Assembly (NCBI GenBank): GCA_030762935.1
Contig: CM060892.1
Location: 91,174,827 to 91,238,826, forward strand
Length of the DNA: 64,000 nt
From: Hymenopus coronatus
Taxonomy: Eukaryota > Arthropoda > Insecta > Mantodea > Hymenopodidae
Direction of reading: 5' to 3'
Shown: one piece after another, positions 1 to 64,000 of the stretch
Position numbering within the stretch: position 1 is the stretch's first letter
How the letters are laid out: each line of letters begins with the position of its first letter
The notes under the pieces: model-generated
Told to the model about the DNA's origin: nothing
What the model saw: only the letters and a program-made list of their open reading frames with translations
Database searches by the model: none
Position numbers and translations under genes: made by a program

Positions 1-65
1 ATCCTTATCGAACTCGCGACCGGGTAAATGTACGGCAGAAACGCTACCAACGCACTTACCCGGGT
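1..65 (-). repeat. tRNA-derived SINE head, cut by window edge
   Basis: Read on the minus strand, this stretch resembles a tRNA head: a degenerate A-box region near 'GTTGGTAGCG' followed at the usual distance by a B-box-like 'CGAGTTCGATAA'. The rest of the element would lie outside the window to the left. It does not fold obviously into a full cloverleaf, so a SINE remnant is preferred over a tRNA gene. Confidence 0.4.
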
Positions 66-970
66 GGGCATCTCTTAACTTGTTTGCTAACAAATATTTG
101 GTTAAATATCTCCTGCAAGGCGTCGGTCGGGTCAGAATGCAGCTATCAACATTTTCGAAAAACTTGCTGCTTTTCAAACTTCCGCTCATGAGGCACATTT
201 TGTTGATTTAACTTTTTCGGAACATTTGGAGAAAATAAATGTGAGGCACACCTGCACAAAATGAATTATACAAAGCTGATGAGTTCGTCCAAACTGCCTT
301 GTGTTTATTTAAACACAGACTTCTGTGAAAGTTCTAAAATGCACAATCTCGATTGATTTAAAAATTAAACATAGCAATCAGATTTTGGGTATAAATAGTA
401 GGCAGCATTTAATGCGTATTTTGAAATTAATTCCAGAGATATTACATTCTAACTTTCTCCACTTCGTTTATTGACATAGAATAGACTCTTCATTCGAACA
501 TGTGACGCGCGATTTCTTCTAGCGTGAATAGAATGCTTTTTCGAAGTATGGCTTTAGATTTTTTAATCTAATATTTATTTAAAATAACTTTTAACTGTGA
601 TTTCTTACCTGAGATTTTTTTTTTTACCCGATTTAAGGTTTATAGTATTTCATTTACTTTCTGCTCTTATAGCTTTGCTGAAGAATGCAGTGAAGCCAAA
701 CCATCCCATATGTATCACTTAACACAATTCTGCACATAGTCTTTTTTCGCCACCAACTATATAACTGTTTATGTACACTGTCTCTAAATTACGATGACAG
801 GCTATGTACCCTCGTTTACTAAGTCTAACCTAAACCTAATCGCGATGTCGTCCCGCGTTCCTGGAAATGATTTGCTGAACGTTTTTTGGTTTTACTATAC
901 CACAAATTCTCACATGTGAGCATCCAAATATCCCCATCTAATGTCGCCCCTGAATAGGCGCTGTCTTAGA
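66..970. other. Unclassified AT-rich sequence
   Basis: No coding signal, tRNA-like motif or match to the repeat families in this window was recognised. Short T-runs occur near 610-625. Confidence 0.5.

Positions 971-971
<1 letters not shown>

Positions 972-1015
<44 letters not shown>
972..1015. repeat. (ATT)n microsatellite
   Basis: About 14 uninterrupted ATT units. A second (ATT)n tract lies at 51,855-51,894. Confidence 0.95.
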
Positions 1016-1036
1016 TCATTGGGATTATTCCTTTGG

Positions 1037-1263
1037 ATAGTGTTTAACTCCCGTTTTCAACAAATGGCGCCGCAGACGAAGACACTGATGGTATATGGAT
1101 TGAAGCTGGAGCACTGGTGATATGAGATGGCGGGGGAAACTGGACAACCCGGAGAAAACCCGTCCCCGCGCCGCTTTGTCCACCACAAATTCCAAATGCA
1201 GACACTTGGGATTGAACCCGGGCCATTTAGGTGAGAGATGAGTGATCTAACCATTCAGTCTGT
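1037..1263 (-). repeat. SINE family 1 copy (tRNA-derived)
   Basis: Minus-strand copy of the commonest SINE here. The head, at the right end, keeps a B box (GGGTTCAATCCC). The body reads in order: 'GGTGGACAAAGCGGCG'-like block, 'TTTTCTCCGGGTT', 'TTTCCCCCGCCAT', 'GGTGCTCCA', 'ATCATCAGTGTC', 'GGCGCCATTTGT', and the tail 'AGTTAAACACTA'. Best compared with the cleaner copy at 39,596-39,839. Confidence 0.85.
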
Positions 1264-2285
1264 GGATTATTTGTAGAGGTCGGCTACAACATGATAAATG
1301 AAATATGTTGGCTGATATGCGAGAAGCAATAGGGCCTGTAATCATCGGTCATTTAACTCTGCGCATGCGCATTGGTGAACCTTGGGACTTTGAAAGACTG
1401 TTAGCCTCCTCGTGTCACAGGTTTGAAAGTATCCTCAGATATTGTATTTCACTCAAAAATTTGTTACCGGTTTTTCATTGGAAATACACATTTTAGGGTC
1501 CCCTAATTACAAAAGCTGTATTTTTATGAAACTGTCTCGTAAACTGAGTATCCCAGAACACTTAGTGGTCCTCGCTACTTTGGCTTTCTACCGAGTTGCT
1601 TTTCTCGAAATTAACCTGCTACTGATTCTCAACTCTAAAATAATTATATAACTCTATACTTATATTATGCAGCGATTTTAATATATATATATATATTATT
1701 TATTGGAACTATAAATATTATTTCCTTATGACATAATTATTACTAATAACACATTACAAGTTAAAACGATATTTAGTCAAATATTTCAATACCAAAGTAC
1801 TTATACTAAGCCACAACCTTAGTAGTGATGAGCACTGGATGCTTAAGTAGCATTACTGGTGTTCAAAAACTGTTTTACTTTCATTGAAGGCCTTAAACAA
1901 ATATTTGGTGTTAAAACTCGAGAAACCAAATCAATGACCTCATCAGCTTTCCGCTATTCTCAGAGAGAAGTGAAGTTGTTGGTGAATTGCCAACGTGATT
2001 CAGATATTGCAGATATCCCTTGGCGAAGTTCCAGTTGTCAATGACAGCCTCTGAATCAGTTCTGCTCGTTTGCCTCACTATGTTAACACGTCTAAACCTC
2101 TATAGGAATATCACTTAAAAGTGTTAATCTGCCCACATTGGCTAGAAATCCTACGAATTTTGGCAACGTGAGCTCGAACTGCTTATTTAGGGATTACATT
2201 AAACAAATATTTGAAAAACATGTCCTCAAGAACAATTAAACTGTGTAATATTCGCTTTCATGTTGATATACACCCATAAATGACT
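1264..2285. other. Unclassified sequence with (AT)n
   Basis: No supported gene. Contains a short (AT)n run at about 1,681-1,697. The 60-70-codon open frames here have no recognisable family, no AUG context and no repeat-independent support. Confidence 0.5.
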
Positions 2286-2328
2286 AAAAACAAAAAAAAA
2301 AAAAAAAAAAAAAAACAAAAAAAAAAAA
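2286..2328. repeat. Poly(A) tract
   Basis: A-run of about 40 bases with two single C interruptions. It could be the tail of a retroposed element, but no recognisable body lies immediately upstream. Confidence 0.9.
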
Positions 2329-2396
2329 CTAGAGCCTTTGCTATATTCTACGTAGCAATAAAAAATACTAAAATCACAAAAAAATATTCACTTTAA

Positions 2397-2545
2397 GACT
2401 GCCTCTGTGGTCGATCGGCTAGTCTTCTGGCTTTGCACCTAGAGACCCGGGTTCGATTCCTGGCTAGGGCGAGGAATTTTTCTGTATTAGCAATCTTCCC
2501 TATTACCTACCTAGTATTCTTCTGTGAATAAATGTGCCTCTGTTT
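2397..2545 (+). repeat. SINE family C (tRNA-derived head)
   Basis: The head reads GCCTCTGTGGTCGATCGG with an excellent B box (GGGTTCGATTCC) about 35 nt later, followed by 'GAGGAATTTTTCT' and a short AT-rich tail. The same 'GGAATTTTTCT' follows a tRNA-like head on the minus strand at 13,165-13,285, so this is a family and not a single tRNA gene. Confidence 0.75.
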
Positions 2546-3103
2546 AATACTATAAAACTGAAAAATTAAATTTAATAAAGCCTACTAGAAGGCACTAAAA
2601 ATTATTTTTAAAGAAAAAGCTCTCAACATTATCAAAGAAGTAAAATAAAGTTGAATAAATTAAAGCTAAAAAATTAAGTTTGGCTGAGTGATTAACACTG
2701 AGACTTTATTTTTACGTGATCTATTCAGAAGGTACATCGTTTTTATAGCGATTTTGTTCAAAAAAGAAGATTTGTTTTTATTTTTGGCACACAAATAAAC
2801 AATACTTTAAAGTATATGTTTAAAACGTTTTATTCTCCTTGGATGCATATAACATATTTTGGACGCCTTCTAAAGTATTGAGCTGGTTAATGGGTGCTCT
2901 ATGTCAAAAATTAAAGCCATTTTACTAAGTTGAATTTTTTCTCGTTATTTTCCCATATTCAAAATCAATCATTTCCCACAGAGATATTCCTAAGCTATGA
3001 AAATTTCCTTCACCATACTTTAAAATATGTACAGTAAAATTATGCGCTGTAATTTTCCTGTTGAGATTAACTTTAAAAATAATTAACATAATCATATTCT
3101 GCT
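2546..3103. other. Unclassified AT-rich sequence
   Basis: Nothing beyond AT-rich sequence seen. It leads into the first R870 copy. Confidence 0.5.
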
Positions 3104-3857
3104 TTTTCACATTTTTACTTTCTTTACAAGTATGTACATAGTGTATGAAGAAGGTATTGTATTGCACCCAAAAATTCGATACCAAGATTTCATCGGAAAT
3201 ACAGGTTTTGGGCCCCTTCAATCTTAAAAGAGCATTTTTAGAAAAAGGTCCGCGTGTGTGTCTGTCCCTGTGTGTGTGTCTGTGGGCAACACAGTTCAAA
3301 ACAAAATACCGTACTTGATGTTTAAGTTCAGTATCTCCCAAGGCTGCGACACGAAGATTTTTCAAGGAAATCCTCCCATCCACAACTACCATTTACATGG
3401 ACAAATTTTTGAAAATGTTGATTTTCTCAAAAACAGTTGTAACGATTTTCATTAAAATATCCTATATAAAATATATTTACATGAAAAATAATATATATAT
3501 CTTGAATTTTCTGGAAAAAGCTTCTGAAGACATTTATTCTGGATGAATTTTGCGAATTTTTGTATAGCTGGTAAACTGTAAGAAAAAACTGATAGAAATT
3601 GTAGAGCTCGTTAAAACACACAATTTATGCCATAACATTCTTTTTCGCGGAGTTGATTGTTTTTTAGCTATTTCCTGTTATTTGTTTGAGCTATAAAATA
3701 CTTATATTTTTTGCATACGGGAATTTTTCAACTCCAGTCCATACAAACAAAGAAATTTCAATCACATGGCAACCAGCTTTTGACTATAACTTAGCCTATT
3801 GTCTCCCTATTTCCCTTTTACTTACATGGAAGCAAGTAATAAGAGCATTTCTGCTAA
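3104..3857 (+). repeat. R870 dispersed repeat, nearly full copy
   Basis: Begins with 'TTTTTACTTTCTTTAC', then the 'CACCCAAAAATTCGATACC' block, a GT-rich tract (3,252-3,284), 'GCGACACGAAGATTTTTC', 'CATGGACAAATTTTTGAAAATG' type block, 'ATCTTGAATTTTCTGG', 'TTATTTGTTTGAGC' and 'GGAAGCAAGTAATAAGAGCA'. The 3' end is cut by a SINE at 3,858. The 155-codon frame on the opposite strand (2,925-3,392) is a by-product of this repeat. Confidence 0.85.
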
Positions 3858-4098
3858 GGGCGCGCCGTGACCGAGTGATCGGACCACTTGCCTCTCACCT
3901 AGACGGCCCGGGTTTGATCCCAAGCAACCACATGTGAGATTTATGGTGGACGAAGCGGCGCTGCGGCGGATTTTCTCCGGGTTCTCCGGTTTCCCCCGCC
4001 ATCGTATTCCACAGGTGTTCCATCTTCATTCACGTATCATCAGTGTCACCGCCTGCGGTGCAATAAGTAGTTAAAGCGGGCGTTAAACACTACAAAAA
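3858..4098 (+). repeat. SINE family 1 copy
   Basis: Full unit with A box 'GTGACCGAGTGA', B box (GGGTTTGATCCC), the 'ATTTATGGTGGACGAAGCGGCG' type body and tail 'GGGCGTTAAACACTAC' plus an A-run. It replaces the 3' end of the R870 copy to its left. Confidence 0.9.
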
Positions 4099-4102
4099 AA
4101 AT

Positions 4103-4360
4103 TGTGATGGACGAAGCGGCTTCTGGGCGGGTTTCCTCTGGGTCTTCTAGTTTCCTCCGCCACTCATTCCACGAATCGCTCCATCATCCGCTTTCCTATC
4201 AGCAATTTCACTTCATATCATCCACTTTCTCACGCTCGTGCATGGCTACGGGCCGACCACTCTTTCCAGGTTCTTCATTCTGTGGTTACCTGCCGTTGGC
4301 ACCCCGAGGAGGGTCACACCTAACTAAGCGGACTACAGGACTACAAATTATGAATTAACT
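4103..4360 (+). repeat. SINE family 1, headless longer variant
   Basis: Starts inside the body ('GATGGACGAAGCGGC') with no tRNA head, directly after the A-run of the previous SINE. Its tail differs: a 'CATTTCATATCATCCACTT' type block shared with the copy at 16,843-17,090. Either a second truncated insertion into the A-tail or the right half of a SINE dimer. Confidence 0.75.
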
Positions 4361-4362
4361 GA

Positions 4363-4388
4363 GGGAGAGTACATTTAAATACTCTCCC
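4363..4388. other. Perfect 9-bp hairpin
   Basis: GGGAGAGTA (4,363-4,371), an 8-nt loop and TACTCTCCC (4,380-4,388) are exact inverse complements, immediately after the SINE. Function unknown. Confidence 0.8.
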
Positions 4389-4761
4389 AGCTGTGTTGTT
4401 CTTTTGGAATTATTCTCTATATTCACTTTGATATGCAAATATAGAAGCAGTTTAAAATTATTGATGTCAGATATTTTCATAACTCCTGAAGTAAATCTAA
4501 TATAGATAGGAGAAGCTTCTTTTGTGTACTATATTCAGGGAGAAGTTATGATGAACTCTTATGAGCTTCAAAGGAGCAATATTCTGAAATGATTGCATTG
4601 GCATAGTGGTTAACTGTCCGCAGAAGCAGTTCAGACTGCAAGGGTTAAAGCAAAAAGGGGAAGACGGCTCTTTTATATGAGATTTCTGAGGAAATAGCCA
4701 AGCATGGTGGCGGTCAACCCCTACCCTACAACACAGATCAACTTCCTTAATGAACATTAGC

Positions 4762-4762
<1 letters not shown>
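4389..4762. other. Unclassified sequence
   Basis: No gene or recognisable repeat seen. The 111-codon minus-strand frame covering this stretch reads through the (GA)n tract and is treated as spurious. Confidence 0.5.

Positions 4763-4763
<1 letters not shown>

Positions 4764-4808
<45 letters not shown>
4764..4808. repeat. (GA)n microsatellite
   Basis: About 22 GA units with one GC interruption near the end; a purine/pyrimidine strand-asymmetric tract. Confidence 0.95.
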
Positions 4809-4813
<5 letters not shown>

Positions 4814-5305
4814 AAGGGCAGAGTTTAATCAACTGAATGGCTTAACCAATGGCGAATCAGGAACCGTTCTTACTGCAGCTTGCGGGATGAGAATCGTTGA
4901 AGAGCGAAGAAATATTTTCTCTCGTGTTAATATAACTGTGTTTATCAGAAACATAAAGGCTTTTCCCACTTTTTAATGATTGGTCTTTCACAACGTCTAT
5001 GTTAAGATTAAATAGAAAGACAGAATCAGACTAAAAGATTAAATGCCATGGCAGGAATTTGTACCGAGGACTTCGGTTTTCCAGAACGCTAATCTAATTA
5101 ATTGAATTGTTAAGGCAAAATGCAAGCATGACGTTAAAGTCTTCAAACGACTCGCATTTCCCCCCCCCCCCAAAAAAAAACCCACAAATGTCAAATTCAA
5201 TTCTGAATTTCAGTTCAGCGTATTCAACCCGTTTTTAAACCTTTGATTTTCGCTTCGATTTACTTTGTACTTTGAAATGTGTAATTGAACTATTTCATTA
5301 TTGTG
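4809..5305. other. Unclassified sequence, C/A homopolymer
   Basis: Contains C11 followed by A9 near 5,160-5,180. A weak minus-strand B-box-like site (GGTACAAATTCC type) at about 5,060 hints at a very old tRNA-derived remnant. Nothing else seen. Confidence 0.4.
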
Positions 5306-5885
5306 AAGTGGAGACAAAAAATCTGATGTGCTCCATTCACATTACTTTCTCTGTAAACTATTATACAAAACATTATTTCTTTATCTACAGCGTGGTATTC
5401 TGCATATACATTAGCAGAAATGCTTGTATTGGTCCTTCTACATAGAAAGAAAACAAGAGAACACACTAGGCTAACGCGATAGTAAAATCTTTTAAAAGCT
5501 ATCACTATGTGAGGTAATTGAAATTAGGTTCTCCTTGCTAGATTAGGAGTAAAACAAAAGAGGTATGGAACGAAATATAATTTCCCATTTCGAAAAGATA
5601 AAGTTGTTTAAAATTCAAACATTTTCGAAAAGTTTGATTTTCTCAGAAGTGATTCTAACAATTTTAATTAAAATATATGTTTAAGGTACTTTCATGACAA
5701 ATTAAACGCATTCAAAAGTATAAGCTTTTCAAAATCAGGAAATGGCATACTTCCCGAAAGGTCTATTTGATATAAAACGAGTGTTTTAACGATGTAATAT
5801 TTTTGTTTGGTAAGATTTTATTTATCTCCTACGATTCGCCGGTTATGCAAATTTAATTCAAAATGAAGAGAAGTATTCCCAGAAA
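5306..5885 (-). repeat. R870 copy with internally inverted segment
   Basis: From the left it reads as the R870 3' end on the minus strand ('ATCTGATGTGCTCCATTCAC', 'ACTTTCTCTG', 'ACATTAGCAGAAA', 'AGTAAAATCTTTTAAAAGCT'). At about 5,610-5,705 the sequence switches to plus orientation ('AACATTTTCGAAAAGTTTGA', 'TTTTCTCAGAAG', 'TTTTAATTAAAATAT', 'CATGACAAAT'). It then returns to minus orientation ('GTGTTTTAACGATG', 'TCTCCTACGATTCGCCGGTT', 'AGTATTCCCAGAAAAT'). Confidence 0.75.
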
Positions 5886-6490
5886 ATAGTTGTTATGTAT
5901 GGGTATAAATATTGAAACAAATGGGAACACCTGTTAAATTCACTTTATTCTTCGCTAGGAAACTACTAGTAATACATAACTTTACACTTTTGGCTGCGTT
6001 CACGTCACTATCTTAGCATTCGTCACTCCAAAATATGCTTTTTAACAGACTCTCGGCACTTTCAGTCTCTCTTATATATGTAGCCGGGCTCCATAAGTTC
6101 CAGTCTTAGAAATTACGGGAAAACAACGTTTTATTCGGTTAGAAAGAGATTACTTTGGAAGTGGAATTCTTAGAATGTAGACATAAAGAAGGTCCGAGAA
6201 ATGTTGCAGGAAAACACACAAATACCTTTGTTTGCCCGGCTATTGTGTCCGTTCGCTCTATTGTTTAAAGTAGGCCAGACAGCTGTGCACTTGGGCGGAG
6301 GTGGGACTCAGCTATCATTAAAATATATTTCATTTAAGACAATATCTTGAAAGTAGCCTTTTTTTTTTTTTTGTAAATCTTCCGCCTAAAGGTTATACTG
6401 AATTCAGAATACGATGAAATAAAACATGCAGTTTAATATTTAACCAACTTTTCTTTTTTGAGTGCAAAAACACACTCAACAGACACACCA
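5886..6490. other. Unclassified sequence
   Basis: No gene recognised. The GC content rises around 6,200-6,310, but no open frame or tRNA-like motif was found there. Confidence 0.5.
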
Positions 6491-6491
6491 A

Positions 6492-7340
6492 CATTTTTAC
6501 TTTCTCTACATGTAAACAATGCATAGAGGAACTGCTTTATTCCACCCAAAAATGTGATACCTAGATTTCCCGGAAATATATGTTTTGAGGTCCCTGAGTC
6601 CAAAAAACCTTTTTAGAAAAAGGTAAGTATGCCTGTGTACAACAGATATTTAAGTTTTGTACATTCCATCGATGCGACACGAAGATTTTCTAGAAACTCC
6701 GTCAGCCGCAAACAACCTTTTACATGGACATTTTTTTTTAAATTTTGTTTTTCTCAAAAACGACTGGAATGATTTTGACTAAAATTTGTATATTAGAACT
6801 ATTTACATTACAAATAAGATGTATAACTTGAGTTTTCTGGGAATAGCTTCTAAAAGTCTGCTCATTCTAAATGAATTTTTCTTAATTTAACACAACTGAT
6901 AAACCGTAAGAGATACAGAAAAGCCTGCTATTAAAAAAGTTAGATCTCGTTAAAACATACAATTTATGTCATATTCATTTTTGTTGAGAGCTAACATTTT
7001 CGGAGATATTCCTTGTTATTGGTTTCAGTTTTAAACTATGTATCTTCTTAAATGTTGTTTCTTTAGTTTCATCTCTCTTTTGTTTTCTGTAAATACAAAG
7101 TGAATCTAACTTCAATTCTGCACATATCGATCGGCTTTTAAAATATTTAATTTTCGCTTTAGCCTGTATATATTTCCTTATTTCCTTCTTCTTATAAGCA
7201 AATAAGTAATAAGAGCAATTATATTAATACCAATTTATCTCGTATAGCATGAAGTAAATAGAAGAATAAAGTTTTGCAATATTAATTTGTTTGCAGAACA
7301 GGAGGAGAAACTCATGTGAATATAACACATCAGAGGTTTT
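6492..7340 (+). repeat. R870 dispersed repeat, near full length
   Basis: Starts 'TTTTTACTTTCTCTACATG' and ends 'GAAACTCATGTGAATATAAC', so both termini are present. Block order matches the other plus copies. The internal GT tract is very short. About 0.85 kb. Confidence 0.85.
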
Positions 7341-7411
7341 TAAAATTTAATTTGTATATAGGAAACTTTAAAATGTGTATTTTCGGTGTAACACGGGAGT
7401 GGAATCATCAT

Positions 7412-7771
7412 GATCATCATCATCCTCCTCCTCCCCCTCCTCCTGTTCCCCCTCTTACCTCATCCACCTCATCATTCTCCTCCTCCCCCACCTACCCCTC
7501 CACCTACCCCTCTTACTTCCTCCACCTCATAATTTTCTTCCTCCTCCTTCTCCCCCTCTTACTTCATCATTCTCCTCCTCCTTCTCCTCCGCCTCCTCCT
7601 CCCCCTCTTACCTCCTCCTTCTCCTCCCCCTCTTACCTCCTCCTTCTCCTCCCCCTCTTACCTCCTCCACCTCATCATTCTCCTCCTCCTTCTCCTCCTG
7701 CTCCTCCTTCCCCTCTTACTTCCTCCACTTCATCCTTCTCCTCCTAGTCCTGCTTCTCCACCACCACCACC
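7412..7771. repeat. Polypyrimidine TCC minisatellite
   Basis: About 360 bp made almost only of C and T on the plus strand, as TCC/CTC units with a longer embedded unit of type 'CCCCTCTTACCTCCTCCACC'. The proline/serine-rich 143-codon frame that overlaps it is just a translation of the tract. Confidence 0.9.
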
Positions 7772-8300
7772 GAGCAAAATTTGTAGCATTGCAAGTTGAT
7801 TTTAAGATGGCTGTTTATGAATAAATGTCGGCATTGGAAGTTTGGGTTGCATTTCTCGGATGACATCATTTCAATATACATTCGGAGTCTGGTCTTGGTA
7901 GCTTAGCGATATAGCGTATTGAGGAAAAGCCGAAGATCCCTAGTAAGACTCTCAATATTGGCATTGAATTTTTCATATCTGACTAAACCTTCCAACTTTA
8001 GTCTGGTGTTACTTATGGTATTTGTGAGAAAACATTTTTGCCGATGGCAGCATTTGAAAGGGTGTTACAATACGGAGTGTTCACATTGTTGTATTTAATG
8101 GAAAAAACCGTTACATACACCCAAAACTTTAGACAATTTTCTATTGTTAACATCAACACATATTCTAACTAACATATTATTACATATTTCAAGTATCCTA
8201 ACTTCATACTGGGCGAAGTGCATTCACTGTAATGTATGAGGCGTACACTTTGGAGGTTTTGGGTTGATTCCCAAAATGGCGGTTCTCTGACCTTGGTTGT
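7772..8300. other. Unclassified sequence
   Basis: No gene or family match recognised. Confidence 0.5.
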
Positions 8301-8707
8301 TTACTTTCTCTTTTATGTACAATATGTATAGTAGGTGTAAATGCATGCACCCAACATTTGGATACTGAAATTCCACCGGAAATATATGTTTTGAGACCGC
8401 TGGATGTGTGCGTATAACTCAAAAATGAAAGTTGATTACATATAAAGTTTTATAGTTTAGTACTATATCTTCCAAAGATGTAACTCGAATATTTTCAAGA
8501 AAATCCTCCATCCCAATTTATTCTTTCTGTACAAAATTTTTCAGAAAGTTTTATTTTTTCAAAATAGTTCAATAATTTTGATTAAAATAGCAAATTATTA
8601 ATATGTTTCCATAACAAATGAAATGTGTATCTTGAATTTTCTGGGTATAGCCTCTGAAGTTGTCTTGATTCTGAATGATTCGTATAACTGTAATAGATAG
8701 ATAAAAC
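8301..8707 (+). repeat. R870 copy, left part
   Basis: 5' half of an R870 copy from 'TTTACTTTCTCTTTTATG' through 'GCACCCAACATTTGGATAC' to 'ATAACTGTAATAGATAG', where a family B SINE interrupts it. The repeat resumes at 9,136. Confidence 0.8.
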
Positions 8708-9132
8708 CGGAATGGCTCAGGAGGTTTTATCTGAGGTAAATCTCGATATCACTTTCCGCGACGGCCTAACTGACCTATGGATTCTCTTTCATTCTTGGTT
8801 TCTTTCAGGTTGGAAGTGTTGGCATTGGTACTTGGTGGGGCATGACAGGGACGTTAACAGACTTCCACTGGTTGATGGGATGAGGCCCGCTCCTGGCGGA
8901 GGCGTTAGAACCATAAGCGGCGAGGTCTCCGGTCTTTCTGTACGCCTGGGACTTCAATATGTCATTGCTATCCACGTCTACTGGTTCTGGCCGCCCGGTG
9001 TATTCTCCACGTCATCCTTCCCACCCTGGGGCGTCCCCTCTGGGGTGTAGGTACAGTAACCCCAGGTTCGGGGCCGAGTTCTCGCTGACCGTATCCTCAT
9101 CTATCCTATCCCTCTATCCTGCTACACCTCAA
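8708..9132 (+). repeat. SINE family B inserted in R870
   Basis: GC-rich insert beginning 'GGAATGGCTCAGGAGG' (A-box-like) but lacking a clear B box, so an internal deletion of the head is likely. The body shares 'CTGGTTCTGGCCGCC' and 'TTCCCACCCTGGGG' type blocks with 50,140-50,760, 23,780-23,995 and the reverse of 51,060-51,525. The 112-codon frame within it is not a gene. Confidence 0.7.
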
Positions 9133-9135
9133 AAA

Positions 9136-9212
9136 GCACAAATTATAATACACATTTTTTGTGTGGAGTTGACCAATTCCGAGACATTATTTGTTTCAAT
9201 CATCGTAGAGCT
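9136..9212 (+). repeat. R870 copy, continuation
   Basis: 'TACACATTTTTTGTGTGGAGTTGACC' type block and 'GAGACATTATTTGTTTCAAT' are the R870 segment that normally follows where the left part (8,301-8,707) stops, so the SINE was inserted into a pre-existing copy. The 3' end is missing. Confidence 0.7.
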
Positions 9213-10345
9213 AGATTTCTTTCTGCTGTTCAAGCAAACAAAACGAAATTTTAAAACCATTTTGTAGCGTCCAGCTGTTTAAATATTTCACAATCACTTA
9301 GCACATTTTCCTTAATCCTTTTGGAAATTTGTAATAAAATATTTCTGCATCGATTAAGGTGAAGAAGATTCTAAAGTAAGTGCTTTTTAACAATATTTTT
9401 CTGAGGAATGGGTGGCGAACGTCAAGTGAATGTAAAAAATTAGAATTTTCTCGTAGTTTGTCCTTGTTGGAGTGTGTTGAATTATACAAGGAGGGCATAA
9501 GTAGATACATTTGTATGATTGGAGCAATTGGTTTGAGATGGGTAATTTTGATTTTTTATGATTACCTGTTTAATTTCGTAACTATGATTAGTATGCATTT
9601 TATTTATTCATTGTTTAAGTCTCTTGTGTCACGACAGTTGGGAGCTTAAAAAGACCTCAATGAATCTGGATTTTGGAAGATTGCGAACGGGTCCGAGAAA
9701 ATTGCCATCCGGGGTAACAATTCACGGGTTACGCCACAACTTTTATCATATATCATCAGTATACGGATTGTGTATAAAAGTGGTCTAACCTTCACCGTTG
9801 CAACGCTGAAAAAGATATGGTAATTTTGTAGACATATGTACAAAGTGAATAAATCACACGACTCACTACGTTTCAACGAAGATTGGGGTAATGAATACCT
9901 ATGTAAGCCTTGTCTTTAAAATGCTGGGGATTTTCCTGTTTGCTCCTCATTTCTTATTTAATTTCAACATGTTTCAGGGTCAAAGCATCAGGCGAGTGGA
10001 CGGCCTTTGAGGCGTTAGGCGGTGGACATTTTAGCAAATGGCTAGCATGGCGTTCCGGTTCTTCTAAGAAAAGGTATTTAGCTTGAAATTGAAACTTGTT
10101 TTTCTAAATGTTTTTCGACTTTAAATGTATATCCTCAACATCAATACTCTTCCTCAAAAAATCTTTATATTTTTATTATATCGTAATATGGGTGATCATG
10201 CTTAGTTGTTATTCAGTGAACATAATAACATTTAAATTTCGTATTTTATTTCCCATGTAAGCAAAACATCACTCCCCCCCCCCCAAAACACAAATATACT
10301 TCGATACAACCAAAGAGCAAAACACAGCTGGGGAAGCCAATGCAC
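9213..10345. other. Unclassified AT-rich sequence
   Basis: No supported gene. A C10 run lies at about 10,274-10,284. Confidence 0.5.
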
Positions 10346-10633
10346 TTATTTTTACTTTCTCAAGCTTATATGTACAATGCACATAGTAGATATAGAGTAT
10401 ATTTTATTCCATCCAAAAAATGCAATATCCACATTTTACCGAAATTACATGTTTTGAGGTTCCCATAATTCTAAGAAAGCAGTTTTAGAAAAAAAAAGTA
10501 AGTGTGTGCCCGTGTGTGTGTGTGTGTGTGTGTGGTGTGTGTATGTGCGGACAGCTAATGCAAAAATGAATATTGGGTTAAATATTGTTATATAACTTTA
10601 GTATCTTCCAAGGTTGCAACAGGGAGATTATCA
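10346..10633 (+). repeat. R870 copy, left part with (GT)n
   Basis: 'TTTTTACTTTCTCAAGC' start, 'CCATCCAAAAAATGCAATATC' block, then (GT)n at 10,512-10,535 in the standard internal position, and 'GCAACAGGGAGATTATCAG' where the family 1 SINE enters. Confidence 0.85.
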
Positions 10634-10848
10634 GAAGGTGGGAGTGGTTAGGCCACTCACCTAAACTGCCCGGGTTCAATCCCAAGCGACCGAATTTTTG
10701 GTGGACAAAGCAGCGCAGGGACGAGCTTTTTTCGGGTTCTCCGGTTTCCTCTGCCATTACATTCCACAGGTGCTCCATTATCATTTCATTTATCATCAGT
10801 GTCATCGCCTGCGGCGCCATTTGTAGTAAAAGTTTAACCCTAAAAGAA
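10634..10848 (+). repeat. SINE family 1 inserted in R870
   Basis: Head with B box (GGGTTCAATCCC) and the typical body and 'GCGGCGCCATTTGTAGTAAA' tail. R870 resumes after it ('AACATGGAAGTTGTTTCC'). Confidence 0.9.
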
Positions 10849-11440
10849 AGCTGTTCTTAACATGGAAGTTGTTTCCAATTTTCTATCTTTTCATAAATGG
10901 TTCTAATGATTTTTATTATAACACCATATATTAAAGATATTTACATTCCAAATAAAATGTAGGTATATCTTGATTTCCTAGGAATAGCCTCTAAAGACCA
11001 CTTCTTTCTGACGACTGTTTTTATAAATGGTAAACAGTAGGAAAAATATGAAAACTTACTATAAAAGGGGGAAAAATGTAATTTCTTTATAATACGTATT
11101 AAATGTCATGTATATTTTTGTGTAGATTTGACCGTTTCTGAGATATTATTTGTTACTTGTTTCAATTTTAAACAACTTCAACTTTTCTCAAACAGGAACT
11201 CTCTCTCCTTTCAGCTCGCTTTGGCTTTACATACCAACTTTGCTAACCAAACCGAACTTCAATTGTTTCACATAGCGACAGCTTTTGGAGTATTGACTAT
11301 GGCTAACCTAATGTATTCCGTTATTCCCCTTTGTTATAGAGAACTAACTTAGATTCTGTTAATGTTTATCTTGATTAGCTTGATAGATGTAAGAATAAGC
11401 TTAAATACGCGAAAGACATGTGAATGTAACATATCAGGTC
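10849..11440 (+). repeat. R870 copy, right part
   Basis: Continues with 'ATCTTGATTTCCTAGGAATAG', 'GAGATATTATTTGTTACTTG', 'CACATAGCGACAGCTTTT', 'TTATCTTGATTAGC' and the end 'GAAAGACATGTGAATG'. With the left part it gives a near complete copy of about 0.86 kb. Confidence 0.85.
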
Positions 11441-11805
11441 TTTTATACTCTTAAGAGACGCCAGTCATTACAGCGCCAATGAAGTTACCTCAACGGGATT
11501 AAGTATACAGGATGTTAGTCATGCTATGTCTCGCATTCCTCAGCAGTTAAGCAATCCACCCCAAAACTTTTAGGATAATTTGGTATTTTTTTGCATTCTT
11601 AGTTAATTTTTTTCTTTGAAAGTACTTTCGGAAAATCTTGTGGGAAATCAAATGTAATTACATGGTTATTGTCTTAGTTTTTAAAATAGTTAAATGTATT
11701 TATTAACAAATTATCAATCATTATTAACATCTGCATAAGTTATTCTGCAGTATATTGTAACGTTAGAGTGTTGTTATGCGCTTCTTCACTATAAGGAAAA
11801 TACAT
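11441..11805. other. Unclassified sequence
   Basis: Nothing recognised. Confidence 0.5.
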
Positions 11806-12062
11806 TTTTATTTATGGACGCTCTTTAACTGTTGTGGTTCTCAGCATTCTTCTATACTGGGCATGAAACAAGTCTCTTTATGTAGCTTGAAGTTCTTTTA
11901 CATGCCGTAAATCTACAACACAGGACTACTGGCTTTACTTCCGTTCCGGATCAAGTCCTACTAAAGATTTTTACGCCCGAAAAGGTGCATTCTTCTGCCG
12001 AGTTTGAACCCGCGATCTTGGTAACCGGAGGCTAGCATATTACCCCTACACCAATAAGGAAG
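11806..12062 (-). repeat. SINE family 2 (tRNA-derived)
   Basis: Minus-strand copy: the tail 'TTATTTATGGACGCTCTTTAAC' lies at the left and the tRNA-like head with B box (GAGTTTGAACCCGCGA as read on plus) at the right. It shares the blocks 'TTTTACATGCCGTAAAT' and 'GATTTTTACGCCCGAAAA' with 55,078-55,343 and with the reverse of 19,050-19,330. Confidence 0.85.
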
Positions 12063-13164
12063 TAGTAAATAATACTAATATGTACGGTGATTACGTATAA
12101 ATGCGATGCTTATATATTTTCATTAGGTTCCAAGTATTGCTTCATTTTCCACTACAAATTCACATAACATTTCATGTTTAAACATTACTTAATTCAGAGT
12201 TTCAGAAAGTAAATCAAAATACAAATATAGGTTATAAAATAAAGTAAAATTGCATGAAAAATTAACTTATTAATGCTAACTTAAATTTGATTTACTGGAA
12301 GCTGAGAATATTAATGTAATATCGAGTCAGGTTTTGAATACTTATAGTAATAACGAGTCAATGGCCTGTAATCCGACTATCGTCCAATAAGAATTGTAGA
12401 CTTTGATTATTACTTTGATGATTACCTGAATCAAAATACGGAACAGGGAAGCGCTTAGAAAAAATCGACAATGTTGACGATGTTTTTTGCTATATTTTGT
12501 TTTTAACTGGCTGCAATGGAAAGGAAAACCCTGGTAACTTTTTGTGAGTATACTTTCGTGAACTTCTCCGCCTTACTTCATGACTAGAAGCAAGAGCACA
12601 CTGTTGTGGTTATTAGCATGTTGATACTTTCTCTCCAGCTTGTTTTAAAATTAGAAGGTTCACTGACAAAGGCCCGAACGCCCGAACAATGCGCTAGAAG
12701 TTTGCAGTGTTGGATTACATGTTTGTGAGTTTCTCGTGCGCCAGGATTAAGGTCGAGCTTCTTGTGTTCCTGAATCTATTGGTTTTTATTTTGAAGTCTC
12801 AGGTCATAGTCAGACCTCAGCTCCAGTGCGTTCTGGGAAATCCCCAGCTTTCACTCCAGTGTGTGGTATGCTACATTTCTCTTGAGATTCTGCTTTTTGT
12901 TTCCAGAGTCTGTACTTCAGAAGAACCCATACTTGAGAAATCAACATGCCTGTGAAGATTTCAAAGAAAAACTACTATAAAACACCATCATTTTGTTGAA
13001 AATACATATACACTCATAAACATAAATATTTTTTTTTGTTCCATTTGTATAGTCCCCTTTAACTTCAATAGCTCATATCGGGGGGTTTGACTTCTGAAAC
13101 TGTAGGTTCAAAAGTTTAGGTTAATAATGCACTTTATACTACTAAACGCACTCACATTTACTCA
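12063..13164. other. Unclassified sequence
   Basis: No supported gene; the 82-codon plus frame at 12,707-12,955 is hydrophobic but unrecognised and has no flanking gene signals. Confidence 0.5.
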
Positions 13165-13285
13165 CATATTCATACTTCTAGAATCTATGGAGGATAGGGA
13201 ATAATTCTGGTTAAAGAAAAATTCCTTGGGACCTCCGGGTGAGAAGTCAGCTCGCTGACCACTTAACCACGGAGGAGGTCAAAAC
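13165..13285 (-). repeat. SINE family C fragment
   Basis: Minus strand reads CCTCCGTGGTTAAGTGGTC (clear A box) and then, after 'ACCCGGAGGTCCC', the 'GGAATTTTTCT' block shared with 2,397-2,545. The B box itself is lost. Confidence 0.6.
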
Positions 13286-13934
13286 ATACATATTTCTGCT
13301 TATGTTATCCCTATTTTATGGTTGGAATATTAAAATTCTTTACCCCAATTATGGAATTATTAGCTTCACGTCCATTGTCACACAGTATTTAATATATGAG
13401 ATTGGTATTTTACAGGACGAGATGACTGCCTTCCAAGCTCAATTATGCTTTCTTACAACTTTCTTTAGTAAGGACTTCTGACTTATATTATCTTTTGATT
13501 AAAGCTACTATTTAAATAACCAACTATCTTATCACCGATGCAGATACACAATAATACTCGTTGCATTAATTATTTTAATATAAAATTAGCCTTAACCGAA
13601 TAGTTTTTGAGAAATCCAAGACACTTGTAATGGAATTTATACCAAAAAATGTAATTGCCAAAATGGATAAAAATAGTCTCATATATTTGCAAAGAAAGAA
13701 TCTATGTGACTTGAACAAAAAATATGTGTCACACTTCGAAGTAGTATCAACTTCTAGAGAGAAAAATGTTTAGGATTATTGAGATATTTGTGTGAAATGG
13801 TGCAAAATTATTTGATGGAATAGGTAATACACTTGTTAAAAAATATGTTTTAAGTTTTGCTCTAAACTGATAACACTTATATCCAATTAAGCACGAAAAT
13901 CCAATTTATAAGTCTGCACAAAAATTAACGTGCC
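13286..13934. other. Unclassified AT-rich sequence
   Basis: Nothing recognised. Confidence 0.5.
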
Positions 13935-14060
13935 GAACGGGATAGCTCAGGAGATAGTCTGTGGCCCACATTCGGGAGGTCTTAGATTCAAATCTCGTTG
14001 GCTGACCAATTTTATTGTTTTTTTCTCGTAATTTCCCTCAATTACCATAGTAGATACCGG
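13935..14060 (+). repeat. SINE family B head fragment
   Basis: 'GGGATAGCTCAGGAGATAG' (A box) followed by 'ATTCGGGAGG' and a B-box-like 'GATTCAAATCTCG', then 'TTTTTTCTCGTAATTTCCCTC'. The 'ATTCGGGAGG' block recurs at 22,531 and 50,187. Confidence 0.7.
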
Positions 14061-14179
14061 AATGTATATTAAATACTAGCCAAAGTTCCACATTTATTCT
14101 AAAATTGTAATTACACTAATTGTGCAGTCGCATATTCACAGCAAGAGAACAATTAGACCGGACAGCCCACTAACCCTAT

Positions 14180-14800
14180 CTGTTTGTGCCGGATTCCTAA
14201 TTTTTTTCATTTCTAATTTTATCCCTTCTAGTTTTCTTTAGCATCCTTCTTAGAATATTCATTTCATTTGTCTCTAGGATCTGTCTTGATTTAGTCGTAT
14301 CTGCTCGTGTCTCATAAGTAGATATTGGTCATATTGCTATTTTATACATTTTTTATCTTAGCGTCCTTACTTAAGTATTTATTTTTCCTTATTACATCAT
14401 TCATACAGGCTGCTGTTCTTGCTACTTTATTATCTTGGTATGTCACTTCGTTATTTAAGTCTTCCGAACTAGTTAATACAATCCCGAGATATTCTATTAC
14501 CATTACTTGTTCTATTAACTTTTTATTTCCAGCTTACATATTATAGGATGTTTACTTATTGTCGTTACTTTAGTTTTTGACCTTGATTTCCTCACATTAC
14601 ATTTTTGATAGTATCTATATAGCAGTCTTTGTAAATCATCTTCTGTATTGACCAGCAGTACATCATTTGCATGGTATACAATGCTGAGACTGTATCGCCC
14701 ATTCCATAGCCCTTCATAGGTTTAACACCCTTTACAAATTCATTCATAATCAAATTCATTCTTACTTCAATATTATTTATACAATGTCTTGAAATGTTTG
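14180..14800 (-). pseudogene. LINE reverse transcriptase remnant (non-LTR)
   Basis: Conceptual minus-strand translation, with frameshifts, gives the order expected of a non-LTR RT palm and C-terminal region: a degraded catalytic box (YHANDVLLV in place of YADD-VLI), then EDDLQRLLYR, SKTKVTTIS, a NKKLIEQV...EYLGI stretch, and ARTAACMNDVIRKNKYL. In living members this enzyme copies element RNA at a nicked target. Here stops and frameshifts interrupt every frame and the catalytic YxDD is damaged, so it is dead. The element class below non-LTR retrotransposon is not resolved. Confidence 0.8.
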
Positions 14801-15595
14801 GCTGGAAATTTCCTCAACAGTGCACACTTATGTGTATGTAGCAGTGATTGAAGTTGTCCGGTCGAAAGCCTAGTTTATTGATTCATAACTGTTCAGAGGT
14901 CAATAAAGTAAATGCAGTAACAGCTAGTTTATGACCTTAGACTTTAACTTATGAAGCAGCAATACCGTTCTATATTACACATATTGTGTTCGCTATTGTA
15001 TAACTGAGGCAATATCCGAACGGATAGATGATAAATCTCTGGCACTTTTCGTAATTTCCTCTCATTACCGTACCGGTAACGAGTCAATTATTGTGCCAAT
15101 TGCTGCGAATAAAATACTTCAGCAAAATGAACTGCACACTTGATTGTACCACTGTACTCGTATTTACGCTTATTGTGTGTATGTATATATATATATACTT
15201 TTACAACTAGTAAGTTATAAAATCAAATAATGTCAGCTATTTCGTGTACAATCAAAATAGGTAAACATGTGTTAGCTTCGGTTTTAAACATAAGTATTGC
15301 CTCACATTTTACGTAAGAGCCTAAGGTACTACCCTCACCACCACAGAAGTATCCTTGGTTCTGTAGTTATTAAGGGCAGATATGGAGGAATGCATGCCAT
15401 ATCCCAATAGGGAGGAGAATGGCGAGTATAGGTACAGAACGTAACCGCCCCTCTGTCGGAGAAGTGGCGTAATGCAATTTTTAGTTTTTAAAAACCAGAA
15501 ATGTCTATGAAAATGCAAGGTACATATTAAATTACCAAGCAAATAAAAGTGATATATTCATTATTATTTATAGACTAATAGTTTAAGATTACAAA
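14801..15595. other. Unclassified, with SINE B trace
   Basis: At about 15,005-15,075 a short stretch resembles the family B SINE ('CCGAACGGATAG', 'CGTAATTTCCTCTCATTACC'). An (AT)n run is at 15,185-15,199. No coding signal. Confidence 0.4.
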
Positions 15596-15596
15596 T

Positions 15597-15740
15597 ATCT
15601 CTGGGTAGCTCAGTTGTTTAGGAGCTGGCCTCCTGATTCAAGGTTGCGGGTTCAAACTCGGCCCAGACCGATGATTTTTAAGGGTGATTAAAAGTGATAG
15701 CTAATGTTAGAAACTGTAATTAGAGCCAGCTGTACGGTAA
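15597..15740 (+). repeat. tRNA-like SINE head
   Basis: 'CTGGGTAGCTCAGTTG' matches an A box and 'GCGGGTTCAAACTCGGC' a B box about 30 nt later. The flanks do not pair into an acceptor stem and the sequence continues into 'TTTTTAAGGGTGATTAAAAG', so it is read as a SINE, not a tRNA gene. Confidence 0.6.
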
Positions 15741-16125
15741 CATGCATTTCTGTTTATTTTAAAGCTTCTTATTTAATAGATCATTTATTAAAGCAGGCCT
15801 CGGCGTTACTAAAATGTCACTTGCTATATTGAAAAATAAATTGTATTTTATGTAATCTGATTTATTCATATATTCGACTCGACCGCGTCGCTGCCTTATC
15901 TTAATATTTCAATAAAATGTCTATTTCCAATTGCTGCAGAACACTTTTTTATTCGTTAAGTACTTATCCGTACTACTCAGCTGTCGACTTCTTCGGCTGT
16001 CTCTCTCAACAAACTGCACTTTCCAACCACTTTGTCCAGCTGACCTCTTCGGCTCTGGCAACTTCCATTATAGTGTCTCCACAAAAAAGGCTGAATAGGC
16101 AGCTTCTCACAAACCTTCTGTCAAG

Positions 16126-16138
16126 GAAGTTTCCAGAA
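16126..16138. promoter_or_regulatory. Three-unit heat-shock element
   Basis: GAAgtTTCcaGAA: three alternating nGAAn pentamers in perfect register, the consensus for heat-shock factor trimers. About half of such a match is expected by chance in 64 kb, so the call rests on its clustering with the E-boxes. Confidence 0.45.
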
Positions 16139-16183
16139 CTGCCGGAAGGCACACACAAGCGTTTGTTTACTGTGATATTATTG

Positions 16184-16281
16184 CACGTGCTCCTTTGATC
16201 AAAGGCTGGCATCACTTGTAACAATCCAGGATTATGCACACGTGCTGAATCGCTATTTTTGTAAAATCACTGCCGCACGTG
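16184..16281. promoter_or_regulatory. Cluster of three CACGTG E-boxes and TCF palindrome
   Basis: CACGTG occurs at 16,184-16,189, 16,239-16,244 and 16,276-16,281. A perfect 14-bp palindrome CCTTTGATCAAAGG lies at 16,192-16,205 and contains two overlapping TCF/LEF-type CTTTGAT cores. CACGTG is bound by bHLH factors of the Myc/USF/clock type. Binding in this organism is inference. Confidence 0.5.
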
Positions 16282-16437
16282 TTCACATTTCCAACAATCT
16301 TGACTCCACTCGTGATGCAATGAAGTCGGCTAGGTAGCGGCTTGTGTGCCAATTGTTTGGGCATGCGGTCACAATATTAAGAGATAGGACATCTTATAAA
16401 CAAAATGCAATGTAATTAACGCATGGAATTTATATCA

Positions 16438-16516
16438 AACATTTTTTTTTTATTTCTGATATATCCTTTGTTATTGGTTTTAATTCTCATATGCTTATAC
16501 TTTCTTTAAGTAATAA
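16438..16516 (+). repeat. R870 fragment
   Basis: Only the 'TCTGATATATCCTTTGTTATTGG' to 'CTTATACTTTCTTTAA' segment of R870 is recognisable. Confidence 0.5.
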
Positions 16517-16842
16517 CTCACTATAGGTTTTTTTTTTTTCATGGTCATGCAAGGAGTATGACACCTTAAAGCTATCATAAGTCATCCACTTTTTAAAAAA
16601 ATGACTATCAATTTCGCTAACTATATTCTTCTTATTTCTACTTCGAAATGTTTAAATGTATAATGAGGGTTCATCTAATTTAATAAGAAATGAAATAAAA
16701 CTGCTGTATGAATAGTTTGTATAAAATTGGGCAGAGAAAATCATGTGGAATTAGCACAACACATTTTTGGAAAAGTAATAGAAATGATTTAAATGGGATG
16801 CAATGAAATTTGTTTTTTCTCACTTGGAGTACGTTAGAATTG
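16517..16842. other. Unclassified sequence
   Basis: Nothing recognised. Confidence 0.5.
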
Positions 16843-17090
16843 GCTGCGCTGTGATTAGGCAGCTCGTCTCTCACCTAGGCTACTAGGTTCGATCCCAAGG
16901 AATCGCATGTGGGATTTTTGGTGGGCAAAGCGGCATCTGGGCTGGTTTTCCCGAGTTCTGTGGTATCCCCAGTCATCCGTTCCATCAATTGCTCCATAAT
17001 CATCTTTCATTTCATTCACTTCACCTTCATTTCATATCATCCACTTCCTTACTTTCATACCAGACATTGGTCACCCTTGGAGATAGGAAT
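16843..17090 (+). repeat. SINE family 1, long-tail variant
   Basis: Degenerate A box (GCTGTGATTAGGCAG), B box (TAGGTTCGATCCC), 'GGGATTTTTGGTGGGCAAAGC' type body and the 'TTTCATATCATCCACTTCC' tail also seen at 4,103-4,360. Confidence 0.8.
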
Positions 17091-19049
17091 TTATTGAGAG
17101 TAACGAAGCGTATTTACTAAACACATTACCAAAAGAAGGACTTTAGCACCATGGTCATCATTTGAATTCATCCTCAAATGGATATCATTGATATCATTTT
17201 TAGGTATGCTAAATAAATCACCATAACGGTGCAACAAATTGATTGTACTTTCCCCTCTCCCTACGTATGCTATTCTTGAGCGATCATTCATTTCCCTTCG
17301 GTTACCTAAAAGAAAAGAGTTTAATTTTGATTAAGTCAAAGAAAACTCTAAAGGGATTCGGAGACTAGCACCATGTCATCAATGATTTACAGAGACCAAA
17401 AGTATTATCCTCATCAATTGGTTTCCACTCAAAGGGATATTATATTCTAACAATCACCATAGATCTAAGCTCTGGCTTCTGCCCTTGTGAATGCTCTGCT
17501 TGGTTGAGACAGCGGAAGAGACGGCCTAAGGAATAGTTTCATCTGACTGAATGACCAATTATGGCCGACCACGCGTTTGTCCAAATTAAGCAGTAACTAA
17601 AGAAGGCCACGTAAATATGATGGCCGTAAGCTTTAAATCCAGGTTTCTTTTGACTCGGCTGTAATTCTTTGGTGATATTTCTTAAGTTGCAGATCTTTAA
17701 TGTAATATTTTGTTTACCTAATAAGCAGAGTGTGTATTATTATACTACCGTAATGGTTAACTTACGCTTTTGTCTTTTATCATCAGATGCCTCTCAAGTA
17801 ATACACACCGCAGGCATTCTTTACTCTTGGAAATGGCTAATGTTTCACATTTTAGTAAAAAGCTTGTCACTTCAACGGAATCATAAGTTACATATAGTTG
17901 TTGGCTCCATATGGAGTGAAAATCTTCCCTGGTTTTCATTCTTCTTTTCTTCTTCTTATTATAAGAAGTAAATGTCCATGGAGTGCGAACACTAATTGGA
18001 GAAAAGTGACAACGTTGCTTTTCGCGACCCTTAATACTTTCGTATTCTCGACCTGCTTTGATTCGCCACATGTTGTCATTAGGGTAGCACAATAATAAAT
18101 ATAATAGCTGTGCTTCATCCATTCCTATAAATACACATTTGTAATATATCCCATAAATTTTACCCTCCCTAGTGGCACTCAAACACATTTAAGAAAGGTG
18201 ATAGATATTTGGTTACGAACCAGCACACATCTTGAACATTTTTCAGGGCAGCAGTGTGATTGCTGGAAGAGGGGAAGCTGTTCGAAAAGAAGAATGACGG
18301 GATAAAGGAACCGACGTATTGCCGGACGGGTACATGACACGTTTCTTAACCAGACTATCATACAAAAATCGATCAGTGGAATCTGTCTCTGTCGCCATAA
18401 ACTTTATGGTTCCGGCGAACCTTTGAAGTCATGCGACACAGAAACCAGAGGTCGGTCCAGCGGAAATAGATATGCAGTTCCATCCATGAATGTCGGCGCC
18501 TGCTGTGATTCAATCACGATTCGTGTGCATGTCAATAAGCCAGTATTGGCACGCTTTCAATGCAAAAGGAGTTCATGTGCTTCTTGATTCATTTTCTGGC
18601 AGAGTCCGTTGCTTGAATTTATGACATATATTTTAAAATACTCAGCTAGAATTAGAGCGAGTACAGTGGTTATTAATCGCAAAAGTAAAACCTTCCGTTG
18701 GAATATGAAGTATTCATTTTATTGGGTTTAGCACAGACAGTTTCAAAAATAAAATAACGATTATTTTTTCTAATGTGAAAAATATGTACCGTTTAATAAT
18801 TCATCGCGATCTGTGATTTTTGTGCTACGTCTTATTTCAAAATAAACATTCCGAAACCTTAGCTAACATTAGCTACCATTTGATCAATAAATTATTTTCC
18901 TTCTCAATTAAATTATATTTGCTGTAAATGTTTAAGACTACATTTACGTATATTTTTTTTTTTCATGCAACGTTTTGGTTTAAGATACTATTTATAAAAC
19001 ATTCATACCTTAGTAAAACCTCACAGCTTTTTTGTGTTTGTCTATAATG
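17091..19049. other. Unclassified 2-kb stretch
   Basis: No gene supported. The 143-codon minus frame at 17,757-18,188 and the overlapping plus frames have no recognisable domain. A GC-richer patch at about 18,230-18,560 is unlike its flanks but matches none of the families here. Confidence 0.4.
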
Positions 19050-19330
19050 GATGTCACACTCCGTGGTGTAATGTTTACCATGCTAATTTTTATATACCCA
19101 AGATTGCGGGTTCAAACCCGGCGGAGAACGATGAATTTTTTCGGGTGTAAAAATCCTTAGTATGGCTTCCTTCGAAAGGGAAGTAAAGCCGTTAGTCCCG
19201 TGTCGTAGATTTACGGACGTAGAAAAACCTAAAGCGTGATTGAGAGGCCTCTGAGCAAAATTAAGCGGTCTTTCACGCCCAATTTACGAGATGGGAAGTA
19301 GTTAAAGAGCGTCCATAAATAACACGCCAT
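19050..19330 (+). repeat. SINE family 2 (tRNA-derived)
   Basis: Plus-strand copy with tRNA-like head 'CCGTGGTGTAATGTTTACC', B box (GGGTTCAAACCCGGC), 'TTTTTTCGGGTGTAAAAATCC', 'CGTGTCGTAGATTTACG' and tail 'AAAGAGCGTCCATAAATAAC'. Confidence 0.85.
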
Positions 19331-19784
19331 TTATATTTCTACAATAGATGTTAACATTTTAAAAACACTCAAACCTTTTTCTTTCGGCTCCTGAATAAGA
19401 GAACAAACTTTGATGTAAGCTTTAGAATCATTCTGTAGCTAGAAAATGAATGCAAAATTGTGCTCTATAACAGGATGGTCAGTTATGCGTTTTATATGAC
19501 TATAATCCTATTTGACCGCTGTTTTAAAATATAATGCAATAATTTTAGTTTTTCATAAATTGCATATGCATTCTTAAAATATTTCCTATGTAACACATTA
19601 TGGACAAAATTCATGATATTTGTTTGAAAACCATTTTTCTTTTTACTTTTTTCTTCTTATTCTCCTTCTCCACTTCATGGTTTTGACAATTAGCTGCCTG
19701 TTCTAATTTCAAGGTCCTTTATCATCGCTTTCTGAGTCTGCTCAGAGATCTTTTTCTTTTAAGATTTTATTTCATATTTTTTTA
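19331..19784. other. Unclassified sequence
   Basis: Nothing recognised. Confidence 0.5.
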
Positions 19785-20612
19785 CAATTACTTCCTCTAT
19801 CACATATGTGCAATGTACATAGTAGATAGAGAAGGTATTGCACTCCACCCAAAAATTCTATATCGATATTTTACCGAAAATACACGCTTTAAGGTTATCA
19901 AAAAAAAACACATTTTTAGAAAAAGGTCCAGTTGTGTGTGGTGTGTCTGTGGAACGAAACTACAAGTCGGTTAAATACCAAACTCGGTATAAAAGTTCAT
20001 CTTCCAGTGATACGACACGAACATTTATAGGAAAATTCCCCAAACCTCAACCATTAAAATGAAAAATTTTCGGAAGTTTTGATTTTCTGTAAAATGCTCG
20101 AATGATTTTGATTAAAATGCCGTATCTTTAAGATATTTTTATGACAAACGATATGTATATCCTATGTTTTTGTGTTTTTATCTGAATGACCCTTTTATAA
20201 CTTTTGTATAACTGAAAAAACTAATAAATCTGTTATTATATATTTCTGCATGAGATATAGTTAAACGTTTTTTAAATATTAGGTGTTATTGGTTTCAATT
20301 TTAAACACTTAAACTTTCTTAAATGGGAAGTCAAATTTTATTTCGTTTTCCTTTTGTTGGACTCATGGGCAACAAAGAGAACCGAATTTCAATTGTATCA
20401 CATAGTGACCGGCTTTTAAAGACAGTATTACTATCACTTTAGCCTAGTGCATTCCCTTATTTTGCTCCTACTTACAAAGCATTAAATAATTAGACTAACT
20501 CAGCTAATATTTATCTTGATTAGCCGATGCAGATAAAATAATATTCTTTTGTAAGAGACGTTTGTCTGCAAAACAGCTTGAGAAGTCATAATAATGCAAA
20601 ACATGAGGTTTA
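19785..20612 (+). repeat. R870 dispersed repeat, near full length
   Basis: 'TTACAATTACTTCCTCTATC', 'CACCCAAAAATTCTATATCG', a short GTGTGTG tract, 'ATACGACACGAACATTT', 'CACATAGTGACCGGCTTTTAA', 'TTATCTTGATTAGC', end 'GAGAAGTCATAATAATGC'. Confidence 0.85.
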
Positions 20613-21729
20613 TTTTTTTATCTCTCTTTTTAAATTCTAGTGTCGAGTATTTTTCAATGATTTCCATTCTAGGTTTTTTAAAATCTTTTATTCTTTCATT
20701 CATATTAAAGATTTTTAATTTTTCTGTAACGCACTAATTTCCAATTTCTTTTGTACTTTTTTTACACTCCTTAAAATTTCATTTCTGAAGCCCGTATATT
20801 GCTTTTCTATTTAATTGTTAATATTGTTAAACACACACTCACATCAACAAACATCTTAAAATCCCACCAGGATTTCCCACCCTCGCATCAGGTATGCCAA
20901 GCGAATGTTTTCGTAATTATCGAATAACAGGGATATATTACTATTGCTTAAAATATCCATGTTTTCTATTTATACAAATGTATAATACACATACCTTCAT
21001 CACGTGATATGCAAGTATCTCGCAAATAAGTGACTAACGGACCGAACTTTACTGATACATTCTTGTTACTGCTATTTTATAGTGAATTAGTTTACCCTAT
21101 TATTTTGGTGCGCTTTAATATGCCTTCACAAAAAAGCAATGTTCTACTCATTGCCTTAATTATATATTTAATCTGTCCTAACGATTTTTGGATATGCATA
21201 TTCATGATAAACTATTTTTAACATATTGTTAAATAAGGTAAAACAACCTAAAAGCATGTCATTCCAAATTTAAAATCAACTACAATATTTTATTTACTGG
21301 TCAATATGTACTATATAGTGAGTCTTAAAATAGTCTGTAGTTTGTATTTTATAGATAAATATACGAATGTACTTAACCAGATAAAATTAAATGTCGGTGG
21401 GATTTGACTGGAATATTTCATGAATAAAATATAACAAATAATTTATTATTATAAATAGAATAGTTATTGTTTGGAAACAACGAAACATTTAAATGGAAAA
21501 ATGAAAGATAGTAATCTCAAAGACAGAAGAAGTTAATAGATATACAATTTAATCAGTAATAACAGTAGAAAGTAAGCGATAGGAAAATCGCTTTTTATGA
21601 AGTGTGATATATTAATTTGTTGAAATTTAACACCATTTGTTACTTTATACGACACCACAGCGAGGTGATACATGAAGTCAAATTATAACTGGAAAAGGAA
21701 AACCATGCAAGAAAATATGGAAAATAAAA
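20613..21729. other. Unclassified AT-rich sequence
   Basis: Nothing recognised. Confidence 0.5.
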
Positions 21730-21802
21730 CACAGTCAGGGAGAAAGTTCCTACGAGATTTGAACCGGGAACTTCCGGAATACATGCCGTAACGATCAGTT
21801 AC
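21730..21802 (-). repeat. tRNA-like SINE head
   Basis: Minus strand carries a B box (CCCGGTTCAAATCTCG) downstream of a degenerate A-box region near 'CGTGTAACTGATCG'. No body shared with the other families was recognised. Confidence 0.45.
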
Positions 21803-22496
21803 ACGTGTCGGTAAAAAATATTTTAGTAGCCATAGTCGCACACGTGGTTGATATTCAAGATTTACTGCGATTCTATTATTCGAAAGTAGTTAAAGGCAAT
21901 GTAAGAACGCTGTACATATTGGCAACTTTTGCTTACATCGACCATAAACTTGTGGAAGCTGCTAAGCAAGGATAATGACTGCCTGATGTTCAAACAATGG
22001 CAGCTCTGCCGATAAAACAACTAAAGTCCTTAGCCAGTAGAAGAGAATCTGAGTGACCTCAAGGGACAGATGAGATTTGTGCAAGATAAAGCACGGTGGA
22101 CAAGATTTACTCGCAGTGATTTAGTTCCTGTGATCCTGCGTCCCTTGCGTCATGCTCTCGCCAGTCGTATTTCATCTTTATCCATCTAGCAGGATTTCCT
22201 GGCCTTATCCTCCTTCGCCAATTCCCTTGCCTCAGATTTAAACATTCAGTATAGTTTACAGAAAGAACGGAGGCACATAAAGCGAGGGAGAAAGAAACGA
22301 AAGGGAATCATAAGCAAGCTAAGATGTCCCTAAAGGCAAAGTATAATGTTCCTTATCGAAGGATATTATCTTTGCATGCATAGCTTGATTAAGCTGGTGT
22401 ATCCTTGGAATATAGCCACTGAGGGATATGTGCACAAGATAATACCGAAAGCCCTCTATGAATATAAAATATATCAGTAAATCAGTGTAAAAACCG
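21803..22496. other. Unclassified, moderately GC-rich sequence
   Basis: More balanced base composition than the surroundings from about 21,900 to 22,430, but with stops in all frames and no recognised motif. Confidence 0.4.
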
Positions 22497-22770
22497 AGCA
22501 GATGGCTCCGCGGTAACCTGTGCGACTTGCATTCGGGAGGCTATGAGTTCGTTTTGTGGCCGGCCTTCCTCACCTATGATTTTTTCGTGGGTTTCCCTGC
22601 TTTACTAGAAAAATGCTTAAATTCTTAGAAATTTCTGCTCGCCAATTCTTGTCTCTGTTATTTATTTGTCATCTGTTACAGCGTTGAAGGATCAGACGAC
22701 GGTGTTCGGTGAGTTGTGGCTAAATGGAGAGAAAGCCTTGCAATATGACGTCATACCTTTGGGCTTTTAG
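22497..22770 (+). repeat. SINE family B copy
   Basis: 'GATGGCTCCGCGGTAACC' head, 'CATTCGGGAGGCTATGAGTTCG', 'GGCCGGCCTTCCTC' and 'GATCAGACGACGGTGTTCGG', all in the same order as in 50,140-50,760. Confidence 0.7.
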
Positions 22771-23779
22771 CGGGCCAGTCAAAGTATATCATGCGTTTTG
22801 GCTAATTTTTAAAAGTATATTAACGGACCCTTAAAAGTAAAAATTTTAGTTGTCATTGCAAGAACCAAAAATGTTCTGCACAGAAGTTAAAGTTCCCAGT
22901 GCAGTATCCAGTGGCAACGAACTAAAACAGTAGAATCCCTCAGTAAATACTTGACTATTCTACAATAATATGCAGCCACTCCTAAGTTTATTAATTAAAC
23001 ATTCTGTTCCAGTATTACTTGTATCTCCCTTCCATGCAGGACATAATAACAAATAATATTTACTTAACATCTCTGGAGTGACATTTTATTTTTTTCTTTC
23101 CTGATTGTTAATACGTTTAACTGTTACTCAAACAGAATGCAATGTAACGTGTAATAAGACAGAAATCGGGTCTCTAACTTGGTTACAATGACACTTTAAC
23201 CTTAGTCCAATAATATATGTCTTTCCTGGAAAGTATGGAACCAACCGACATACATACCTCATCGATTGCATTCAAGGACGTATTACAAAACTCTATTTCA
23301 TGAATGTTGAAATACAAATAAATGGAAATAATATCGATTTCCAAAGTGCAGATCACAAACCTACAACATATTCAATGGAAGGGAATGACCAGAAGAGGTT
23401 ATGTTGCAGTACTTATCAATATTATATTTCACTGCTTAATATTTATGAATTCCTAAACAGTTATAGAACGTTAAAAGGGTTAATACACAAGTTACTTACT
23501 TTGAGGTATCTGTAGGAACAAAATACCTCGTATAAATAGCCTATCATTTGGATGTCGAGCTTCATACCCATCTTTGAACCGTTTGCATAATTAACATTAC
23601 AGCTTGGTGCACTACACTTCTGGGGTATTATGACTTTAACAATAAAATACTCCAAAAGCAGTAATATGAAAATATTCCCATAATTTTACTAAACCAAACA
23701 TGTCTTACAGTATCACAATGCCCACATAGTGTGATATCACTAATGTTTAGTGCAGGCTTTTCTCTATAGGAGGTATTTA
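22771..23779. other. Unclassified sequence
   Basis: Nothing recognised; short frames only. Confidence 0.5.
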
Positions 23780-23995
23780 CTGGAAGCCCGGACATCGTTG
23801 AAGGCGTCCAAACTGGAACCGTAAGTGGCTCCGGCAATGCTTGCGCCCATCGTCATCCAGATCTGGTCGACCTACGGTCTCTGCCTTTACCCCACCTACC
23901 TGGGGCCCCGTAATCTGCAAAGGTCCCCCTCCATGAGCCTACGTGCGGTACTCTGCCCAGTGACTCGAAATCCCACCCAAATCAGAGAAAAAGTA
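23780..23995 (+). repeat. SINE family B, 3' body only
   Basis: 'CTTGCGCCCATCGTCATCC', 'AGATCTGGTCGACC' and 'CCCACCTACCTGGGG' align with 'CTTGTGCTCATCGTCTTCCG', 'GATCTGGTCGCC' and 'TCTCCTTGCCTGGGG' of the copy at 50,140-50,760. No head, so 5'-truncated. Confidence 0.65.
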
Positions 23996-24164
23996 ATCTG
24001 ATGGGCTTCATAACATGACTTTCTCTACATCTTTGTAACAAATTATTGTTAATAATCTGATTCTTCTATCCACTTCAAGCTAATAGAGATAAACACTAAC
24101 AAAACCTTAGAAATACGACACTAAGCTAAACTTACAGTAAAATGCTTTAAAATGTGGCTAATAT

Positions 24165-24328
24165 AAACTTGAAATCCTTTCTTTGCGTAGTCAGGAGTTG
24201 ACAGGTCCCCATATGAGAAAATTTTAAGCATTTTAAAACTGAAACTAATAATAAAAATATCTCGAAAATGGTCAACTCTACGAAAAAATGACCATATGAA
24301 ATAAATTGTGTGTGAACTTGGGAAGAAA
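24165..24328 (-). repeat. R870 fragment
   Basis: Middle segment only: 'GTCAGGAGTTGACAGGTCCCC', 'ATATGAGAAAATTTTAAGC', 'ATCTCGAAAATGGTCAACTC'. It lies in the same orientation and just 70 bp from the next copy. Confidence 0.75.
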
Positions 24329-24397
24329 ATGTTTCATGCCTTAAAATACCTTTCCGATATTTTCTCCTCATAAGGATTGACGGAAACTTGGGGAAAA

Positions 24398-25145
24398 AAC
24401 CTGATGTGTTCTATTCACCTGGCTTTCTCCAGCTGCTCCACAAACTTCTTACATTATTATTTTTCTTTTTACTCTATGCTAATCGAGATAAGCAATGGTA
24501 CAAATGTTCTTATTACTTGCTTTCTTCAAAAGGGAAATAAGGCCATACACTAGGCTAAAGCGGAATTCAAATCTTTTAAAAGCTATCGTCATTTGAAACA
24601 ATGAAATTCGGTTCCCCTTACCTTCCCGGAGTAAAAAAAAAAAAAAAAAAGATGAATCGGAAGTTTGACTTTCCATTTAAGAAAAAGTTAAGTAATTTAA
24701 AATTGAAACCAGTAACAATGAATTTCTCAGAAATGATTATCTCTACAGAAAAACGTGTAAGACAAATTGTGTCTTTTTATGAGATCTACACTTTTTTTTT
24801 TAAGTAGGTTATTGTCTATCTCCTACGGTTCACAAGTTATACAAAATTTATCCAGAATGAAGAGGCCATCAGAGGCTATTCCCAGAAAATTCAGGATATA
24901 CATTTCGTTTTATCACAACATTATTTTAAAACTAAGGAATTTTAATCAAAATCGTTAAAACAAATTCTCAGGATATCAGAATTTTCGAAAAAATATTATG
25001 TAATTGGGTGTGGGGGATTTTTTATTGACTTATTTTTCTCTTTTAAATCTTTGCATCGTATCCTTGGAAGTTACCAAACATAAATACTAAGTTTGGTATT
25101 TTGCCGACTTTTCGTTTTCGAGTAATCGTGTTCATAGGTACACGG

Positions 25146-25176
<31 letters not shown>

Positions 25177-25322
25177 GACCTGTTTTTTAAAAATACCTTT
25201 TTTGATACATGGGATCCTAAAACGTATACTTCCGGAGAAATCTCGGTAACTAATTTTGGGTGGAATGCAATAGCTTCCCTACCTATTATGTATATTGTAA
25301 CATACGTGCCAGAGAAAGTAAA
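24398..25322 (-). repeat. R870 full copy (first unit of tandem pair)
   Basis: Complete minus-strand copy from 'CTGATGTGTTCTATTCACC' at the left to 'CAGAGAAAGTAAAAATT' at the right. It contains an A17 run (24,634-24,650) and the standard internal dinucleotide tract as (CA)n at 25,142-25,172. Its right end abuts the 3' end of the next copy without a gap. Confidence 0.9.
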
Positions 25323-25944
25323 AATTCGGATGTGTTCCATTGACATGACTTTGTCTATCTGATCTGTAAGAAACAATTCTTACACGTATTCTTTTATGTA
25401 CATCTAGCTAATCAAGATAAACATTCCCAGAAATAACGTTATTACTTAATTATTTGTAATTAGAAGGGATCCAAGGGAACAAAATAGACTAAAGCGATAT
25501 TCAAATGTAAAATGTGTCGCTATGCGATTTTCATTGAAATTCGGATGTCTTTGATGGACAGGAGTAAAAAAAAAAAAAAAAAAAAAAAAACGGGTGTGTT
25601 ATGTTTGAAAAAGGATAACTATTTTATAATTGAGACCAATAATAACAGGGAATATCGCTCAAGGGTTAGCTCTACAAAAATGTATATTTAATATATTACA
25701 TATTTTACCGAGGTCTACATTTTTGTCCGCTTTATCTATCTCTTACGATTTATAATCTATGCAAAACTTATTTAAAATAAAGAGAATTTCAGGGGATAAT
25801 CCCAAGAAATTGAGGATATGTATTTTATTTGCAACATAAACCTTCTTAATAGGTATACATATATCATTTTAACCACAGCCTTTAGAACCATTTTTTTAGA
25901 AAACGGAAAATGTCTAAAAACTGTTCATGTAACCTGTAGTTTGG
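25323..25944 (-). repeat. R870 second tandem unit, 3' part
   Basis: Begins 'CGGATGTGTTCCATTGACATG' directly at the end of the previous unit. Includes an A-run of about 25 (25,565-25,590) at the position where the previous unit also has one, so the A-tract is a family feature. Interrupted by a SINE at 25,945. Confidence 0.85.
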
Positions 25945-26188
25945 AGTGCTTTTAGTGTTTAACATCCGCTTTTACTACAAATGGCACCGAAGGAGATGAC
26001 ATTGATGATTCATGGAATGAAGATGGAGCACCGGTGGAATGCGATGGCAGGGAAAACCGGAGAGCCCGGAGAAAACCTGTCCATGCGCCGCTTCGTCCAC
26101 CACAAATCCCACCTTCGGTCGCTTGGGATCGAATTCTGGCCGTCAAGGTGAGAAGCAAGTGGTCTAACCACTCGGCCACGACGCGTTC
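25945..26188 (-). repeat. SINE family 1 inserted in R870
   Basis: Minus-strand copy; tail 'TAGTGTTTAACATCCGC' left, head with A box (TGGCCGAGTGG on the minus strand) right. Flanks 'AGTTTGGAGT' (25,930s) and 'AGTTTGAGGT' (about 26,189-26,198) look like a diverged target-site duplication. Confidence 0.9.
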
Positions 26189-26467
26189 AGTTTGAGGTTG
26201 AGGATTTTTCTGAAAAAAATCGCACTGTTAGAGGATACTAAATGTAAATACCAAGTTTAGTATTTAATCAACATTCATTTTCTAGTTATACATTTCACAG
26301 CCATCCAAAAGTACTCACGCGTGCACACACACAAGCCAAATCCTTTGGTTTTATTTAAAGTTTTCAATAGACGTATTTTCAGTGAAATCTCGGTATCCAA
26401 TTTTTGGGTAGAATACAATACCTTCTCTACCCGAGGAATGTAGATTCTACATACTGCTATAGAAAGT
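26189..26467 (-). repeat. R870 second tandem unit, 5' part
   Basis: Continuation after the SINE, with 'GGTAGAATACAATACCTTCTC' and the terminal 'GAAAGTAAATAGG'. With 25,323-25,944 it makes one full unit. Confidence 0.85.
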
Positions 26468-26749
26468 AAATAGGAAAGAAACTCTTGGAAGGATTTGAAA
26501 CCTTTAACTGTCCTCCATTAGTCCGTGTTTTAGGCATAAGAAGAATGGTTTAGAAGATTTGGATATAACAATACAGTAAACTAAATCGACAGTGAGGTGC
26601 TTAAAAACAGGTGGGTATGTGATGGCATTGACACTCCATTGTTATAGTTTTATGAAAAAATAAGCAAACAAAAAATAATCTTCCACTTAAAAATATTTTA
26701 GGTACCCATTTGATAAAAAAACTAACAAAAATACCTTGCAAATGGATAG

Positions 26750-27538
26750 CACTACAAAAATTGATGCGCTACAATTACATGACTTTATCTAACTACATAT
26801 TTCTTTGTAAAACAAATGAATAAGAGAATACACTAGTCTAAAACGACAGTCAAATCTTTTAAAAGCCGGTCGCGGTATCGTACGATTTACTCTCTTTACT
26901 AGGAGCAACAAAAAAACGAATAACGACATCCCATTTGAAGATATTATTAATATTTAAAATTGAAACCATTAATAACTCCACTAAAAATATATATGACAAA
27001 ATTGTGCTTTAATGAGATCCACATTTTTTGAGTTGTAAGATTTTGCCTATCTCTTACGGTTTACCGGTTATATGAAAGTCTTCCAGAAGAATAGAGTTGC
27101 AGAGGCTGTTCTCTGAAAATTCAAGATATTCGAGACATTTCGTTCTTTTTGTATTGACCGGTATAAAAAGCAGAAAAAAAAACGATTGAAAACTCTCTTT
27201 GAGAAAGGTGTAAGAACTGAGAAATCTATACAAATAACATGGAACATCTCCGAAATGGTTAACTGTACAAAAAATATGTTGGACATACATTTTTGTACAG
27301 TAAGAGTTTATGTCTAACGGCTTACCGGTTATTCTTTCAGAATTTAGAGGGCTTTAGAGGCCTCCTGTAAGTTTCAAGATATGGAGTTTATTTTCCATGT
27401 AAATATCTTTAGTATGTACCATTTTTCAGAAAATCGAACATTTCAGAAAGTTCCATTAAATGGTGGCAGATTTACCTGAAGATTTTCGTGTCGCGTTCTT
27501 GGAAGACAAAGTTCACATTTGAATTAAAATGGCAAGCG
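26750..27538 (-). repeat. R870 copy, 5' end missing
   Basis: From 'TTACATGACTTTATCTAAC' through 'TCTTACGGTTTACCGGTTAT' to 'TTTTCGTGTCGCG' and 'TTGGAAGAC'. The (GT)n and start blocks are absent. Confidence 0.8.
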
Positions 27539-27954
27539 TTGCAGTTAAGGTGATATATCTGTGAAATTTTAACATTTTTGAAAAACTAATAAATTAATTT
27601 GTTTCACAATAACATAGCTTGAACTCTAAACTTTAAGCAAATATATTGTTTTTCGCATTTGGTGCACTTTATTTACCAATTACTTGAAGCTACAGTTAGG
27701 TAGGCGCACAATGCTTAACGGATACTCTCAACTTTACCCTTTAGTTTGTGGCAACCGGTTTTACAACACTTTTCCATACTCAAAATATTCCACACGATGC
27801 AATGTTTCATTAATTATACTGCCTTCTAAAATCACATTAAAGAAAATGATTATATTACGCTTTTAAAACATGTTTTAATTTTGATAATTAAATTATTATA
27901 TTTTGATAAATCAAGGTTTTTGAAAACTATAAAAAGTAACACTTTTTATCCACC
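27539..27954. other. Unclassified sequence
   Basis: Nothing recognised. Confidence 0.5.
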
Positions 27955-27959
27955 AATTA

Positions 27960-28592
27960 CAGCTAATATACTACTTAGTTCCTTGTAAGTAGGAAGGAAT
28001 AAGGAACTACACTAGGCTAAAGCGATTGTCAAATCTTTCAAAAGCTGGTTGCTATGTTAATGAAATTAGTTTCTTTGCATGGCCAGGGGTTGATAAATTC
28101 CCCTATGAGGAATATCTTGGAAATGGAAACTTAGGATTTTTTTTATTTAAACAAGATCTTTATATCATAGTTTTTTCTATCTCTTACGGTTTACTAGTTA
28201 TGCAAAAATCATCTGAAATATAGAGCTCTATTCATAGAAAATTCAAAATATGCGTTTTATTTTTCATGTAAATATCTCTAATATAGAGTATTTTAATCAA
28301 AATATTTAGAGGCATTTTTGAGAAAATTAAATTTTTGGATTTTTTTAATGAAAAGGGGAGTTTGCGATTTTGGAATTTTCTTCAAAACCTTCATATTTCA
28401 TCCACGGAAGATATTAAACTTATATATCAAGTTTGGTATTTTACCGACTTTACTTACACATGGATTTCTTCGATTTTTTTTATTCAGGAAACACTATTTT
28501 TAGATTTAGGGGACCTTAAAACGCATATTTAGAGTGAAATTCCGGTATAAATTATTGTGTGGTATACAATATCTTCTCTACTACCCATGGCA
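27960..28592 (-). repeat. R870 copy, 3' end missing
   Basis: Runs from 'CCTTGTAAGTAGGAAGG' and 'AGCGATTGTCAAATCTTTC' to 'GTGGTATACAATATCTTCTC'. The dinucleotide tract is lost. Confidence 0.8.
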
Positions 28593-29396
28593 TACCTAAC
28601 TGGCACAATATTGTAAATTCAATTGCAACAAAGAATCGTTACAGAAAATGTCACTAAAACGTGTCATTTTACTTATTGTCACCAATAAATCACGTCTAGC
28701 CGTACTCAACTTGGCACCATTCAAAACTGCTCTGAAAGAACCTACAAAGAAGTTATATTCGCCAATAGTTTTTAATGTCTTTCTTGGCATACAATGAAGC
28801 AGATAACACACTTTGTAGTTCAGATTTCTTCAGAAGATTAATTGCTTTACTTCACTTGTTTTGGCAAGAAATTCTGACACGATGGTATGTAAAGCATTTT
28901 AAATAATTCGTGATAAAGCTCACATCATTTCACGTTTGTGTAAAAAACACTTTTTAGTTAAATCACAAGTTATATTACCGGATTCTGTAACAGCAGGTTT
29001 CTCACTTTGTACATTTAGTTTTCCAGTTTGACCTGAATCCATTCTTATGTAATATTAAATAATGCAGTAAATGGAAGTTCTTGAGGTAATATTGGTTGCA
29101 CAAACAACAATGATTTTCACGTATGTCACATTAAAATTATCTAGAGTGGAATAAAATATTTTATGCAATATTAGCATTATACATTATAAGCCATATATTA
29201 TGAAATATTTCGGAATTCTAAGTATCCAAATCTCTATGAACCACAGCAACTTGGAAAATCATATATTATATCATTGCTGGAAAACACTTCATTGCTATTA
29301 TTGGCATCCGTGTCACAATGAATTAATTATGTAGGATATTGAATGCAATTCTATCCAGCTTAAGGTTAGAATTGACTAAAACAACAGTTAGAAAGG
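28593..29396. other. Unclassified sequence
   Basis: Nothing recognised. Confidence 0.5.
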
Positions 29397-29645
29397 CGGC
29401 CTCTGGGGTGTATTGGTAGAGTGCCTGTTCCATATTCAAAAGACTCCAAGTTTGAGTCTTGGTTAGGCTACCTGAATAAGGTTTATTTCTGAGTTTTCAC
29501 TTTTCCTGAGAAAATGAATAATGAGTAACACTAAATTGTGAACAATAAGATCGTTTGAGCCACATTTCACTAATTTCTATTATTTATCGTCCAACAATAG
29601 CCATATGGTTAAAGGATGTTAAACTTCAAATAATAGATAAATAGA
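29397..29645 (+). repeat. tRNA-derived SINE
   Basis: Head 'TCTGGGGTGTATTGGTAGAG' with B-box-like 'AGTTTGAGTCTTGG', and a tail of SINE type 'GGATGTTAAACTTCAAATAA' near 29,610. Confidence 0.6.
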
Positions 29646-29804
29646 ACATTAAATTGTGTTATTTAAGTGATTAAACAAAGTAGTTGCGATGTAATACATT
29701 TATCCATAATACTATAATTATTACAGATGCAGTGGATATTGTATTTATGTCAGATTCTATCAAATTTACTGCATCTTCTGTCGTCTCTTATTCATTGATG
29801 TATT

Positions 29805-29910
29805 ACTTTCTTTATGGCGTATGCATAATGTACATAATAATTAGAGAAAATATTGTACTCCACCCAAGGAATTTGATAGCGAGATTTCACCGGAAGTACA
29901 TATTTTGAGA
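29805..29910 (+). repeat. R870 copy, left part
   Basis: 'GTATTACTTTCTTTATGG' start, 'CCACCCAAGGAATTTGATAG' and 'ATTTCACCGGAAGTACATATT', then broken by about 115 bp of unrelated sequence. Confidence 0.8.
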
Positions 29911-30025
29911 ATATGTGGATGATTTGATGTAAAGGGTATGGGCACTATTGTATATAAACATGTAATGAGAATTGTAGTTCTATAATTTCAAAGGATTTTT
30001 AGTTTACGTTTGGTTGATATAAAGA

Positions 30026-30712
30026 CATTTGTTTGTGTGTATCTGTTTGCAGTATAACTTAGAGACCAACATTTATTAAATATTTAAGTTTACTGTCTCT
30101 CAAGGATCCGACATGAAGATTTTCAAGAAAATATCCCCACCCCAAACTAATCTTTAATGGAAAATGTACCAAAGCTTTGATTTTCTCAAAAATGCCTCAA
30201 ACGTTTTTGATCAAAATACCGTATATTTAAGATGTTTACGTGATAAATAGAAAATGTTTTTTTTGTAATTGAAGTCTTTCTTTTGCTTAATTGGCAAGCG
30301 GCAAGAGATACAAAAAACTTACTACACAAAAATGTATATCGCGTCAAAACACATAATTTATGCCCTATATATTGTTATATTTTTGAGCTAACCATTTTCA
30401 AAATATTCATTGCTATTGTTTTCAATTTTAAAGCACTAATACGTTTCTCAAACAGGGAGTCTTCCTTGTTGCTTTTGTTTTATTCCTAGTCATGCAAAGA
30501 AGGATATTCAGTGACAATCGTATGGCGACAGTTTTTAATGCATTTGACTATTGCCTTAGTTCTCTTCTACTTATAAGGAACTATGTAATAAAATCGTTCT
30601 ATTAATGTTTATATTTATTGGCACGAAGTAGAAAAAATAATTATCTTGTGTAAGAACTTTGTTAGCAGAGAAGGTAGAGAAAATCATGTGGATCTAACAC
30701 ATCAGATGTTTT
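30026..30712 (+). repeat. R870 copy, right part
   Basis: Resumes at the GT-rich tract ('TTTGTGTGTATCTG'), then 'GATCCGACATGAAGATTTTC', 'TTTTTGATCAAAATACC' and the end 'AGAAAATCATGTGGATC'. Confidence 0.85.
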
Positions 30713-31164
30713 TTCTTTGTTTTGCATGTATTATATTTTAAGGCAGAACACATTTTGCTTGAAAGTTGTAATTACTGTCTCAATTTCTCCCTCGATAAAA
30801 GCAAATGCGAATTTTCCAAATGATTCATTGCCTGTCATTAAGCCAGGCAGACTCTTGAGCATGCTGATGTGAGATGGATGTGGTGGTGAATATAAAGAAG
30901 TGAAGGGGAAAGTTACAGTGACATGTGATGGATCACGAGACTGGGAACGATCCAATTGACGATGTACTCGGGTCATTTTGGCGTTTGCCCACTTTCAAAG
31001 TGAACGGTAGATACATGATGTCCTAGAGACAAGGCATTTAAACAATTCCTACCTTCACATTCACCCATCCGTCCTACAGCTAAAACAGAAAAATGTTGTA
31101 GCACAGTTGTTAAATTTACGTACATTTCAGGGACTAGTACCGATGTAATTTATTTATTGTATTG
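30713..31164. other. Unclassified, possible SINE body
   Basis: Positions 30,760-31,010 are GC-richer and resemble a SINE body in texture, but no tRNA head or match to another copy here was found. Confidence 0.35.
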
Positions 31165-31257
31165 CATTCTAATTTACTTTACGTAGCTGGAAGCATATTT
31201 AATTTCTTTACCACGCAAAATTCTTTATTGAAATTTCACCTGCCACCTGTATATATA
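31165..31257 (+). repeat. R870 copy, 5' end before MITE
   Basis: 'CCACGCAAAATTCTTTATTG' and 'AAATTTCACCTG' correspond to the R870 block 'CCACCCAAAAATTCGATA...ATTTCACCGG'. Cut at the TA where the MITE begins. Confidence 0.55.
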
Positions 31258-31915
31258 CAGTAAAACCCCATAATTACGATCTTCAAGGGACTATGGCTAA
31301 ACGTACAATAATCGGAATTTTGATACAATTTAATAGACAATACCATATAATAAATATTTCTGAATAATCGGATAAATTACAGTGCAAAATGAACAAGAGA
31401 TTATTTCTTATGAAAAATCTTTAATTGTTGATTTTCGTGTACTCGTACTGCAAAGTATTACGATAGTTATAAAGAGTAGAACTTGAATTAACTTAAGTAT
31501 AATTCCACTTTTAATAAAAATTACTTGTGCACCTTTCATTATACACGTCACAGAATTCAAAGAAAGACGAAAAGAATAAAACAGACAGCAAACCTTTTGA
31601 GAGCATAAATTCCTTTTAAGAAAAGGTGTTGCTATCGCCCAATTCTGCCGACCGTACGGGTTTTCAGGTAAAGCGCTTGAGCCCTCGACCGCTGAGTACA
31701 GTCTATTTTCTCATCTACTTTTAAAATATTTCCCAATTTCGTAATTTTTTAACAATATTTGTGCTCTTTTTTCCATAAAAAGCGCTAATAACAGAAATTG
31801 GAAACGTTAAAGCAAATAAAATCGTGCTAATATGGAAAGTCCAGGGACTTGACTATTGAGCGTAATATACGGGATGACGTTATAATGGAGAGCATAATCA
31901 CGGGATTTTACAGTG
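31258..31915. mobile_element. pogo/Tigger-like MITE
   Basis: About 658 bp with imperfect terminal inverted repeats: the left end reads CAGTAAAACCCCATAATTACG and the right end, reverse-complemented, CTGTAAAATCCCGTGATTATG (about 18 of 25 positions equal). The left end abuts a TA. CAGT(A)AAACC-type ends are typical of pogo/Tigger elements of the Tc1/mariner superfamily. No transposase frame remains, so it is non-autonomous. It sits inside an R870 copy. Confidence 0.75.
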
Positions 31916-32123
31916 TGTACAGGTGCGTCTGTGTTTATGTCTATAAACAGCCTAACTCAAAAACAAAAGCTCCCATAAATATTAATATTTGTATTTAAAT
32001 TAAGAATTTCCAAGAAAATATACCAATTATAACTATGTTTTTCGTGGCAAATTTTTGAAAACTGTTTTGTTTTAAATGGCATTAGTGATTGTATATAAAA
32101 TACACTTTATTTTAGATACATAC
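31916..32123 (+). repeat. R870 copy, middle part after MITE
   Basis: Resumes at the internal GT tract ('GTGCGTCTGTGTTTATG') and includes 'CCTAACTCAAAAACAAAAG' and 'GCAAATTTTTGAAAA'. Confidence 0.65.
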
Positions 32124-32385
32124 ATAGACGGTCCCGTAGTTCAGTAAGTAGGGCACTTGCTTGCTGTGCAAGGGATCCGGGTGGGGATATTTCTCTAGGC
32201 AGGCTTATTCCCAAGTCTCCCCAGAGTCCTGAAAGTTTGAATAGGAGTGATAGAAACCCAATGACAACAGAGCACGGTTTAAAAGCATTACATATGGGCA
32301 AAATGTTGCAAAAGGAAATGCCGCTGAAATGACCGTGCAGATAAAATGAGGTTTAAATAGTACCCCCTCACCCCCAAAGAAAACC
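32124..32385 (+). repeat. tRNA-derived SINE in R870
   Basis: 'GTCCCGTAGTTCAGTAAG' has an A-box-like head; the B box is degenerate ('GGATCCGGGTGGGG'). GC-rich body 'CCAAGTCTCCCCAGAGTCC', ending near 'CCCTCACCCCCAAAG'. R870 resumes right after. Confidence 0.6.
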
Positions 32386-32910
32386 GACAAGATATATAAA
32401 ATGCGTATCTTGAATTTTCTACGAATAGATTGTGAAGTCATTCGGAAGAAATATATTATATAAGTATATAACTGGTAAACGTTAAGATGTAGACAAAACA
32501 CACTAAATAAATAACTTTATAATATTTAACTTATTTTAAATAACTATTGAGATTATTTATTTCCGATTTTTCTGTTAATATATACTAGGATTTTATTTTT
32601 TACTTTTTTTTTAATATTTAAACTGCTATTGCTATTCAGGTATTTCTCGCTTTAGCATTAACAGAATATGGAATTTCAAACTCAGCATACACTGATCCGC
32701 TTTTAAACACATTACTAGGCATTCGGCTTTGTCTATCCTACGTGTAACCAGAACGAAATATGTAACAAAACTATCTAGACAAAGGTTATGTGGGTTAACA
32801 TGATGCAAATAAAAAATAAGTTAATGCAAGAAAATACAGTATAAAGATAAGCAATAGTGGGCAGAGAAAGTCATGTGAATGTAACAAATTCATTTAATAC
32901 TATAAATTCT
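32386..32910 (+). repeat. R870 copy, right part after SINE
   Basis: 'ATGCGTATCTTGAATTTTC', 'TATATAACTGGTAAACG', end 'GCAGAGAAAGTCATGTGAATG' type block at about 32,858-32,882. Confidence 0.8.
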
Positions 32911-33984
32911 TAAGTGGCTACTTTGAATAGACCGAGGCTTTTTATCTTTAGTGAGAAGTAACTTCGAGCTATTTAGTCTCCAAGTCTCTCATTTTCATCT
33001 TCCTCTCTAGGTTTAGACATTTCGGCCTGTTCCGAAGCTAACTGATCTGGACGCTGCAGCTCCTCCGGTGTCGTCCAACCTTCTCCTGAACGTTTATAAA
33101 ATAAGACTTCATTAGACTTTGCAGCTGTGTTTAATCACAGAGGAAGGAAATTTCGCTTTATGCATTTAAACAATCCATTCCATCCGCAGTAACAATTAAG
33201 GAAGCAAACGATTCCTTATTCCAGTAATTTGTCGGAGTTGATGGTGTACTGTTCCTCGGCGTTCTATTTATTTATTTTTTGTAAGTTATTTAGCAAGAGA
33301 CCTTTCTCAGGCCGTTCAATATTGGAAAACTTCTATTGGAATAATTACGAGTGAAGGTGAGTTGAATATGGTCACTTTTATTAAATTTGTCAAACTTTTA
33401 ATATCGAAATTCACAGTAAAATAATAACATGTTCAAATACCAAGACCTTACATTTATGATTTTACTTCTTCAGTGAAGCAATCCTCTTCTAGATTTACCA
33501 CTATATATAAATTTAAAATAATTGTGATATTTAATCTTTCTTTCCTCTAAGATAAGAGCTTTACACAAATGATGCGTGCTATTTATGTAATGGCATCTCT
33601 ATAAGCTTCTTCTAATGAACATTATTTCTCAATTTTCTCATTACTATGACAAAAAAAAAAAAAAATGAACATGTGATCGTCTCCTTACTTTTGTTTTCTT
33701 TCTCTTTATATTTGTTGCTATTTTCAATTTAATATATTTAAGTTCTATTTAATTATTTGCATCAATATTATTACTTATGTCATAACAGAAAATACACGAA
33801 AATAACCCTTATTAATTACAATTTTAGATTTTTAAAAACCTTTTCCTGTGTTCTGTTTTAAATTTTTGAGGATTGCAACGAAACAAAATTTAAAATATCA
33901 GCATACGTACATAGCTCATGGCTTAATTCATTCAACACAGAATAACATATAAATAATAAAATTATGTACATATGGTTTTAAATA
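32911..33984. other. Unclassified sequence with A16 run
   Basis: A GC-richer patch at 32,960-33,110 has a 38-codon minus frame of unknown origin. A16 run at about 33,650-33,665. Nothing else recognised. Confidence 0.4.
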
Positions 33985-34654
33985 TTCTACATTCTCTTTT
34001 TCTTACTTTAATTCCTTTAGGCTTTCCTATGGCTTTAGGAGTATTTCGGTTACAACGTGTTCTCTTCAATCAACGTGTTGATATCTCTGAAATTCTTCAT
34101 TAACTGTGCTCTTCTTACAGCATTCCTAATCCTCTCTCTCCTACTAATTCCCAACTTTGATCGTAAATATATTATTTGGGCTGCTTCCAATCTTGACTTT
34201 CCTCTAGTTTCAAAAGAGTACATCAGTGCTGGTTTAGATATAATATTATGGAGCCTATGAGTTATTGCTTTCCGTATGTTTTTGTTAAACTGTCGTTTTA
34301 TGCAGCCATTTAATCTGTAGTATGTTTTTATATTCTCTTCCACATCTGCATTAGTGTTCAGAGTTACTATTTTTTACCCCAAATATTTAAATGTTGAAAC
34401 TTTTCTATAATTTTTTCAATAACTATTTACTCCCTCTTTATCCTTTCCCTATCGTAGTTAGGGATTTAGTTCTTTTTCCAGCAACTTTTTATATTCATAT
34501 TTTTTCCTCTATTTCATTCAATTTAGCTACCGATCTTTGCAGTTCCGTTTCATCTGCTGATAATATTATCTGGTTATATGCAAAAAAGTTATAGCTATAT
34601 TCATATTATTTAGGATTATCCTGTTTGATTTAAATATATCTCACCATTATTCTG

Positions 34655-34690
<36 letters not shown>

Positions 34691-34948
34691 CACATAGAAC
34701 AAATATAATAGGCGATAGTGCATATCCCTCTCTTAGTTCTGAGTTGACTTCTTCACTTTTGCCTTTGATAACTATTATTGTTTTGGAATATAGAGACTTG
34801 ATGACATTAGTTAAATTAAATGGTACTTAATAGTCTTCCGCCATTATTTCTGACGGTTTATTACGTCGCACTCTATCACACGATTTAATATAGTTTAAGA
34901 ACAGAAGAGAGATTTTAAATTATATATACTTCTCTTTTCTAAAATGTG
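33985..34948 (-). pseudogene. LINE RT remnant, 3' half
   Basis: Minus-strand translation, across frameshifts, gives the RT order: a 'CDRVRRNKPSEIMAEDY' block (cognate of the F-D-catalytic A motif region), 'IKSLYSKTIIVI', a degraded 'ALSPIIF', 'ILSADETELQRSV', then a 97-codon open stretch (34,343-34,050) containing 'KPALMYSFETRGKSRLEAAQ' like the conserved 'LLYGSETW...LEAAE' tail of non-LTR RTs. A (CT)n tract at 34,658-34,687 interrupts it. Inactive: internal stops and a lost YADD. Confidence 0.85.
34658..34687. repeat. (CT)n microsatellite
   Basis: About 15 CT units inside the LINE remnant. Confidence 0.95.
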
Positions 34949-35762
34949 TCTAATAATAAAAATCTGATGCGTTCCTTCACATGACTTTCTCTACAGCTTG
35001 GTAACTAATTGTTGTTAAAAGGCTTATTTTACTATCTATTTCATGCAATCAAGATAAACGTTAGCAGAAATAGTCTTAATACCTGCTTCCCTGCAAGTAG
35101 AAGGCTAAAGTGGTAGTCAAATCTTTTAAAAGCTGGTTATCATGTGGTTGAAAGCAATTTGTTTGCATTGCCAAGAATGGACAAGTTCCCGTATGTGAAA
35201 AGTTTAAATATTTTAAAACTGAAACCAATGACAAGGAAAATCTCATAAATGGTCTCCACGAGAAAACGTATGTAACATAAACTGTGTGTTTTAACAAGAT
35301 TCATATTTTTTGTGCATTACATTTTTGTTCATTTCTTACGGTTTACCAGTTATGCAAAATTCAGTAAAATTCATCCAGAATAATGAGGTCTTCAGAGGAT
35401 GTTCCTTGAAAACTCAAGATATGAATTTTATTTGTCACTATATACATTATTTCAATCAAAAATTTTAGAAATACTTTTGAGAAAATTAACATTTTGAATT
35501 ATTTTCCATGTAAAGCGTAGTTTTGGGTGGGTCGATTTTCTTTAAAACCTTCGTGACGCATCCTTGGAAGACACAGAACTTAAATACCGAGTTTACGTTT
35601 CGAGTTATCGTGTTTCACACGGACCTTTTTTTAAAAATGTTTTCTTTTGGATATAGAGGATCCTACAACGTGTGTTTGGAGTGAAATCTTGGTATCGAAA
35701 CTTTGGGTGGAGTATAATACCTCTCTTTCTACGTACCATGTACTATGTAGAGAACGTAAAAA
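34949..35762 (-). repeat. R870 copy inserted in LINE
   Basis: Near full-length copy from 'AAAAATCTGATGCGTTCC' to 'GAGAACGTAAAAATG'. LINE RT sequence is present on both sides, and the two LINE parts are consecutive in the protein order, so this copy arrived by insertion. Confidence 0.9.
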
Positions 35763-35767
35763 TGACA

Positions 35768-36120
35768 TCAATACATGACCTACTTTTTCTAAAACCATTC
35801 TGTTCTTCCCCCAAATCGGCTCTCTATTTTATATATGACAATTTCTTCATCAAAATCGCTGAATATACTGTGTTTAAGAGAGAAATTCCTCTATAATTCA
35901 CACATTCATTTGTATTTTATTTTTTGAATAAATGTATATTTTGGCGTTACACCAATCTCAGATCTTTCCTTCACTCCATATTAGATTGGAGAGCTGTAAT
36001 AATCTATTCTTTAGTTTATTTGCTCCATATTTCCATAATTCCATATTAATGTTATCACATCCTGGGGATATTCTATTTTTTGCTGTTCTCCAAACTTGGG
36101 TTAAATTTGCATGCCCAGGA
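35768..36120 (-). pseudogene. LINE RT remnant, 5' part
   Basis: Minus-strand translation shows 'SPGCDNINMELWKYGANKL', 'LLQLSNLIWSEGKI', then 'NYRGISLLNTVYSAILMKK' and 'GEEQNGFRKSRSCID', the standard N-terminal RT blocks of non-LTR elements. The protein order continues at 34,948 after the R870 insertion. Confidence 0.85.
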
Positions 36121-36139
36121 GTATACAATAGATATGAAG

Positions 36140-36709
36140 CGAAGAACGAGTATCCGTTTGAGCAAAGTATACGTATTTTAAAATTGAAAAAAATAACTCC
36201 ACAAAAATGGATATGAAAAATTGTGTGCTTTAATGACATCTAAAATTTATTGTATATTATTTACCTATTTCTTACGGTTTACCAGGTATGTAAAAGTTCT
36301 CCATAATGAAGAGGGTTTCAAAGGCTAATTCCAAGAAATTCAAGATATACATTTTATTTTCCATGTAAAAGTCTTCAAGATATGACTTTTTAATCAAAAA
36401 GACCATTATTTCCTTTATTTAAAGGAAATCACAATTTTCGAAAGAAAGTTCCATATAGAGGATACTTTCGGTAGGTTGAAGAGAATTTCTTGAAAATCTT
36501 CATCTCGCATATTTGACAGATGCTGAAGTTAAGTACCAAGTTTGATATTTAATAAGCATTTAGAGGACTTTTCGTTTTTGTGTCATGATTTTCACACATA
36601 CAAACACGCGCAGCGCGGATCGTTTTCTAAAAATACTTTTTTGGACTCCAGGACATCAAAACATTGTTTCCGGTGAAATCTCGATATCGAATTTTTGGTT
36701 GTTAACCCT
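36140..36709 (-). repeat. R870 copy, 3' truncated
   Basis: 'TATCCGTTTGAGCAAAG', 'CTTACGGTTTACCAGGTATG', 'TCTTCATCTCGCATATT' and 'GGTGAAATCTCGATATCG', ending at the start block. Confidence 0.8.
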
Positions 36710-36862
36710 ATGTACATAGTTTCGTGGAGAAAAGGACAATAGTATTAGACCTTCTTAATGATATTTACTTTTAGCAAATCTATATTGAGTAATCACATTG
36801 TAGTATTCTAGGTACAAATTGTCGTCTGAAAAATTTAACTAGTGAACTTTTCTGTTCGGCAG

Positions 36863-37060
36863 CAGCAGATCAAAGAGCTTCTGGCTGCGTACGATGAAAA
36901 CAATTTACTGTCTACGCATCACGTATTTCAGTTGATGGTGGCAGGCCCGTTTCACAGAAACTATTTCAATTACTACTACCCTTCGAGCTTAAAAACACAT
37001 TTTTCGAAATACAACGCGGCCGAGAAATGTTGGCAACATTCTCAGTATGGAAAACAATGA
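36863..37060 (+). CDS. Putative terminal coding exon, unknown protein
   Basis: 65 codons and a TGA stop. It opens QQIKELLAAYDENN and ends EKCWQHSQYGKQ, with a tyrosine/histidine-rich middle (FHRNYFNYYYPSS). It stands out because the codons are clearly GC-richer than the flanks and it is preceded by a good 3' splice site: a branch-like TTTAACT, a pyrimidine stretch and TTCGGCAG just before 36,863. Poly(A) signals follow. The frame extends back to a GTG at 36,842 but no ATG starts it, so an internal or last exon is favoured over a small gene. No upstream exon was found. I do not recognise the protein; cytosolic or secreted fate cannot be told from this piece. Confidence 0.4.
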   Translation, partial: QQIKELLAAYDENNLLSTHHVFQLMVAGPFHRNYFNYYYPSSLKTHFSKYNAAEKCWQHSQYGKQ

Positions 37061-37158
37061 AATTTCTACTACGATGGACTAAAAAAAGAAAAACTTAATA
37101 ACTGTCAATAGATGAATGTGCATGAGAAATGTCAAACGTATGAATTTGAATGTCGTAA

Positions 37159-37229
37159 AATAAAGACGTGGAAGTCACCGATAGAATCACTGTTGACGTT
37201 ATTAATAAAAATCTAATAACTTCAATAAA
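37159..37229 (+). terminator. Poly(A) signal cluster after candidate exon
   Basis: AATAAA at 37,159-37,164, 37,204-37,209 and 37,224-37,229, starting about 100 bp after the stop at 37,060. AATAAA is frequent in AT-rich DNA, so support is only positional. Confidence 0.35.
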
Positions 37230-37454
37230 TAAAAACTATCCGCCTGAAAACATATGGTGTTATTTTTATATCTCCTTCTCTGTGTGAAATCAAGACACAC
37301 TGTATAATTAGAGTAATGAAGTAATATCTGAGGCTGAACCTACTATACAAACAAATGTAAGCGAGAAAACTGTCTCCTGAGTTTTAGGGAGCTGAGATTG
37401 AAAGAGGTTCGAGGATAGTAGGCAAGGGGTCAGTATGGAGGTGAAATAAATCAC

Positions 37455-38303
37455 AAATGTCCGATGTACTCCATTCACATAAATTTTCGTGTATGTTCTG
37501 CAAACAAATTATTCTTACAAAAGATCGTTCTTATATCTACATAATTCTAATCATAATAAACTAAAAGTAATTCCCTTATTATCTATTTCCTTATAAATAC
37601 AAGGGAAATAAACGAATTCAGTAGACTAAAGCGATACGCAAATCCTTTAAAAGATGTCGCTATGTGATTAGCATTGACATTCAGTTTTCCTTTCATAGCC
37701 AAGTGTAAAAAAGGGGGACATGAAACGGGTGAGGTTTTTCCGTTTGTAAAAAGCTTTAAACATTTTAAAATTGAGACCCATAGTGGGGAATATATTTGAA
37801 ATGGTTTGCTTAAAAAAATCTGGATATGACACACGTTGTTTGATTTAATGAGATCTACGTTTTTGTATTATAGGGTTTTTCTGTCTCTTGCGGTTTATCA
37901 GATATGCAAACATCATTCAGAAACTATGCCCAAAAATTTCAGGATATAAACTTTATTTACCATGGTAATATACAGCATGTTATTCAAAGTCGTGAGAGAC
38001 ATGTTTATAAAATCGCACATTTCGAAAAATGTTCCATATAAAGGGTAGTTTGGGACAGGGAAATCATCGTGATGCATCCGTGAAAGATACTAAGCTAAAA
38101 TAAAAAGCTTTCTATTTAAGAGATTTTAGCTATACTGTCAACTGACATACACGCACATATTTTTCTAAAGATGTTTTTTTTTTTTTTATTACAGTGTCCT
38201 CAAAATATGTATTTCCAGAGAAATCTCGCCATCGGAGTTTTAGATGGAATACAATAGGTTCTCTACCTGCTATGCACCTTTACATACTGTTAGAGAAAAT
38301 AGA
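37455..38303 (-). repeat. R870 full copy (tandem pair)
   Basis: From 'TCCGATGTACTCCATTCAC' to 'TTAGAGAAAATAGAAA'. The right end abuts the 3' end of another unit at 38,304. Confidence 0.85.
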
Positions 38304-38470
38304 AATATTTCATGTGTTCCATTCACTTGACTTTCTCTACCTGTTCTACAAACTATTCTTAAGAAAGATAATTTTTCCACCTTTTCATGTTAATAGAGAT
38401 AAGCACTATTAGAAACGTTATGATTATTTGCCTCCTTATAAGTAAAAGGGAAATGAGAGCTAAAGCGGTA
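38304..38470 (-). repeat. R870 3' end, second tandem unit
   Basis: 'TTTCATGTGTTCCATTCACTTG', 'ACTTTCTCTACC' and 'AGTAAAAGGGAAATGAGAGC', then cut off at 'GCTAAAGCGGTAGTGAAG'. Confidence 0.8.
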
Positions 38471-38700
38471 GTGAAGCTGTTCAGTCAGAGGATGTGTCCT
38501 GGAAGCGTTACGAGCGCCTCGCAGGGCGAAAAGAGTGATTAGACTGCTGTCTCTGAGCATACATCCATACTCCTCTGGGTAACTGCACTCCTAGAAAGGT
38601 CTGCTACATCCGCTCTTCAAGCGTTACATGCTATGGGAAATATTACCTACTAAAGGATATACGCCGTGCTTGGGTGAGGCAATAAAATAGTTCTATTAAG
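38471..38700. other. Unclassified GC-richer insert
   Basis: A segment (about 38,480-38,640) between two R870 pieces, clearly GC-richer than them, with no tRNA-like boxes and no match elsewhere that I can see. Confidence 0.4.
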
Positions 38701-38737
38701 ATGCAAAAATAATCATAGATACAGGATGCAAAACAAC

Positions 38738-39595
38738 AAAACATCTGATGTGTTCCATTCAAACGACTTTCTCTAATATATGTAACAAATATTGTTAAAA
38801 CGCTTATTATGCTACTTCATAATAATCGAGATAAACATTAGCAGAGATTGTCCTTATTTCTTGGTTCCTTGTAAGTAGAAGGGAAAATAATCTAATGTGT
38901 TCTATTCGCCTCATGTCCACTGACTGTTCGATACACAAACATTTTATTCAAAATATTAATCTGTTATCTAAATCAAGGTAAAAGTAAACAGAATTAGTCT
39001 TATTACCAGCTTCCTTGTAAGTAGAAGAGCCATAACAAAATACACAGGCTAAAGCGATAGTCTCGTCCTTTAAAAGCCGGTCGCTATGTGAAACAATTGA
39101 AATTCCAATCTCTTGTCTTGTCAGGAGTAAACAAACGAGAAGAAAGATGCCTTTCCGTTTGAGAAAAGTTTAAGTGGCTAAAATTGAATCCGGAACACCT
39201 CGAAAACGGTTAACTTTATAAAACATGTATATGACATAAATTGTGAATTTTAATTAGATCTACATTATTTGTGTAGTAATTGTTTGTATATCTCTTACGG
39301 TTTGATAGTTCTACAAAACTCGTCCTAAATGGAGAGGCCTTCAGAGGCTATTCCAAGAAAATTCAAGACATACATTTTGTTAGTCATAAAAATATCTTGA
39401 GCATAAGGTATTTTAATCAAATTCGTTTGAGCCATTTTTTTGAGAAAATAAACATTTTCGAAAAATGTTCCATGTAAAACGTATTATGAGATGGGGGATT
39501 TGCTTGATAATCTTCGTGTCGCATCCTTGGAACATACCAAACGTAAATACCAAGTTTGGTAATTAACGCTCGTTTCGTTTTTGAGCTATGGTTTA
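38738..39595 (-). repeat. R870 copy with doubled 3' end
   Basis: The 3'-terminal 145 bp occur twice in a row in the same orientation (38,738-38,890 and 38,892-39,038, each ending in 'CTTCCTTGTAAGTAGAAG' type sequence). The rest of the unit follows to 'CGTTTTTGAGCTATGG', where a SINE enters. Confidence 0.8.
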
Positions 39596-39839
39596 GGGTC
39601 GCGCCGTGGCCGAGTGGTTAGACCACTCGCCTCTCACCTAGACGGCCGGGGTTCGATCCCAAGCGACCGCATGTGAGATTTTTGGTGGACAAAGCTGCAC
39701 TGGGGCAGGTTTTCTCTGGGTATTCCGTTTTCCCCCGCCATCGCATTCCACCGGTGCTCCATCATCATTCATGTATCATCAGTGTCACCGCCTGCGGTGT
39801 CATAAGTAGTTAAAGCGGGCGTTAAACACTACCAAAAAA
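39596..39839 (+). repeat. SINE family 1, best preserved copy
   Basis: A box TGGCCGAGTGG at 39,607-39,617 and B box GGTTCGATCC at 39,650-39,659, both matching RNA polymerase III consensus. It ends in a short A-run. Flanked by a near-perfect target duplication: TTTTGAGCTATGG on the left and TTTGAGCATGG on the right. Inserted in the opposite orientation to the R870 copy around it. Confidence 0.95.
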
Positions 39840-40022
39840 ATTTGAGCATGGTGCCTAAATACATACACACAGATAAACATGGACTTTTTTCTAGAAATAT
39901 TTCTTTTGATCCAGGGGGATCCAAAACGTGTATTTCGGGTGAAATCTCAGTATCTAATTTTAGGTGTATTACCATGCCTGCTCTATACACTATATACATA
40001 GTACGCGTAGAGAAAGTAAAAA
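39840..40022 (-). repeat. R870 copy, 5' part after SINE
   Basis: Continues 'ATCCAAAACGTGTATTTCGG', 'GGTGAAATCTCAGTATC' and ends 'GTAGAGAAAGTAAAAAAA'. Confidence 0.85.
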
Positions 40023-40499
40023 AAAAAGGTATGATGAAATCATATGTAGGTATTGTGGCGATTTTGGTTTGTGGCTTTAGAGGCGGAGCAGCAAAAGGTT
40101 GGGTTGCCAGCTAGCGTAGGAAATTGTATGATAATCTCAGGGTTTGCGGGGAGGAACCTCAATGAAACTCTTTCGCTTGTATCTGACTGCACTTTACTGT
40201 CCCGCACTTGATATTTCACAAGTCCAAATTTTAAGAATGTGGTTTCAGGGCCGAGCCTCGCCAAAAACTGTTCACAAATTAAATTAACTATTTCACCTTC
40301 CCCATCACGCTAATCTCCCTCTTAATTTCCTTCCCACGTTAATCAACTTCTTCACATCGCGGACTTCTACACTACCGTTATCCTACCAGATATAACGCGA
40401 CGCGGGTTCACTGTACCGTGTCTGACGTTCAAAAGTCGATGTGAACACCATTCAACGCTGTATATAATAAATATACAACATTAAAACAGTTGACAGGAA
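40023..40499. other. Unclassified sequence
   Basis: GC-richer in 40,080-40,450 than the R870 DNA before it. No gene or family recognised. Confidence 0.4.
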
Positions 40500-40730
40500 T
40501 AAATGTCAGCTTCCCCACTATTCATTCCACCAACTGCTCCATAATCATCTTTCCTGGTAATCATTGCACCGTAATTTATAATCATCCTGTTCCTCACATT
40601 CATACAAGTCATCCTGGCTTCTCTCTGATTCGGAGCCTCTGCTCCGCAACAGGCATCTGATCCCAGGCATAGGATTGTAGCTCCTTGGGAGTGGTGCAAG
40701 TCTTCTATATGAGGAGTGTGTATGTATGGG
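40500..40730 (+). repeat. SINE family 1 extended tail, headless
   Basis: 'CATTCCACCAACTGCTCCATAA' type block and then 'CTGCTCCGCAACAGGCATCTG' type sequence, which matches the far tail of the minus copy at 62,980-63,240. The tRNA head is missing. Confidence 0.65.
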
Positions 40731-40969
40731 TACGTTATGTAAGGGTATTCCACACTGCAGCCGTGGCTTATTACGCGTATGATTACGGAGGAAGTAAGAG
40801 ATGAGTGTAATTTCAGAGGGAACCCAACATCCGGACAGGGAGAGAGCCGCCATAGAGGGCCACTAACAATTCACAAGTAGTTCTTCATCTCGTCGCGGGG
40901 AGCGCTAGGAGCCTGCGGCTCAATCCCGGATAGACCACCCAAAGTTCAGATACAAAAACTAACGCCATC

Positions 40970-41245
40970 CCGCCGCCGAGAGCTGTATTTCCAGAGCGCA
41001 GTCACCTCCACGAAATGGAGTCTCTGCTGTAGTCCTCGTCGACACTTTGAATCCAGAAAGAGACTGGTTGGGATGAAATGAAGGGTCAAGAAATTCGGGG
41101 AAATGAAGAATACTTTCCAGCATTCACCTAGTGACCCGGGAAAACCTCCGAAAAAACCAAAGATCAGAGAGGTTGGCCGGTGGAACCGATCCCACAACAT
41201 CCCGAATATGCCAATCCCAGATAAAACGCCTCAGCCACCTGATTC
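40970..41245 (-). repeat. SINE family B copy
   Basis: Shares 'GAGAGCTGTATTTCCAGAGC' and 'GTGACCCGGGAAAACCTCCG' with the copy at 43,210-43,490. The head, at the right on the minus strand, has 'GGATCGGTTCCACCGG' at the B-box position. Confidence 0.8.
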
Positions 41246-41454
41246 GGTGTACGAAGAGGGTAAACAGTGAGACAATATAAAAAAGCCAACTGCCAGAGAA
41301 AACATCTGATATGTTTTAAAGTGTTGTACACATGTGAGGAAGAGAAGAGGAGTCCAAAAAAATTGAAGAGAGGCCACACAAAAACAGCAAGCGGCCAAAT
41401 ATTCGTAACTACACGCATACAGTGATGTGAATAAAAGGAATCTGATCTCTTCTC

Positions 41455-41720
41455 CCTTGTGGTTTATAATTGAATACCTGTTTCGGTACTAGTTTCTTGC
41501 TCATTCTCATTAGACGGTTTGACCAACGAATTCTGTATTCCTTTATTTTATCTATAATTAGGAGCAGGTTTAATTCATTTCTTATATCATAAATTCGTAT
41601 CTATCCAATGTTGTACATCGTTTTACACTTCTGAGACTGTATTCTAGTAATCTCATTTTTCTTCAAGATCCATATAGAAGAGTCGGTACAGCCATTTTCT
41701 TATAACATTTTATTTGTGTT
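41455..41720 (-). pseudogene. LINE RT C-terminal remnant
   Basis: Minus-strand translation over several frameshifts gives 'KMAVPTLLYGS', then 'CTTLDRYE', 'RNELNLLLIIDKI' and 'YRIRW-NRLMRM', the typical end of non-LTR RT proteins. About 85 codons survive; decayed. Confidence 0.75.
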
Positions 41721-42900
41721 CTTTACTTGTTTTCTTCTTCAAGTTCTTGGCAACTGTGCCACGTAAAGCCTGGGAGAGTTGTGTTTTAATATTAACATCC
41801 TTATGTGTAAGTAATATCGCAACCTGGATATTTAAAATGGCTAGCGTGTTATAAAATGGTATTATTTATTATTGTTTTACTTCAAATAGATGTTTTCCTC
41901 TGAAATCCATTTCTTTTGACTGCATTCTTGAACCTATATGAGCATCTAAACTAATCCTGTATTAATATAACGCATTTAAAGTGTTAATAATTCCTCAGAA
42001 AACGTAATAGCAATTTATTTAAATGTGTTGAAGTCATTTTGATGGGTAATAACGTTGAGATCGCGGGGTCATATAACAGTTGGTTATGTTATAACTAATT
42101 CAATAAGATCATGAGAGGTAAACATTGGTACATTCGAGTTTCCGTATTGAGTCAGAACACCTCAAAATATAACTCCAACAAGCAGTTTCGTTTTTCCCAC
42201 ATCTGAAAATGTGAGTTTGGAGAACTGTGAACAATAATAAGCACCAAGAGACAAACCCATCTTCTCTTCCCTGCTGCCATCATTCCTGTTTTTGTTTCAC
42301 ATCTGACGCAGCAGTCAGATTGCGAAGACCTAAAATTCCAAACGCATTTCAAAAGGAAATTTGAGTATGAGCGAGTTAAGCTATCTTTCTTCAAACAAGG
42401 AGAAACCTTACAAGACCAGATACTGACACAGAATTACTAGTTCAAAATGATAATACTTTTAGACAGATGGTGCAAACTTTATCATTTCAATATGCTTATA
42501 TCAGCTGGCATTGAAATTGCGTCTCATCTTGTGTATCAAAATATGAACCACGTCAGAGAACGTATTAATTGTGCAACCATTGCTTTTTCATTCCAACAAC
42601 GGATTCTTCATGAAAATATACTTAATACAATCCAGGTTAATAAAGTAAAATGTTCTGCATATTTGAAATAACGTTCTGTACCATCTATCACTTTTAATGT
42701 ATATATTTGTCTGCAAAATACTATTTTTCCATTTATTTTATTTTATTTGAAACAAACGTTTACATCATTACACATTTCGTTATAGATACAAAGAAAACGG
42801 CGATAGTTAAAATATTAAGTCATGGACGCCATATGCTGGGCTTTATATTCTAGTCTCTTTCCATGTAAAAACAATTGAAAATCGATAGGACTTTAAAGTG
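41721..42900. other. Unclassified sequence
   Basis: Nothing recognised; a slightly GC-richer patch at 42,130-42,370 has no supported frame. Confidence 0.5.
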
Positions 42901-42903
42901 TTG

Positions 42904-43120
42904 AACACCAGGCTTCAGTAGTGTCGGGGTAGTGAGTTTGACTCGTGTTCAATAGATCTGAGTTCGAATTTCAGCTAGGGTGTTACTCAGATAACGTTTG
43001 TATCGGGGTTTTCTTTCATCCTCAGAAGATACGGATCTCTTGGACCCCGGACTTATTTGGGCATATTATTATCCATTTCAATAAATCGTCCGGCATGACA
43101 ATCTAGATTAAAAAACGTAA
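42904..43120 (+). repeat. tRNA-derived SINE
   Basis: Head 'CAGTAGTGTCGGGGTAGTG' and B-box-like 'GAGTTCGAATTTCAG', body 'GTATCGGGGTTTTCTTTCATCC'. Runs into the CAG repeat. Confidence 0.6.
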
Positions 43121-43125
43121 ACTAA

Positions 43126-43210
43126 AGCAGCAGCAGCAGCAGCAATAGCAGCAGCACAGCGACAATAATAATTTCAACCACAACAGCAATAATAATAATA
43201 ATAATAATAA
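43126..43210. repeat. (CAG)n and (AAT)n microsatellites
   Basis: Imperfect CAG repeat at 43,126-43,160 and AAT repeat at 43,186-43,210, next to the tails of two SINEs facing each other. Confidence 0.9.
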
Positions 43211-43490
43211 CGAGAGCTGTATTTCCAGAGCGCAATTACTGCCACAGAAGGGCGCCATCACCGGTTGTCCTCGCCGACACTTATAACCCTGAAAGTGATC
43301 CGTTGTATGAAATGGAGTTGAAATGAGTGGACAGGACGTTTCGGTTGAGTATAGAAACTCCCCAATATTTGCCTAGTGACCGGGAAATCCTCCGAAAAAG
43401 CCCGATGGGTCAGAGAGGTCGGCCGCGGTAATCGATCCCATGACCTCCCAATGGCAGCCCCAGGCGAAACGCTTGAGCCTCGTGAAACAT
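43210..43490 (-). repeat. SINE family B copy
   Basis: Second copy of the subtype at 40,970-41,245, with 'GAGAGCTGTATTTCCAGAGC', 'CTAGTGACCGGGAAATCCTCC' and, at the right, the head with 'GGTAATCGATCCCATGACC'. Confidence 0.8.
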
Positions 43491-43751
43491 ACACGTAGTT
43501 TACCAGAACTCAATACAGGAAATTAGACTTTTTCAAAGCAAAAATGAACAGGAAATGAATCAAAAGGGCTGTAAGCGAGGGAAAAGTTTATTTTCGTTAA
43601 CATAATCCCGTGTGTTCCTAAGTAAATAGGAATTAAAATTAAATTAAATATTTTTAAACATAATCATAACAAAGCGCTGTTTTAGACGGGCTACTGCTAT
43701 AAGTTGTATGGTTTTATATTTGCTTTTATTAAATAATGCTTTTAAGCTGGT
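43491..43751. other. Unclassified sequence
   Basis: Nothing recognised. Confidence 0.5.
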
Positions 43752-44640
43752 TTTATTCTTAATTTCTCTACACGAACTATGTACAAAGTGTATTGCACCC
43801 AAAAATTCGATACCACGTTTTCAGAGAGTATATATGTTTTGAGACCCCCTGAAACCAAAAAGAGCTTATCTGGAAAAATATCCGTGTGTATGCCTGTCAG
43901 GCTATCTGCCAGTGTGTGTGCAGGCTTGTATGTTTGTGTCTGTGGCATAGCTCAAAATACGAAAAGTCTAATGAATATCAAACCTGGTATTCAAGTTTAA
44001 TAACTACCAATAATGCGACACGAGGATTTTCAAGAAAATCCCCCACCCTCAAATACCCATTCCTTGGAAAAGTTTTCGAAAATGGTGATTTTCTCAAAAA
44101 TAGCTCTTAAAGATTTTGATTAAAATATCGTATATTAAAGATATTTACACGACAAATATAATGCAATATCTTGATATTTTGGGAATAGTCTTAAAGACAT
44201 CTTTACTTACATGAATTTTTTGGAATTTTGCATAGCTTGTAAACTGTAACAGGCAGATAAACACTTATTTCACCAAAAATGTAGACCTCGATAAAACACA
44301 CACTATAGGATTTATACATTCTTTAATTGGTGTTCATCGTTTTTGAGATATCCCTTGTTATTAGTTTCAGCTTTAAAATACTTATACTTTTCTCATACGG
44401 GAATTTGTCAACTCCTGTACATACAAAGGAACTTCATTCACATAGCAACCAACTTTTGACTGTCATTTTAGCCTATACTATTCCCTTATTTCCCTTCTTC
44501 TTACACGGAAGCAAGTAGTAAGACCATTTCTGCTAATTTTTTCTCCATTAGCATGAATTAAATATGAGAAGAATAAGCTTTTTAACAATTTGTTCCAGAG
44601 ATACAGAGAAAGTCATGTGAATGACGCACATCAGATTTTT
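43752..44640 (+). repeat. R870 dispersed repeat, full length
   Basis: One of the best copies: 'CTTAATTTCTCTACACG', 'CACCCAAAAATTCGATACCACG', GTGTGTGTG tract (43,913-43,921), 'TGCGACACGAGGATTTTC', 'TTTTGATTAAAATATCG', 'ATCTTGATATTTTGGG', 'TTTTGAGATATCCCTTG', end 'GAGAAAGTCATGTGAATG' then CACATCAGATTTTT. Useful for a consensus. Confidence 0.95.
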
Positions 44641-45139
44641 GCTACAAATGCAATGATTTAAAATAAAAATTAAAAGTTTGTCATAATATAGATAATTGAT
44701 CTCCTTTTAGCGCGGAGCAAAAAGATGAAAGTTGTTTAAAAAGAAGATTCCAAGTTGTGACAGTAACGACTTTTTGCAAACACAAATGTTAGTGCTGTCA
44801 GTTTCTAGAGAGTAATAAAAAGATTAAAACACTTGGCTTTTCGACTAATAAATGATTCTCACGTAAACATTATAAAATGAAGTGTATGATTGGATACAGT
44901 CATTAGGGAGCAATTTTATTATTGGAATAGTGAATTACTATTGCGATAAGTTCGATGAATTTGTCCTTTTTTCTATATAATGGAAATGGGTATGTCTGGT
45001 AATTTTTATACATATTCGAGCTATTTCGGCATTTATATCACCGATAATGCTCGCTCTATACCTTACGCGCAAGACATTTATTCTGGATTTTCAATAAATC
45101 TAGCTCTTACGATCGTGATTAAGATTCTGTATAAAAATA
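44641..45139. other. Unclassified sequence between R870 copies
   Basis: Nothing recognised. It separates a plus copy from a degenerate plus fragment. Confidence 0.4.
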
Positions 45140-45290
45140 AAATTTCAACTCAACCACGTAGCGACGAGCTCTTAAATTATTTGCCAAACGGTTTAGCTGT
45201 TATGATTCTTGTACTTACAAGGAAATATGTATAAAAACCACTTCTGTTAGTATTTAGACTAGTATGAAGTGGGTAGGATAATAGACTTTT
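45140..45290 (+). repeat. R870 fragment
   Basis: 'AAATTTCAACTCAACCACG', 'TAGCGACGAGCTCTTAAAT', 'CTTACAAGGAAATATG' and 'CACTTCTGTTAGTATTTAG' follow the R870 3' order but are strongly diverged. Confidence 0.55.
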
Positions 45291-45509
45291 GTAAGAATTT
45301 TTGTTGAATATTAGGCAGAAAAATTTATTATGGATATATGATAACTTATTCAGTGATTTCTCGCGATGTCATGGAAGGAGTACGGCAACTGGTTTTTAAA
45401 TAACAACCTAATTATCTAGGGTAACTATTTTTGTAAAGGTTTATCTCCTTTAATGTCCCTAGCTAAAAAAAAATAAGTTCCTTAATTTATATTGTATCTA
45501 GAACTATAT

Positions 45510-46165
45510 ACATGTTACATTCACATGACTTTCTCTACATTAATGCAACAAATTATTGTTAAAAAGTTTGTCCTCTATTTACTTCATGTTAATCAAGAAA
45601 AAATTAGCAGAAATAATTATACTACATGCTTCCTTGTAAGTAGAAGCCAAATAAGGAGTACCATAGGCTAAAGTGATAGTCAAAAGCTGGCTGCTATGTG
45701 ACTGAAGCTCCTTTGTTTGTATGGACAGGAGTTGACAGATTACTGTATGAGAAAAGTATAGTTTTTCACTGCTGAAACCCAAAAAAAAAGAAGAGGAAGA
45801 AATATCTCAAAAACGGTCAACTCCACGAAAAAAATTATACAACATAAATTGTGTGTTTTAACGTGCTCTACATTTTTTGTGTTGTAAGTTTTTGTCCATC
45901 TCTTATGGTTTATCAGTTATGCAAAATTCTGTAAAATTCATATAGAATAAAGTAGGTCATATCCCTGGAAGATATGACACTTAAATACCAATTTTGATAT
46001 TTTACCGATTTTTCGTTTTTCAGTTATCGTGTTCACAGACACATGGACACAAACAGACTTTTTTCTGAAAATGCTTTTTTTTTTGGATACAGGATACATA
46101 TATTTCCGGTAAAATCTCGGTATTGAATATTTGGGTGTACATAGTACGTATTGAGAAAGTAAAAA
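45510..46165 (-). repeat. R870 copy with internal deletion
   Basis: Intact 3' half ('TTACATTCACATGACTTTC' to 'AAAATTCATATAGAATAAAG'), then a jump directly to 'CCCTGGAAGATATGACAC', so roughly 190 bp of the middle are missing. Ends 'TTGAGAAAGTAAAAAAG'. Confidence 0.85.
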
Positions 46166-46249
46166 AGTGCTTAAAATCATGCAAAAGGAATTGTAATGCG
46201 TTTCAATGAGATATATTTTAAAATAACTTGGACGTTTTATTTTTTCTTC

Positions 46250-46480
46250 CTGTTTTTTGAAATTTAATGTCCATTACTCACTGGAACGATGAATGAAATT
46301 AGTGCAATGACCTCAAATGGGGTCCATAAAGCTTAGAGTCACTCGATATTTGGCTTCTTAGGATAAGGGAACAACCTGTAAAATTACCGTCTTCGGGTTA
46401 ATCATTCTAAGCGAGATTCGAACTCGCGACTTCTTGATTGGGAGCAGATACGTTACAGAGGCGGAAACTACTAGACCATA
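46250..46480 (-). repeat. tRNA-derived SINE
   Basis: Minus strand: 'GTATGGTCTAGTAGTTTCC' head with a canonical B box (GAGTTCGAATCTCGC) and a body ending in 'TTCATTCATCGTTCCAGTG'. The head is well preserved but extends into non-tRNA sequence. Confidence 0.65.
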
Positions 46481-48180
46481 CTTTACATGCAGCTAATTTA
46501 CTGCTGATTACCTGATTATGTAAGCACTCTCAATTCTAAAGTAATTTTTGAGTTGTCTTATGTATTTTCTTAAGTTTTAGTGTCAATTGCTTAGTACAAA
46601 ACTGCAGTATTTCATTATAACTACTGGGGACACACACACACACACAAAGTTAGATATGTAGGATTAAGCTGTTGATTATGAGCCGATGCAAGAATTTTTG
46701 TTTTTAACGACAAATGAGCACATTGTTGAATTACAAACAAACCATTTCTTTTGTATTTTACATAATGTTGAAATTATAAAAATGCTAATTTTTTGCGAAC
46801 ATAAAAATGTTTATAGTTTCGAATTATATGCTATTATGTATAAATGAGAAACATATATTTTTTATTTTGCAACAAAATGTGTTTATTTTAAGTTACAAAA
46901 TTTAAAATTTAATTTGTGTTTTCATACCATGCAACTAGAAGCTGTGAAACACTTAGAATTCAAATGCTGTCGTGTGGGTTTAAATTGCTAATGATGTAAT
47001 AACAATAATGAATTAAATGACTTGTTTGAGCCATAAAGTCTAGTCACTAAATCAAACGCCTGTAATTTAAATAATATATAGAAAATATTTAACCAACTGA
47101 ATATATTTAAAACTAGTTGTATTAGTTCTGTTTTGCTTCTATGTTACAAAGAACATTGTGCTATCATTTAACAACTAATCTATACGGACAAGATAACAAA
47201 TTAGATGTAATAACAGTAAACTTGACATTGTGAATAAATAGCGACTTAGCACATTTTCTATGAAAAATGTCTTCAGCGCAATGGCTACTGATATCAAATG
47301 CTGACAGCGAGAGATTTTTAGATTTTATGTACTTACAGACAGAAGAATAATAAGATGAGTTCGTCTTATAAGTCCTATAATATAAAATACGAAAATAAAT
47401 GTGATTAAGAGCTATTAGAAATAATTATACATTAGAATGAACAGAGAAAATTAATGTAGAAGAAAAATAAACGATTGTAAAGATTTTGAGTAAGAAATGA
47501 AACGGTCGAGAGAACGTTTTAAAATATTTTTTCTTCCACAAAGCTCCCATATAGAGCGCAGATGTTTAGTTCAATTCAGTTAATATTCAAAACAAACAAG
47601 GAAAAAATGGAGATTTTGCACACTTGGCCGAGTAAATTTGTAGCAAGCCATACCGTTAGGTTTCCAGAGAAGTTAAAGGAGATGATCTTCGGCAAAGGGG
47701 AGATACAAACGGTTCCGGACTAATATCGTTTACGTTTGGTGGGAGAAACAGAAAACCATCCTAAAATGTAGAAGCGACGATTATTTTTCAACATTTTCGT
47801 TGCTTTTAACAGCGCAGAGGACACTCCTGAGAGTGAATTTGACTGGTAGTCTCCGACAGTGAATAGTCCGATTGGGACTTAAACAAATTTGCATCCTCCC
47901 GAGATAAACGGTGAATAGGTTTGGCAAAGATACACAAATATTGTAAAGTTAATCACGGACAGGTCCAGGATTGAATGCTATCTCTAGCATCCAAAACGTG
48001 GAGACCGCTAACGTTTATCCGAATAGGGGTTGCCAATGACAAGACACCACGTGTAACACTAACGATTTTAGGTTACGGGATTGATTAAACAGATACTTAG
48101 GGATTGGGCATAGTCAGAAGTATCGGGGGTTAGAATTATCTATACATAACCTACAAGTATGAAACATGACTAGGTGTGAT
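46481..48180. other. Unclassified 1.7-kb stretch
   Basis: AT-rich up to about 47,600, then more balanced to 48,180. (CA)n at 46,630-46,647. Near 47,940-48,020 a weak minus-strand B-box-like site (CATTCAATCCTGG) was noted. No gene supported. Confidence 0.4.
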
Positions 48181-48187
48181 GTAAGGG

Positions 48188-48267
48188 CCTGTAGGCCATG
48201 GTCGAGTCGAAGCGGTTCCATCTGACATTTCGCCCATAGCTCATGGAGCTCGACCAGGGCCTACAAG
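48188..48267. other. Long imperfect hairpin
   Basis: Arms 48,188-48,206 and 48,249-48,267 are inverse complements at 17 of 19 positions (core GTAGGCC and GGTCGAG), with a 42-nt loop. Chance occurrence is very unlikely. No mature-miRNA claim is made. Confidence 0.85.
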
Positions 48268-48954
48268 TCCGGAATCTACTTTTTATTGGATTAACGCCAG
48301 CCTTGAAAGCCTAAATGTATACATTGCATTAGACATTATCAGAGAGTTAAATCTAGGCCATTAGGTGTATTTGTCTTATGCTGCAAAGAGTTGATGTTAG
48401 AGCTATTTACATGTCAATTATAAATAACTTAGTTGTAGTCACTTTACCTTCTCAACCGGGGAGAGTGGCGTTTGTTCCAGCATAGCGGGAGTTCTTAAAA
48501 TGAGGCAGGTTCCTTATGGAAATCTGAGTATTGTGGATTCTGGTAAAAGTCGTTACCAAGCAACATTACCATAAAAATATGAGGATTTTATGTCATTTCC
48601 AAAACTGGCCTCAGTATTATGTTAGCATTATGCTAAGAAACCTGAAGCTGAGCTAAACATAACGAATTCTTTTCACCGCTGAAACCGCGGAAAATGTGAT
48701 ATTTGTGAAGCATGCAGCGAAAGCACCAAATAGGCTGCCAGGAAACTTAACTTCCTGTTTATCACATTAATACCACGTATAGCATGGCTACAAAAAAGCA
48801 TAACTTCAATAAAAATATTAATATTTACTGTCATATCATCAGCAATCATTTTTATCGGGGGTACTCTGCTCTGGGGTTGGGCTTAAATTCAACAAGAATA
48901 CCACAGTTTGATTATTATCTAATCTAGACCCAGGTACCAATATTTTCTTTTAGG
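48268..48954. other. Unclassified sequence
   Basis: Nothing recognised. Confidence 0.5.
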
Positions 48955-49185
48955 AGGTGCAAAGGAGTTGTACCATGAAATTCGACAAGAGACTCTCATA
49001 CTCTCGGTGACCTGCAGAGGCAACAATACGTACATCAGGTAGGTTTACGAAAAGAATCATTTCCAATTCCTACCAAACTGGGACAAGGACAGAAGCTGGA
49101 TAGGTAGAGTCAGGCTGAAAAATCCAATGCCATAGCCGGGAATTGAACCAGTTGCTCTAACCATTGAGCCACTATGGCAACATGT
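48955..49185 (-). repeat. tRNA-derived SINE
   Basis: Minus strand: 'GCCATAGTGGCTCAATGG' (A box) and 'TGGTTCAATTCCCGGC' (B box). The body to the left contains 'CTTCTGTCCTTGTCCCAG'. The head looks comparatively fresh. Confidence 0.75.
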
Positions 49186-50139
49186 GCATGGCACTAATCA
49201 AATGCGAATTTTAACAACACAACTCCTGATCATAAGCATGAAAGCAGACATGAAGTAAAAGTAAGTACATTCTATCGGTGTTGAAATGTATTTTATCAAC
49301 TTAAACATCACAAGTTATAATCTGTGCATTTCCGTCATGTTTTAAATTTACCAGATAATGTTTTATATTACTCCCAGATTGGTACCCATAAAGGATGTAT
49401 AGAAAAAAAGAGACGTAAAGCAATGGCATAACGTACAACGTGTCCATTAGCTTTCAGAGTAATATATGAAACTCATTTCACCAGTTCAGTAACATCAGAA
49501 ATAATGGAGTTGAATGGAAATTGATTTGGACGGGTAGGGCGTCATAAAACTCATTCACAAAGCCGCTTCCTTTCCACGCAAATAGACTGACACAGGCAGT
49601 GTTATTCCAATTTAAACGCAGTCATCAGGGTTCTGGCCAGAGCGTGGGCGGCCCGTAAGCTGCTGTAATATCCGCCACACCTCAGAGCCACCTACAAAAT
49701 AAACGTTAATTATTTGCCGGGAGTTATCAATTGAAATTTCATGTTAACTTAATGTGCTGTGCAGGAAATGTGTCGAAATCCTCTAAAACATTTTTAACAA
49801 CTGTGTGATCAACGGTTGAGCACACCAGATCACGTACATATCAACAAAACTATTAAGCGTTTAAATCGGTTGGGAAAAGTAAACTCTAAATGTTGTAGTG
49901 TTATGTACACTTATGAGCACGGACTTTTATAGAAGTGTAATTATTAATTACTGAAACACTTAGCAAAACGGCATTCTTTGAAGTTTCAAAAGCAAGACTT
50001 AATTTTGGTTTACAAGACCAATGTTTTATAATTAACATTATATGATCCACGAATAATGGTTACCTTAGAAATAACATCATACTTTTTTTTGAGAGTTCTT
50101 TCGAAAAAGAACATTGTGACCTCGATGTTGGATTAATCA
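49186..50139. other. Unclassified sequence
   Basis: A GC-richer patch at 49,560-49,700, no family match. No gene supported. Confidence 0.5.
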
Positions 50140-50760
50140 TATCACTTGCCGAGAGAGATGCCCAACACATTTTCGTATGTGGCCCGCATTCGGGAGATCG
50201 TGGGTGTGATCCCCATGGCCGGCCTATATGAATTGCTGCTGGTAGTTTCCATTTCCTGTTTCCATCATTCCCAAATCATCATTCTTTCAAGTTTGGAGGA
50301 CCAGGCGACGGTGTTCGGAGGTTTGCGGTTGGAAGGTGGATTGTGAATTGCAAAAATATTATCCTGGCTCGTCATAGGGATAGCTCAATCGACACCCGTC
50401 TTTGTGTGTGGAGTCCTAGGAGGCGTCGTTATTCCAACTACAGCCGTAAGGACATCGTTCATGCTTGTGCTCATCGTCTTCCGGATCTGGTCGCCTTTTG
50501 GATCTCTTCCTACCTGTCTCCTTGCCTGGGGTAACGTAGGAGGTAATGGATCGCATGGGTTTATACCCGGTGTCCTGGGGGCCCTATTGGTGTCTTATTC
50601 TAATCCTAATCACAAGCCTTTCTTTACTCACTCTTTTACAAATTATCTTACGCTTGTTTTTTCTCTGTCTACTGCATATTATAGTCCACGGAGAGGGAAC
50701 TCCTCACGTTCAATGTTTAGAATCTTCTATTAGGAATTTAAGCACACTAACTTATACTCA
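50140..50760 (+). repeat. SINE family B, longest copy
   Basis: Head 'CATTCGGGAGATCGTGG' with B-box-like 'GGTGTGATCCCC', then 'GCCGGCCTATATGAATTGC', 'CAGGCGACGGTGTTCGG', 'GGAGTCCTAGGAGGCGTCG', 'CTTGTGCTCATCGTCTTCCG' and 'CTCCTTGCCTGGGG'. It defines the body used to recognise the partial copies. Overlapping 109- and 76-codon frames are not genes. Confidence 0.75.
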
Positions 50761-50941
50761 TTTAAGACGAAAATAATTCTAATTTCAGCATGAAAAATCC
50801 AATCCAAATAAGCTCTTTTTTCTTAGAAATGGAACAAGATTTTGTACAAAATATGATGTGGGCAATTTTTTCGCACTTGCGGTATACTCTGTAATATTTT
50901 GTGTTCCACTCATAATTTTATTAATTGATTTCTTGCTAAAC

Positions 50942-50943
<2 letters not shown>

Positions 50944-50986
<43 letters not shown>
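50944..50986. repeat. (GA)n microsatellite
   Basis: About 21 uninterrupted units. Confidence 0.95.
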
Positions 50987-50987
<1 letters not shown>

Positions 50988-51059
50988 GTAACTATCATCA
51001 TTTTTAACTCCAAGTGCGTAGGTATAAAATATATAGCAGTACCTTAAATAGTTGTTTTC

Positions 51060-51525
51060 ATCCGGCTACCTACGTCTCACGAAAGGGTGCCCCGGGAGGA
51101 AGGGATGAGGTAAGAGGACACAGCAGGCTGGTGGCCGGAACCAGAACCACGGCAATGCCGATGATAGTTTCCTGATTTAAGCACCCCAACATTCAGATAC
51201 GAAGACCGGGAACACCGAACCATATACGGTCCAAGGCTCCACCAAGAGCGGTTCTCATCCCGGAGACCGAAGTTTACTAGGAGCATTCTTTTTCCTTTGC
51301 AAGACTCAACGAACACCATCGTCAGAACTTCCAACTACTGAAGGACGAGGAAACTGACTATGAAAACAAATGGTGGTGGACAGGGAATTCGGAGGATGGA
51401 AGAAAGCTACTCAGTAGTCACCTGGCGACACGGGAAGCCTCCAAAAATGGGATTGAATCCGCGACCTCCTGAGTGCGAGTCACAGACGAAAAACTGCCTG
51501 AGCCATCCCGCGTGGTTAGTTTTAC
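51060..51525 (-). repeat. SINE family B, full-length minus copy
   Basis: Head at the right: minus strand 'GGGATGGCTCAGGCAG' (A box) and 'CGCGGATTCAATCCC' (B box), followed by 'CTTCCCGTGTCGCC' and, at the far left, 'GTTCCGGCCACCAGCC' and 'TTCCTCCCGGGGCACCC'. Confidence 0.8.
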
Positions 51526-51581
51526 TTATAATCAAAGAAATCTGGAAAAGCGCCAACCAGACCTAAAGAAGATCGATTACC

Positions 51582-51603
51582 TTTTTTTTGGGGGGGGGGG
51601 GGG
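51582..51603. repeat. T8-G14 homopolymer pair
   Basis: A run of eight T directly followed by fourteen G; prone to slippage and assembly error. Confidence 0.9.
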
Positions 51604-51852
51604 GAACGAGTCCAATTTACTGCTAATTCCAACAGCAAAGCCGTTACTGTACACAGTAACCAGGTATTGTGAAAATAAAGATCCTTATCTCGTAAGTACA
51701 TCTGTAGATTCAAATACTGAGGTAATGCAATAGCGAATGAGTATAGTTATGAAGTCGATGAGTACTTTTTGTTTGCAAAGTCTATTCAGACTGATTTTTA
51801 TCACATAAAAGTTTAAAACAATCAAGACAAATTAAGTCTAAGTAGAATCCCC

Positions 51853-51854
<2 letters not shown>

Positions 51855-51894
<40 letters not shown>
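51855..51894. repeat. (ATT)n microsatellite
   Basis: About 13 units. Confidence 0.95.
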
Positions 51895-51896
<2 letters not shown>

Positions 51897-53645
51897 ACTA
51901 TATATATTATACCATTTATTGTTAAAACTATCCTAGTTTAACTTGCTGATGTTACAAATTTCTGTTTTTATTCCAATAATTTAGAACAATTTTCTCTCTT
52001 GACGCTCCTTTCTTCGGCTGTCTCTCTGGTACAATTACACTCGAAGTTGCTTTGTAAATCTGGATTCTACTTTTATATTTATTTATTACGTAGCAAAGCA
52101 TTTCCAGAGTGGACGTTGTAATGCTTAGAGAGATTACCATAAGCTGAAAACGATTGTGCCTACTTAACAAAAATCTTCAAGACTTTCAGTAAACCATGAG
52201 CGCTGCTACTTCAGGAGATTAGAGAGGTCTTGTGTTCGACCCTCCAACAGCTCTTGTGTATGACTCGAAGTAGCGCATTCTTTGCGTATCTCTATGTTAC
52301 GAAGAAAGTTAAGCAACATTGAAAACCAAGTGAAGTGAGAATGAAAATTTGAGCCACATTATGTTCAAGTGTCAGTGAGAACTCGGAAAGTTAACAAACT
52401 TATAATAAATAATGTTTTAATGCTTTTTTCATAACTCTATTTGATTAGGGAGGAATAATTGTACGTGACCATAAATGTTTCTGAAATATTCATAACACAG
52501 CTATTACGCATCTGCTTTGACTCACCAGAGCAAGAAATCGCAGACTAAACATCTTAAAATCAAAAGAAAAACTGTAAATAAATCAATGGATTCGTACTTA
52601 AATGCTGTTTGAGACCAAAGTTTAAATTCATATGTTAACATAATATAACTTATATTAACTGGAGGCCTGCTGATAGGAGACACTTTGAAGAAACATTGAT
52701 AAGATTCGTGGAATGGTCACTAATTTCATTTTATTGAATTAACAAACAGACAAAAGAGTTATCATTCAAATTTAATAGGACTGTGACAAGCTTAAAGAAC
52801 CAAAAGGTCTTCAATTTAGGCATTTCGTTCCTGATCTATCCCTTTTTGAAGACATTTAGATTAACCCCAAGCGCGATTAGATCACATCTTAAAATAGTTA
52901 TACATTCGATTATGTAATTATAGCTTCCTAAGCTTCATAAGTTACAACTTACAAGTTTCTCTACAACATTCCATTTATTTTGAAGGATTTTTTTAGTCTT
53001 GAATTAAGGACACTTCAGATTTACAAAAGTACAAGAAATTGGGCAATGTACCTGAGCACAAACTGCTCCTTAATTATTGAAATGCGTAAATTGATAATTA
53101 TTAATAACTGTTTACCAACTCGCATATAATTAAGTTATAATCAAAATATTCAATGATTTTCAGCATAATGCTGAAATAAAAAATAATTGTTCCAGGAAGA
53201 TAAGAAAGAAAATGTATTCCGAAATATATTTGCATAATGCAGATGTGGAGAGAAATTAAGCTCCCAGTCGAGGTTGCATTTTGTTTTCTTCAAGATGTCA
53301 CGCAAGATATTCTGAAAGCCACAGCAAAAACTAAGAGCTTTAAACCTAACGCCTTTCTTTATTAATTACTCCTCTGCTCCCGGAACTGAATCAGCTAAAT
53401 ACAAAACTGTTTATAGAACCATCGTTATACAGTTATAATTCATTTTCTATTAAAGCGTAGAGTTTCAACGAATTAAAGCAAAGGTTGAGGCTGAAAATAG
53501 TAACAACTCAGTCGATCTACGTTTATGATAGGCATATTATTTTTACTTATTTATTTATTCGTTTTATGGAATCATTGAGCACAATCATCTGCTGCACAGA
53601 TCCGGAAACAAAGACAGGAAATAATAACAATCAGAAGGTCAGGCT
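51895..53645. other. Unclassified AT-rich sequence
   Basis: A B-box-like site (GTGTTCGACCCTCC) near 52,233 may be an old tRNA-derived remnant. No gene supported. Confidence 0.45.
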
Positions 53646-54060
53646 CATATTGACCCTCGGGAGCTAGATAGCTCAGATATAGTCAAGGCCTTTCACATTA
53701 AAGACCTCGTTCTGAGGTATTATCCGAAGAAAGCCGGGAGTCCTATGGGAGACTGTTCCAGATCCGGGAACTCCAGCAATTCTTTTTCCTAAGGAGAAAT
53801 GCACAGCGCCGGGCAGTAAGCAGAGGCGATTTATATGCATACGTTCCAACACGCAATACAGTCGCTTTGACAGCATAATTTGGTTTCTGCTTAACTCGCA
53901 ACTTTTTTAAATTTTCTTCAAGGTGTAAAATATGTCTCAAGCTTTGTGATAAGTAGATGAAGACCAGGTAACCAAATTTTATTAATAAACCCACGTGCAG
54001 AAATGGTTTGGTTATTTGTAAGGGTCTCTGAAATATGGAGTAAGACATAGCCAGATACGG
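53646..54060 (-). other. Unclassified GC-richer block, 101-codon frame
   Basis: Two overlapping minus frames (53,743-54,048 and 53,673-53,876). The first ends with an arginine-rich 'LLTARRCAFLLRKKNCW' stretch. No recognised family; it may be a fragment of a transposon ORF, for example the end of an RT domain. Left unassigned. Confidence 0.3.
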
Positions 54061-54720
54061 ATCTCAAAAGATGTGGAATAAGTAAAACAGAAACGTGAAA
54101 TACTCTAAGTAAAATGATAATGTTATAATAAATTACTGAAGGCTTTGTACTTAGACTGAACTTGTTCAGTTTAAATTCTAATTTACGGATGTAAACAGAG
54201 ATAATAATTAGGACGTAAGCAGTTTCTTTACCTACAAATTATGCAATCTTGGAAATATGACTGGACTGGTGGGACTTGTTGAGGTACCGCTGCAAGTAAC
54301 TTTTACGTTCCTTCAGATTTTTCAATGGGAGAAAGCATCTCGGTGGACTGTGCAAGTCCATCAATGATGATTCCTATTTGACGTTATCACACAACTGTTG
54401 AATTTGAAAATACTAAACACAGTAACACATAAACACTACAGTTGGCTCTACGGGTGGTGAAGTACTCTGTGACAGTATTTTAGCATGACGCATATATTAC
54501 TAGTTTAATCATTAGTTTGTACATATTTAGTATAAAAAATATCTGCTCAGTAGAACGCAGAACCGTAGCGTGTGGAAGCTCGCATTGTATTCTTCAAGGC
54601 TACGTGCTTTATTCAAAATAACAAGAATTTTAGAGCATTAGGGACACAAGTAACAACCCTTGGGAGGAAGAAAGGTTCACCTCATATTTTAAAAAGTGAG
54701 AATTTCTCTTTGTAGAGAAA
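54061..54720. other. Unclassified sequence
   Basis: Nothing recognised; it precedes the promoter-like cluster. Confidence 0.4.
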
Positions 54721-54723
54721 GGT

Positions 54724-54834
54724 CACGTGGGTGGAAAATAAAAATCCCCGACAGTCACGTGACAACGCTACTTTCCGCACCTGTTTCCAGCCAATCAAAA
54801 AAGATGGCAATACTCGGACCTTTTAGTATATAAA
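54724..54834 (+). promoter_or_regulatory. Promoter-like cluster: two CACGTG, CCAAT, TATA
   Basis: CACGTG at 54,724-54,729; the 10-bp palindrome GTCACGTGAC at 54,754-54,763; CCAAT at 54,791-54,795; TATATAAA at 54,827-54,834. Order and spacing match a TATA-type RNA polymerase II promoter on the plus strand, predicting a start near 54,857-54,864. The neighbourhood is GC-richer than average. No coding region follows within reach, so this is either the 5' end of a gene with a non-coding first exon or the U3/R part of an LTR. Confidence 0.5.
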
Positions 54835-54842
54835 TGATATGC

Positions 54843-55000
54843 GTACAAGAAATCGGGCTCACAAGGTACAAGAAATCGGACACTCAATGTAGGAAACCGC
54901 GTATAAGAAATCGGACACACAAGCAAATCCAGAGTATAAGAAATGTGACGAGACACTGTCTAAGAAATCGCGCGGCGTCTAGTGTAGGAAATCGGTGTGT
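54843..55000 (+). repeat. Degenerate 23-bp tandem array
   Basis: Seven units around the core GTAYAAGAAATCGGACACAC start at about 54,843, 54,866, 54,889, 54,901, 54,934, 54,959 and 54,983, mostly 23-25 bp apart. The array begins right where transcription from the TATA box would start, so it would lie at the head of the transcript. Confidence 0.8.
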
Positions 55001-55077
55001 TATTATATAATTTGACGGGCAATTACTACCGTAAATGTTATATGCACCGTGAGAATAAAAAAAAATGTAAATGACGT

Positions 55078-55343
55078 GTTATTTATGGACGCTCTTTAAC
55101 TGCTGTGGTTCTCAGCGTCCCATTCTATATTGGACGTGAAAGATCGCTTAATTTCCCTCAGAGGCCTCTTTGTCAGGCTTAAGGTTCTTTTACGTGCCGT
55201 AAATATACGACACGGGACCCTTCCGAAGGAAGCCATGCTAAGGATTTTTACGCCCGAAAAAATACATCGTCCTCCGCTGGGTTTGAACCCGCGACCTCGG
55301 GTATATGAAGTCAGCATGGTAACCATTACACCACAGAGGGTAA
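55078..55343 (-). repeat. SINE family 2 copy
   Basis: Tail 'GTTATTTATGGACGCTC' left, head with 'GGGTTTGAACCCGCGACC' (B box on the minus strand) and 'GTAACCATTACACCACAG' right. Best preserved of the three family 2 copies. Confidence 0.9.
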
Positions 55344-55515
55344 AGTCAAACTCAAGATTACAATGATGAATGTAAGTATAATAACTCAGTAAAAGTGGAA
55401 CTAGCACTTAAACAAAATCATATCAGCAAGTTCGCGATCGGTTATGTCGGGAGTCGCTCGCAGGGTTAGAAGCTCAATCCAACCACAGATCATCAATAAA
55501 AGAAATCACCAGAGA

Positions 55516-55656
55516 AAGTAAGTGAAATTTCTCTTTTATTTTAGTCTACCCAAAGTGTTACATTTGTCATTCTTTCCCCCCCCCCCCCCGCAAGAGACAA
55601 CTTATGGTCTACAAGAACGAGCCTAGCCAGAGCAACAAATAGAATCTGCAAGGTAA
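55516..55656 (+). promoter_or_regulatory. Two consensus 5' splice sites and C14
   Basis: AAAGTAAGT with GT at 55,518-55,519, and CAAGGTAAGT with GT at 55,653-55,654, the latter a full consensus donor. C14 run at 55,576-55,589. They lie on the same strand as, and 0.7-0.8 kb after, the promoter-like cluster. Confidence 0.35.
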
Positions 55657-55721
55657 GTACACTCTTAATGTGGAGAATTTCACGAGCACTAACCCTCGAC
55701 CAACTCCAAGTAGACTCACCT

Positions 55722-55878
55722 GATAGCGTCATATTGTCGCAGCAACGTGATACCAGAAGTAAAACTGCGACATATTAGCATCCTAACGAGGCAACAATAA
55801 AACTACGACATATTGGTGCACCAACGTGACGCTCAACAATAAAACTACGGCATATTGGCGCCCTAACGTGGCAACTCC
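55722..55878 (+). repeat. Four-unit 40-bp array resembling a primer-binding site
   Basis: Units begin CATATT at 55,730, 55,771, 55,809 and 55,851, each preceded by (A)TAAAACTRCG in the last three. The last reads CATATTGGCGCCCTAACGTGG. TGGCGCCC-AACGTGG is what a reverse-transcribing element primed by a lysine tRNA carries just after its 5' LTR; one extra T is present. The other units are diverged versions of the same site. Confidence 0.6.
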
Positions 55879-57060
55879 AATGCATTACATCACAGATGAG
55901 TAAGACCATTCATAAAATGTATGAGTGAGCTATTAAGAATTTTAATAACTCTCAACTAATGAACTGAACGTCTACTTATTATGGAGTCTAAGGCTTGTTT
56001 AATTTATGGTCACTGCCCTTTCCGTTTCGGAGAACGTTGTGCATAAATACGAATTTCCGCTCATGGGTTTATCACCAAAATATGATCACACGCCACACAT
56101 CAAACTCTGTACCTTGTCGTTGGGCCCTAGTGTTCTATGATTTTCGAAGGAAATACGATATACACGCATAAAACACTTATTAAAGTTGCTTTTTCTTAGT
56201 GAAAAAAGATCCAGTATGCATGACTTTTACTTTTACCCTTAGTATAAGCTATGACTTTAAGGCATAAAACGCAGGAAAACTTATGCTAAACATTAATATT
56301 GTAAAAAACCCTAGCATGGGTGTATCCGGGCTTGGCCTGTTTATTTAATGGTTTTTGATAATAAGTCTAAATAAAAATAGCTGTGTTGTTCATACACTCG
56401 AAGCAGAAAGTCACATAAAAGAGAAGAACGCCATTACAAGAAACTGTGCACAGACAAGCATAGTTTATGTACACATTCGTAATTTAAAGCTAAAGTGCGT
56501 TAACATTTGTAAATGATATAGCTAATCTAAAATTATGCTAGATACTTACATGAGGTGTTACTTCCAGAAAACTCCAAAAGCTCAAAAAACAATTTGGAAA
56601 TCAGTAACAAGAGAATAATTATGCTCACTTACTCAACAAAAGAAATGAAGAGCGTTCATCTATGTTAACTATGACACTATATTACTAAATAGAGGAAATA
56701 TCTAGGTCCGGTTGCACTTCTCAAAAATCAGCTTATTGCTATTATTTTTGCTAATCAGTGGCGTATGCTGCTGTTAAGTTCTGGACTAGCTCTCATTTTC
56801 TTCTTTAAAAGGAATATTATGTTTACATTTTGTTCTGCTTTTAATAAAAGTTATCTATAATAATATAAGTATTTTAATAGGCCTAATACATGCAGTCAAT
56901 AAAAGTAACAATTATAATTATTCATTAACTAAGTATTTAAATTAAAGAAATATGAAAAATAGTCAGCTTCATCTATTTTTGAAATAGATAACTTATGATT
57001 TTATAAATACAAATCCAATATCTTCAGTAATAAAAAGTATTATACTATATCAATTTATAA
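55879..57060. other. Unclassified AT-rich sequence
   Basis: No gag-like frame follows the PBS-like array. Nothing recognised. Confidence 0.5.
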
Positions 57061-57065
57061 TATAT

Positions 57066-57425
57066 GGTTCAAGGTCACATTTCCCTCTTAAAGCGGACAT
57101 GCAATACCTCCACGGTGCCAGGGTTTGCTTTGAACTGCCTGTCAGTTTAGAAAAAGACAACAATAACATTTCTCGCTCCACGGCAAATATCAGTGTCAAA
57201 CTAATAAATTAGTAGCAAGGTTTTTAATCCATTCTATTCCTTTATTGTATTACGTTTTATTTGGTTAAGTACAATAATTTGGTTTAGTATTCCTTGCATT
57301 AGACATTTTACTTCCTTTCTTTATTTGTTCATGCCTTAGTGCTAAGTTCGAGAGGATGGGCAGTAACCGCACAGCTGTCAGTGCGGAGGGGTTACGCGGA
57401 AAGCCACCAGATGTGACCTTGAACC
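57066..57425. mobile_element. 360-bp segment with 15-bp perfect inverted ends
   Basis: GGTTCAAGGTCACAT at 57,066-57,080 and its exact inverse complement at 57,411-57,425. Could be a small MITE, though no target duplication flanks it. Each arm contains TCAAGGTCA, the monomer site of FTZ-F1/ERR-type nuclear receptors, so a paired regulatory element is the alternative. Interior is GC-richer at both ends. Confidence 0.5.
57364..57394. other. Compact hairpin near right inverted end
   Basis: TAACCGCAC (57,364-57,372) pairs with GTGCGG (57,381-57,386) and, after a 3-nt bulge, GGTTA (57,390-57,394); the loop is 8 nt. Confidence 0.75.
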
Positions 57426-58490
57426 GCCTATCTTAAATGAAAATACTGTAGACTTGCCAAAGGTATAACAGTGTCTTCGAGACTCATTGGCTGTGCTTTA
57501 ATGACAAGAGAATACATGAGAGGTTTGCTGTAGTGGCTTTCCTTTCAAGTCCCGTTCCGCAAATATGCCCATAAACCTGGTTACAATGCTTTGCCTACAG
57601 AATCCAATTTTATCGTAAGAGCCCATTTTATCCCGCAACAAAGCCTAGAATGCAAACAGCTGCATGTTAGGAATACATTCTTTACAGTTTATGAATTTAA
57701 TAGCATTCTATTTTTACAAATTTACCGAGGCTTCGCAGCTAGCCTAGCTGCCTCCGCTGCTAATTTAGCCTGGGTTTCAGCATTTTTACACTCTGAGGTA
57801 TGCTTTAAGTAAAAACTTAACGTCATTTCTCGGAATTGTCTGGATTTTGACACTGGCTTTTGGTGGGTTAGCTAAAAATGTTAGAGCGTTATTAAAATAA
57901 AAATGTAAATACGCTAATAGTTTATAATAGACATCATTTGTTTATGACCAATGTTTATCTTTAGCTTATAATGAGTAAGGATATTTTTATATCATACTTC
58001 ATTAAATTGTTTTTCTTGCGGAATTTCTACTCTACGTCTTTCCAAAATCAAGAGAGATTATCTTTCTAGTAGAGTATATGCATGAAAAACCACGCGCCTA
58101 TTTTGCGTGCCCAAAGATACCCATTTACTCTTGATTACCGTTGATAATAACGGTCATAACAGTAACTTCTCAATAGTACCCTACTTAATACGATATTTAG
58201 TAACACATCATTTGACTCCAGCGCGCATTTAAGTCAGGATTGACATAGCATTCTGATACTGTTTTGTTCTTACAATTTATATAAAATATAACATATTGCT
58301 GAAATTCTATTTTATAGGATTTTCTAACTTATGAGGCCAAAATATTTATTATCTAGATCTCAATAATACCTTCTCTAAATACTAAAAAAAATGAATGCTC
58401 ACTGCATCATTGCTCTCATTGCATTTTATGAGTAAAGGAATCTATACTAACATAACCAGAGAAATTAAAAGAAGAAAAGAGACGTATGTC
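57426..58490. other. Unclassified sequence
   Basis: The 73-codon plus frame at 57,591-57,812 is unrecognised and not supported as a gene. Confidence 0.5.
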
Positions 58491-58494
58491 AGGT

Positions 58495-58632
58495 ATGACA
58501 CTGATGTAGCATGGCATGAGAATGGAGCCCTGGGGGAACCGGAGAACCCAGAGAAAACCTGCCTCTACGCGCATTTTCTACCATAAAACTCACATGCGTT
58601 CGCTTGGGATCGGCTAGGCCACGGCGCAGCCG
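58495..58632 (-). repeat. SINE family 1 fragment
   Basis: Contains 'GGAGAACCCAGAGAAAACC', 'CACATGCGTTCGCTTGGGATCG' type block and 'GGCTAGGCCACGGCGC'. The middle of the head between the A and B boxes has been lost. Confidence 0.8.
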
Positions 58633-59490
58633 AGGTTACCTTCATAACAGTTGTGGTAAACTGATGATAAGACTATCCAACTCTGGTTGTTTACTTAAAC
58701 ATGAATATAATTTGTGACTCATAGTTAGCACTACATGTACATGAATAAAAATCACATAAATATTAGCAAATAAAAGGTGGGATTTAAATGTTAGACTTCA
58801 AGCACCAAATATAGTTGTATTCCATGTCTGCTATAACAGATATAACAAAAGTTAGAGGATTGAATACAATTCGTGCACATACAGTCAGTAAAATATGCCT
58901 AACACGCAGGTCCTCAAGCAATGAATGAAGTAAATTTTACAATTACAGCATAAACGGAAAGTGAATAATAAAACAGGATCTCTGACAAAGTGTATTATGC
59001 AGTGATGAGAGAGAAAATACATTTACTTATGTGCAACATATGAAATCAGAAAAAAAAAAAAGAAGGCAGAATGCTTTTAAAACGTAATTTTATATCTCGT
59101 ACCAGAGATTATAGTTTCGCTGATTTGTTTTTAATTATTTTGGCACCGTTTGAATACTTTAAACAATCAAAACAATGATAGAAATATATTCATTATATAG
59201 TATGGACCAATTGATTGATGAAATCATGTTGAGTTATAATAATTGGCCCCCACAGCGGGTTTGCCCTAAGCATGCATTTTTCGAGCATAAGTTTATGGGA
59301 GTTTGCTTCTGTGACAAAGTGGATAAATGTGCATTTAGAATGGATAGTAGAGTCCAGAAACCGGAACACTGAACATAGTAATATGATGTGGAAGATTTTA
59401 CAAGTACATACATCTGTAAACATTTGTAATTTAGATCAACCACAAAATGCATAATTGTTTTTCAAACTTCTCCCTTATTTTGTTTATGTC
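58633..59490. other. Unclassified AT-rich sequence
   Basis: Nothing recognised. Confidence 0.5.
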
Positions 59491-59494
59491 ATAT

Positions 59495-59935
59495 AGAATG
59501 TGCAGATCTTGTGAGACTATTCCCAGAAAATTTAACATAAATATACTTCATTTCTCATCAATTACTTTAAAAATATGACATTTTAATAAAAACACTAGTA
59601 ATTGTTTAGAAAATAATTTTTTTATAAAATTTTCCATACAAGTATAAAAGGTAGTTGAAGTGCGGGGATTTTCCTGAAAATTATCGTGTCGCATATAAAG
59701 ATGTTGAACATAATTGCCAAGTTGAGTATTTAACGGGCATTGCGTTGTGGGTTATGCTACTTACACACACATTCACGCACACACACGCACACGCACACCT
59801 TTTTCTAAAAATATATTTTTTTTTGTCTGGACTCAGGGGTCCCAAAACGTATTTCCGAAGAGATCTTGAGTTTAATACAATAACTTCTCTACCAACTATG
59901 TACATTTTACATATATGAACGAGAAAGTAGACGGA
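59495..59935 (-). repeat. R870 copy, 5' half
   Basis: 'GACTATTCCCAGAAAATTT', 'TTATCGTGTCGCATATAAAG', (CA)n-like tract at 59,762-59,798 and the end 'CTATGTACATTTTACATATATG' with GAGAAAGTAGA. The 3' half is missing. Confidence 0.85.
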
Positions 59936-60950
59936 ATGTAATAAAATGCAACATTAAGAGGGCTTTAGTTCAGCTTTTTCCAATTATTGTGGAGCAGAAT
60001 TTCTATACCAATAATAAAAACAAAATAAAATAAAAAAGAGAAACAACTGAACTATAGTTTTCTTACTGTATAGTTTTATTACGTTTTATTTTATATATAA
60101 GCATCCAGTTTTTGCGTAGTTAAATTTCTATATGCCAAAAAGTACCTATATATGGCAGCAGCCAGAAAAAAAATTAAAATATAAATTGTAGTTTGAATTT
60201 GTGTGAGAAAATAAGTATTCGGAATGAGACGAAGAGAAAACTCGTGCAAAATTGCCAAGATGTCACCATAAATAATATTACGCGCGAAGTTTACGTGGTC
60301 GGAAGTATTGCTGAAGTAATATGTAAAGGCACATATTAAAAAGAAATAATGTATTTTAAAGTGTATCTTATTAAATAATCTAGTTTTATGTATTTATATG
60401 TTACAAAGTAACAAATGAAATTGGTAATTTAAAATATAAGGAAAAAGCATTGTTGATGCCCCAAAGCATCAAGAGACATGTACAAGAAGGAGAGACATTT
60501 TTTCTGTAACATCACTTTCGTCGTCGGGTGAGGACGCAATCCAAGTGATGTGATATATTCAAATATGTACAATTAATATTTTGTGTTATTAAGCCATCGG
60601 AAACGATGAGCTTCAAACTGCATCATTAAATTGAATAAATGCGTATAGTTATTTCTGTTAAAATGCGGGTTATTGTTTAAAACATAAGTCCATAATTCCA
60701 GACTCCGAGAGTAAGCATAAAGAAAAAGAAGAGATTATCGCTCGACTCCTCAATCAAGACCGAGAAACATTTTTAATTATTATATAAAACTACGCGAACG
60801 GAATTTATTTTAAAGTAATATCCGGTAATAACAGTTTATTATTATTGCGAAGGGCTCGTATTTAAATAGAAAAGCAAATTCATAATATACGCTTATACCA
60901 CTTAGCATTTTTATTCTGTCTTTTGTTTCTTTAATTTATATCAGTACATC
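59936..60950. other. Unclassified sequence with small hairpin
   Basis: TTGATGC (60,453-60,459) and GCATCAA (60,466-60,472) form a short perfect stem with a 6-nt loop. Nothing else recognised. Confidence 0.45.
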
Positions 60951-60954
60951 TCAT

Positions 60955-61775
60955 CTGTTGCATTTACATGACTTTATCAATACTAAAACAAACTGTTCTT
61001 ACAGAAGCAGATATTTCTAAGTACTTCATGAATATTCGTACAAACATTTTCAGAAATGGTTTTATTACATAGTTCTTTGTAGATAGGTGAATACATAGGT
61101 TAAAGCGATAGTCAAATATTTCAAGTGCCAATCGCTATGTGGTGCTATTTGACATCCCGTTGTTTTCTTGAAGAGAGAAATATGCATAATATTTCCCATT
61201 TGACAAAAATATTAACATTTTTAAATTGAATCAAATACCTGAAATACTTGGGAAATATTTAACCCACAAAAAGTATATATACACACACCTCCGCAAGCAT
61301 TTGACAGATTATGTTTAAATGAGATTTCCAATTGCAATAAGATGTTCTCTATTATGATTTTCCAGTTAGTCCAGAATGAAGAGGACTTCCAAGACTACTC
61401 CCAGGAAATTCAGAATATATATTTCATTGAACATTATAAAACCTCTGATTGTAATAAGAATCCGTTAGAGCCATTTTTGAAAGAAATAACAATTTTAGGA
61501 AAATGTTCCATGTAAGGCGTAGTTTGGTGGCGTGATTTTCTTGAAACTTTTTGTGTCGTTTTTGGAAACTGCTGAACTTAAACATAAAGTTTAGTATTTA
61601 ATTGACATTCTTTAGCTATGCTGTTCACACACATGTGCACGAATTTCTAAAATGCATTTTTATTGAGGAGATTTCAAAAATACTCCGGTGAAAACTCCAC
61701 ATCGTGTTTTTTGGTAGAATACAGTACTTTTTCTATCTATTATGCACATAATTTTTTGTGCAGAAATTAAAAATG
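60955..61775 (-). repeat. R870 dispersed repeat, near full length
   Basis: From 'CATCTGTTGCATTTACATG' and 'AGCGATAGTCAAATATTTC' to 'TTTTTGGTAGAATACAGTAC' and 'GTGCAGAAATTAAAAA'. The A-rich stretch and dinucleotide tract are short. Confidence 0.85.
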
Positions 61776-62979
61776 GTGAATTCAAAATATAAAAGAGGAT
61801 GTACACGATTTAACGCCTCATATTACAAGATGAAATAGGTAAGCAACTTCGGTTATTGTAATAAAAGTGAAATCCCTCTCGTATTATGATTACTTCATGG
61901 ATTATACTGAAATTACAAAGACTGTCACAGTCCTCGTATAATATTTTACCAAATACCACTGTTGCTTATAAGTTTTATTACGAAAATTAATTGAGCTTTC
62001 ATAACCACACTTCTTGTCACTAAAATTAACAGCACAACCAGCATTTGCTATGTTCTATAACATCACCAAAAATGAAAATTACTCGTGATATGAAGGTATG
62101 TCTCTCTCTCTTTTGTTTACTAATTAGATACTATTTTGGAAACATAAACACTATTGACCTATTCCGTTCCACCATTGGTAGGTGAACCATACATCTAAGT
62201 TATTCACCCTCATTCTTTACTACTGAATTTCTATGACGAGTATGGATACGCAGGGCAAACACCATAGAGTTTGTATAAACAGACCGCAAATTAAAAACAA
62301 ATACTTGGACTAAACTCACCCTCAGAGTAAAAGTTTATTTAGGAAAGTTCTCGTTTTTGTCTGGAAATAATTGATATTCAGTACAAATTAATCTGATATA
62401 GTGTAAACGTTTTCAAGATTGTTTCATATGTTGAACTGTTTACATTAGTTGTTGATTTTATTTAGTTTTAAGATAGACATCTATGTATTGTATAATTTAA
62501 TATTTCCATAATTTTAAAATATATTTCCAAGCCCTAAGGCTCACCATCGTTCATCACTTTGAATATCTCATTAAGAGATCATTAGTTGTGAAGTACATGG
62601 CTTTTATCACCCTTTTGTCCCCCGTAACGACCGGAATTTGGAATTCAGGTTCTATCTCTGTATGTCTAACCAGCCGCCACTGTGCTGCGAATCGGATGGC
62701 CTGGAACTTTGCCCAAATCGATTTTAACGTGCAGAATAGTACTACTAGCACTCTTGAGAAAGAGAAAACTTGTGCCAGCTCGATGTAGGCCATAGGATGA
62801 GCAACTCTTGATGACGAGCTCATATAACCCTAGGTCTGGGCATCCAAAAGTTGCTGAAGGACGGTCCAGCCTGATAGACAAACATAGAAATGTTTCACAT
62901 TGGCGTTTCAGCAATGAAATTGTTTTTCTTTAAGGGAAAATGTCATGTCTTCTTCCATTATTTACCCTTCTCGTATGCA
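61776..62979. other. Unclassified; GC-balanced block at the right
   Basis: Positions 62,530-62,930 are GC-balanced and hold two overlapping minus frames of 89 and 82 codons (62,554-62,823 and 62,666-62,914). Texture and position fit a SINE or LINE body, but no motif was recognised, so no gene is called. Confidence 0.4.
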
Positions 62980-63240
62980 GCACTTAGACCCCATCAGGAA
63001 TTGCAAGTTCTGAGCCTGGGGTCAGATGCCTGTTGAGGAGCAGACGAACTCTGGATCAACTCAAGAGTGGTTGGGAGTGAGGAAAAGGAAAGGAAATGTG
63101 ATTATGGAGTAAATGATGGAATTAACGACAGGAGAAACCTCAGAACCCGGAGAAAACTCTCCCAGACGCCGCTATAGCTATCACAAATCCCACATATGGT
63201 CTTCTGGGATCAAACCAGGACTGGTGAGAGGCGAGCGTTA
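62980..63240 (-). repeat. SINE family 1, extended-tail variant
   Basis: Head at the right with a B box (GGTTTGATCCC on the minus strand), then 'GTGGGATTTGTGATAGC', 'TTTTCTCCGGGTTCTG', 'ACTCCATAATCAC'. The far tail 'CTCAACAGGCATCTGACCCC' is shared with 40,500-40,730. Confidence 0.8.
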
Positions 63241-64000
63241 AGGAAAAATGTCAATTTGATATATTACTCACTGAAATAGTTGGCCTTGCCCATGGTTTGA
63301 CGTTTAGTTTTACCACATTTAGCAATGTCGAAAAGCCATGATTTTCTTCGGACGTATGCATTTAGAAATTATTAATAATACCCTCAAAAAATAATTAAAA
63401 TTCAAGACGTTACCAAGAAAGAAAAGTAACCGAACAAACAATATGCAAAATCACGGTTGAAGAACCACAGAGTTATTGTGAATGCAGTTCTAATACGTGT
63501 TGCCACATTTGGGGCGACTTTTCGAAATTTAAACAGAAAATCTCAGATTGGAAGCAGTAATATCAGTTTAAATATCGTCAATATGTCCTTGTTTATTTTC
63601 ATTGACCAAATTAAATTAAACTACTAAGAAAGCGAAAGAATGAAAGAAAAATCAACAAAATGTACATATAAAACATAAGAGGAAGAAGAAGAGCACTTCG
63701 TCTGGTTTAATGCTATGCTGTTATCCATGCCCATTCATCCTTTGTATATGCCATCTAGTTTGATTTTGCATATCAAACTTCCCATCGAGGAAGAAACCTG
63801 ACGGTTACAAAAATTGAGACACTACAAATATTATGAAAGGTGAGTGTCCAAAAATCGGGGTATGATCACAGAATGTGTTATTATTAACAACGTATTTATT
63901 GCTGTATGTTAATAATGCTTGAGTGCCATAGAAATGTTGTAATAGATGCAATTACATTGAATTCCTCGTTTTATTTTACATCAATAAACAATCCCATGAA
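63241..64000. other. Unclassified AT-rich sequence
   Basis: Nothing recognised to the end of the window. Confidence 0.5.

Follow-up and report, generated by a model that had tools for sequence, protein, structure and literature searches.

R870, an abundant 0.87-kb repeat of Hymenopus coronatus with most of the defining features of a HINE

The window analysed here, a 64,000-base stretch of the Hymenopus coronatus genome taken as a whole, contains many copies of a 0.87-kb repeat, R870, and raises the question of what kind of element this is, what mobilised it and how much of the genome it occupies. A first-pass annotation of the sequence had concluded that R870 fits no usual class cleanly. The classes considered here include Helentrons and HINEs as defined by Thomas, Vadnagara and Pritham (2014; PMC4067079).

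The R870 unit in the window

An iterated profile (E<=1e-3) assigned 26.9% of the window to R870 (17,213/64,000 bases; 38 fragments on both strands) and gave 0 matches in the reversed window, bearing out the earlier estimate of about a quarter. A profile trained without any window copy assigned 26.4% (37 matches). BLAST of 43752-44640 against the window returned 41 rows including the query itself, 39 of the others at 65-92% identity on both strands and the last a single exact 20-base match. A simple chaining rule joined the 38 fragments into 30 copies; the first-pass annotation was right about both strands and had counted about 24. Apart from the reference copy described below, the copies are:

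1437..1537, +, fragment (model 43-143)
3113..3857, +, copy (model 1-770)
5321..6498, -, copy in 3 pieces (model 134-869)
5613..5711, +, fragment (model 290-391)
6495..7334, +, full copy lying within an older R870 of opposite orientation
8300..9444, +, copy in 2 pieces (model 2-868)
10350..11438, +, copy in 2 pieces (model 1-868)
16378..16761, +, fragment (model 464-866)
19788..20608, +, full copy
23997..24314, -, fragment (model 512-868)
24400..25323, -, full copy, head-to-tail behind copy 25326..26470
25326..26470, -, copy in 2 pieces, tandem partner of 24400..25323
26562..26773, -, fragment (model 523-726)
26775..27144, -, fragment (model 380-770)
27135..27549, -, fragment (model 196-663)
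27969..28589, -, copy (model 28-754)
29803..30707, +, full copy
31913..32889, +, copy in 2 pieces (model 140-864)
34962..35761, -, full copy inside a LINE reverse transcriptase, with empty site
36107..36733, -, copy (model 8-655)
37460..38303, -, full copy, head-to-tail behind fragment 38310..38475
38310..38475, -, 3' fragment, tandem partner of 37460..38303
38743..38886, -, 3' fragment (model 723-869)
38890..40021, -, copy in 2 pieces (model 1-869)
42650..42882, -, fragment (model 626-864)
45140..45328, +, fragment (model 658-849)
45513..46164, -, copy in 2 pieces (model 1-861)
59488..59931, -, fragment (model 2-442)
60948..61772, -, full copy

A TCC-rich low-complexity tract lies at window 7423-7745, shortly behind one of the copies.

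R870 is a discrete unit of 856-869 model positions, with match starts and ends piling up at both termini. Among 215 matches from the window and fetched loci, the left end falls at model position 1 in 46 and at positions 1-4 in 84, the right end falls at the last model position in 47 and no more than 3 from it in 81, and the logos of these 84 five-prime and 81 three-prime ends are sharp. The longest stop-free stretch in the six frames of the consensus is 79 aa, and the window yielded no tRNA and no Rfam match at the gathering threshold; the lack of a stable ORF and of tRNA-like boxes had been recognised correctly. R870 is a mobile family whose ends are fixed; it lacks coding capacity and is non-autonomous, as had been suspected, and as an interspersed repeat with defined boundaries and no coding potential it agrees with the definition of a HINE.

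The left end reads A-TTTTT-ACTTTCTCTAC, with ACTTTCTCTAC at model 5-15. About 22 bases beyond it lies TAGAGAAGG, which pairs with its first arm. Of 200 shuffles of the 51-base left end, 198 fold less well than the real sequence (z -3.5). The interior follows in the order conserved block, GT microsatellite (near 140-172) and ~650 bases without a long ORF, and the right end is GTAGAGAAAGT-C-ATGTG-N7-CACAT-CAGA, then Ts. The 3' palindrome ATGTG-N7-CACAT is present in the consensus, and each of its pairs forms in 81-97% of copies; its folding does not stand out from that of shuffled sequence (equalled by 50/200 and 41/200 shuffles), and covariation in the R870 hairpins did not exceed expectation for any helix. 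The inverted motif noticed earlier at or near both termini is real, and it is placed asymmetrically: ACTTTCTCTAC starts 4-5 bases from the left end and GTAGAGAAAGT lies 23 bases inside the right end. Asymmetric subterminal inverted repeats of ~11-15 bases are expected of a HINE. The ends of canonical Helitrons, 5' TC and 3' CTRR, are absent.

The stretch 43,752-44,640, proposed as a reference copy, is indeed a copy of R870, with its start set about 5 bases too early; the true span is approximately 43757-44636, followed by a T-run to 44640. Its features are:

43757..44636, +, R870 reference copy (model 3-869 at 43759-44636)
43761..43771, +, 5' subterminal inverted repeat, AATTTCTCTAC (consensus ACTTTCTCTAC)
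43884..43945, +, GT-rich tract, degenerate, at the position of the microsatellite
44603..44613, +, 3' subterminal inverted repeat, ACAGAGAAAGT (consensus GTAGAGAAAGT)
44615..44631, +, 3' palindrome ATGTG-N7-CACAT (weak fold)
44636..44640, +, right-junction T-run, attributed to the target

Insertion sites

Target duplications were sought in 49 two-ended copies, whose flanks showed no excess of matches at k=2-8 over permuted flanks. The first-pass annotation had expected a consensus with both fixed ends and target duplications; the former were found and the latter were not. The left T-run is exactly five bases in 25 copies, longer in 4 and shorter in 20, and the right T-run is five in 10, longer in 13 and shorter in 26 (Fisher p = 0.002 for runs of five or more). 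Because the left runs are mostly exactly five while the right runs vary, we read R870 as inserting between A and TTTTT, with the left Ts presumably carried by the element and the right Ts contributed by the target. An A precedes the left T-run in 34/49 copies, modestly above the window background (282/519 T-runs). Alternatively, the T-runs at both ends could be a TTTTT duplication, and the one empty site fits either. A T-rich target without target site duplication is typical of HINEs and was found for R870. Four of the 49 copies sit inside another R870; by eye, three of these fit the T-run target and one is without 7 model positions.

The empty site comes from a LINE reverse-transcriptase remnant with relatives elsewhere in the genome (window 34762-36239, minus strand), which is split by the R870 copy 35761-34962. 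When the flanks are joined, the frame EEQNGFRKSRSCIDVIFIIRHILEKRS runs across the junction, and the joined sequence matches 38 other places at 66-79% (best 40 of 71 candidates, including the two flanks in the window itself), with 37 of the 38 extending at least 15 bases beyond the junction on both sides and one only 8 on the left. Stop-free frames of at least 75 aa in the window were inspected by eye, and the Pfam scan, which covered the joined LINE piece alone, gave RVT_1 at E=0.035, below the cut-off. This site supports insertion of R870 without detectable target duplication.

Helentron relatives and the class of R870

A search of the genome gave 112 Helitron_like_N matches. Variants of FQMRGSPHEHMFFWLKDAP, a motif that we take to be Helentron-like, occur in eight of ten loci fetched from the weaker matches (L066-L069, L071-L073, L075), and RGSPHEH is exact in two of these eight; the other two loci, L070 and L074, resemble canonical-looking Helitrons. 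Locus B (C11:16.9 Mb) contains, in broken frames, DUF6570, a Rep piece, a PIF1 helicase (E=2.9e-26) and an Exo_endo_phos_2 endonuclease (E=1.7e-8), in that order. The Rep piece alone scored 18.8 bits, under the Pfam cut-off, and locus B scored 50.6 bits, over it, in the genome-wide search. The domain order suggests that Rep, helicase and endonuclease were fused into one protein, whose frame is now broken, and all Helentron coding copies read have stops or frameshifts. The combination of Rep, PIF1-like helicase and endonuclease domain that distinguishes Helentrons is found in this family. Judging from these domains, the genome hosts a resident, decayed Helentron family that would have encoded a Helitron-type Rep, a PIF1 helicase and an endonuclease, and that R870 far outnumbers.

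Six loci fetched from the stronger Helitron_like_N matches (L059-L064) belong to two canonical-looking Helitron families; where they align, copies of one family are 81-90% identical. They were considered as partners of R870 and rejected on their left boundaries, which differ from that of R870.

The right end of locus B, GCAGAGAAAGTTATGTGAATGTAGAACATCAGATTTTT, is 33/38 identical to that of R870, and no R870 match was found upstream of it, back to 1439. The locus B 3' region has at least 43 matches in the genome (best 40 of 708 candidates scored). Among the matches listed, 14 besides the query stop at query 630-634, 2 stop at 643, 9 stop elsewhere and 17 match the right flank, 6 of which start at 596-598 and thus include the R870-type end too. 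An R870-type right end is present in 16/16 fetched Helentron copies, which had been selected for matches extending to the right end at query 630-643 (15 at >=30/38 bases, one with a short insertion), and the sequence beyond it differs among the 16. The alignments indicate that the right end is firmly common to R870 and the Helentron.

The right flank of Helentron B (L081 4394-4530, query 596-731) is itself a repeat, a hint that one kind of target was used more than once. At four other loci (C13:93.588, C7:65.940, C15:3.860 and C15:3.876 Mb) a Helentron piece ends at query 593-613 with an R870 left end directly after it, perhaps from one insertion later co-amplified as a composite element.

On the left side, R870 is joined to the Helentron body at locus A (R870 3-167), C2:73.3 Mb (1-384), C21:293.6 Mb (1-380) and C17:12.5 Mb with L076 (4 to ~591; flanks in common, counted once). 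The alignment of C2:73.3 with C21:293.6 continues without a break from the terminus through to the body (666 bases at 77%), and their flanks differ. Three of the nine Helentron loci fetched for the left side have the R870 left terminus (C2:73.3, C21:293.6 and C17:12.5; L124, L125 and L126). C21:262.4 Mb is interrupted, and the fetched stretch breaks off there at R870 position 7, C10:26.4 Mb is cut at position 165, C13:137.0 Mb has only R870 715-850, C16:118.5 Mb has an inverted R870, and the stretches fetched at L121 and L123 contain no R870 left terminus. Nearly the whole of R870 precedes the body in locus B, C10:26.4 and, in part, C13:137.0, so that in locus B and C10:26.4 adjacency or fusion is not distinguishable from common ancestry. 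The left end appears to be common to R870 and the Helentron in several lineages (four independent loci) and obscured in others. HINEs have ends in common with a Helentron of the same genome, as was found here with Helentron copies that are decayed.

In one Helentron lineage, nearly the whole of R870, right end included, stands before the body (L078 562-1439 with L081; L131 with L119), possibly through read-through of the right-end signal or through fusion; outside this lineage no Helentron counterpart of R870 ~620-815 was found. Positions 562-724 of locus B were considered as a Helentron left end and rejected, as 562-1439 reads as a whole R870 copy.

R870 is very probably a HINE, that is, a non-autonomous rolling-circle transposon mobilised in trans by the Helentron family of the same genome, because it is a discrete unit with fixed ends, inserts at T-runs without detectable duplication, has an empty site and has its right end, in a similar version, and in four independent loci its left terminus in common with a Helentron. 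The view that it fits no usual class is therefore not upheld: R870 has most of the defining HINE features, and the genome has a Helentron family with the same right end and, in several lineages, the same left end as well. The first-pass annotation had also raised the possibility that the copies are parts of a longer autonomous element, which is half right, in that a longer coding relative exists but what was amplified is the 0.87-kb R870 itself, which has two ends of its own.

It is very unlikely that R870 is a MITE, the remnant of a cut-and-paste DNA transposon with terminal inverted repeats. An 11-base inverted motif does occur near both ends, and DNA transposons are reported as abundant in H. 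coronatus in the available text of PMC10415354, but R870 does not combine inverted repeats at the very ends with a target duplication: its repeats lie at unequal distances from the ends (4-5 bases on the left vs 23 on the right), duplications were not detected in the 49 copies, and its ends belong to a Rep/helicase element. The genome's canonical Helitrons, whose canonical-looking families have the better scoring Rep domains, would be highly improbable drivers of R870 in place of the Helentron family, given that their left boundaries (TATATATATAAAAA..) differ, R870 has neither their 5' nor their 3' terminal motif, and the Helentron copies have the R870 right end.

Spread as a satellite or by segmental duplication would account for same-strand clusters in the window and for the abutting head-to-tail pairs (3 observed vs 0.15 expected); that these pairs are so few counts against a HINE. 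Such a spread, with no transposition, is scarcely credible for a repeat that is dispersed (25/40 blind places on 21 sampled contigs), whose copies have fixed ends and different flanks, and which has inserted into a LINE with a known empty site. The idea of a SINE or a truncated LINE tail has nothing in its favour beyond the size and abundance of R870 and is extremely unlikely: tRNA and Rfam matches were not found in the window, target duplication was not detected, coverage along the model is even in the samples with no 5' truncation bias, and the ends are those of a rolling-circle element.

If R870 is a HINE, Rep would nick at its left T5-ACTTTC end and the helicase would peel off one strand, with the subterminal repeats and hairpins marking start and stop, and the single strand would be replicated into A^TTTTT targets. 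R870 may have originated from a Helentron by loss of the coding middle, with several hundred bases on the left and the right end retained; its expansion to roughly 0.8 million copies would then have taken place in an old burst that appears to be over.

Known systems resemble R870 in many of these features, as far as the available text of the cited papers goes. The HINEs of Metaseiulus occidentalis and other arthropods are likewise non-coding, have in some copies a microsatellite, and use T-rich targets without target duplication, and they have a 3' palindrome, of which the R870 counterpart folds weakly; arthropod HINEs also outnumber their Rep/helicase/endonuclease partner (PMC4067079). In the mite the subterminal inverted repeats also lie near the left end (2-4 bases), whereas the distance from the 3' repeat to the right end is about 38-60 bases vs 23 in R870, the R870 repeats are not themselves palindromic, and the estimated genome share of R870 is much larger (PMC4067079). 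DINE-1 / INE-1 of Drosophila has a short inverted repeat with its first arm inside the left subterminal repeat, a microsatellite, a 3' stem loop (weak in R870) and a TT preference (PMC4067079); this likeness is one of description, not of core sequence, and R870 takes up a far greater fraction of a genome that is itself far larger. The Pacific oyster element Cg_HINE is also Helentron-type, non-autonomous and found at T-rich sites without duplication, but has satellite-like central arrays where R870 has one GT microsatellite (PMC7492417). Canonical Helitrons belong to the same rolling-circle Rep/helicase class, also with A/T insertion and no target duplication, and differ in having 5' TC and 3' CTRR ends, which R870 does not, while the partner of R870 has an endonuclease domain (PMC4067079).

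Searches of literature text with the R870 terminal strings gave, among the papers listed, no transposon paper by title and no description of the sequence, viral contigs had no exact match to the right end or the left block, and a genome-contig scan had none to an interior motif. The mechanism and class of R870 are known, and the family is new as far as the literature searches reach.

Abundance and significance

The assembly has 3,126,739,099 bases, with 98.3% in contigs C1-C21, a longest contig of 545.7 Mb and an N50 of 159,052,695; the available text on the published H. coronatus HiFi assembly gives 3,127,590,514 bases, 20+X chromosomes, 98.27% anchored and a scaffold N50 of 159,059,693 (PMC12908712). 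The mitochondrial COI is that of a mantis, with Statilia maculata (94%) and Prohierodula (93%) the closest among the named matches listed. R870 was sampled with a profile trained on the window alone at 40 places on 21 contigs (78,000 bases), set by round coordinates before looking. It was present in 25 of them and made up 20,923 bases, or 26.8% (bootstrap 95% 18.5-35.4); the second blind sample alone, which was in no profile's training, gave 29.7% (15.8-44.6). Counts of 21 five-prime ends and 19 three-prime ends over the 78 kb correspond to 0.76-0.84 million copies genome-wide. Extrapolated from 78 kb, the samples suggest that R870 makes up roughly a quarter of the 3.1-Gb genome. With a mean distance to the consensus of 16.4% over 31 fragments of the first sample and 23.6% over 33 of the window, the burst looks old.

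At four places on C21, which is presumed to be the X (L058, L115-L117), R870 covered 0/5,700 bases vs 20,923/72,300 elsewhere, yet C21 holds 6/30 of the loci taken from the best matches to the consensus, and depletion there is only possible. Separately, about 100 or more mitochondrial COX1 matches (96 scored of 2101 candidates) were found on C253, C263, C321 and chromosomes, e.g. C21:460-468 Mb, C5:0.3-1.2 Mb and C16:123.2-123.5 Mb. Many of those listed are near full length on chromosome contigs, some with TGA as the sole stop, and they appear to be a heavy, partly recent load of nuclear mitochondrial DNA.

The available texts cite Helitron contents of 6% in a bat and 6.62% in a butterfly (PMC4067079), a Helitron/HINE share of 4.23% in the silkworm, and helitrons that together form 7-20% of grasshopper repeatomes (PMC7486953). 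For H. coronatus they describe an ancient aggregate Helitron burst with Tc1 as the largest component (PMC12908712), and transposable elements at 42.36%, DNA transposons at 19.39% and TcMar-Tc1 as the largest subclass (PMC10415354); PMC10600911 and PMC3789558 were also drawn on in part. We lean slightly towards the view that R870, at about a quarter of the 3.1-Gb genome, exceeds the Helitron and HINE shares in the literature surveyed and is the main single cause of the genome's size.

The surprise is the abundance of R870, not its kind. Most reports put rolling-circle elements at a minor to moderate fraction of the genome. If true, the share of R870 exceeds that of Alu elements, which make up ~10% of the human genome, and one family near 0.8 Gb would show rolling-circle copying to be capable of generating most of a gigabase of DNA. 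A correction to repeat annotation in Mantodea is likely to follow. R870 provides a very large natural set of termini from which the requirements of Helentron ends could be learned, and is a candidate cause of one mantis's genome size that may be compared across sister species.
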